Part shown: in pieces, positions 1 to 36,417 of the stretch
Position numbering within the stretch: position 1 is the first letter of the stretch
How the letters are laid out: each line of letters begins with the position of its first letter
Notes under the pieces: generated by a model
What the model was told of the DNA's origin: nothing
Database searches by the model: none
What the model saw: only the letters and a program-made list of their open reading frames with translations
Made by a program: the position numbers and the translations under genes
Origin: a virus
Direction: 5' to 3' (one strand)
Virus record (IMG/VR): IMGVR_UViG_3300031952_000067
Location: 1 to 36,417 of that record
Length of the DNA: 36,417 nucleotides

Positions 1-37
1 CAGGGGTTGTTGGCGGATTGTGCGTGAAAATTTTTGA
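1..37 (+). other. Possible 3' end of an upstream gene
   Basis: The first bases are less AT-rich than what follows. One frame (2-37) reads RGCWRIVRENF and then TGA; another stops at 25-27. Either could be the tail of a gene starting outside the window. An endolysin would fit before a holin candidate, but eleven residues cannot show that. Confidence 0.2.
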
Positions 38-67
38 ATATTGGTATTTTTGTGGCAGATTTAAGTC

Positions 68-87
68 GTGGATTACTTGTATTAGTT
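68..87 (+). promoter_or_regulatory. Dispersed 20-bp motif, site 1
   Basis: Reads GTGGATTACTTGTATTAGTT, followed directly by TATAAAT, and ends 7 bases before the AAAGGAG ribosome site (95-101) of the first gene. It matches site 3 (10448) at 17 of 20 positions and continues to match beyond it. Function inferred only from recurrence. Confidence 0.6.
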
Positions 88-107
88 ATAAATCAAAGGA
101 GTGTATT

Positions 108-341
108 ATGTTTACCAAATTATTTAGATACTTATTTAGTTTTTTTAATGAGGAACCAGGAGTTGGAAGTTCTAAACGTCTTATCTTTATAGGCGGTTCA
201 ATTTTTAATATGGTACTTTGTTTCAAATTAGCATTACTTGGTAAATATACATTGATTGAATTATCGAGTTTTGTTGGTATTATTCAAACTGTTTTTTCAG
301 GTACTTATCTAATAGGTCGTTCTCAGGAGGATAAGAAATGA
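108..341 (+). CDS. Small two-helix membrane protein, holin candidate
   Basis: 77 residues starting MFTKLFRYLF. I chose the ATG at 108 because AAAGGAG lies at 95-101; an in-frame ATG at 18 has no ribosome site and would encode the regulatory motif region. The protein has an amphipathic N-terminus, a hydrophobic stretch at about residues 24-42, a second at about 47-67, and a charged tail ending SQEDKK. Two helices with a charged C-terminus and this size fit phage holins, which open the inner membrane at lysis, but the sequence alone does not prove it. The stop overlaps the start of the next gene by four bases (ATGA), so the two are translationally coupled. Confidence 0.6.
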   Translation: MFTKLFRYLFSFFNEEPGVGSSKRLIFIGGSIFNMVLCFKLALLGKYTLIELSSFVGIIQTVFSGTYLIGRSQEDKK

Positions 342-916
342 ATAAGGTTGCACAAATAGTAACAGGATTAGCAACAATGGTAATATTAGCTGGTGGATTA
401 TATTATGGTTTTGATAAAGGTAATCTAATAATTATAGATGGTAAAAATAACAAATATTCGTTTGTCTCATTCAAGAGGCAATCATTTGTTAATGTACCCG
501 TTAAAGAATTTGATAGTTCCGAAATAATTGGAAGTTCATTTTATCAGGATATACCCTATTCAAAGGTATTTCCTGATTCTATTAAGGGTGTTAAATTTAT
601 TAATTGTAATCTTGATAATTGTATTATTCCGATTGGAGCAATTGTAATTGGTGGGACTAATAAACATTTTAAAGTAATGAATGATCAGGAATATTGGATT
701 GTTGATAAAAATAAAAATCCTATTATTCCACTAGATACAATAACATTCAAAAGAGTAGGAATATCCATAAATCCCAGAGATATTTCAATACGACCATTAT
801 CTGAACCAATTACAATTACCTATGACCCTGATTTAATTATGATGCGAAAACTTGATGTTATTATAAATGATAAACCACTACTTATTTCAGCGTTAAAAAG
901 AGCAGGTGAATTATGA
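338..916 (+). CDS. Membrane-anchored protein of unknown function
   Basis: 192 residues. A single hydrophobic segment (about residues 7-25, VTGLATMVILAGGLYYGF) follows a short basic start, consistent with an uncleaved signal anchor that leaves the rest outside the cytoplasm. The remainder is beta-rich and holds two cysteines close together (FINCNLDNC, about residues 87-93) that could form a disulphide or bind metal. It overlaps its neighbours by ATGA on both sides (338-341, 913-916), so it belongs to one tightly coupled unit with the holin candidate and the secreted beta-helix protein. I do not recognise the family. Confidence 0.6.
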   Translation: MNKVAQIVTGLATMVILAGGLYYGFDKGNLIIIDGKNNKYSFVSFKRQSFVNVPVKEFDSSEIIGSSFYQDIPYSKVFPDSIKGVKFINCNLDNCIIPIGAIVIGGTNKHFKVMNDQEYWIVDKNKNPIIPLDTITFKRVGISINPRDISIRPLSEPITITYDPDLIMMRKLDVIINDKPLLISALKRAGEL

Positions 917-1998
917 AAAAATTAATTTTTTTATTTTTTCTTTTTATAATTGTTTTATCTACTTTTGCTAAAATACGTCATGTTAAAGCAACCGGTACTG
1001 GTGATAGGAATGGTGGAACAACATGGATAAATGCTTTCAGCCCGGACACTTTTGGTTATTATCTTAATAACCTTGTTGATTCTGGAGATGTATTTTATGT
1101 AAAAGATTCAGGTACATTAACACTGACTGCAAGTATTGATTTTTCAGCAAGAGATGGAGGAGCATCATTACCAATTTTTATTATAGGTGTTAAGGACACT
1201 GTTACTCACGATTCAGAAGCTATAGTATTTACAGACTGGTCAAAAGATACTACCAATAATCCGTTTTTTGATTGTGGCTCATATTCGTGGACACTAGGAG
1301 ATTATACAAGAATTTTTAATTGTAATTTTCAGGGTGATGCAACTAATGTTATTATTTTTGGTACAAACTGTTTGGTTGAACAATGTAAATTTGATCAAGA
1401 CTATGGTTCTTCCGCTGGTAGATATTCAATAAGGTTAGTTGGTGGTGGTCAATGTATAAACTCTTATTTTATATCAACAAATTGTTCTGGAATTAATCCA
1501 TATTCAAGTGCTTCAGGGTGGGGTGTTATTAATTGTATTTTTAAAAATATGAAAAATGCAACTGGAGGGATAGCTATTTATATTTCTACTGGTGGAGGAT
1601 TAATTTTAAACTCAATTTTTGATTCGTGTAGAATAGCAATAGAACTTGTTGCTAGTGCTGGAACTCGTATAATTAATAATACATTTTATGATAATACAAC
1701 CTCTATTGATGGAACAATTACTTTTCATAATATAGTTATAAATAATATTCTTGATTCAACAAAAACTGATGGATTTAAGGCTACCGGATTGCGCGAATCA
1801 AATTTTCTTATGGCCAATCATGGCGATAACACAAGAAATAATGATATGTTTGATACTTGGTCTGAAATTAATATTTGGTCAATAGATAATTATATAACTT
1901 CGGGAAACCCATTATTTACTAATCCATCTAATTATGACTTTACTTTACAAAATGGATCTCCTTGTCTTAATACTGGAAAGGATGCACCAACGCAATGA
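913..1998 (+). CDS. Secreted right-handed beta-helix protein
   Basis: 361 residues. The N-terminus (MKKLIFLFFLFIIVLSTFA) is a classic signal peptide with a likely cut after residue 19. The mature part contains repeated short strands with N, C and G turns (NCNFQG, EQCKFD, NCIFKN, LNSIFD, NNTFYD), the pattern of parallel beta-helix (pectate-lyase-like) folds. It ends with NPLFTNPSNYDFTL and GSPCLNTG, which resembles the last coil of many bacterial and phage right-handed beta-helix proteins. In phages this fold usually binds or cleaves polysaccharide; I see no catalytic residues I could assign. A signal peptide on a phage virion protein would be unusual. Coupled by ATGA to both neighbours. Confidence 0.65.
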   Translation: MKKLIFLFFLFIIVLSTFAKIRHVKATGTGDRNGGTTWINAFSPDTFGYYLNNLVDSGDVFYVKDSGTLTLTASIDFSARDGGASLPIFIIGVKDTVTHDSEAIVFTDWSKDTTNNPFFDCGSYSWTLGDYTRIFNCNFQGDATNVIIFGTNCLVEQCKFDQDYGSSAGRYSIRLVGGGQCINSYFISTNCSGINPYSSASGWGVINCIFKNMKNATGGIAIYISTGGGLILNSIFDSCRIAIELVASAGTRIINNTFYDNTTSIDGTITFHNIVINNILDSTKTDGFKATGLRESNFLMANHGDNTRNNDMFDTWSEINIWSIDNYITSGNPLFTNPSNYDFTLQNGSPCLNTGKDAPTQ

Positions 1999-2984
1999 TC
2001 TCAAAGGGTGCAAGACAACCTGGGGGAATGAATAAGGGTGCACGCCAAGACGAACCTGTTTCTTCTTCGCGTGTATATGGAACTAATAATATCACTATTA
2101 GTAATAGTGGTAATATTAAGGGTACTGGTAGAATTTATGGAACTAATAGTATCACTATTAGTAATAGTGGTAATATTAAGGGTACTGGTAGAATATATGG
2201 AATCAATAATGTTACTCTTACTAATAGTGGTTCCATAAAGGGTACTGGTAGAATCTATGGAACCAATAATATCACTATTAGTAATAATGGCTCTATAAAA
2301 GGTATTGGTAGAGTCTATGGAACTAATAGTATTACTATTAGTAGTAATGGTTCTATAAAAGGTACCGGTAGATTTTATGGAATTAATAATATTGTTATTA
2401 CTAATAGTGGATTACTTGAAGCAGTTGGTAGAGTATATGGTACAAATAATGTTGTTATTACCAATAGTGGAAATATTATTGGTCTTGGAGGAAATAGAAT
2501 ATATGGAACCAATAATGTTACTTTTACTAATAGTGGTTCCATAAAGGGTACTGGTAGAATATTTGGTAATAATAATATTATTATTACTAATAATGGCTCT
2601 ATAAAAGGTATTGGTAAAATTTCTGGAACTAATAGTATTACTATTAGTAATAGTGGTTCTATAAAAGGTACTGGTAGAATTTATGGTAGTAATAATGTTA
2701 TTATTATTAATAGTGGATTACTTGAAGCAGTTGGGAGAATTTATGGAACTAATAATATCACTATTACCAATAATGGTAGTATTATTGGTACTGGTGTAGT
2801 TAGAGTATATGCTATAAATACTGTTATTTTTACCAATATTGGTAATATAATAAATTCAAGTGCTATTGGTGTTGGAGTAGATTTGATAATAGTACCATAT
2901 GATGATAATATAATAACAGTTCCTAAAGATGATAATATAATAATAGTTCCCTATGATGATAAATTAATTACAGTAAATTTTTAA
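1995..2984 (+). CDS. Tandem 20-residue repeat protein, predicted beta-solenoid
   Basis: 329 residues. From about residue 27 to 285 the protein is thirteen imperfect repeats of 20 residues (22 in two of them), consensus IYGTNNITISNSGSIKGTGR. Alternating hydrophobic residues with N and G turns suggest one solenoid coil per repeat. Two repeats carry the variant SGLLEAVGR. The C-terminus holds a second, shorter repeat (VPYDDN, VPKDDN, VPYDDK), similar in style to the VPxxDR tails I recall from phage head or tail proteins. The start could also be the internal ATG at 2028 (MNKGARQDEP); the segment KGARQ occurs twice. The gene overlaps the beta-helix gene by ATGA. Probably a surface or fibre-like structural protein; function not known. 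Confidence 0.6.
   Translation: MISKGARQPGGMNKGARQDEPVSSSRVYGTNNITISNSGNIKGTGRIYGTNSITISNSGNIKGTGRIYGINNVTLTNSGSIKGTGRIYGTNNITISNNGSIKGIGRVYGTNSITISSNGSIKGTGRFYGINNIVITNSGLLEAVGRVYGTNNVVITNSGNIIGLGGNRIYGTNNVTFTNSGSIKGTGRIFGNNNIIITNNGSIKGIGKISGTNSITISNSGSIKGTGRIYGSNNVIIINSGLLEAVGRIYGTNNITITNNGSIIGTGVVRVYAINTVIFTNIGNIINSSAIGVGVDLIIVPYDDNIITVPKDDNIIIVPYDDKLITVNF
2083..2850 (+). repeat. 60-bp coding tandem repeats
   Basis: About thirteen copies of a 60-bp unit (66 bp in two) encoding the 20-22 residue repeats. Adjacent copies differ mainly by single bases, for example AACTAATAGTATCACTATTA against AACTAATAATATCACTATTA. Such arrays can gain or lose units by recombination or slippage. Confidence 0.85.
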
Positions 2985-2997
2985 AAGGAGATAAATT

Positions 2998-3438
2998 ATG
3001 TCTATGACTAATGCTGCTGAAACAGCACTATGGAATTTAATTTTCAATAATGCTGCTTGGGCAAATATTGGAGATGCTGGCGGATTACAACCTTCTGCTA
3101 CTGCTGGTAGTTTATATATATCATTACATACTGCAGACCCTGGAGAAACAGGAGATCAAACTACAAATGAATGTAATTATACTAGTTATGCTAGGGTAGC
3201 TGTAGCTAGATCAGCTGGTGGTTGGACTGTATCTGGAAATAATGCAACCAATACTGCTGCTATAGATTGGCCAGCTTGCACTGGTGGTACAAATACTGCA
3301 ACACATTTCGGTATTGGTACGGCGGCATCTGGAGCTGGAAATTTACTTTTTAGTGGTGTCTTAGGAGCTAGTTTAGCCATATCTGCTGGTATTACTCCTA
3401 GTGCTCCTATTGGTGATATTGATAATAATGCTGATTAA
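2998..3438 (+). CDS. Phage tail/fibre-associated structural protein
   Basis: 146 residues, preceded by AAAAGGAG. The motifs LYISLHTADPGETGDQTTNE, YARVAVARS, GWTVSGN and ATHFGIGTAASGAG match a family I recall from many siphoviruses, usually annotated as a tail fibre or minor structural protein. The composition is rich in Ala, Gly, Thr and Ser, with no signal peptide or membrane segment. It sits just before the fibre-adaptor-like gene and the packaging genes. The biochemical role is not established from sequence; structural membership is inferred from family resemblance and position. Confidence 0.65.
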   Translation: MSMTNAAETALWNLIFNNAAWANIGDAGGLQPSATAGSLYISLHTADPGETGDQTTNECNYTSYARVAVARSAGGWTVSGNNATNTAAIDWPACTGGTNTATHFGIGTAASGAGNLLFSGVLGASLAISAGITPSAPIGDIDNNAD

Positions 3439-3492
3439 TTTATTAATTTTTGGATTGGTGGTACTCCTTTCATTTGGGTGTGTGACTGATAG

Positions 3493-3529
3493 ATAGGATC
3501 ATATATAAATATATTTTATATGATCCTAT
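3493..3529. terminator. 13-bp inverted repeat, possible terminator
   Basis: Arms ATAGGATCATATA (3493-3505) and TATATGATCCTAT (3517-3529) are perfectly complementary around an 11-base AT loop. It lies in the only sizeable gap between the tail accessory genes and the packaging genes. There is no strong T run after it, so intrinsic termination is uncertain; it could also be a protein-binding palindrome. Confidence 0.45.
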
Positions 3530-3557
3530 ACCTAATTAAACTTTAATAGGAGAATCT

Positions 3558-3842
3558 ATGTGGAGAATACCTACAAGAAAAATGGATATGGATGAAGAAA
3601 AAACTTTTGGTTTTAACCATACCCAATTTTTAAATGGTGATACAATATCAAGTTCAACCTGGATTGTCCCTAGTGAATTACTTGAACTAAGTAAATCAAA
3701 TACGACAACTCATGCTTATATTAAAATTAAGAATAGTACTGGTATAGAAGGTTCTATTTATAGGATTACAAATAGATTTATTTTTGCAATATCTGGTGAT
3801 ATAAGAGATAAATCAATTGATGTTTTATTAACTTCAGAATAG
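3558..3842 (+). CDS. Fibre-tail adaptor-like protein
   Basis: 94 residues with ribosome site TAGGAG. The order of motifs (MDEEKTFGFNHTQFLNGDTI, SSSTWIVPSEL, TGIEGSIYRITNRF, then DKSIDVLL) follows the pattern I know from the gp77-like fiber-tail adaptor family: an acidic start, a W-x-x-L segment, IxSSTW, and GxxYxxxNxxxT followed by a final R/K-S-I-x-V strand. It is a small beta-sandwich-like protein. Position beside the previous structural gene supports a tail or connector role. The match is from memory and is moderate. Confidence 0.5.
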   Translation: MWRIPTRKMDMDEEKTFGFNHTQFLNGDTISSSTWIVPSELLELSKSNTTTHAYIKIKNSTGIEGSIYRITNRFIFAISGDIRDKSIDVLLTSE

Positions 3843-3849
3843 GATTTTT

Positions 3850-4542
3850 ATGTCTAATATTAATGTTCAAGAATTTTATTTACCCCATTTATTATTCCGT
3901 CAAATTGGGCATATGTCTCAATATGAGATAGAACAGATGGGAGTTAAATACCCAGAAGCTAGAAGAACTGATAAGGGAATTCCAGTTTTTGGAATGATTT
4001 TTGCATTAAATTCAGAACGTAAAAAATTAACTGAAGCCTTTGGTTCAAATATAAGTCAAGATATGCCTGGAGCCAAATTGGAGTATGAATTAAAAACAGA
4101 AATGATCTTATCTAAACGTATATTAAATCAAGCTAAACTTGGTATTCTTATTCCTAAAGAAGAAGCATCAGATAGGGTTAAACGGATTTTAAGCACTGTA
4201 ATTAATTTATTTAAAAATAGTATAAAATTAATAGCTCCAAAGCTATTGAATATAATTAATCAACGAGATGTAGAGACAATTATAACCAATGAGTGGAATA
4301 AGTTAATCTTAGAATTGGAAAAAGATTCTCAGGTTATAACTTGGGGCGAAGATGGTTCTAGTAAATTATTACAGACTAGATTAAATGAGATTAAAATGGA
4401 AGACCCATTATTTGCAGAGGTCGTAGAAAGTAGAAAAATTAATGATAATAATAATAATGATATTGTCAATGAAATTGATAATAAGTATGATATTAATTAT
4501 GGAGATACGGAACTAGGAGAAAATAATGAAATTGAAAATTAG
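3850..4542 (+). CDS. Small terminase subunit candidate
   Basis: 230 residues directly before the large terminase and overlapping it by 17 bases, the position of Nu1 in lambda. The first 75 residues include a possible short recognition region (GHMSQYEIEQMGVKYPEA) and the middle is helical (residues about 75-170). The C-terminus is low-complexity and rich in N, D, I and E (NDNNNNDIVNEID). Small terminases bind the packaging site and are poorly conserved, so position is the main evidence. A clear N-terminal winged helix as in Nu1 is not obvious. The ribosome site AGGA overlaps the stop of the previous gene. Confidence 0.5.
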   Translation: MSNINVQEFYLPHLLFRQIGHMSQYEIEQMGVKYPEARRTDKGIPVFGMIFALNSERKKLTEAFGSNISQDMPGAKLEYELKTEMILSKRILNQAKLGILIPKEEASDRVKRILSTVINLFKNSIKLIAPKLLNIINQRDVETIITNEWNKLILELEKDSQVITWGEDGSSKLLQTRLNEIKMEDPLFAEVVESRKINDNNNNDIVNEIDNKYDINYGDTELGENNEIEN

Positions 4543-6361
4543 TAAAGAGGAATTAAATATCTTATATTTGCCACAAAGATTATCAGCATTGGAAGTAGCA
4601 AATATGATAAGATTACCTCTCCGTTCTAATTTTCAAGAAAAAATTGATTTTGATCTGACTCCATATTTAAGAATGCCTACTTCATTAATTGGAAAAAATC
4701 ATGTTAAAGTAATGGGTATTATAGCACCCACTCAATCTGGAAAAACTGTATGGTTACAAATTGTTGTTGCAGACTCAATTGAACAAGACCCAGGTACTTT
4801 ATTTTATGTGAATCCGGATGAGAAATTATCTAAACGGAGTATGAAAGAAAAAGTCATAGATATGATTTTGCATACTCCAGAATTGAAAAAGCATGTAAGA
4901 TCAATACGGAATGTTTCTAAAGCGGGAATAGTATTAGACAATATGACTATATATCCAGCATGGGCTGGTAGTCTTGCTTCAATAAGTTCAACTCCAGGAA
5001 AACGAGCTATATTAGATGAAGTGAGATTAATGAAATTAACTGTAGGTAAAGAATCAAATGCCATAAAACTTACGCAAGATAGATTAACTACATATTATGA
5101 TCTTGGATTAGCACAGTTATATATGGTTAGTACTCCATCTGTAGAGGGTGATTTATTGCATCAACAGTTAAAAGTTCCTGGTACTCTAGTTTTATGTTGG
5201 CACAGTAAATGTTGTAATTGTGGTAAAGTGGAAATTTTAGATTTTTTTAGAAATATAAAAGTTATTGATAGTGTTGTTAGATGTGTTTGTAGTGATTGCG
5301 GTAATTATTATCAAGATAATGATCAGAAAAGAAAAATGAATTCTCTAGGATTCTATGCGCCTCGTGGATCACTTGAACTACCTCTCATTTTACCAGAACG
5401 TGTATTTTTTTGGTATGATAGTTTGGTTTCTCCATTTAGAACTTTTAAAGCAATTCATAAAGAGTATATAAGCACTAAAGATAGACTTCATGATTATAAA
5501 AATTTCTGGCAATGTTGGTTAGCTAAATTTTGGGAAGATGATATTAGTAAAACATCAGTAGATAATTTACATCAAAAATGTGTACAGGATAGGATAGGTA
5601 CAATACCTAATTGGTGTTTATTATTAACTTGTGGTATAGATACTCAAGATGATGGATTTTTTGTAGTTGTACGCGCATGGGGAAATGATAAATTAACTAG
5701 GTTAGTGGATGCTTTTTTTATTGAATGTAAAATTAAAATAGCAGATTCAGAAGAAATTAAAAAAATACTTAAACGTGAAGTTATAAATAAAATATATCTT
5801 ACCGAGTTAAATGTTAAGTGGAAGATTGGATTAACTGCAATAGATACCGGAGGCCATAGAACAAAGGAAATATATAAAGCTACAGTTGATTTTGAGAGGT
5901 TTATTTGGATTAAAGGGGCTCATGAATCTCAAAAGATTACTATAACTTATAGTTCAGAATATAGATTATATTTAGTTAGAACAGTTGAATATTTGGATGA
6001 AACAGAAGATAAATCGGAACAACCATATTGGGAGTTACCCAAAAATATTCCAGAAGATTATCTTAATCAGTTTGTTAATTATAGAAAGATTAAAAAACAA
6101 AATAATATTACTGGTGAAGATAAAGTTATATGGGTAAAAAAGGGACAAGTTGATTATAGAATGGCTGATATACATTCTGTTATTTGTTTAGATATTCCTA
6201 CAGATTTGGGGAAATTTAGGTATGAATTAAATCAACCTAATTTTATATATAATCCTCTTAAACGATTTGAGGAAATAAAAATACAAGAAGATTATGAAAA
6301 GGTAATACATAGTGAGGAAGATAATGAAAATAATTATGATATAGGTTCCTTTAAATGGTAA
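4526..6361 (+). CDS. Terminase large subunit, GpA type
   Basis: 611 residues, close to the 640 of lambda gpA. The protein pumps DNA into the prohead and cuts it at packaging sites. Walker A is APTQSGKT (about residues 66-73) and Walker B is AILDEVR (about 160-166). A four-cysteine zinc-ribbon-like region follows (CCNCGK at about 229, CVCSDCG at about 258), as in GpA proteins. The nuclease half starts GIDTQDDGFFVVVRAWG (about 370), with later acidic residues DTGGH and a final KKGQVDYRMADIHSV segment that matches the D-x-x-D/H end of the family. Ribosome site TAGGAG lies inside the upstream gene. Confidence 0.93.
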   Translation: MKLKISKEELNILYLPQRLSALEVANMIRLPLRSNFQEKIDFDLTPYLRMPTSLIGKNHVKVMGIIAPTQSGKTVWLQIVVADSIEQDPGTLFYVNPDEKLSKRSMKEKVIDMILHTPELKKHVRSIRNVSKAGIVLDNMTIYPAWAGSLASISSTPGKRAILDEVRLMKLTVGKESNAIKLTQDRLTTYYDLGLAQLYMVSTPSVEGDLLHQQLKVPGTLVLCWHSKCCNCGKVEILDFFRNIKVIDSVVRCVCSDCGNYYQDNDQKRKMNSLGFYAPRGSLELPLILPERVFFWYDSLVSPFRTFKAIHKEYISTKDRLHDYKNFWQCWLAKFWEDDISKTSVDNLHQKCVQDRIGTIPNWCLLLTCGIDTQDDGFFVVVRAWGNDKLTRLVDAFFIECKIKIADSEEIKKILKREVINKIYLTELNVKWKIGLTAIDTGGHRTKEIYKATVDFERFIWIKGAHESQKITITYSSEYRLYLVRTVEYLDETEDKSEQPYWELPKNIPEDYLNQFVNYRKIKKQNNITGEDKVIWVKKGQVDYRMADIHSVICLDIPTDLGKFRYELNQPNFIYNPLKRFEEIKIQEDYEKVIHSEEDNENNYDIGSFKW

Positions 6362-6371
6362 GGAGTAAAAT

Positions 6372-6596
6372 ATGGGTTTTTATAGGACAGAATTAGAAAG
6401 ATTTAAAATAGCTGTTGCTGCTAGGGATATAGATTCTTTTTGGATTATGTCCAGTGAAAATAGTCGCAACATGAGAATTGTATATACTAGATTAAATAAT
6501 ATACAAGATTATATTCAATGGTTAGAGTATATGGCAGATATGGAAGATAATAATAATTCTGCTGGAAGTGTACTTATATCTGTAGGGGGTGTTTAA
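6372..6596 (+). CDS. gpW-like head-tail joining protein
   Basis: 74 residues between large terminase and portal, exactly the place and size of lambda gpW (68 residues). Two helices with a central hydrophobic stretch are predicted (ELERFKIAVAARDIDSFWI and LNNIQDYIQWLEYMADMED). gpW-family proteins sit under the portal after packaging and help retain DNA and attach the tail. Sequence similarity to gpW itself is not evident by eye, so the call rests on synteny and size. The stop TAA shares its last base with the portal ATG. Confidence 0.6.
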   Translation: MGFYRTELERFKIAVAARDIDSFWIMSSENSRNMRIVYTRLNNIQDYIQWLEYMADMEDNNNSAGSVLISVGGV

Positions 6597-8137
6597 TGAG
6601 TGAATTTAATATTCTTAATGATAGTCCTTATTTTTCAAATATAGATTTAAGTATACAAGAATCAATTCCAGATTTTGAATTGACTGAAGATTATTCATTA
6701 ATTAAGTTAAGAAAAATTAGTAAAAATCTGGTTAAAAATAATTTTTTAGCTGTAGCTGGTTTATTAATTTATATTGATTCTATTGTAGGGGGAGAATTAA
6801 AAATTGGTATTTTGGATATTACTGATGATATAACAACTAGAGTTGATGATAAATTTAAAGATTCTATTATTGCTTTGTTAGAAAAAACTCTAGTGGGAAT
6901 AGATATTAATAGAGAATTATCATTGGCTCAAATAACTGAACAAATTATATCGTCGGCTTTTACTGATGGTGATATTTTAATAAATTTACCAATGGATAAT
7001 AATAGAGATGAAAATTCTATTCAAACTTATGTTGAACTTATTGATGCTAGTCGTATAAAAACACCTCCTAAAGAAAGAAATAATAATTTAGTTAGGGAAG
7101 GTGTTGAATATTGGTCTTCAGGTAGACTCAAAGGTTATCATGTAATTAAAAATAACCCTACTAAAACATTGGGTGCATATAATTTAAGTGATACAGATTT
7201 TACATTTTTACCAGTATATAAATCAGATGGGAAAATAACTAGGAGAGTCTGTTATCTATTTAAAGCACCAACATTTATTAGAGTAAACCAATCCAGACAG
7301 TATCCTGTTATGACTGGTACCATGCAGATTATAGAATATTTCCATCAATACCTAGAAGCCGTACTAATCGGTGCAAGGGTAGCAGCCTGTTTTTCTGCAT
7401 TTGTTGAGACTAGTAATCCAGAAGCAGCAAAGAAAAGTATGACAGAGAGTGGTGAGACTACTTCTATTACAGTTAAAGGTAAAAAATTAACAAAATTACA
7501 ACCTGGACTTGTTTCATATTTGAGGATGGGTGAAAAAATTAGTTTTGCATCACCTAATAAACCCTCAGATAATTTTGATCCATTCATTTTAAGATTATTA
7601 CGGTTTATATCTTCTGCTTGGAGAATACCATACGAGAAACTTTGTATGGATTTATCAATAGTAAATTATTCATCTTGGCGTGGTGGATCACTTGAAGCAG
7701 ATAGAAATTTTTCACGTTGGAGAAGAGATTTGACATCTGTATTAAAATGGATAATTTTAACTTTTCTTAGAGAGGGTTTATCTAAGAAATTAATTAAAGG
7801 AAATTTAAGTAATATTTTATTACAAATAGTTTTTCCAAAGTATAAATCTCTTGATGAAGAAAAGTCTGCTCGTGCAAAGAAGATAAATCTAATAACAGGG
7901 ACTGTATCTAAAAAGCAAATTGTAGATGAAGAAGGTGGAAATTTTGAAGCACTCCAAAAAGAGTTAGATACAGAAATTGATTTAGATGTGGATAGAAAAG
8001 CAAGAGAATTAATTCGACAAAAAAAATGGCAAGAAAAGGAAAATATAATATTTAATAATACCAATGATAATAATGATAGTAATAATGTAGATGGAGAGGA
8101 AGCTAAAGAAAGGAGAAAAGAAGATGGAAACTGGTAA
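6596..8137 (+). CDS. Portal protein, lambda gpB type
   Basis: 513 residues (lambda gpB is 533). Forms the dodecameric ring at the head vertex through which DNA is packaged. The C-terminal half carries the family signature around residues 335-375: FISSAWRIPYEKLCMDLS followed by NYSSWRGGSLEADRNF. LVSYLRMGEKISFASPNKPS also fits the family. The last 60 residues are charged and disordered-looking (NNTNDNNDSNN, then EEAKERRKEDGNW), a region that in lambda is trimmed during maturation. The gene overlaps the start of the protease by 14 bases. Confidence 0.9.
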   Translation: MSEFNILNDSPYFSNIDLSIQESIPDFELTEDYSLIKLRKISKNLVKNNFLAVAGLLIYIDSIVGGELKIGILDITDDITTRVDDKFKDSIIALLEKTLVGIDINRELSLAQITEQIISSAFTDGDILINLPMDNNRDENSIQTYVELIDASRIKTPPKERNNNLVREGVEYWSSGRLKGYHVIKNNPTKTLGAYNLSDTDFTFLPVYKSDGKITRRVCYLFKAPTFIRVNQSRQYPVMTGTMQIIEYFHQYLEAVLIGARVAACFSAFVETSNPEAAKKSMTESGETTSITVKGKKLTKLQPGLVSYLRMGEKISFASPNKPSDNFDPFILRLLRFISSAWRIPYEKLCMDLSIVNYSSWRGGSLEADRNFSRWRRDLTSVLKWIILTFLREGLSKKLIKGNLSNILLQIVFPKYKSLDEEKSARAKKINLITGTVSKKQIVDEEGGNFEALQKELDTEIDLDVDRKARELIRQKKWQEKENIIFNNTNDNNDSNNVDGEEAKERRKEDGNW

Positions 8138-8936
8138 AAAATCCTATATTTTAAATTACTTTAATGATTCAGTATGGTTAATTAGACCTCAAAAGTTACA
8201 ATTAATTTCCAATGTGTTATTGAATAGGTTTAATGATAGTGAATTACTTAATCTAGTTCAATTAGAACCTAAGGAACATAAAATTAATTTTATTCAAAGA
8301 CATAATAATATTGGTATTCTTAATATAGAAGGTGTTTTAATTCCTAAGGCTAGTTGGTTAGATACTTTTTGTGGATTTGTAAGTACATTGGAACTTAAAA
8401 CACAATTTTTATCCTTATTAAATGATAAGTCAGTGGATAAAATTGTGTTATATATTGATAGTCCTGGTGGTGTTTCTACTGGAATATTAGAGTTCGCAGA
8501 AACAATATATCAGAATAGAAATATTAAAGAGATTATATCATTTACGGATGTTGATATGTGTTCTGCCGCTTATTGGATAGGATCCGCTGCATCAAAAATA
8601 GTTGCAGCACCTAGCTCAGAAATTGGTTCTATTGGTTCATATATAGCTTTAATTAAAGAAAAGGCAGCAAGTAGAGATTTTGATGTTTATTATATACAAG
8701 CTGGAGATAATAAAACTTTTGGCAATCCAGATATACCTATAACTGAATCAGAAAGGGCTTATTTTCAACTTAAAGTAGATCAAAATAATAATGATTTTGT
8801 TAATGCTATTAGTAAATATAGAAATATTTATATTCAAACAATAAAAGATACAAAAGCTAGTTATTATACTTCTAATGTAGCTCCCACATGGATGTATGAT
8901 GAACTAGCAGATGTAGAATATATATTACAAATATAA
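8124..8936 (+). CDS. S49-family prohead protease (gpC-like)
   Basis: 270 residues from the ATG at 8124, chosen because AAGGAG lies 8 bases before it; an upstream ATG at 8091 has no such site. The fold is that of SppA/ClpP proteases: IGILNIEGVLI, then IVLYIDSPGG (oxyanion region), then MCSAAYWIGSAASKIVAAP with the probable nucleophile Ser in CSAAYW, then SEIGSIGSYIAL. A later lysine in QAGDNKTFGNP may be the general base of the Ser-Lys dyad. In lambda-like phages this enzyme cleaves scaffold and portal inside the prohead. It follows the portal as C follows B in lambda. Confidence 0.88.
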   Translation: METGKKSYILNYFNDSVWLIRPQKLQLISNVLLNRFNDSELLNLVQLEPKEHKINFIQRHNNIGILNIEGVLIPKASWLDTFCGFVSTLELKTQFLSLLNDKSVDKIVLYIDSPGGVSTGILEFAETIYQNRNIKEIISFTDVDMCSAAYWIGSAASKIVAAPSSEIGSIGSYIALIKEKAASRDFDVYYIQAGDNKTFGNPDIPITESERAYFQLKVDQNNNDFVNAISKYRNIYIQTIKDTKASYYTSNVAPTWMYDELADVEYILQI

Positions 8937-8947
8937 GGAGGTTCTTA

Positions 8948-9520
8948 ATGATATTTTCTAACAAAAAACTAACAGTAGAGGATATTAAAAAAGATAAGGA
9001 AATTATGGATGTTTTGACTACTGAAATAAAAGCATCTTTAATACCTGAAAAAAATGATGTAGATAATGCGAAACTTGTTGAGTTACAAACAGCATTATTA
9101 GAAGCTAATAAAAAATTGGCAGAATTTGAAAACAATAAAAATATCACAAGTTATGCTAGTAAATTAGGACTTGAAGTTGAACCATATCTTAATAAACCAT
9201 TTAATGTGGTAATTAAGAATATGGTTGATGAACACCTTAAAATTCATAAAGATGTTAGAGATTCTTTTAAAGATACAGCTTCAGAAGCTGTTGGTACTCC
9301 TCCTGTTTCTAATGGAACATCTGATGAGATTACTACTTTCCACGAGGCTATGGTTTTCATTCAGAAAAGAGATAAAATTTCAATGTTAGAGGCAGTTAAG
9401 AAAGCACAAGTAGAATTTAAAAGTCTATTTAATAAAATGTATTCTGAAATGCCAGATGAACCTGATGAACCAGAGGAACCCGAAGATATTGATGAAACTG
9501 ATGAAACTGATGAAAAATAA
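8948..9520 (+). CDS. Scaffold-like head assembly protein
   Basis: 190 residues, ribosome site AAGGAGG. The protein is strongly helical with a coiled-coil-like stretch at about residues 38-62 (AKLVELQTALLEANKKLAEF) and a highly acidic, repetitive tail (DEPDEPEEPEDIDETDETDE). Its place between protease and decoration protein matches the Nu3 scaffold of lambda, which there lies inside gene C; here it is a separate gene. Scaffolds direct capsid assembly and are removed by the protease. No sequence match to Nu3 was recognised, so this is inferred from context and composition. Confidence 0.6.
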   Translation: MIFSNKKLTVEDIKKDKEIMDVLTTEIKASLIPEKNDVDNAKLVELQTALLEANKKLAEFENNKNITSYASKLGLEVEPYLNKPFNVVIKNMVDEHLKIHKDVRDSFKDTASEAVGTPPVSNGTSDEITTFHEAMVFIQKRDKISMLEAVKKAQVEFKSLFNKMYSEMPDEPDEPEEPEDIDETDETDEK

Positions 9521-9530
9521 ATAAATATTA

Positions 9531-9550
9531 GTGGATTACTTTAACTAGTT
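9531..9550 (+). promoter_or_regulatory. Dispersed 20-bp motif, site 2
   Basis: Reads GTGGATTACTTTAACTAGTT in the leader of the decoration gene; the AAGGAGG ribosome site begins 30 bases after its first G. Same orientation and the same 30-base spacing as site 3. Confidence 0.65.
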
Positions 9551-9572
9551 TATTATTATCAAGGAGGTAATA

Positions 9573-10415
9573 ATGAGACAGAATGAGAATCTTAAGTTTT
9601 TGTGTGATACTGCTTTAGTAGATTATCGTTTCGTAACAATAACTCCCTCTACTGGAAAAGTTGCTTATACAACTGCCGGTGAGTTGCCAGATGCAATCAC
9701 AACTGGTGATGCAGATAATGGTTGCGTAGCTGTACACTTGCTTCAAGATTTAAGTAAATCTTTTTATTTTGAATCTGGTGGTACTATAGCTGCTGGTAAT
9801 TATGTTGATGTTGGGGCTAATGGTGTTGGTGTTGTACATGCTGCTGGTAAAGTTGCTTGTGTGGCCAAAGAAGCCGCTGTAACTGGTTCATATTGTACTG
9901 GTTATGTAAATTCAATTATTCCTTTATCAGATGTAGGGGCTCCAGGTGCTGGTGTAACTGCAGATGAAAGTATTTCGGTTGGATATCATAGAACTGTTCT
10001 TACAGTTAGTTCGGTTTTACCTGCTATTGCAGGTGGTGCAAATTTAGCTGTGGGTAAACTTGTTTATACTCTTCCAGTTGGAATTAGAACTGTACGTGCT
10101 GCCTATATGAGTATGGCATTAGATACGGCTGGAGCAAATATTCCTGCGGATACACCCGATGTAGGTATTGGTATCACTATTGGTTCTGGTGTTGTAAATG
10201 TTCTTAGTGGTACTCCTGCTTTTGAAAATCTTATTACTGGTCAGACTGCTGCTGATTGTAATGGTACAGCTACTGTTGCCTCTATTACTAACCAGCCGTT
10301 GATTATATTGGCTGCTGATGCACACACTGTATATTTTAATGTGGCTGATGGTTGGGCTGCTGGTGGTGATGCAGCGTGTCCCATTGCCGGAACCATTATT
10401 CTTGAATGGGCATAA
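9573..10415 (+). CDS. Capsid decoration protein, two-domain
   Basis: 280 residues. Residues 1-115 (start MRQNENLKFLCDTALVDYR, then ESGGTIAAGNYVDVGANGVG and KVACVAKEAA) resemble the DUF2190-type decoration fold that trimerises on capsids. Residues about 130-280 form a second beta-rich domain (YHRTVLTVSSVL, LPVGIRTVRAAY, GTIILEWA) that is not part of a minimal decoration protein. The gene sits just before the major capsid gene, the place of lambda D. Codon choice and GC are somewhat richer than in neighbouring genes, as is common for highly expressed structural genes. Preceded by motif site 2 and a strong ribosome site. Confidence 0.75.
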   Translation: MRQNENLKFLCDTALVDYRFVTITPSTGKVAYTTAGELPDAITTGDADNGCVAVHLLQDLSKSFYFESGGTIAAGNYVDVGANGVGVVHAAGKVACVAKEAAVTGSYCTGYVNSIIPLSDVGAPGAGVTADESISVGYHRTVLTVSSVLPAIAGGANLAVGKLVYTLPVGIRTVRAAYMSMALDTAGANIPADTPDVGIGITIGSGVVNVLSGTPAFENLITGQTAADCNGTATVASITNQPLIILAADAHTVYFNVADGWAAGGDAACPIAGTIILEWA

Positions 10416-10447
10416 AACATAAACACATAGAATGTATTTATTTAATC

Positions 10448-10467
10448 GTGGATTATTTAAACTAATT
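10448..10467 (+). promoter_or_regulatory. Dispersed 20-bp motif, site 3
   Basis: Reads GTGGATTATTTAAACTAATT and continues into TATAAATT, very like site 1. The AAGGAGG of the major capsid gene begins 30 bases after the first G. Confidence 0.65.
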
Positions 10468-10493
10468 ATAAATTTTTAAGGAGGTTAATATTT

Positions 10494-11462
10494 ATGGCAA
10501 AGTACAAAGGTTCAACATTGCGCCAAGATTTGCAAGATTTGCTGGTTGAATCTCCAATGGAAACTATTAAATTCATGGGAGATATAGTTTTACCTCCCAT
10601 CTCTGTTAGAACTACCTCAGCTAATATTCCTGTACTTTCTACATCAGCAGGAATGAAGTCTCTTGATCTTAAACGTGGTAGACGAGGTACATTCGAACGT
10701 GGAGAGTGGGTTTGGAGTTCAGATTCTTATAATACCTATGAGTATGGTTATGAGGAACCTGTTGATTTGACAGAGGCTCTTGAACACTCAGAGATTTTTA
10801 ATGAAGAGTTTGTTGCAGCACAGATAGCACAATCTCAGTTAAAAATAGCACGTGAAGCGAGAGTAGCTGCTGCTGTATTTAATGTTACCACTTTTGCGGC
10901 GGCAGCAGACTCTTATACAGTAACCCAAGAGTGGGATGATGCTACTAATGCTGATCCTTATCTTAATATAACACAAGCTTATGCTGATCTTAAAACTAAA
11001 ACAGGAGTTGCTAGAAGTGCATGTCATTTGTTAATCAATGATGTAGTATTCAGAAATATAATGCGTGCTGATAGGGTCAGAAATGATATTAAATATACTA
11101 TTACATTGGATACTATGCCAATAGAACAAAAGCAGCAGGTACTTGCAGATTTTCTTGGTATTAAGAAAATAGATGTAGCTACTTCTTTTTATGATACGAC
11201 TAAGATTGGTATTGAAGCTGGAGAATTTTCAGATCTTTGGTCAAATGAATATGGTATGTTGTATCTTCCTTGTCCTACTATTAATTCTTGGAGAGTTAAA
11301 GGACTTGGCAGACAACCTGTTTGGTCAAAGTATTCCCCTGATTATGTTGTAGAATCTTATTCAGAGGAACAGACTAGAAGTACTATTGTTCGGTGTCGTG
11401 AATACCGTGGAGAAAAAGTTAATAAAACTTTTGGTGTTCTGATGGATAATATGACGACCTAA
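10494..11462 (+). CDS. Major capsid protein, lambda gpE type
   Basis: 322 residues (lambda E is 341). Forms the icosahedral shell with an HK97-like fold. Features of the gpE family include an N-terminal arm, the basic turn LKRGRRGTFERGEWVWSSDSY (about 60-80), and the DLTEALEHSEIFNEEFVAA helix, corresponding to the spine. The C-terminal half includes LADFLGIKKIDVATSFYDT and LWSNEYGMLYLPCP. It ends with a positively charged segment and VLMDNM. Leader carries motif site 3 and a near-perfect ribosome site; a strong hairpin follows the gene, fitting high expression. Confidence 0.9.
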   Translation: MAKYKGSTLRQDLQDLLVESPMETIKFMGDIVLPPISVRTTSANIPVLSTSAGMKSLDLKRGRRGTFERGEWVWSSDSYNTYEYGYEEPVDLTEALEHSEIFNEEFVAAQIAQSQLKIAREARVAAAVFNVTTFAAAADSYTVTQEWDDATNADPYLNITQAYADLKTKTGVARSACHLLINDVVFRNIMRADRVRNDIKYTITLDTMPIEQKQQVLADFLGIKKIDVATSFYDTTKIGIEAGEFSDLWSNEYGMLYLPCPTINSWRVKGLGRQPVWSKYSPDYVVESYSEEQTRSTIVRCREYRGEKVNKTFGVLMDNMTT

Positions 11463-11510
11463 ATAGATAGGTACTGGTATCCTCCTAGTTTGCCAGTATT
11501 TATTTGGTAT

Positions 11511-11545
11511 GGGTATGGCTCGTAATAGAGCCATACTCATTTTCC
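11511..11545 (+). terminator. Hairpin terminator after the capsid gene
   Basis: Arms GGGTATGGCTC (11511-11521) and GAGCCATACTC (11528-11538) pair along 11 positions with one G-T, around the loop GTAATA, and are followed by ATTTTCC. It resembles an intrinsic terminator that would lower transcription into the tail genes. Confidence 0.65.
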
Positions 11546-11577
11546 TCAAATAAAATTAACATTAATATTAAAAATTA

Positions 11578-11588
11578 GTGGATTAATT
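11578..11588 (+). promoter_or_regulatory. Dispersed motif, partial site 4 at a start codon
   Basis: GTGGATTAATT runs straight into the ATG of the next gene. Only the first half of the motif is present, and it occupies the place where a ribosome site would be expected. Confidence 0.4.
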
Positions 11589-12173
11589 ATGCAATTCTCT
11601 CTTAGAAATCATGGTTTACCAACTATAATGTCTATTAATAAAATTAGTAGACACCATAGAGAAGCTATACAACGAGGTTTAGCAATAGCTATGACTTTAA
11701 CTAGGAAAGCAGCGGCAGAACATTTAATTCCAAATACAACTGGATATGTAAATCCATACATAGCTAGAAAAAAACAACCTTCAATTCCTGGAAGATTAAC
11801 TAGTAGGACAAATAAATTACATTATATGTTGATGAATAAAGTTAGTTCAAGTAATCCACTGAGGAGTTGGATAGGTTTTGGTAATAGATTAGTTAAAGAA
11901 AAATCTGTAGGGTTAATGGGACAAATAAGATCAATAGGTACTGGTGATAAAGAGTCTTATAGAGCTACATATAGAATAGGTATCTCAAGTGATTCCCATT
12001 TATGGGATACACATCGAGGAAAACCACAGGAAAGTATTAGAACCTTGACTATGAGATTTATTTGGGAATATAGAGGTAGACCAATATTTTCACCTGTGGT
12101 TAATTTAACTAGTTTTACTATGAGAATACAAATTAAAAAAAGAAATGAAGCAATATGGAATAGGAGGATTTAA
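11589..12173 (+). CDS. Tail completion / head-tail joining protein (gpZ-like position)
   Basis: 194 residues, strongly basic, with a helical N-terminal part (ISRHHREAIQRGLAIAMTLTRKAAAEHL) that resembles HK97 gp10/lambda Z-type tail completion proteins. These join the tail terminator to the head connector. WEYRGRPIFSPVVN near residues 158-171 is typical of the family, where an R-P-F/I segment is conserved. The start ATG lacks a normal ribosome site; GTGGATTAATT precedes it directly. An alternative ATG at 11628 (MSINKISRHH) also lacks a clear site. The next gene starts right after the stop. Confidence 0.65.
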   Translation: MQFSLRNHGLPTIMSINKISRHHREAIQRGLAIAMTLTRKAAAEHLIPNTTGYVNPYIARKKQPSIPGRLTSRTNKLHYMLMNKVSSSNPLRSWIGFGNRLVKEKSVGLMGQIRSIGTGDKESYRATYRIGISSDSHLWDTHRGKPQESIRTLTMRFIWEYRGRPIFSPVVNLTSFTMRIQIKKRNEAIWNRRI

Positions 12174-12653
12174 ATGGAACCTTGTGAGCAATTTTTAAGT
12201 AGATTAATGGATAAATTATGGAGTCAAGGAACAGTCGTTAAATTAGAAGATAATATAGTTATTGGGGAAACATTAGATTTAATGAATAAACCTGATTCTG
12301 GTTTTCCTAGGATGGAACTTCTAATTGAAAAATTAAAATTTGACGGATATATTGATCAGGGAATACATGCACAGAGTTTTAGATTTTCAGTTGGGGCTCA
12401 TTTCCGTAGAAAAAATATGGATGTAGTCCCAGAGGATATGTTTACGGCTTTACGATGGGGAAGGGAAATTAAAGCAATTGTTGCTTCATTTCATAATGAT
12501 AGAGCACAAGGAATTTTACCATGTGAAGGATTTGTTCAATTAGATGGATATCCAGAGATAACTTTTGAACATGAACTTTTTCCAAAAATTACTAGTGTAA
12601 TATTTTTTGGTGAAGCAAATATAGAATTAAATGATACTTATCAAAGTCAATAA
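12174..12653 (+). CDS. Tail terminator candidate (gpU position)
   Basis: 159 residues, starting immediately after the previous stop with AGGAGG 6 bases upstream. An alpha/beta composition (helix EQFLSRLMDKLW, strand TVVKLEDNIVIGE, helix around AIVASFHND, strand VQLDGYPEITFE) fits the small hexameric ring proteins that cap phage tails. It occupies the place of lambda U, between the Z-like and tail tube genes. No specific motif was recognised, so synteny is the main evidence. Confidence 0.55.
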   Translation: MEPCEQFLSRLMDKLWSQGTVVKLEDNIVIGETLDLMNKPDSGFPRMELLIEKLKFDGYIDQGIHAQSFRFSVGAHFRRKNMDVVPEDMFTALRWGREIKAIVASFHNDRAQGILPCEGFVQLDGYPEITFEHELFPKITSVIFFGEANIELNDTYQSQ

Positions 12654-12665
12654 GGAGGTTTATAA

Positions 12666-14297
12666 ATGCCTACTCCTAAAATGTTTCAAACAGGAGCTAT
12701 GCAGTTGGAATCTGGCCAGAGTGGTCTTAAGAGTACTATAGTTGTAACAATTAATCCATTAACGGATATTTTTACGGCAGCATCAGCTCATGGAATGAGT
12801 ACAGGTGATCCATTCCAAATTGCAGCTGCTACTGTAATGCCTGATCCTTTGGTAGCTTTGACTAATTATTATGCCATAGTAATTGATGCCACTACTTTTT
12901 ATGCTTGTACATCCAGAGTACATGCATTAAATAATGAATATATTGATATGATTGATGATGGTACAGGTGAGATTACACTAAAGCAATTTGGTATTGCTCA
13001 TAATGGGTGGGGTGATACTAATGCAGTACAACCTTTGGGTGCTGATGATGCCTTTCCATGGATCACTTTTGGGCATAAATTAGCAGTAGAAACTACAAGG
13101 GATGATTCTGTTATTACCAGATCATTTGAAATGACTCCGAAAATGACTGGTAAAAAAGTAGATAACCCATTATCTTATTACTCCAGATATAAGGGTATGA
13201 ATAGATTTCATTATTGGATGTTTGGTTTTGAGAATCTTGTTAAAAAAGTAGTTGTTTTTAGAGCAGGTACAAGTCCATGGGCAACAGCTACACCAATAAT
13301 TGGTGATGCTTGTACAGATGTAGGTGCACATGTTTTTTATTTTTTAAGATCAGAAGTTACCAGAAATGAAACTCTTTATATATTTGAGGCTGCTACTGTT
13401 GCTCCTACTCTACAGACAGGAGTTATTACTGAAACTATAGGTGCTCCTCAATGGACATTCACATTTACCTCTCATTCTGGTTTAATGTATGAGCATTTAT
13501 ATGAACTTGATTCATTGGGTAGACATTTAAGGGCTTATACAACTGCTGAACAGGCTTTATTGACTGCTGATCCAGCAGATAGACGAAATTTAATGGCTAC
13601 TTTTGGAAAACGGATGGAATCTTATGATTTACGTTATATGAATGCAATATGTAAAAACTTTTCCCTTAAATGTAGCGCGGCTGGTATAGCTTCTTGGGAA
13701 GGTAATTATGTAGCATATAGTGAAGCTCGTGGTGACTATTCTTCTTCTGCGTGGACATTATTAACTGGATTAGATCAATCCAGTTTGATACCTGCTCATT
13801 TTGAATATATGTTTAAGATAGGTGAGTCTTTTACTGTACCTTCTGGTATTATGACAGGTTTAACGGAAATAGCTTTAACTGAATTTGGATTAAATATTGA
13901 ACCACCATTACAATCAATTCAGGATACTGTATCTGGTTTAACAATTGCAGAGCCAGTTCTTGAGGGTAAATATGGGTTAAAGATGTCTGCAACAATCTCT
14001 AGACATTCAATACAAACATATCAAGCCTTTCGTGATGCTCAGACTGAATTGTGTACTCATTTAGTAGCTAATAGTGGTTGGAATATGCAAGAAATATTAA
14101 TTAAAAATTGCAGAATAGTAGAGGCAGGCGCTAATGATGATAATGTAGCGGCTGAACCATTGAATTTAGAAATTGGTTATGATGGAGGTTCACATAAATT
14201 TACTAATTGGCTTACTCGTGTAACTGAGATGCATGAGAGTCCAATTATATTCAGAGTCAGAGACGATTCTATGTATAATGAAATGTTAAGATATTAA
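12666..14297 (+). CDS. Major tail tube protein, enlarged
   Basis: 543 residues, about twice lambda V (246). The pattern is that of phage tail tube proteins: beta-rich, with a Gly/Thr-rich start (MFQTGAMQLESGQSG), KLAVETTRDDSVITRSFEMT and a late helix-strand region. Residues about 28-105 look like an inserted oligosaccharide-binding-like beta domain (TAASAHGMSTGDPFQIA, LTNYYAIVIDATTFYACT), similar to segments found in other large tail or fibre proteins. The extra material may decorate the outside of the tail. A 17-bp hairpin and a motif copy follow the gene. Confidence 0.65.
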   Translation: MPTPKMFQTGAMQLESGQSGLKSTIVVTINPLTDIFTAASAHGMSTGDPFQIAAATVMPDPLVALTNYYAIVIDATTFYACTSRVHALNNEYIDMIDDGTGEITLKQFGIAHNGWGDTNAVQPLGADDAFPWITFGHKLAVETTRDDSVITRSFEMTPKMTGKKVDNPLSYYSRYKGMNRFHYWMFGFENLVKKVVVFRAGTSPWATATPIIGDACTDVGAHVFYFLRSEVTRNETLYIFEAATVAPTLQTGVITETIGAPQWTFTFTSHSGLMYEHLYELDSLGRHLRAYTTAEQALLTADPADRRNLMATFGKRMESYDLRYMNAICKNFSLKCSAAGIASWEGNYVAYSEARGDYSSSAWTLLTGLDQSSLIPAHFEYMFKIGESFTVPSGIMTGLTEIALTEFGLNIEPPLQSIQDTVSGLTIAEPVLEGKYGLKMSATISRHSIQTYQAFRDAQTELCTHLVANSGWNMQEILIKNCRIVEAGANDDNVAAEPLNLEIGYDGGSHKFTNWLTRVTEMHESPIIFRVRDDSMYNEMLRY

Positions 14298-14317
14298 CAT
14301 TATCAATGGTGTTGATA

Positions 14318-14337
14318 GTGGATTATTTAAACTAGTA
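14318..14337 (+). promoter_or_regulatory. Dispersed 20-bp motif, site 5
   Basis: Reads GTGGATTATTTAAACTAGTA, immediately before the strong hairpin at 14341-14378. Unlike other copies it is separated from the next ribosome site by that hairpin. Confidence 0.6.
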
Positions 14338-14340
14338 AAT

Positions 14341-14378
14341 TAAACCATTGCCACTATTATTATAGTGGCAATGGTTTA
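14341..14378 (+). terminator. 17-bp perfect hairpin between tail tube and chaperone genes
   Basis: Arms TAAACCATTGCCACTAT (14341-14357) and ATAGTGGCAATGGTTTA (14362-14378) are perfectly complementary with a four-base loop. A short T-rich end follows (TTATTCACC). Probably a transcription terminator or attenuator that sets the ratio of tail tube to tail chaperone; it could also be an RNA processing site. Confidence 0.65.
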
Positions 14379-14413
14379 TTCACCAAATAAAATATAAACA
14401 ATAGGAGGAAGTT

Positions 14414-14845
14414 ATGGCTTTAAAGGTTAATCCAGTAAGAAAAGTTATAATACACCACATATCAAAAGAAGGTGATGAGTTCTCAATAACATTACAATTT
14501 AGAAGTGCAGAAGATTTTGATTATCCCAAGTTGAGAGAAATAATGTCAGATAAGTCTACAATGATGGTAAAGAATTTAGATACTGGAACAGAGGAGGAGA
14601 AAGATTCTGGATTTATCAATGCTTATTTTCATACTATAAGAACATCAATTGTAGACTGGAATAATATTGTTGATTTAGAAGGAAATCCATTACCAGTTAA
14701 AGACTCTAAAGGAAAAATAATAGAGAATAATCAAATTGCTGTTTTTGAAGCATGTAGATTACAGACTGGAATGATGGATAAAATTTCTACAGCCTATTTG
14801 GGGTTGAGCGAAAAAAACTCACAAGCTGGTGCGATGCCACAATAG
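14414..14845 (+). CDS. Tail assembly chaperone (gpG-like), unshifted product
   Basis: 143 residues, ribosome site AGGAGGA. Small acidic protein between tail tube and tape measure, the position of lambda G. It opens with a beta strand (KVNPVRKVIIHHI), then a helical region, and ends NSQAGAMPQ. These chaperones coat the tape measure protein before tube assembly and are not in the virion. The last codons contain the slip sequence from which a longer GT-like product is made. An internal in-frame run DTGTEEEKDSG suggests a flexible loop. Confidence 0.8.
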   Translation: MALKVNPVRKVIIHHISKEGDEFSITLQFRSAEDFDYPKLREIMSDKSTMMVKNLDTGTEEEKDSGFINAYFHTIRTSIVDWNNIVDLEGNPLPVKDSKGKIIENNQIAVFEACRLQTGMMDKISTAYLGLSEKNSQAGAMPQ

Positions 14846-15183
14846 ATTTTAATTGGACATATTCATTATGTTTATCGTGCCAGCAAAAGGATACCTGTAA
14901 AAGATGTATTCATGTTATAGGACAAGAAATTAATTTACGGTATTTAATTTTATATACTCCATTATTAGAGTTATGGAGTATATTTGATCAGATAATATCA
15001 ATAAGTCCTGTAACTGAATCTGGTTTTTGTCTATCTGGAGCAGATTCTTTTTTACAAGATTTTAATTTTAAACTACTTCAAGTAACTCACTATGAATTTT
15101 GGAAGACTATGATATATTTCTTAAGACGATTAAATGAAAAATATTTGGCAAAAAGAAAACTTAAATCATTAGGAGATAAATAA
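14414..15183 (+). CDS. Frameshifted tail assembly chaperone (gpGT-like)
   Basis: Predicted fusion of 135 residues from the upstream frame with 121 from the minus-one frame (256 total). The T-like extension fills a 337-base stretch that otherwise has no gene, and its stop shares one base with the tape measure ATG. The extension begins LTSWCDATIDFNWTYSL and contains CLSCQQKDTCKRC, a C-x2-C-x5-C-x2-C arrangement that could bind zinc. Its second half is helical with aromatic residues (YEFWKTMIYFLRRLNEKYLA). In lambda the GT product bridges chaperone and tape measure. The fusion is inferred from the slip site, the open frame and synteny. Confidence 0.82.
14812..14818 (+). other. Minus-one programmed frameshift site, A AAA AAC
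   Basis: The heptamer A-AAA-AAC lies in the correct register of the upstream gene (codons GAA AAA AAC), giving a canonical X-XXY-YYZ slip site. After slipping one base back, the frame is open for 121 codons to the TAA at 15181. No obvious strong pseudoknot was identified downstream by eye. Confidence 0.85.
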
Positions 15184-18080
15184 TGAGTAATCCTTTAATG
15201 TTAGATATTAGAGTAGATGATAAAGGTAATCCAGTTTTGCAGAATATGCAATCTAATATCAGAACATTAGATAAGCACACATCAAATATGTTTACTACTA
15301 TGAAGAAAGTTTTTGCTTCTAGTATTTTAATTCAAGCTATGTATAGTCTTAAAAATTCTATTTATAATGCAGGAAAAGAAGTAATGGAATTTAATAGAAT
15401 TTTTAAACAGGTGGAAGGTATTACGGGTACTACTGGAAAGGCTTTAAATGATTTAAAATTAAAAACTATAGATATTAGTAATACTACTGAACATGCATCC
15501 ACTGCCATTGCTCAGGCTGTACTTAATCTTACTAAAATGGGTCTTACTACAGAAGAATCACTAATGGCCATTCCTCATATTGCTAATTTAGCTACAGCTT
15601 CTATTACCGATTTAGATATTGCTAGTGAAGTAGCTATTCAGACTCTTAAATCTTTTGAGTTGCCTGTAATTGAAATAGGCAGAGTTGTGAATGTTATGCA
15701 TGGAGCAATATCAATGACGGCTATTGGTTTTGAAGATTTTGCTGAAGCAATGAAATATGTAGCACCTGTTGCTAAAACGATGAATATCGGTCTTGAAGAA
15801 ACTGCTGCCATGATTGGTATATTAGGCAATGTTGGCATTAAAGGTTCACTATCAGGTACATCACTTAAGAATATGTTTCTTAATATTATGAAACCTTCTG
15901 AAAAAGTAAGAAATGTGTTAGAGGGTTTAAATGAAGAAGGTTTAACTTTCACTAAAATATTACGGGCTATGCATGAACAGAAAGTACCCATTAATGAGTT
16001 TCTAGAAACCTTTGATAAAAGAGCAGTTACTGGATCACTTGCACTAAGTAGACTTACTGCTGAAATTAAAAAATTAGAAGAGCGACTTGGTACTATAAGT
16101 GTCTCTGAGGCTGCTGATATTATCCGGGATGCATGGATACCACAACTATTAATATTAAAAAATGTTTTTATTAATACTTTTATAACAATGGGAGAGATAT
16201 TAGACCAGACTGATCTTGGGGTATCTATAGGAGATATAACTGAAAGATTTATAGAATTTCAAACGTGGATGCGGGAACACCCAGAAGGTATAGAAAATTT
16301 TGCTAAAGCTGTAGCATATTTAACTTATCAATTAGCACAATTAGTTACATCTGGATTTGAGATAATAATCAAAAATTTAGATGGAATAGTCAGAATTGGT
16401 AAAGTATTCATTTTAATTACACTATTTAAGTATTTTGATTTATTAAAAGTAGCTGTGATAGGTGCAACTCCCGCTATTGGAACTTTTGGAGTAGCTATGA
16501 GTGCAGCTATGCCCATTATTAGTGTTGCTGCTCTGGCCATACTTGCATTGGGTGAAGCCTTTAAATATCTAACAAATAAGATATTAGAAGCTGAACGTGC
16601 AAAAATATCTGCTACATGGGGAACTGGATTAACACAAATAGAGACTCAAATAAAAGCCGCTAAAGATTTTTTAGTAGAATATAAAGATGTGATGAAGGGG
16701 TTGGAGACCCCTTGGGGTAACTTAGGGGGGGGAGAACAAGAAGATATTGACAAGCTTATCAATAAATTTGCTAAGTTATATAATTTTAAGGTTGAATTTT
16801 TTAAGCAGGCAGCATTTTTTGGTGATGATTTTGTAAAAGCATTACAGACAAAATTTGGAAATGCAGAGGATGAAGCTCAAAAAATTAAAGATGTATTGAA
16901 TACTATTTTTAAACCAGTTATAGTTCCAGAGAAACAGACAGGTAAAACTGATGCTGAAAATTATTGGGAATCTTATATTAAGTATTTAGAATTAATTGGA
17001 GAGGGTAAATCTGAGGCTGTCGCTAGAGTTTTAGCTGGTTTTTCTTTGCAGACCTTTGAATTATTATCAAAATCAATGGAGACTATAGCTGGTTTAAGTA
17101 ATCCACAGATACAATCTCTTGGAAAATTAACTCCAGGTTTTGAACAAGAAGTTAGTAAAATGCCTGTAACTGGTAACTTGATGAAAACATTAGCTATACC
17201 AACTTTATCTGTAGAGACAGAAGATAATTTAAAATTAATTGCAATGAATACCCTTATTAATACAAAAACAGAAGAGAGAGTAGAGATAATAGATAAATTA
17301 ATTAAGAACTATGAGAGCGAATTAAAATTAATGGATGATATTGCAGTGGCTAATAAGGATATAGCAGAAGCTAAAGCAGTATTAAGACAGGCAGAAATAG
17401 ATGCTGCATGGGAACAGTTTGATGCTTATGCAGAAGCTGCGGATATGTTTTCTGGAATGATGGTTTCTATTTATGACTTTCAATTGCAAAAATTTCAAGA
17501 AAAACATCAGGTAGAAATGTCTTTACTTGATGAAAGATATAATAAAGAAAGTAGTCTTGTTCAAAACAATTTTTATAAGAAACAAATTATTGATAGGCAA
17601 TACCAGAAAGAGAAAGAGAAATTAGCTAAGCAACAGGAAAAGATAGAAAAAGAATATGCTAAAAAACGCAAAGCGTGGGCTATGATAGAGGCAGCTATCA
17701 ACACCGCTGTTGCTGTAACAAATGTATTTAGGCAATATGGAGGCAATCCAGTTGCTTTTGTGTTAGCAGCTGTTGTTGCTGCTGTTGGTATAGCACAAAT
17801 AGCTATGATAGCCAACCAAAAAGAATATTTTGGCGGAGGTTATACCGGAGATGGTGATACTAAAGAACAAGCCGGTATTGTTCACAGAGGTGAATATGTT
17901 ATACCTAACAAACGTCTTACTGCATTAGGTGGAGCTAGAAGGGTAGAACAAATAATAGATGAAAATATAAATTTCAAAGGAACAAAAACAGTAACTATTT
18001 ATATAGATACATTCATAGGTCAAAAAGATTATGAAAGAGGATTATATAAGAGATTACAAATGGAGAGTGCAAGATGGTAA
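15183..18080 (+). CDS. Tail tape measure protein
   Basis: 965 residues; sets tail length and is ejected with the DNA. Residues about 65-290 match the TP901-type core (FKQVEGITGTTGKALNDLK, TEHASTAIAQAVLNLTKMGL, ATASITDLDIASEVAIQTL, MHGAISMTAIGFEDFAEAM). Hydrophobic segments lie near residues 410-460, and a second hydrophobic stretch (WAMIEAAINTAVAV to AIAQIAMIA-like) near 835-880. A long coiled coil covers about 780-835. The C-terminus has GGGYTGDGDTKEQAGIVHRG then EYVIP, a motif common in tape measure proteins and linked to C-terminal processing. ATG overlaps the stop of the chaperone extension by one base. Confidence 0.92.
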   Translation: MSNPLMLDIRVDDKGNPVLQNMQSNIRTLDKHTSNMFTTMKKVFASSILIQAMYSLKNSIYNAGKEVMEFNRIFKQVEGITGTTGKALNDLKLKTIDISNTTEHASTAIAQAVLNLTKMGLTTEESLMAIPHIANLATASITDLDIASEVAIQTLKSFELPVIEIGRVVNVMHGAISMTAIGFEDFAEAMKYVAPVAKTMNIGLEETAAMIGILGNVGIKGSLSGTSLKNMFLNIMKPSEKVRNVLEGLNEEGLTFTKILRAMHEQKVPINEFLETFDKRAVTGSLALSRLTAEIKKLEERLGTISVSEAADIIRDAWIPQLLILKNVFINTFITMGEILDQTDLGVSIGDITERFIEFQTWMREHPEGIENFAKAVAYLTYQLAQLVTSGFEIIIKNLDGIVRIGKVFILITLFKYFDLLKVAVIGATPAIGTFGVAMSAAMPIISVAALAILALGEAFKYLTNKILEAERAKISATWGTGLTQIETQIKAAKDFLVEYKDVMKGLETPWGNLGGGEQEDIDKLINKFAKLYNFKVEFFKQAAFFGDDFVKALQTKFGNAEDEAQKIKDVLNTIFKPVIVPEKQTGKTDAENYWESYIKYLELIGEGKSEAVARVLAGFSLQTFELLSKSMETIAGLSNPQIQSLGKLTPGFEQEVSKMPVTGNLMKTLAIPTLSVETEDNLKLIAMNTLINTKTEERVEIIDKLIKNYESELKLMDDIAVANKDIAEAKAVLRQAEIDAAWEQFDAYAEAADMFSGMMVSIYDFQLQKFQEKHQVEMSLLDERYNKESSLVQNNFYKKQIIDRQYQKEKEKLAKQQEKIEKEYAKKRKAWAMIEAAINTAVAVTNVFRQYGGNPVAFVLAAVVAAVGIAQIAMIANQKEYFGGGYTGDGDTKEQAGIVHRGEYVIPNKRLTALGGARRVEQIIDENINFKGTKTVTIYIDTFIGQKDYERGLYKRLQMESARW

Positions 18081-18484
18081 CTATATCTTTTGTGGCTACA
18101 GGTGGCAGTGCAGTCATTGTATGTTCAATTGTATATGGAACTTCTTTTTCAGACTCTAGACTAGGACAATCCACCATTATATCTGGTGATGGGATACCGG
18201 TAACTTATGATGTAAGTGCAAAGAATACAGTTAATGGTGAGATTCACATGAAATTTGTTGAATATGCAAATGGTGAAGAACTCAGGACATGGATCAGAAC
18301 TAAGGCTATATACCATTTGAATAGTTTTCAAATAGTAGTCCCAGATGAAGTAGACTTAGGTAATGGAAAAGGAGTAGATATTGCCACTGCTTGGTATACT
18401 AAAGATGATGATAAAGATGTCTTTGAGTATGTTGCTCCCGGTCAATATAATATTAAATTTCCTTTTATGTTTATAAGAGCTTAA
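18074..18484 (+). CDS. Minor tail protein after the tape measure
   Basis: 136 residues, overlapping the tape measure gene by seven bases. Beta-rich with VTYDVSAKNTVNGEIHMKF, a charged helix region (YANGEELRTWIRTKAIYHLN) and VVPDEVDLGNGKGVDIATAW. The size and place correspond to lambda M or distal-tail-like proteins that start the tail tip. No signature motif is certain, so the call is from position and overall pattern. Confidence 0.55.
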   Translation: MVTISFVATGGSAVIVCSIVYGTSFSDSRLGQSTIISGDGIPVTYDVSAKNTVNGEIHMKFVEYANGEELRTWIRTKAIYHLNSFQIVVPDEVDLGNGKGVDIATAWYTKDDDKDVFEYVAPGQYNIKFPFMFIRA

Positions 18485-18507
18485 CTTTATTAATAAGGTG
18501 ATCACTT

Positions 18508-21500
18508 ATGCCATTTTCTACAAGTACACTTTCACATATATCTATTGTTATTTACCCAAATAGTACAGATACCTGGACTATTAGTTCTCCTTTTCCGGGG
18601 GAAGTACTAGGGGTTGGGGAAGTTGCATTTGTAATATCTACTGCCAGTGTTTGTAATGATGGATCACTTCACCTAGTTCCGGGTAGACTAATAGATATTA
18701 ATACACATTCAAATGAAATAGATTTTTTAATAAAAACTTTAATGGATAGCAAAGCTTCTGCTGAGTCATCAGGTATAGGTGGTCTGTCTAAGTTAAAAGA
18801 TTTTTCTTTTAGTATGATTAAGGACAATGGAGCCATAGGTGGTAATATCACATCAAATAATATTATATCTTTAATAGGCAGGGTCATAGTATTAGTTATT
18901 GGAATAGACTCTAATGACATTACTGATATTGCAAACCCACTCACAGAAAGGGTGGTCTATAAAGGTAAAATTTCACACCCCTCTAAGGATAATTTAAATA
19001 TTACTTATGAGGTTAAGGGACTATTGAGTGCAGCAGATAGCTCTGTAGGTGGCGCCAAAGTTACAAACTCTGATGGATCGGTTACTATTGAACCTATTGT
19101 GTTTGGAGATTGTGGTGAATTACTTGTACCACTTACAAAGAAGATTGATGGGAATAAAATTACACTACAATTTAGTCAGGGAGATGATTATATAATAAAA
19201 GATTTGTATGTGAAAGCTAGTTCTGGAAATGAACCTATTTATGGGAAAGTAAATACTGCTTTTGATATTGTAAATGATGAGATTGTTTTTAAGACATCCA
19301 TGTCTACAAATCTTGTGCTAATGAAGAATATCCCAGCCGGAATGAATATTCTACAGGTTAATGGTCATTGGGAAATAGGTATAATTTTTACTACTCCCAT
19401 GATTTATGTACCTGTAGCGGATGAGGTTTGTGACTTCCAATTAAAGACGGCTGCAAATGAATTTTTATATACTACAAATAAGTTTATTTATCAGAGGACA
19501 GAAGTAATTTCGGTTGGAAATGTTGATACTACTGTATATTTCTTTACATGTGGTTGGGAAGCAATATTTGGATATATACATGAGATTATAGAAGATGGTG
19601 CTTATAATTCTGGTGGGAAAGTTTATTACCCGCAGATATATTTTGGTATTGGACGTGTTTGTCATCAGGTAGATTATAATATTGTGGGAGAGACTCAAAA
19701 TCCTGTTGAGAAAGAAAGTGATGCATTACCTTATGATGGTAGTACATGGCTTTTTAAAGAACTAAAAGAAGAAATACAAAAACGGAATACTGCTTCTGTA
19801 AAAGCATTTCAAACTATTCCTCCTCAAGGTCTTGTTATCAAGATAGATAATGAACAGATGTTAGTAACATATTCTGAGAAGAATAGTAGTGAACCTACTT
19901 CTGAAGTAGCTACTGGAGCTCCTTCTAATTCTTTAATTTGGGTTATCAGAGGATTTAATAATACTGCTGCTGTATCTCATACTGCTGGAGCTCCAATTAT
20001 TGTGATGGTAGACTCGCTAGAACAGATTTTTTATACTATAGAAAGAGAATTACAATCTTTAAATACTATATCGCCTTCAGGAGATTTTACTTTTTTGAAT
20101 ATTTCTGAATTTTTAAAAGGTACTAAAAATTTAGAAGTGAAAAGTTGGGGTGGTCAAGGTATGTCTTATGGTAATCATGATCCAGTAGGATTTATTGGAT
20201 TAGATTGGAATTTGCCTGATTTATCTGGAGATATCTATCAATTATTTATGATAGGAAAGGCATATTGTAAAGGAGAGTTAACATCAGGTTTGTTTTATAA
20301 TGGGTGTTCTATTACTATGGCCTTAAATCCTAAGGAGGATATTGAAACCGATTATGATTATAGACGTTTTTTTGGACAGATGAGAAGAAAAATTTCTATT
20401 AGTAAAGGTATGTATCTATCCCATTATCTTGATTGGAATGGAGTAAAGTATGATGATATACAGGGTGGTTATATTTTTGATTTAGATACGGCTTGGATGT
20501 GCCATGCCAGAGTTGATCCTGTTACTAAGGATTTTTATTTGGGATCTAAAAGCTCACAACTTTCTTCCATCACAAATTGCTCTGAACTGAAAGATCTTAA
20601 TTTTTTTGTGGTATTTAATTCTAATACTACAAATGGTAAGAAAAGCACATTTTCAATGACTAGACCCACGTTAAATATTGTATTAAAATCAAATTTAAAA
20701 GACGTGGATGTTTATGCTCAATTGATCCCGAAAAGTTTATTTGTTAATCCAAAAGCAACTTATGATGTTGGTGATAATTGTAAAATTGCATTATTTCCAG
20801 AAGATAATCCACTTATTGTATCACCTGTATATCCTAGTATATTAGCTTTATCTGATGATAATTTGAGATATTTTGGTCTTATTCCTATGTTGTATGGTTC
20901 AAATTTTGGAACTCCATTAATTCCTGGAGGAGTTATTGGTACAGGTTATTTGGCAGAAAATATTTGTAAATTATTTGATATTGGTAAAGTATTTCCAGTG
21001 GTAGGAAAATGTCAATATGTTTGGAGTTCTGATAATATAATAAATTATGTTCCTAGTGGATTATTTGATATAGGTAAAATATTGGTAGATGGCGGGAATT
21101 ATTATGTATGGGTTGATTCTGTAGCTAAGAAATTAAAATTAGTAGAAAAAACTCTTATAAACACCAATGGTAATCCAGTAAATATAATAGAGAAATTACT
21201 TACTACATATTGTCCTGAAATAAGTTTAGATACAACAAGTTTTACTAGGGCTAAATTAGATAGAAATACTTGGAGAGCAAGAGTATTAGTTGATGATGAA
21301 ATTAAATTAAGTACGCTTATTGATATGATTGCAAAAGAGCATGGATTGATTGTATATGAAGGACATGATGGTAAGATTTATATTGTTGCTATTAATATAC
21401 CTTTTGGTGGTTTTGGTTCTCAAAATATAACTTTACATGATATTTTATATGATAAAACTAGACTTAGTTATATAGAAGAATTTACTAGTATTGAATATTT

Positions 21501-22005
21501 AATAACTAAGATGGATGTTTATTATGATTATATTGATAAAAAATATAAAAAGATTATAGAATCAAATAATTTATCCTGTAAAGAATATCTTGATGAAGCT
21601 AAAGAATATACAGATACTGATATAAAGATAAAATTAAATTTAAAAACTATATTTGATGAAGTTACAGCTTTAAATATAGCTCAATTAAAAGCATTCTATC
21701 ATAAATGTCCCACTAGGATTATAAAGATAGATGGGCTATTAAGTTTAGAATCTTTTAATTTAGGTACTTGGACTACTATCAGTGGTGGTGTTCCAGATAT
21801 TACAGGCAAGTTATATTTAATGATTGGTAAGTCTGGGCAATTACCTTTTATTAAGACCAAAGCCAACTGTCAATTAGTTTTGTTTGAGTATGATTATCTT
21901 GGTAGTTTTTCTAATATTCAAGAAGTGCCAGAGCAAGCATTAATAGAAGATTATGATGAAGTACCCAATACCACTGAGGATATTGATGAGGTACCAAATT
22001 CTTAA
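18508..22005 (+). CDS. Large tail tip / baseplate hub protein
   Basis: 1165 residues; ribosome site AAGGTGATC. The N-terminal third is beta-rich (SLHLVPGRLIDINTHSNEID, GGLSKLKDFSFSMIKDNG), with segments like those of siphovirus tail tip proteins that read a segmented surface. The C-terminal third (about 920-1050) contains TLIDMIAKEHGLIVYEGHDG and KIYIVAI, resembling the hub domains of tail-associated proteins. The last residues carry a short acidic repeat (DYDEVPNTTEDIDEVPNS). It probably combines the roles of lambda L and J, contacting the host receptor. No enzymatic motif was seen. A copy of the dispersed motif lies across its stop codon in reverse orientation. Confidence 0.6.
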   Translation: MPFSTSTLSHISIVIYPNSTDTWTISSPFPGEVLGVGEVAFVISTASVCNDGSLHLVPGRLIDINTHSNEIDFLIKTLMDSKASAESSGIGGLSKLKDFSFSMIKDNGAIGGNITSNNIISLIGRVIVLVIGIDSNDITDIANPLTERVVYKGKISHPSKDNLNITYEVKGLLSAADSSVGGAKVTNSDGSVTIEPIVFGDCGELLVPLTKKIDGNKITLQFSQGDDYIIKDLYVKASSGNEPIYGKVNTAFDIVNDEIVFKTSMSTNLVLMKNIPAGMNILQVNGHWEIGIIFTTPMIYVPVADEVCDFQLKTAANEFLYTTNKFIYQRTEVISVGNVDTTVYFFTCGWEAIFGYIHEIIEDGAYNSGGKVYYPQIYFGIGRVCHQVDYNIVGETQNPVEKESDALPYDGSTWLFKELKEEIQKRNTASVKAFQTIPPQGLVIKIDNEQMLVTYSEKNSSEPTSEVATGAPSNSLIWVIRGFNNTAAVSHTAGAPIIVMVDSLEQIFYTIERELQSLNTISPSGDFTFLNISEFLKGTKNLEVKSWGGQGMSYGNHDPVGFIGLDWNLPDLSGDIYQLFMIGKAYCKGELTSGLFYNGCSITMALNPKEDIETDYDYRRFFGQMRRKISISKGMYLSHYLDWNGVKYDDIQGGYIFDLDTAWMCHARVDPVTKDFYLGSKSSQLSSITNCSELKDLNFFVVFNSNTTNGKKSTFSMTRPTLNIVLKSNLKDVDVYAQLIPKSLFVNPKATYDVGDNCKIALFPEDNPLIVSPVYPSILALSDDNLRYFGLIPMLYGSNFGTPLIPGGVIGTGYLAENICKLFDIGKVFPVVGKCQYVWSSDNIINYVPSGLFDIGKILVDGGNYYVWVDSVAKKLKLVEKTLINTNGNPVNIIEKLLTTYCPEISLDTTSFTRAKLDRNTWRARVLVDDEIKLSTLIDMIAKEHGLIVYEGHDGKIYIVAINIPFGGFGSQNITLHDILYDKTRLSYIEEFTSIEYLITKMDVYYDYIDKKYKKIIESNNLSCKEYLDEAKEYTDTDIKIKLNLKTIFDEVTALNIAQLKAFYHKCPTRIIKIDGLLSLESFNLGTWTTISGGVPDITGKLYLMIGKSGQLPFIKTKANCQLVLFEYDYLGSFSNIQEVPEQALIEDYDEVPNTTEDIDEVPNS

Positions 22006-22023
22006 CTAGTTTAAGTGATCCAC
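22004..22023 (-). promoter_or_regulatory. Dispersed 20-bp motif, site 6 (reverse)
   Basis: Reads GTGGATCACTTAAACTAGTT on the minus strand. It overlaps the stop codon of the tail tip gene and ends next to the AAAGGAG of the fibre gene, so it faces against the genes around it. Confidence 0.65.
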
Positions 22024-22036
22024 AAAGGAGATTATT

Positions 22037-24232
22037 ATGGCAGATAGGGAAATAACATTTTACCCAAATACGTTGACTACTTTATTAAGTAGTCTTAAGG
22101 CAAAGCAGAGAGGAATTACCACAGATGCTCCTGCTGACCCTAATAATGAGGCTATTTGGGAACAGAGTGAGGGTCAATTGGTATTTAAAGACGCATCAGG
22201 GGATAGCCATATAGTTGCATTGCAAAAAACTTATGACTCCGGAACATCTACGTGGACAAGACGTAGTAATGTTTTTGCTGATTTAGAGGTTGATGAGATT
22301 TATACTGAAGTGGGTTTGATAGATCAATATTTAGGAAGTGCAGTTCCCATTAGTGAATCTGGAGTTACCACTCTAGATGCAGGGTTTACAGCTTCTTCAA
22401 TCGTGGGTTGTTTGAACGAGTTGTTAGATAATATAGTTACCCCTGATCCTTTTTGGAAAGCATTATCTGCTGATACAGTATCTCCTAGAGATGAAAATGG
22501 TTATAATTATGTATATATTAATTCTGGATTAAAAGATCAATATTGTAGTGGTATACCATTAGCTGAATCTGGTGAAACTGGATTAGATGGTGGATTTACA
22601 GCTACCTCATTGGTGGGGGCTCTAAATGAATTAATTAATATGACTGTCATTGGTTTTGCAAATCCATCTGTAACAGTAGGATTGACTGTTAAAAATGGTA
22701 CTGCAATTACAGCTATGAGAAGTGATGCTGCTCCTGCATTGGATCAAGGTATTGCGCCAACATGGACTTCAGATCATACGTGGGGAACAACCAAAAAAGT
22801 AATTTTCAGAGATTCCGCACTTTACATATCAAGTAAAGGTGATGGTTATCTTGATTTTGATGCCGATACTGGTTTTCGATTTAATACAGGCAACGTCGGC
22901 ATTGGGTGTATACCGAATGCAAAGTTAGAAGTTGTTATCTCATCCGGAACCGCTGTAGCAATTTCTAACGCTACAGTTGGTATGTCAATCATACCGGAAG
23001 CAATAGTAAATGACAGAACGGTAAGATTTACCAACAATAGCTCCCTTGCAACGGGAGGGTGGGATTTTTTCGCCACTGACGGGGCGTTCAACGCGTCTCG
23101 TGTTAAAATTCAGAACAACGGTTTTGTTGGTATCGGGACGGTTGCACCATTATTGAATGTTGGTTCTGCAACGGGTGATTTTGATACATACAGTTCGGGC
23201 TTACATATCAAATCTCCATCTTCATATAATGCTAGATTGATATTGGAAGGTGGGAGCGCATCTACTCAGGGTTATCGTAATGCAGCAAATAGTATTATTT
23301 TTTGCAATACAACAATGACAACAGCTAATAATAGAATGTTTATTATAGGTCAGGATTGCGGGAATGCTGATACTGGTGATTTTTTTGTTAGACCTATTAA
23401 TGCTGATGGGAGTATTAAAAGTTATAGATACAATATGAGTGTATCTACAGCAGAAGCAAGATATGAAACAAGTACATCTGATGCTGTAGGATATGCTTTA
23501 CAACTTAGACATCATAGAAATGGTTCGGATTTAACTGGTGCTGATGTTGTTGGTAGTATAGATTTTGTTGGAAGAGTTAGTAGTGCATGGGAAATTGTTG
23601 GGCAAATAGAATCACGTTATTATGGTGCTAATGGTGGACAACAAGCATTAAGATTTTTGACTAATGGAACTTTAGCTATGTATATTGAAGATCATGGTGG
23701 TGGAATTTATATACAACACGAGTGTGATATTGCTGGATACTTAAATGCAAAAGATCTTGTATATATAGCACAAAAAGCTCTTATTGGTGCAAATTATGGT
23801 TCAGGTTATGACCCATTAAATAATGTGGGTTCTAGTGCTGGAGATTTTGCTGCACGTTCTGTTGGTATGCATATTATAGCACCATCTGAATATCAAGCTA
23901 GATTGATTCTAGAAGGAGAATCAAAATGTGATAATTCATTTACTAATGGCCCCAATAGTATCATATTTTGTAATAAAACTAAATCAACTGCAGATAATAG
24001 ATTGATGTTAATAGGTCAAGATGGTGGGTTTGAAGGTGCTAATTCTTCTGACTTTTGGGTAAGGTCTTTGGATGCGGATGGTACCCCCAAAAAAACAGCT
24101 ATGGTATTAGAACAAGATACAGGTCATGTACGATTTCCTAATTTACCTGTTACAACTGATGTAGGCTTCACTCAATATGCGGTTTATTACGATACTGGAA
24201 CTGATAAATTATATTATTATGATGTATCATAA
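22037..24232 (+). CDS. Tail fibre-like protein with internal duplications
   Basis: 731 residues, ribosome site AAAGGAG. Residues about 95-200 hold two related 40-residue blocks (GLIDQYLGSAVPISESG and GLKDQYCSGIPLAESG, each followed by LDxGFTAxSxVGxLNEL). Residues about 290-375 contain NVGIG and FVGIGT signatures typical of fibre shafts and intramolecular-chaperone-type fibres. Two larger related blocks (starting NVGSATGDFDTYSSGLHI and NVGSSAGDFAARSVGMHI, both with ARLILEG and NSIIFCN) cover about 373-480 and 595-705. No S74 peptidase chaperone was recognised at the C-terminus. Part of the gene (about 22860-23215) has clearly higher GC than the rest, suggesting domain exchange. Likely binds the host surface. 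Confidence 0.65.
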   Translation: MADREITFYPNTLTTLLSSLKAKQRGITTDAPADPNNEAIWEQSEGQLVFKDASGDSHIVALQKTYDSGTSTWTRRSNVFADLEVDEIYTEVGLIDQYLGSAVPISESGVTTLDAGFTASSIVGCLNELLDNIVTPDPFWKALSADTVSPRDENGYNYVYINSGLKDQYCSGIPLAESGETGLDGGFTATSLVGALNELINMTVIGFANPSVTVGLTVKNGTAITAMRSDAAPALDQGIAPTWTSDHTWGTTKKVIFRDSALYISSKGDGYLDFDADTGFRFNTGNVGIGCIPNAKLEVVISSGTAVAISNATVGMSIIPEAIVNDRTVRFTNNSSLATGGWDFFATDGAFNASRVKIQNNGFVGIGTVAPLLNVGSATGDFDTYSSGLHIKSPSSYNARLILEGGSASTQGYRNAANSIIFCNTTMTTANNRMFIIGQDCGNADTGDFFVRPINADGSIKSYRYNMSVSTAEARYETSTSDAVGYALQLRHHRNGSDLTGADVVGSIDFVGRVSSAWEIVGQIESRYYGANGGQQALRFLTNGTLAMYIEDHGGGIYIQHECDIAGYLNAKDLVYIAQKALIGANYGSGYDPLNNVGSSAGDFAARSVGMHIIAPSEYQARLILEGESKCDNSFTNGPNSIIFCNKTKSTADNRLMLIGQDGGFEGANSSDFWVRSLDADGTPKKTAMVLEQDTGHVRFPNLPVTTDVGFTQYAVYYDTGTDKLYYYDVS

Positions 24233-24246
24233 ATGAAGGGAGTTAT

Positions 24247-24549
24247 ATGTCAATTTATATTAAGTTAGCTATGGCTTGTCATAAGCAAGCTATTCTTGAA
24301 GCTTTTAATGTTATAAATGAATCTATTAATAGGACTAAAAGTAAATTAGAGGAAGCAAAAAAATTTAATCATATTGAGAATATTCAACTTTTAAATGAAA
24401 AAATAGATAGATTAAATCAAAAATGGAAACATGAAGAGGATGAACAGATTATGATGGATTTAATATCAGAACAAGAGTATGGGAAGAAGTTCCCAGAAAA
24501 AATAGAACGAATAAAAAATATGTTTGGAGATTTTATAATTAATCTATAA
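24247..24549 (+). CDS. Small helical protein, unknown
   Basis: 100 residues, ribosome site AGGGAG. The middle is a predicted coiled coil (NRTKSKLEEAKKFNHIENIQ, then LLNEKIDRLNQKWKHEEDEQ). The end codes FGDFIINL, and this stretch plus its downstream leader is copied again at 24833-24916. Follows the fibre gene, so it could be a fibre assembly helper, but I do not recognise it. Confidence 0.5.
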   Translation: MSIYIKLAMACHKQAILEAFNVINESINRTKSKLEEAKKFNHIENIQLLNEKIDRLNQKWKHEEDEQIMMDLISEQEYGKKFPEKIERIKNMFGDFIINL

Positions 24550-24605
24550 ATTATATGTAGTTTAAATAATCCACTAAATAGATATTGAATAGGAGTAAAT
24601 AATGG
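24522..24605 (+). repeat. 84-bp direct repeat, copy 1
   Basis: Covers the last codons of the preceding gene, a reverse copy of the dispersed motif, and the leader and ATG of the next gene. It matches 24833-24916 at all but about six positions, at an offset of 311 bases. Confidence 0.9.
24555..24574 (-). promoter_or_regulatory. Dispersed 20-bp motif, site 7 (reverse)
   Basis: Minus strand reads GTGGATTATTTAAACTACAT, with TATAAT at 24550-24555, starting at the twentieth base of the motif. It lies in the leader of the next rightward gene but points leftward. Confidence 0.6.
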
Positions 24606-24832
24606 AAAAAGTTAAAAATAATTTGGCACTAATAATTAATTTGGTTACATTAATAACATGTCTTTGTTCTATTGCTTATGGTTGGGGAGTTATTAATACA
24701 CAGGTGTTGGAAAGTAAAAAGCAAATTGACAAATTAGAACAGAGTATAGTTACTATAAACCAAAATATGTCAACACTATTGTTGAAGATAGGAATATTAG
24801 AAGGAAAAATAGATGCTGTAATAAATAAATAG
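24602..24832 (+). CDS. Small membrane protein with coiled coil (lysis candidate)
   Basis: 76 residues. One membrane segment (about residues 9-28, LIINLVTLITCLCSIAYGWG) is followed by a coiled coil (LESKKQIDKLEQSIVTINQN, then LLLKIGILEGKID). An N-terminal anchor with an external coiled coil is the layout of i-spanins (Rz), although this is shorter; single-pass holin-like proteins are another option. It lies between two 84-bp direct repeats, so the gene with its leader forms a 311-base unit that may have been inserted or duplicated and diverged. Confidence 0.5.
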   Translation: MEKVKNNLALIINLVTLITCLCSIAYGWGVINTQVLESKKQIDKLEQSIVTINQNMSTLLLKIGILEGKIDAVINK

Positions 24833-24916
24833 GTTTGGAGATTTTATAATTAATCTATAGATTATATGTAGTTTAAATAATCCACTAAATAAATATTAAA
24901 TAGGAGGAAATTATGG
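24833..24916 (+). repeat. 84-bp direct repeat, copy 2
   Basis: Second copy, placed right after the stop of the small membrane protein gene. It includes an untranslated remnant equal to the last codons of the 24247 gene (GTTTGGAGATTTTATAATTA) and ends in the leader and start of the next gene. Confidence 0.9.
24866..24885 (-). promoter_or_regulatory. Dispersed 20-bp motif, site 8 (reverse)
   Basis: Identical to site 7 (GTGGATTATTTAAACTACAT on the minus strand) with TATAAT at 24861-24866. It was carried by the 84-bp repeat. Confidence 0.6.
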
Positions 24917-25377
24917 CTAAAGTTGAGGTTGAAGTTAAAAGGGATGAATTTAAAGAATTTTATGAAATGCTGGAATTATGTAATAAAGGTATAATTATAG
25001 ATAATAAAGCTCTTATATTCAAGTCTAAAATGTCTTATAGTATAAGTAGGAATGTTAGAGATTTAAAGAGTTTATACCAAACCGACGTAGAGCACTCTAA
25101 TAAAATTTTGACTGATTATAATAAGGTATTGACAGTATTGCGTGATAAATATCGTATCAAGAATCCGGATGGAACTTTTTCAGTAGTAAAGGGTAAAGAG
25201 CAAGAGTTAGAACTTGAATACAAATCTATTAGAGAGACACATAAAGTAGTTATTGATGAAAATAATAAGTTTTTAGATGAAAAGGAAAAAGTTTCTATCT
25301 ATATGGTAAATAATGAAGATTTTGCAGATCTTCCACAGGAAATAGCAGATAAACTTTTTTTAATGAGATCAGAGTAA
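24913..25377 (+). CDS. Helical protein of unknown function
   Basis: 154 residues, ribosome site AGGAGG. Charged and helical throughout with likely coiled-coil segments (YSISRNVRDLKSLYQTDVEH, then KGKEQELELEYKSIRETHKV). No signal peptide, membrane segment or cysteine cluster. It lies among small late genes after the fibre. I do not recognise the family. Confidence 0.5.
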   Translation: MAKVEVEVKRDEFKEFYEMLELCNKGIIIDNKALIFKSKMSYSISRNVRDLKSLYQTDVEHSNKILTDYNKVLTVLRDKYRIKNPDGTFSVVKGKEQELELEYKSIRETHKVVIDENNKFLDEKEKVSIYMVNNEDFADLPQEIADKLFLMRSE

Positions 25378-25408
25378 ATAAATAAAGATAGTCAAAAAGG
25401 AGAATAAA

Positions 25409-25594
25409 ATGAATTTATTATGTAAAATTGGTATTCATATAGAACGTTTTTTGACCTGTGATGTGGCTGGTGGATCAAAGTGTCCATGCGGTAAAAAGCA
25501 TACACCACCAATTGTTTGGCCTAGATATGAGGAGATACAACAGGAAATTAAGGTAAATTTACAGACAATAACTAACACAGAAAGTATAAAATAA
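25409..25594 (+). CDS. Small cysteine protein, possible zinc binding
   Basis: 61 residues, ribosome site AAAGGAG. It has LLCKIGIH at the start, then LTCDVAGGSKCPCGKKH; the spacing C-x7-C-x-C with nearby His is close to that of small phage and prophage proteins of the DUF1660 type, which begin LLC-x5-H and end C-x2-CG. Last gene of the rightward arm, followed at once by the palindrome array. Confidence 0.5.
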   Translation: MNLLCKIGIHIERFLTCDVAGGSKCPCGKKHTPPIVWPRYEEIQQEIKVNLQTITNTESIK

Positions 25595-25600
25595 ATATAT

Positions 25601-25686
25601 TGTATACATTAATATATTGTATACATTAATATTAATGTATACATTAATATTAATGTATACATTAATATTAATGTATACATTAATAT
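25601..25686. repeat. Five-copy palindromic repeat array between the two arms
   Basis: TGTATACATTAATAT starts at 25601, 25618, 25636, 25654 and 25672 (steps of 17, 18, 18, 18). The later units are full 18-bp palindromes, ATTAATGTATACATTAAT. The array lies exactly where the rightward and leftward genes meet. It could be a two-way terminator, an iteron-type replication origin or a partition/protein-binding site. Confidence 0.85.
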
Positions 25687-25689
25687 TAT

Positions 25690-26235
25690 TTATATTAAAT
25701 CTAATAATTTTTTATATATCTGTAAACACAATCTTGCATCAAATTCTGCTCTATGTATTTGTTCACTGCATTTAAAAAATTTACTTAAATTGTGTAATGA
25801 TAAATTTTCTATATCTAGTTTTCCTTTATCTTTTAAGGCTTGTGCTAATATCACAGTATCTCTATAATATCTATTAAATATATTATTGTATTGCATCCCT
25901 AAAAATAATTGTAAGAAAGATTTGTCAAAACTATAATTGTGCCCTAGTGGTATTAATTTGATTCCTTCTAATACTTCTTCATGCCATTGACATAGAGCAT
26001 TTCTTACTTGACTTGGTACAGCTTCTTTTTTTAATTCTGTTAGTGATAATTTGTTTTTTTCCAGTGCTTTAGGATCAGCTAATTCTGGACGCATAGGTCT
26101 TACTTTACATGAGAATGTATGTAATGGTAAAAAAAATTCATCGTGGATTATTAAACTTAGTTCTATTATTTCATGAGTTCCTGCAATTAAACCTGTGGTT
26201 TCAGTATCTATTGCTACTCCATATATTTTATTCAT
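25690..26235 (-). CDS. DEDDh 3'-5' exonuclease (DnaQ/RNase T-like)
   Basis: 181 residues. All three exonuclease motifs are visible: Exo I DTETTGL (D10, E12), Exo II GHNYSFD (about residues 101-107) and Exo III HRAEFDARL (about 158-166), giving the DEDDh set. This fold removes nucleotides from 3' ends of DNA or RNA using two metal ions. Its first eight bases (ATGAATAA) overlap the end of the primase-helicase gene, so translation is coupled. Role is probably proofreading, DNA repair or nucleotide recycling during replication. The replication polymerase at the right edge appears to have its own exonuclease domain, so this one is additional. Confidence 0.9.
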   Translation of the reverse strand: MNKIYGVAIDTETTGLIAGTHEIIELSLIIHDEFFLPLHTFSCKVRPMRPELADPKALEKNKLSLTELKKEAVPSQVRNALCQWHEEVLEGIKLIPLGHNYSFDKSFLQLFLGMQYNNIFNRYYRDTVILAQALKDKGKLDIENLSLHNLSKFFKCSEQIHRAEFDARLCLQIYKKLLDLI

Positions 26236-28906
26236 TTGATATTTCTCCTTTTTCTGTTAAAGATTGTTGTACTAATCTTCTATCTTTTAATACCCATTTA
26301 AAGTCTTTAAAATCAGCATTTAAATTTATAGTTAAATTTCCTAACATTAATTTATTATCTTTCCCATATAATCCTTTTGGAATAGAAGATATTTTAGGAA
26401 ATTTTAAGGAAGTTTTTCTTTGTGTCCAGAATGAGGTTTCTGTTGGATGATTAACAGTTAACCACATCTGAAAGTATGTTTGGAATTCCTCTATTGAAAT
26501 TAAATGTCCCCAAGCATTTAATGTTTTTTCTTTTATAAATTGTTCTAATGGATTAAAATTATCTTCCATTACTTCTAATTTTATTTCTGTCTCTAAACAT
26601 GGTAAATTTAATCTTCCTTCAGGTTCAGGTAATTCATAATGCAATAATTCATATAAAAAAGCAGCAGATTCTTCTTCTAAATATTCTAGTAGATGATGTT
26701 TAGGAATTTCTTTTGTTATTTTATTTACCTCTATTACCACTATTCTGGTGTCTCCAGGTAATACTAGACAATATTTGGCATCATTCGCACACTGCATCCA
26801 ATGTGTTGAATTTGTTATTTCATATACATTTTGGTATTTAGTATTAATAGATATGGTTTTACCCGTCACCCAATCTTTCATTCTATTTAAAGCTAAACTA
26901 CTTCTACTTAAATCAGTTTCTTCAATGACACATAATACTGCATTACTTAATTCACTATTAAAACCGCTTTGAGATTTAAGTGCTTGATCCGCTCTAGTAT
27001 AACCTATTCTATTTTTAAATAATAAACTTAATGCTTCATGGAGTGTACTTTTACCGGTTTTTTGTTCCCCAAAGAAAAATAAATAGGGTAATTGTTCTGT
27101 AGGTTTTTGAAGCATAAAAGCTATCCAAGCAAATAAATAATCTGATCCATCATTAATATTATTTTCAAAACACCACTTGTTAGTTCTAACTACTTCATCT
27201 AATCCACTACCCAAATGTTCTAACAAACTCCACCAATACTCTACTTTTCCTTGTATTGGTTTAATTGAAAATTGTGCAGCATCTTTATTCCATTGTCTAT
27301 TACCTAAATATTCATCTTCAAAAGGTTTATTAACTAGTATCCAGGGATCAAGTATGGTTTTTCCAATTAACTGTTCTATTTCTTGGCGTGAATATCCTAA
27401 CATTTGACTTACTAGCACTGATACTACATTACTTTTTGAATGAGATACCCATTCAGTATTTATATTTATAAACCATCCTGCCTCTATTTTATTACTAATA
27501 ATATGTCTTATTAATGTATCTTGTTGGGTTATTTCTTCATATTCTTTTTTATATAAAAATACCTTTGTCCAATATTTTCTTTCTCTTAAAAATCCTTCAA
27601 TAAGTTCAGGGTCTTTATCTAATAATTCTATTAAAATTATTAATTTATCTCCCTTACTTTTAATTTTAGTAGATCTATTAGTAAATATTGGTGGATAATT
27701 ATATTCTAAATTAAGTAATTTTAAAGTTTTTGTTACTTGTTCTGCATTAGTAAATACATATTCACCTTTTATATTTTCTTTTCCATCATTAAATATGGCA
27801 GCTTCATGTATTGTTGGTTCAGCATTATAATAACATTTAGTCCATCCGTGTTCATCAGTTATCCATGTTTTTGCCTCTGCTATTCTATGTCCATGTCTAC
27901 GTACTATAAAAGCTCCATTTTTTAGTGGAAAAGCAAAACAATTTTGTACACTAGTTCCGGAACTATTTGTTTCAAATATCCCTTTAAGAGATAATGCTTT
28001 ATAACAATCTCTTAAATCAAAAGTATGACAAACTAACATATTATAATCAGTATCCCACCACCAATCTAATTTAGCATTATTACTTATCCATTTCAATATT
28101 TTATTATGGTCATTATCTAAAAGAAAACTTTTAATAGATGAACTTAAATTTTCTAATTTTTTATCACCACTGTGAGTTTTCTTTTTATTTCTTAAAACAA
28201 CTGGTATATGTTCTAACCAGTTTTTAGGTATTTTTGTGATGGGGAATGGAGTTCCTTGTTTAAGATATGTTAATCCATTTGTACCTTCTTGTTTTCTATG
28301 ATAACACCATAAAATACCACCACATGCGTCTACATTAGCATAAAAATTAAAATTTATTTCTATAGATAATATTGACAGTAATGCTCTAGCTAGTGCAGCA
28401 TGTTCATTATGATTTTTTATAGGGAAGGGTTTATCAAAAAATAAATATAAATGAATTCCTTTACCTGATGTAGAACGAAGTAAAGTAATCCATTCTACAT
28501 TTGTTGTTCTATTTTTTAATTCATTTAATTCCTCAAATGACATGCCTTCTTTATGGTTGGTTATTGAATCAAAATCATAGCCTACCCATAAAGATTGTTT
28601 ATTTTTCCAATCCCATCCAGTCATGCCAATACCCTCTACATGTTTTTCTATATCAAATTTTATATCAGTATCAATATATTCAGAATTATCTGTATCAGCC
28701 TGCCAGGGTATCCTGAATGATTTCCAAGTTTCTTTAGTTTTATCATCCTGGAAACCTCTCCAAGTTTTTCCAAAGTATTCACCTTTTATTCGTCTACCAT
28801 TATCTTTAGCTACATTAACTTGAACTTCCATATTTTCATAATATAATTGTGCAATAGGTGAAACTTGAAATTTTAAGAAATTTTTTATGGCTTCTGTTTT
28901 TTTCAT
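26228..28906 (-). CDS. Primase-helicase, AEP plus SF3/D5-like
   Basis: 892 residues. The N-terminal part has archaeo-eukaryotic primase features: WVGYDFDS (DxD, about residue 107-114) and STSGKGIHLYLFF (about 144-156). The C-terminal part is a helicase ATPase: Walker A FFGEQKTGKST (about 608-618), Walker B VLCVIEETD (about 652-660), and a sensor-like region THWMQCAND (about 694-702). This fusion occurs in phages and plasmids as a replicative primase and helicase. Ribosome site TGGAG precedes the ATG. The middle region (about 260-480) shows no recognisable motif. It is the central replication enzyme of the leftward arm. Confidence 0.88.
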   Translation of the reverse strand: MKKTEAIKNFLKFQVSPIAQLYYENMEVQVNVAKDNGRRIKGEYFGKTWRGFQDDKTKETWKSFRIPWQADTDNSEYIDTDIKFDIEKHVEGIGMTGWDWKNKQSLWVGYDFDSITNHKEGMSFEELNELKNRTTNVEWITLLRSTSGKGIHLYLFFDKPFPIKNHNEHAALARALLSILSIEINFNFYANVDACGGILWCYHRKQEGTNGLTYLKQGTPFPITKIPKNWLEHIPVVLRNKKKTHSGDKKLENLSSSIKSFLLDNDHNKILKWISNNAKLDWWWDTDYNMLVCHTFDLRDCYKALSLKGIFETNSSGTSVQNCFAFPLKNGAFIVRRHGHRIAEAKTWITDEHGWTKCYYNAEPTIHEAAIFNDGKENIKGEYVFTNAEQVTKTLKLLNLEYNYPPIFTNRSTKIKSKGDKLIILIELLDKDPELIEGFLRERKYWTKVFLYKKEYEEITQQDTLIRHIISNKIEAGWFININTEWVSHSKSNVVSVLVSQMLGYSRQEIEQLIGKTILDPWILVNKPFEDEYLGNRQWNKDAAQFSIKPIQGKVEYWWSLLEHLGSGLDEVVRTNKWCFENNINDGSDYLFAWIAFMLQKPTEQLPYLFFFGEQKTGKSTLHEALSLLFKNRIGYTRADQALKSQSGFNSELSNAVLCVIEETDLSRSSLALNRMKDWVTGKTISINTKYQNVYEITNSTHWMQCANDAKYCLVLPGDTRIVVIEVNKITKEIPKHHLLEYLEEESAAFLYELLHYELPEPEGRLNLPCLETEIKLEVMEDNFNPLEQFIKEKTLNAWGHLISIEEFQTYFQMWLTVNHPTETSFWTQRKTSLKFPKISSIPKGLYGKDNKLMLGNLTINLNADFKDFKWVLKDRRLVQQSLTEKGEISNE

Positions 28907-28911
28907 TTAAT

Positions 28912-29289
28912 TTACTCCAGAGATTTTTTATAAAAAATAAATTGTTTATTCCTGAGAGAGTTTTGTACATGATATAAATATGTTGAAGGTACTTCGGCAT
29001 CATTAGTTAATTTTATTTGTATATCTTTGTGTGAATGTATCTTAGCTAATACATATGTTTTGTATATTTTTATTATCTTGAATTCTACCTCTTTAAATAT
29101 TGATTGTATAAAATTTTTATTTCTAGTATTTGACCAAAATAATTTTGTTTTTAATTTAATTATTTCTCCTACGTGATAAGATTTCGGTTCTATTTCTAGT
29201 TTATCATCAATAGTGGTGGTTTTAATTAATTTAGTTTTATTTTTTTTATCTCTAATGAATTTATTCCAGTATAAATTTAATTTTTTCAT
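28912..29289 (-). CDS. Basic protein of unknown function
   Basis: 125 residues, very rich in lysine (KKLNLYWNKFIRDKKNKTKL) with a beta-rich second half (VEFKIIKIYKTYVLAKIHSH). The charge suggests nucleic-acid contact. Start shares one base with the stop of the upstream gene (TAATG), and the primase-helicase follows after five bases, so it is co-translated with replication genes. Family not recognised. Confidence 0.5.
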   Translation of the reverse strand: MKKLNLYWNKFIRDKKNKTKLIKTTTIDDKLEIEPKSYHVGEIIKLKTKLFWSNTRNKNFIQSIFKEVEFKIIKIYKTYVLAKIHSHKDIQIKLTNDAEVPSTYLYHVQNSLRNKQFIFYKKSLE

Positions 29290-29555
29290 TATTCATCTCC
29301 TTTAAATAATAATTTTATTAAATATAAGATATAGTTTATTATAGTTTTTATTGTTAATAAATCTCTAGTTGTTTCTGTGAGTAGTACAAATGATCCACTA
29401 AAGTATATATCTGAGACTCTATTATTTAATTTATCCAGTTCTTTTAAAGCTTCCTTCCTATTGAAATATACAGATATTATCTTATATAAAATATTTGTAT
29501 CACCATCTGAACTACCACTAACTCCATACTCTTTTACAATAATATATATTTTCAT
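29289..29555 (-). CDS. Small protein, DUF7336-like pattern
   Basis: 88 residues from the ATG at 29555, chosen because GGGAGG lies 9 bases upstream; a longer in-frame start at 29591 lies inside the nuclease gene without a ribosome site. The order strand (MKIYIIVKEYG), KIISVYFNRKEALKELDKLN, then a strand pair resembles small phage proteins of the DUF7336 sort, recalled from memory. The C-terminus is hydrophobic (IINYILYLIKLLF) and may contact membrane. ATGA overlap with the upstream nuclease gene. Confidence 0.5.
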   Translation of the reverse strand: MKIYIIVKEYGVSGSSDGDTNILYKIISVYFNRKEALKELDKLNNRVSDIYFSGSFVLLTETTRDLLTIKTIINYILYLIKLLFKGDE

Positions 29556-30433
29556 AATAAATTTACCTCCCATTGGCTTTCCATATACCATTTTTCTTCT
29601 TTAGCAGCTAACCATACTAAATCTTCATCTTTGGTTGATGCTAATCTTTGTATAAATGACCCATCTATAATACTATTCCAAACTTGTTTATACCTTAATA
29701 CTAAGATTTCTTGGTATTTAGAAGTAGCAATACCTCTATATTGCGCTATACTTTTTACAAATTTATTATGAAATATTATTGCATCAATAAAAACTGGAAA
29801 TGGTTTTCCTATTGGTATACCTAATAACCACCCATAGGTTGTTAATTGGGTTGCCCAATAATTATTAATTTCTAATATAGATATATCTTTTACATATCTT
29901 GGATGTGCTGCTCGTGGTCTTGAATTTTCCCATAATCTAAAATATTTAGGAGGTGGAGATATAGAAGTGGTACTAGTATAACCCATTACTTTCCAATCAA
30001 ATGGGTATTCATTTATATTATCTGTATCTGTATCTAGTGGATCATTTGTACTAGCATCAGCTTTACCCATTATTGGTATTCCCTCTATTGGTCTAATTAT
30101 GTGTAATTCTACATTTGTAAATTTATCTAAATCTATTACGTTTGTATAAGCATTTAATGCTATTTTACCAGCGGTGAAAGCTTCATCTTGATTAGTTTCA
30201 ATTCCTTTTTTTAGATTTGGTAAAATATGTTTTTTATCTTGGAATTTTGATAACATTAAATTTGATTTAATATAATAGTCAAAGGCACTTCCAACAGCAG
30301 CATTGAGAGCTTGTGGTTCTTTCGGTAATTTATTGTAAATTAACCTATTCAGGTAAAACATATTGGGCATATTTTCCGCTGTAATTAATGCAGATGGAGA
30401 TAAGTATTGTATATATTTTTCAATTTTTAACAT
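29552..30433 (-). CDS. RecB/Cas4-type PD-(D/E)XK nuclease
   Basis: 293 residues. Motifs in order are YLSPSAL at the start, GSAFDYYIKS (helix with conserved G), GIPIMGKADAS (first acidic residue), PFDWKVMG (the D-x-K core) and NNYWATQLTTYGWLLG (the Q-L-x-x-Y motif that marks RecB-like nucleases). This family acts as single-strand exonuclease in repair and recombination or prepares DNA ends. No cysteine cluster is seen, so an iron-sulphur version as in Cas4 is unlikely. Lies between other DNA-processing genes; its start overlaps the gene upstream by 14 bases. Confidence 0.85.
   Translation of the reverse strand: MLKIEKYIQYLSPSALITAENMPNMFYLNRLIYNKLPKEPQALNAAVGSAFDYYIKSNLMLSKFQDKKHILPNLKKGIETNQDEAFTAGKIALNAYTNVIDLDKFTNVELHIIRPIEGIPIMGKADASTNDPLDTDTDNINEYPFDWKVMGYTSTTSISPPPKYFRLWENSRPRAAHPRYVKDISILEINNYWATQLTTYGWLLGIPIGKPFPVFIDAIIFHNKFVKSIAQYRGIATSKYQEILVLRYKQVWNSIIDGSFIQRLASTKDEDLVWLAAKEEKWYMESQWEVNLL
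30037..30055 (+). promoter_or_regulatory. Dispersed motif, copy inside the RecB-like nuclease gene
   Basis: Plus strand reads GTGGATCATTTGTACTAGC, against the direction of the gene. A related copy on the minus strand lies at 29380-29398 (GTGGATCATTTGTACTACT). Confidence 0.35.
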
Positions 30434-30671
30434 GGTATATCCTTTTTAAAGTTAATCTTTTAAATAAAAAATAGATGAAATGGGAATATGATTTACTGAA
30501 ATCTTTTTCCATATAAAATATCCTTTTTTCACGCCTGTTTACAAATTTAGATTTGTTGTACACCGTTAATTTTTCTACCTCTGCCCTCAGAGCGTCGTTC
30601 TCACGTTGCAATTCACCCAATGTCTTATTAATTACGCCCATGTATAAATTATCAGTCGGCATAATAACCAT
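30420..30671 (-). CDS. Small coiled-coil protein, possibly chimeric
   Basis: 83 residues, ribosome site AGGAG before the ATG at 30671; an ATG three codons in is also possible. A short leucine-zipper-like stretch (LGELQRENDALRAEVEKL, about residues 18-35) is followed by a basic, aromatic tail (SHFIYFLFKRLTLKRIYHVK). Bases 30560-30660 are richer in GC (about 42% by count of two lines) than either the tail or the neighbours, suggesting that the first half was acquired separately or that a frame change joined two pieces. Function not recognised. Confidence 0.45.
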   Translation of the reverse strand: MVIMPTDNLYMGVINKTLGELQRENDALRAEVEKLTVYNKSKFVNRREKRIFYMEKDFSKSYSHFIYFLFKRLTLKRIYHVKN

Positions 30672-30679
30672 AGTCGCTC

Positions 30680-31060
30680 CTATAAAAGTAAATGGTGTAA
30701 TCTTGGACTTAGTGCAAATAATCCATTAGGTTCTTCAAATAATTTTTGATATAATCGTTCACGTAAATTATAGTTAAGTGTTCCTCTTAAATCTTTTGCA
30801 GCTATTACATATATGGGTACACCACATGAAATCCATAAAGGGAATTTAATCTTTTGAGCAGGTGTTAATGTTATGTGATTATATTTATCTAGTACCTTCA
30901 TTTCTATCCATCTAGGAGAATATTTATGATGCATGGCATACGTATCTGGAAATCCTTCTTGAAATTGATTTCCTACGGTTTTTTCTGTATACCATCCATA
31001 GTCAGCCATGTGAATTCTAAATGGGTTAGTTATTAATTCTACTTCTCTTTGTATTGACAT
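30680..31060 (-). CDS. VRR-NUC-type nuclease
   Basis: 126 residues. GFPDTYAM (about 36-43) followed by RWIEMKV (about 50-56) gives the PD...ExK catalytic core, and LTPAQKIKFPLWISCGVPIY then VI matches the closing helix-strand of VRR-NUC proteins. These are small PD-(D/E)XK endonucleases, in phages often linked to Holliday junction or branched DNA processing. It differs from the RecB-like enzyme two genes downstream, so the module has two distinct nucleases of this superfamily. Confidence 0.8.
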   Translation of the reverse strand: MSIQREVELITNPFRIHMADYGWYTEKTVGNQFQEGFPDTYAMHHKYSPRWIEMKVLDKYNHITLTPAQKIKFPLWISCGVPIYVIAAKDLRGTLNYNLRERLYQKLFEEPNGLFALSPRLHHLLL

Positions 31061-31079
31061 AAAGTTCCTTTATTAATTA

Positions 31080-31394
31080 TTATTGGTTTAGTTCTTTTAA
31101 GGCTTCTTCATCCCAATTAAGGGGTAAATTAGATTCTACCTCAAATGCAAAGTCTTCTGATTCTGGTACATTAATATAATAGGTTATACAAACTTCTCTA
31201 TATCTTCCAAAATCGTGTGGGAAAGATCTTATTATAAATTTACAATTACTGGGTATATCTTTAAACATCCTCATTAATTGATGTTTATATGCTATTAATT
31301 CTTTTGATTCTTTTGACCCATCAAAAGTAGGTGGACCTATTTGTTGGCAATTTTCTTCCATTGGAGTCGGACCTAATGTTATAAAGTCTATCAT
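31080..31394 (-). CDS. Conserved phage-type protein, unknown function
   Basis: 104 residues, ribosome site GGAGG. The pattern LGPTPMEENCQQIGPP, a central YKHQLMRMF helix, SFPHDFGRYREVCITY and a closing LPLNWDEEALKEL is one I recall from many unrelated phages and prophages without known function. The HDFGRY segment looks conserved. It lies among replication genes. Confidence 0.6.
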   Translation of the reverse strand: MIDFITLGPTPMEENCQQIGPPTFDGSKESKELIAYKHQLMRMFKDIPSNCKFIIRSFPHDFGRYREVCITYYINVPESEDFAFEVESNLPLNWDEEALKELNQ

Positions 31395-31429
31395 AAATTT
31401 ACCTCCATTAATTTAATTAATTAATTTAA

Positions 31430-31792
31430 TTATAGTTTTTCTACGTGGATTATTTTATCTGCTTTAAAATGTTTATTAGAATGTTTTCCTTCTTCAAATT
31501 CCATTAAACATAAATTAGCAACATCTACTAACATTTCAGTATTACCTGTTTTTTGGTAAGATTTAAGTCTCTGGTAAATGGATTTTATTCTATTATATTG
31601 TGGTTTCTCTTTATCATGTAATTTACCATATCTAAATGCACCCATTACTAATCTATGTCGCATTAAAGATTCAAATAAATCACTCCATTCTGTTCTAAGT
31701 AGTGACCATAAATCTGGTACTGTAGTATTTATTCTTCTAATGTCGCTTAATTCTTGCCAAGCTTCTCTTAAAAAATCGTGTTGGGTTTTCAT
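31430..31792 (-). CDS. Conserved phage-type helical protein
   Basis: 120 residues, all helical. The segments WSDLFESLMRHRLVMGAFRY, GNTEMLVDVANLCLMEFEEG and SNKHFKAD resemble a widespread phage family of unknown role. The E-x5-D-x-A-N pattern is similar in style to the metal-binding helices of MazG-type nucleotide pyrophosphohydrolases, so nucleotide-pool control is possible but only a suggestion. The start overlaps the end of the upstream membrane protein gene by four bases. Confidence 0.55.
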   Translation of the reverse strand: MKTQHDFLREAWQELSDIRRINTTVPDLWSLLRTEWSDLFESLMRHRLVMGAFRYGKLHDKEKPQYNRIKSIYQRLKSYQKTGNTEMLVDVANLCLMEFEEGKHSNKHFKADKIIHVEKL

Positions 31793-32010
31793 ATTATTAA
31801 TAAAACTCTAAAAATAAATTGCACAAAAATTATCATTACCATGAATAAAATTAGCATTATTAATATTGTAAATAGTATACAAGTTAAATCATTTTTTAAA
31901 TTTATAACTAATTTTTTCTCTATTGATAGTATTATGTATAATATTAATGCCATTACCCATCCCATTAAATTATAAAAATTCATTACTAAATCACACATTT
32001 GTGTAGTCAT
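31789..32010 (-). CDS. Small two-helix membrane protein
   Basis: 73 residues with two hydrophobic segments (about 15-29, GWVMALILYIILSI, and about 44-72, CILFTILIMLILFMVMIIFV). The ribosome site GGGAG lies 6 bases before the ATG and the gene lies two bases after the ligase, so it is likely translated. Function unknown; early membrane proteins in phages can affect exclusion or inhibit host processes, which is only a general possibility here. Confidence 0.5.
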   Translation of the reverse strand: MTTQMCDLVMNFYNLMGWVMALILYIILSIEKKLVINLKNDLTCILFTILIMLILFMVMIIFVQFIFRVLLII

Positions 32011-32012
32011 TA

Positions 32013-32984
32013 CTACTCCCTGTTAATATTAGCCGATACCGGTACTCCATTTATTGTAACACCAAAAAAAGAAAATTTAATTTTTTTTCCTATAGGGTAT
32101 ATTTTCTCTATATAATTTATTTTCTTTTCTTGATCCGTTAGACCTGAAATATTACAGATAACTTCATGTCCTACCATAGATTTATCTCCTCCATGAATTT
32201 CTAATATCTGATTATCCCATATAATAGAGGTAACTAATGATCCTATATTACCAATGTTTTTTCCAGTTTTGCCCATTTCGTAATCAATTATAACTCCTTC
32301 ATAATCATATTTTGCTTTCCACTTTAGTGAATTACTTGATCTTTTACACTCGTATAATCCATTGGGGTCAGCAAAAATTAATCCTTCCCATTTATTATTT
32401 ATTACTTCTTGTTGTTTATTTATTAAGTCTTCTACATTATTTATAACCAAAGTAAGAATGGTTTCAAAATTATCATTAGGTTTAAGGGTGGTAAATAATT
32501 CTATTACTTCTCGATAAGGATGGCCATCATATACTATACTTGAATATGCATCTGTTGGTGATAATAAATTTCTTATATCCCATAACTTATATGGTTTAAT
32601 ATTGAATCCAATTAATTTAATACTATGCCATATTGGGTGGGACATATTTTTTCTACTACAATATGTTTTGATAATATTAATATTATCATTGTACCATAAT
32701 TCTCCATGAATAGGTACTCTCTGTGGTAAATTATTTAGAAAATAGTTTGGAGCTTCTAATACTTTAGGTTTATTATCTCTACCAAGTGTCCATAATCCTG
32801 TTGATAATTTCATTTTATCTTTTCCTCTATAATACCAGGGTATATCTTTAGCTAATAAGCCTCTGGTAATTCCACCATCCCAAAGGGCACTCCAACCATT
32901 TAATTTACGCGAACAATATCTACCTTCTACCTTTTTAAAGTCTCCATTCCACCAATGAGACAGCATTCCAAATTCTTTTGACAT
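32013..32984 (-). CDS. ATP-dependent DNA ligase
   Basis: 323 residues. Seals nicks through a lysine-AMP intermediate. Motif I is RKLNGWSALWDGG with the probable adenylated Lys27; motif III HGELWY (about 93-98); motif IV KWEGLIFADP (about 199-208); motif V LKWKAKYDYEG (about 223-233). The last 90 residues are beta-rich with KKIKFSFFGVTING, fitting the C-terminal OB domain. Short phage ligases of this length lack the N-terminal DNA-binding domain. The leader contains a copy of the dispersed motif that runs into the ribosome site. Confidence 0.88.
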   Translation of the reverse strand: MSKEFGMLSHWWNGDFKKVEGRYCSRKLNGWSALWDGGITRGLLAKDIPWYYRGKDKMKLSTGLWTLGRDNKPKVLEAPNYFLNNLPQRVPIHGELWYNDNINIIKTYCSRKNMSHPIWHSIKLIGFNIKPYKLWDIRNLLSPTDAYSSIVYDGHPYREVIELFTTLKPNDNFETILTLVINNVEDLINKQQEVINNKWEGLIFADPNGLYECKRSSNSLKWKAKYDYEGVIIDYEMGKTGKNIGNIGSLVTSIIWDNQILEIHGGDKSMVGHEVICNISGLTDQEKKINYIEKIYPIGKKIKFSFFGVTINGVPVSANINRE

Positions 32985-32992
32985 TTTTTCTC

Positions 32993-33010
32993 CTAGTTTA
33001 AGTAATCCAT
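32993..33010 (-). promoter_or_regulatory. Dispersed motif, site 9, fused to the ligase ribosome site
   Basis: Minus strand reads ATGGATTACTTAAACTAG and continues GAGAAAAAATG, so CTAGGAG is both the end of the motif and the ribosome site of the ligase gene. It occupies the whole gap after the HTH gene. Confidence 0.6.
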
Positions 33011-33480
33011 TATTTAGTTAATTGTTTTACTTCATTTACCGTTAAATTATAATTTTTTAAAATACCTTCACGTTTGGTTATTATGTATTTATCCAATATT
33101 TCCTTTATTTTATTGGAGGTTAAATGTAATTGTTGTGCTATTTGTGAATTAGTTAATTTTAAATTATGTAATGATATTATGGTTTCTTTTGTTTTATTTG
33201 ATATTTCTACGGAATTTAATAACCTATATAATCTTGATCTGCTTATTTTATATATATCAGACAGGTAATCTAATTTATATCCGAATTTGTATAATTTATA
33301 TAATTTTAATATATTGTATTCATTTATTTTTTCTCGTGGTCTTATTATTTTATAGTATTTTCTTAGAATATAATATACATTAGCGGTTTTTATTTTATAT
33401 TTGAGTGCTAAATCTCCAACAGTTAATCCAGATATATAATTCGCTACCAATGGTTCTTTTATTAAATCGTATTTATTCAT
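33010..33480 (-). CDS. Triple helix-turn-helix DNA-binding protein
   Basis: 156 residues, very basic. Three similar units are visible: residues about 12-40 (YISGLTVGDLALKYKIKTAN), 62-90 (LYKFGYKLDYLSDIYKISRS, RLYRLL) and 105-135 (NLKLTNSQIAQQLHLTSNKI). Each follows the helix-turn-helix pattern of homeodomain-like or resolvase-type domains (x-GxxxxxLAxxYxIS-x). No recombinase catalytic domain is present, so a DNA-binding regulator is the simplest reading. The first eight bases overlap the methyltransferase gene (ATGAATAA). Copies of the dispersed motif lie at both ends of the gene (33514 and 32993), making it a candidate for the motif-binding protein. Confidence 0.65.
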   Translation of the reverse strand: MNKYDLIKEPLVANYISGLTVGDLALKYKIKTANVYYILRKYYKIIRPREKINEYNILKLYKLYKFGYKLDYLSDIYKISRSRLYRLLNSVEISNKTKETIISLHNLKLTNSQIAQQLHLTSNKIKEILDKYIITKREGILKNYNLTVNEVKQLTK

Positions 33481-34252
33481 AAAATTCTCCTTTTTCCACC
33501 TGTGGTGGTGTAATTAGTTTAAGTAATCCATTAATACCCATTTGGGCTATTTTACAATATTTTTCACTTTGTTCTATTCCTATAAATCTTCTTTTAGTTT
33601 TGATACTGGTTATTGCTACTGTTCCTGAACCAGAAAAAGGGTCAAGTATAATATCATTAACGTAAGATAACAATTTAATATTTTTTTCAGCAAAATCAAT
33701 ACTAAAATTTGCTGGTGTTAATCCTTTAGTTTCTGTTTTGATATTCCAAATTCCACGCGTGAGGTCTATGAAATCTTTTTTTGAGATATCACTAATGCCT
33801 TTTTTATCTTTTTTCCACCTTTCTTTAAATAGTATTAATACTCCTTCAAATGGTGAATTAATATATGGTGAACTTGCTGACATCCAACTACCCCATGCTG
33901 TTCTTTTTGTTAATGTTGGATCAGTCCATATAGCACAGGAATGGTGTTTAAAACCAATAGACAAAGCAATGCCATTTAAATTAAACAGGGGTGTCTCTCT
34001 GTGCTTAGAATTACCTAGTGATAAATAATGGTTTAATGACATTCTTCCATCCGGTTTAAGAACACGATAGCATTCTTTGAGCCATTTAGAACACCATTCA
34101 TAATATAACTTCCACGGTTTTTTATCACTATAACCATCATATTCTATTCCAATATTGTAAGGCGGGCTTGTGACAATTAAGTCAATATAATTATCTGGTA
34201 TATTTGGAAGTATACTTAAGCAATCTCCACAGTATATTGTATTCAGTTGCAT
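33473..34252 (-). CDS. Beta-class DNA methyltransferase (N4-C or N6-A)
   Basis: 259 residues. The catalytic motif IV comes first (DLIVTSPPYNIG, TSPPY at 28-32) and the AdoMet-binding motif last (DIILDPFSGSGTVA, about 198-211), then RRFIGIEQSEKYCKIA. This order defines the beta class. SPPY rather than DPPY is more usual in N4-cytosine enzymes, but both bases are possible. No partner endonuclease is visible, so it is probably an orphan enzyme that modifies phage DNA, perhaps to evade host restriction. Ribosome site AAGGAG follows a motif copy. Confidence 0.88.
   Translation of the reverse strand: MQLNTIYCGDCLSILPNIPDNYIDLIVTSPPYNIGIEYDGYSDKKPWKLYYEWCSKWLKECYRVLKPDGRMSLNHYLSLGNSKHRETPLFNLNGIALSIGFKHHSCAIWTDPTLTKRTAWGSWMSASSPYINSPFEGVLILFKERWKKDKKGISDISKKDFIDLTRGIWNIKTETKGLTPANFSIDFAEKNIKLLSYVNDIILDPFSGSGTVAITSIKTKRRFIGIEQSEKYCKIAQMGINGLLKLITPPQVEKGEFYE
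33514..33531 (-). promoter_or_regulatory. Dispersed motif, site 10, just before the HTH gene
   Basis: Minus strand reads ATGGATTACTTAAACTAA within the last codons of the methyltransferase gene (residues NGLLKL), 33 bases before the HTH gene start. It is close enough to act in its leader. Confidence 0.5.
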
Positions 34253-34256
34253 ATAA

Positions 34257-34274
34257 CTCCTTTAAGTAATCCAC
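34257..34274 (-). promoter_or_regulatory. Dispersed motif, site 11, at the methyltransferase start
   Basis: Minus strand reads GTGGATTACTTAAAGGAG. The first fourteen bases match the consensus; the remainder is the ribosome site itself, four bases before the ATG. It fills the gap after the polymerase gene. Confidence 0.55.
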
Positions 34275-36417
34275 TATTTATTGGCCCATGATTCCATATT
34301 CTGTTTCCATGTCATGGCCAATAATGGAATTTGTTTTTTATATTTATTAATATATTCATGCACAACAGTTTGGACTCTGGTATTAATTTTATTGGGACAT
34401 AATATCTCATCATGCATATTAAATAGCAATAACTCCCATTCATTAATTCCAGGTGGTTGTAATTCCCATAACGCATACTCTAATCTTTTTGTTATTTCCC
34501 CTCCTGGGGATTGTATTTCATGGTTACCCGCTGCTCTTATAACAGAGGATTGTAATCCAAAGGCTGCACCAAATAATGCTGATTGTAAGGCACCTCCTAT
34601 TGTTTGGACTCTTTCCCTACGTTTTACTTGTATTTTTAATTTTTTAAATTCTAGTGGAGGGTCACATGCCAGAGTATAAAGAGCCTTTATTATAGAATAT
34701 TCTAATGTAAAATATCTTTTAAATCCTAAAAAAGATTCAGCATGTGTTTTTGGTTCTTTCCATATAACTTCCCCATAAGGTGTTGGTTGTGATAAAGCTG
34801 CAAAATCTTGATATACCCTTTCATTGTGTGTTTTGATATTAGAGTATTTATTATTAAATTCTTTTATAGCCTTATCTATTTCTTCAGTACTTAATAATAA
34901 AGTTTTTGATAGTGTGATTGCTTCTGCTAAATATAATCTAGCAAAAAATGATTCTTTGGCACGTTCATAGTATCCATTGGGTTCTGTTTGTGGTATTCCT
35001 TTAGTAGCAATAATTTTTTCATAAGGTAGATTATAAACAAAACTTCCCCATAATGCATGTACAGATTTCCCAGATAGAAGTTCACTTCTTAATGTAGGGT
35101 CTTTATATATTGCTTCTGCAATAGATACTTCAAATCCATCAAAATCTCCCCCATCCAATTTCATATTAGGTGGGGCAAAAGTAAATATTTTTCTAATCTC
35201 TCCTTTTGGAATACCTTGAGGATTAATTGATCCACCTTTTATTGGAGTATCTGAATCTTGACCGCCTGATTTTCTATTAGATTTTGTTCCAGTAGTTTTA
35301 AAAACTACATAAAGTCGTTTGCTAGCTTTTAGTTTTTTAAGTAATTCTAACTTTTTATAAGCTCTTCTACCCTCTAAAACCACTTTTACCCTTTTAACTA
35401 GTTCAGGTGATCCATTATTTAATAAGTTATTTAAAGTATCAACATCTGAACTTGTAATCATAACTTTTTCAAAATTGTTAGCAACATGGATAAGATACTC
35501 AATTACCTGTTTTGGTGCATTAAAATTAATTTCAGTACTGGAAGCATTAACTATTTCTTCTTGTTCTTTTATCTGATTAGATAACTCTGTTATGTTTATT
35601 TCAAATCCATGCCAGTGTAGGGCTCCAGATAAACATGCTAACATACTGTTATATTCACCAATAGAATCATAAGGTGATTTAAAATAAATAAATAAGTCTT
35701 TTAAATAAACTACGTCATTGACTGCATATTTTAATCTTCTCTTATCGTGTGTCCATGCCCATATATGATCATATATTACATCTATCCATAAACCTGCACT
35801 TGGATACCAGGAAGACTCTTTGGGCTTTTTTAATGGCAAGAAATCAATTATACTTTCAGTATCAGTTTTATTTAAAAGATATTTCATTATTGGTTTTAAT
35901 CCTGTACTAGGATGAAATATTAATTTTATATTTACAAAGTTAGGATCAACTATTATATTGAATTTTTCTAAATTGTTTTTTTCTTGTGGTGTTATTTCTT
36001 TAGTTGTTCCATTTTTAAGTTCTTTAATCTGCCAAACACTTTCACCTTCTTGTTTTGCAAAATATAATTTAGGAATTTGTACTGTTTGTTGTAAATATTT
36101 GATTAATGGTTCAGATAAAATTTTAGGTACTCTCCTTATGATTATAGGTTTTTGTTTCATTGTGGCTTGTAGTTCATGTTCACGACCATATACCATTAAG
36201 TCTAATGCACCTTGTGGTTTTAAACAATAAGATGTATGTGCTATATTTGTATCTTCTATGTCTAAAATATCTAATGGGTCTGGTATTTTCTGTTGAGGTA
36301 ATAATTTAAAGGTATTATATGTTCTTGATAAATGATACCAATCATGGGTCAAGTTAAAACCAATAATATGGTTATTACAAATATCCTCAATTAACTCTAT
36401 TGTATCTTTTACTTTTT
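34274..36417 (-). CDS. Family A DNA polymerase, 5' end outside window
   Basis: At least 714 residues; the frame stays open to the window edge. Upstream of a possible TTG at 36352 it reads NNHIIGFNLTHDWYHL, an Exo II motif of the 3'-5' exonuclease domain, so the true start lies outside. Polymerase motif A is DFDGFE (replacing DYSQIE), motif B is RAKESFFARLY and motif C is NMHDEI. The Phe four places after the motif B lysine matches Pol I F762, which disfavours dideoxynucleotides. The usual glycine after the motif B tyrosine is leucine here. This is the replicative polymerase of the phage. Confidence 0.88.
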   Translation of the reverse strand, partial: KVKDTIELIEDICNNHIIGFNLTHDWYHLSRTYNTFKLLPQQKIPDPLDILDIEDTNIAHTSYCLKPQGALDLMVYGREHELQATMKQKPIIIRRVPKILSEPLIKYLQQTVQIPKLYFAKQEGESVWQIKELKNGTTKEITPQEKNNLEKFNIIVDPNFVNIKLIFHPSTGLKPIMKYLLNKTDTESIIDFLPLKKPKESSWYPSAGLWIDVIYDHIWAWTHDKRRLKYAVNDVVYLKDLFIYFKSPYDSIGEYNSMLACLSGALHWHGFEINITELSNQIKEQEEIVNASSTEINFNAPKQVIEYLIHVANNFEKVMITSSDVDTLNNLLNNGSPELVKRVKVVLEGRRAYKKLELLKKLKASKRLYVVFKTTGTKSNRKSGGQDSDTPIKGGSINPQGIPKGEIRKIFTFAPPNMKLDGGDFDGFEVSIAEAIYKDPTLRSELLSGKSVHALWGSFVYNLPYEKIIATKGIPQTEPNGYYERAKESFFARLYLAEAITLSKTLLLSTEEIDKAIKEFNNKYSNIKTHNERVYQDFAALSQPTPYGEVIWKEPKTHAESFLGFKRYFTLEYSIIKALYTLACDPPLEFKKLKIQVKRRERVQTIGGALQSALFGAAFGLQSSVIRAAGNHEIQSPGGEITKRLEYALWELQPPGINEWELLLFNMHDEILCPNKINTRVQTVVHEYINKYKKQIPLLAMTWKQNMESWANK
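35396..35415 (-). promoter_or_regulatory. Dispersed motif, copy inside the polymerase gene
   Basis: Minus strand reads ATGGATCACCTGAACTAGTT, in frame as NGSPELV. It differs from the consensus at few places although coding constraint applies, so it may be a functional internal site or coincidence. Confidence 0.35.

Follow-up and report, generated by a model that had tools for sequence, protein, structure and literature searches.

Arrays of short sites dispersed over the genome are known in a few phages, mostly mycobacterial. The stoperators of cluster A phages such as L5 and TipsytheTRex are dozens of asymmetric, phage-specific sites found genome-wide (PMC9283540, PMC6550527), and the cluster A repressors that read them are monomers with two DNA-binding domains whose asymmetric site occurs in 26 copies (PMC9283540). 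Cluster O phages, which have a ParB-like protein and no integrase, carry 34 copies of a 17-bp dyad repeat, a third of them within genes, with a role that is unknown (PMC4351075). SPbeta has about ten 15-bp copies of a repeated element, in promoter regions only, and a single phage-encoded, non-catalytic DNA-binding reader, MrpR, which has a tyrosine-recombinase fold (PMC10516654), whereas the Start Associated Sequences of cluster K are asymmetric repeats that share one orientation, lie 3–7 bp before start codons and include the ribosome-binding site (PMC3203893).

The array described here lies in a virus record of 36,417 bases and 30.6% GC, analysed whole and referred to as the window, and in a longer relative. 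Like the cluster A stoperators, it consists of dozens of asymmetric, phage-specific sites spread over the genome, and its candidate reader, P0001, is small (156 aa, against 183 aa for the cluster A repressor), has multiple DNA-binding units and lacks a catalytic domain. Unlike them, the site is about 22 bp long rather than 13 and present in about 50 copies rather than 26, most of which are inside genes instead of being concentrated in short intergenic spaces; sites are oriented independently of transcription, neither an integrase nor any other indication of lysogeny was detected, and P0001 is a candidate reader where theirs is proven. The likeness to cluster O lies in a genome-wide set of over 30 copies, a ParB-like protein and no integrase, but the cluster O repeats are full dyads, densest at the right end, whereas here evenly spaced half-dyads predominate and only two full dyads occur. 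With SPbeta the array shares a repeated phage-specific site and a single non-catalytic reader, in our case a candidate built of helix-turn-helix (HTH) units, and with cluster K the occurrence of asymmetric repeats close upstream of start codons, although here neither the distance nor the orientation is fixed and sites fall mostly in genes. A feature of ParB/parS systems is present as well, in that the relative encodes a ParB-like protein; two dyads lie upstream of its operon, but some 46 of 50 sites are half-dyads. The array is denser than those known and evenly spaced, shows no dependence on gene direction and persists inside genes in spite of coding constraint, and the compactness of its candidate reader makes the pairing of protein and site directly testable.

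The motif has the consensus AACTAGTTYAARTRATYCACTA, taken from a weight matrix built on the relative. An exact-pattern scan allowing up to three mismatches found 16 sites in the window, against a mean of 0.04 in shuffles, and 38 in the relative, against 0 for a reversed control pattern. With the matrix at 15 bits or more, we counted 35 sites in the window and 50 in the relative (43.7 kb); a threshold of 12 bits gave 54 sites vs 0–1 in Markov shuffles. The matrix was trained on the very sites it counts, and the exact-pattern scan, which is independent of it, agrees with this picture. The motif reported in the initial annotation is thus a real signal far above chance, and the array is stronger than was described there. 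Sites occur on both strands (23:27) at intervals of about 0.9–1.0 kb, evenly across early and late genes, and the gaps between them are more regular than random in the window (coefficient of variation 0.53 vs 0.96, p 0.0002) and in the relative (0.62 vs 0.97). Around 46 of the 50 are single asymmetric half-dyads, with some 17–20 contiguous bases conserved. Inner motif positions (6–17) differ between copies mostly by transitions (71:18) and outer positions by transversions (36:93; Fisher p 2e-14), and the transition-biased core may reflect purine/pyrimidine reading there. An RNA guide reading the motif, a candidate prompted by the same bias, was dropped because wobble would be tolerated as well at A and C positions that do not vary.

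In-gene copies are read in four frames (SGLLELV, TSSSNPL, LVQVIHY and SWIT-type). Synonymous recoding of all genes left a mean of 3.7 coding sites (maximum 9, 60 trials) where 32 are observed, and permuting synonymous codons within genes left 5.4. The use of four frames and the loss of most coding sites on recoding show that selection acts on the DNA itself, and on the same grounds we rejected the idea that the in-gene copies arise at the protein level. Between window and relative, 2 of 608 bases are substituted in sites and 28 of 3590 in flanks. Within a diverged tail gene, two sites occupy matching positions in both phages, the one at window position 19113 is lost and those at 18411 and 19911 are new in the relative, so that density is maintained while positions turn over. 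Intergenic sites are a minority (18 of 50) yet enriched over the 5.7% intergenic share of the genome, and genes with a site centre no more than 110 bp upstream of the start number 18/50, vs 5.9 expected by rotation (p 0.001); these centres lie 14–101 bp before starts, in both orientations. Relative to transcription, 27 sites are antisense and 17 sense, which is no significant bias (p 0.17).

The gene content of the window is that of a tailed phage, with profile matches to a GpA-type terminase and a major head protein, and leftward replication genes at the right encode a family A polymerase, an N6/N4 methyltransferase, P0001, an ATP-dependent ligase, a primase-helicase and an exonuclease. The P0001 gene lies mid-operon, as its ATG overlaps the methyltransferase stop by 8 nt. 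The initial annotation had drawn attention to motif copies at both of its ends, and both are present. The upstream copy, however, falls within the methyltransferase ORF (codons INGLLKLI), where there is no intergenic promoter, and the downstream copy, whose final three bases are the P0001 stop codon, belongs equally to the ligase gene that follows. Genes with a copy on both sides are enriched genome-wide (4 vs 0.27 expected), the other three being 9573–10415, 24602–24832 and the polA gene, and two-sided flanking is not special to P0001. Rfam and tRNA scans were empty; promoter-like matches did not exceed those in shuffles, and therefore no promoter was assigned.

The proposal that P0001 has three HTH-like units and lacks a catalytic domain was borne out by structure prediction and profile searches, which support three tandem HTH units. 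Specifically, a single-sequence AlphaFold model (mean pLDDT 78.6) predicts three successive three-helix units, and the Pfam and PHROGs matches are all HTH-type, of weak to moderate significance, with no catalytic or enzyme domain among them: PHROG 1303 ‘DNA binding protein’ matches residues 51–149 (E 2.6e-8), and Pfam HTH_28, HTH_7 and HTH_23 are sub-threshold. Foldseek returned no significant match to the model; its weak matches include sigma factors, the Pax6 paired domain and Tc3 transposase, which are multi-HTH proteins. The C-terminus (NYNLTVNEVKQLTK; window 33010–33060) resembles the start of a fourth HTH unit, ended by the stop codon within the motif.

Table 1. Genes, predicted HTH units and motif sites of the window. 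Sites are given by 19-bp coordinates; matrix, weight matrix at 15 bits or more; pattern, up to three mismatches.
Feature	Position	Strand	Evidence
ATP-dependent DNA ligase, downstream neighbour of P0001	32013..32984	-	phrog_114 E 1.1e-24
P0001, three-HTH protein	33010..33480	-	ORF calling, AlphaFold, profile matches
HTH unit 1 of P0001, residues 8-43	33352..33459	-	AlphaFold helices 8-16, 21-28, 32-43
HTH unit 2 of P0001, residues 54-92	33205..33321	-	AlphaFold helices 54-65, 70-77, 81-~92; Pfam HTH_28, HTH_7
HTH unit 3 of P0001, residues 95-133	33082..33198	-	AlphaFold helices ~95-106, 111-118, 122-~133; weak HTH_23/HTH_24
N6/N4 DNA methyltransferase, upstream neighbour of P0001	33473..34252	-	PF01555 E 4.7e-38
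Family A DNA polymerase (polA)	34274..36352	-	PF00476 E 4.6e-16; full-length 764 aa in relative
Site	66..84	-	matrix
Site in gene	2405..2423	-	pattern, matrix
Site in gene	2711..2729	-	pattern, matrix
Site in gene	3671..3689	-	pattern, matrix
Site in gene	5362..5380	-	pattern, matrix
Site in gene	7681..7699	-	matrix
Site in gene	8237..8255	-	pattern, matrix
Site upstream of gene 9573	9529..9547	-	pattern, matrix
Site upstream of major capsid gene 10494	10446..10464	-	pattern, matrix
Site in gene	11843..11861	+	pattern, matrix
Site in gene, weak	12797..12815	+	matrix
Site upstream of gene 14414	14316..14334	-	pattern, matrix
Site upstream of tape-measure gene 15183	15074..15092	+	matrix
Site in gene	16028..16046	-	matrix
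Site in gene	17090..17108	+	pattern, matrix
Site in diverged tail gene, kept in relative	18657..18675	-	matrix
Site in diverged tail gene, absent from relative	19113..19131	-	matrix
Site in diverged tail gene, altered but kept in relative	21054..21072	-	matrix, comparison with relative
Site upstream of gene 22037	22007..22025	+	pattern, matrix
Site in gene	22401..22419	-	matrix
Site upstream of gene 24602	24558..24576	+	pattern, matrix
Site upstream of gene 24913	24869..24887	+	pattern, matrix
Site in gene	26141..26159	-	matrix
Site in gene	27191..27209	+	matrix
Site in gene, weak	28477..28495	+	matrix
Site in gene	29382..29400	+	matrix
Site in gene	30035..30053	-	matrix
Site in gene	30710..30728	+	matrix
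Site in gene, weak	31443..31461	-	matrix
Site in ligase gene, weak	32325..32343	-	matrix
Site overlapping P0001 stop, 10 bp before ligase start	32994..33012	+	pattern, matrix
Site 34 bp before P0001 start, in methyltransferase ORF	33515..33533	+	pattern, matrix
Site upstream of methyltransferase	34258..34276	+	pattern, matrix
Site in polA, weak, may be chance	35216..35234	-	matrix
Site in polA	35399..35417	+	matrix

The relative, IMGVR_UViG_3300031999_000055 (43,699 bases) and the only one that the searches yielded, keeps both the array and the P0001 gene (99% identity) and extends 7 kb past the right end of the window. The shared starting base of the two records suggests either a physical end of the genome or a common assembly break. 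They are 97–98% identical outside the diverged tail gene (about 18–21 kb); within that region (window 18025–21041) identity falls to about 70–75%, likely the outcome of host-range exchange.

In the added 7 kb, the non-coding right end (relative 43051–43602), upstream of a leftward operon, contains two full dyads of the GGATTAYTTGAACTCGTTCAAGTAATCC type, in which sites stand back to back, and each of the remaining sites corresponds to one half of this structure. Beside the dyads are 9-bp TATATACTA iterons and a stretch of 10% GC, which is flanked by the dyads and by the densest cluster of sites. This arrangement looks like an origin or a centromere, and we refer to it as a putative origin below. 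The operon encodes a ParB-like protein with its own HTH, P0003 (relative 41363–42352, minus strand, 329 aa; outside the window), which matches ParB chains (E 2.6e-5), the ParB-like phrog_4715 (E 1.5e-12) and, weakly, HTH_ParB. Both dyads are thus upstream of the ParB-like operon and not beside the P0001 gene. No ParA was detected among the proteins of window and relative scanned by profile. The first gene of the operon (42553–43044, minus strand) encodes a cysteine-rich protein of 163 aa in which a segment of about 35 aa is duplicated.

Searches of viral contigs with P0001, polA, ParB, ligase and major capsid queries returned one near-identical relative and one capsid match at 27% identity, in a sequence of 66% GC with no array, and tblastn in 50,697 phages (P0001, polA, capsid and ParB) gave nothing useful. 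A terminase alignment comprised 80 loci, of which the 79 besides the known relative are at most 28% identical, and de novo scans of 16 terminase-related contigs showed no comparable array (4–7 copies at most, vs 26). The 19-mer pattern has 34 exact matches in 84,980 GTDB genomes (257 Gb), one per contig, and among viral contigs other than the relative, single copies are present in 13 unrelated ones, none with an array. Among the viruses and GTDB genomes searched, the array therefore appears specific to this phage and its relative. A host-wide signal borrowed by the phage (uptake sequence, Chi or KOPS) was rejected within the GTDB representatives, where the motif has no repeated use; the true host may be absent from them. 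The phage is a low-GC orphan, unrelated to the mycobacteriophages with dispersed arrays.

We consider P0001 the most likely reader of the array, because a long asymmetric site suits several DNA-reading units, because no other function is visible in the protein and because the L5-type repressors provide a precedent. That it reads the array as a genome-wide regulator is a possibility that we favour tentatively. The phage would then carry a genome-wide array, with about one site per 0.9 kb, for its own DNA-binding protein. A P0001 monomer would occupy each 22-bp asymmetric site, about one third of which would be covered by each HTH unit, whereas the two full dyads next to the putative origin would be bound by a pair. 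On sites upstream of starts and inside genes, on both strands, it would block or slow transcription, and its occupancy would perhaps also block or slow the start of replication, with this action falling before or outside lytic growth. Such a scheme would work in outline like the stoperators of L5-type phages, without an orientation rule. A silencing role has no evident purpose, because no sign of lysogeny was found; specifically, no integrase is among the proteins scanned by profile, from records that may be incomplete. The location of the strongest sites, the two dyads next to the ParB-like operon, also counts against P0001, as do the mid-operon position of its gene, the equal flanking of three other genes and the lack of a significant orientation bias of the sites relative to transcription. 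The initial suggestion of a master regulator is plausible: a three-HTH protein does occur in a phage with a long, asymmetric, genome-wide site, but the flanking copies are shared and a ParB-like candidate is encoded beside the dyads. More doubtful is a variant in which P0001, bound as a monomer to some 50 evenly spaced 22-bp half-dyads regardless of gene direction and anchored at the two origin dyads, would constitute a phage-specific chromatin or genome marking and not a promoter-bound repressor; we think this improbable.

The matches of P0003 to ParB profiles and chains, together with the two dyads upstream of its operon, would fit a reading in which the ParB-like protein recognizes the motif, with the dyads as centromere or operator, the half-dyads as secondary sites (KorB-like) and P0001 acting elsewhere, for example in local regulation of the replication genes. 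Cluster O phages too combine a dispersed repeat with a ParB-like protein, although a role for the latter in genome stability was thought unlikely by the authors of that study (PMC4351075). We regard this reading as rather unlikely here, since nearly all sites are asymmetric half-dyads with 17–20 conserved contiguous bases, their regular spacing over the whole genome is untypical of parS, and a ParA is missing from the proteins scanned. A run of 17–20 contiguous bases is long for the one HTH per ParB monomer. The even spacing across early and late genes, the absence of an orientation bias, the preponderance of in-gene sites and the position of the densest cluster and the full dyads around an origin-like stretch would also suit sites that serve genome handling (replication initiation or titration, condensation, packaging or recombination) and have some other phage protein or a host factor as their reader, P0001 being incidental. 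This we judge unlikely: there is a clear excess of sites just upstream of starts, though relaxed coding constraint between genes could give it, and as for a host factor, no host genome searched uses the motif repeatedly.

The notion that P0001 regulates the neighbouring methyltransferase in the manner of a controller protein, using the two flanking copies as operators, draws on the adjacency and overlap of the two genes and on the motif copies near both P0001 ends and upstream of the methyltransferase start. It is very improbable, and the analogy to controller proteins made in the initial annotation is not supported: there is no restriction gene, the neighbours being ligase, methyltransferase and polA, and the orphan methyltransferase belongs to a replication operon; the overlap between the P0001 start and the methyltransferase stop leaves no space for a promoter; and the motif occurs about 50 times across the whole genome, mostly in unrelated genes. 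Whereas P0001 has three HTH units, controller proteins are small dimers with a single HTH and have dyad operators.

Three further repeats were observed in the window. The protein encoded at 1995–2984 is built from an Asn/Gly-rich repeat of 20 aa (60-nt units in the DNA, at least 12 copies), is beta-helix-like and has two identical motif copies inside its gene. Tandem 18-bp copies of TAATGTATACATTAATAT at 25615–25686, where rightward and leftward genes meet, are possibly a bidirectional terminator or a spacer. Finally, a 101-nt direct repeat (91%) at 24513–24613 and 24824–24924 includes a motif copy, so that each of two small genes is preceded by one.
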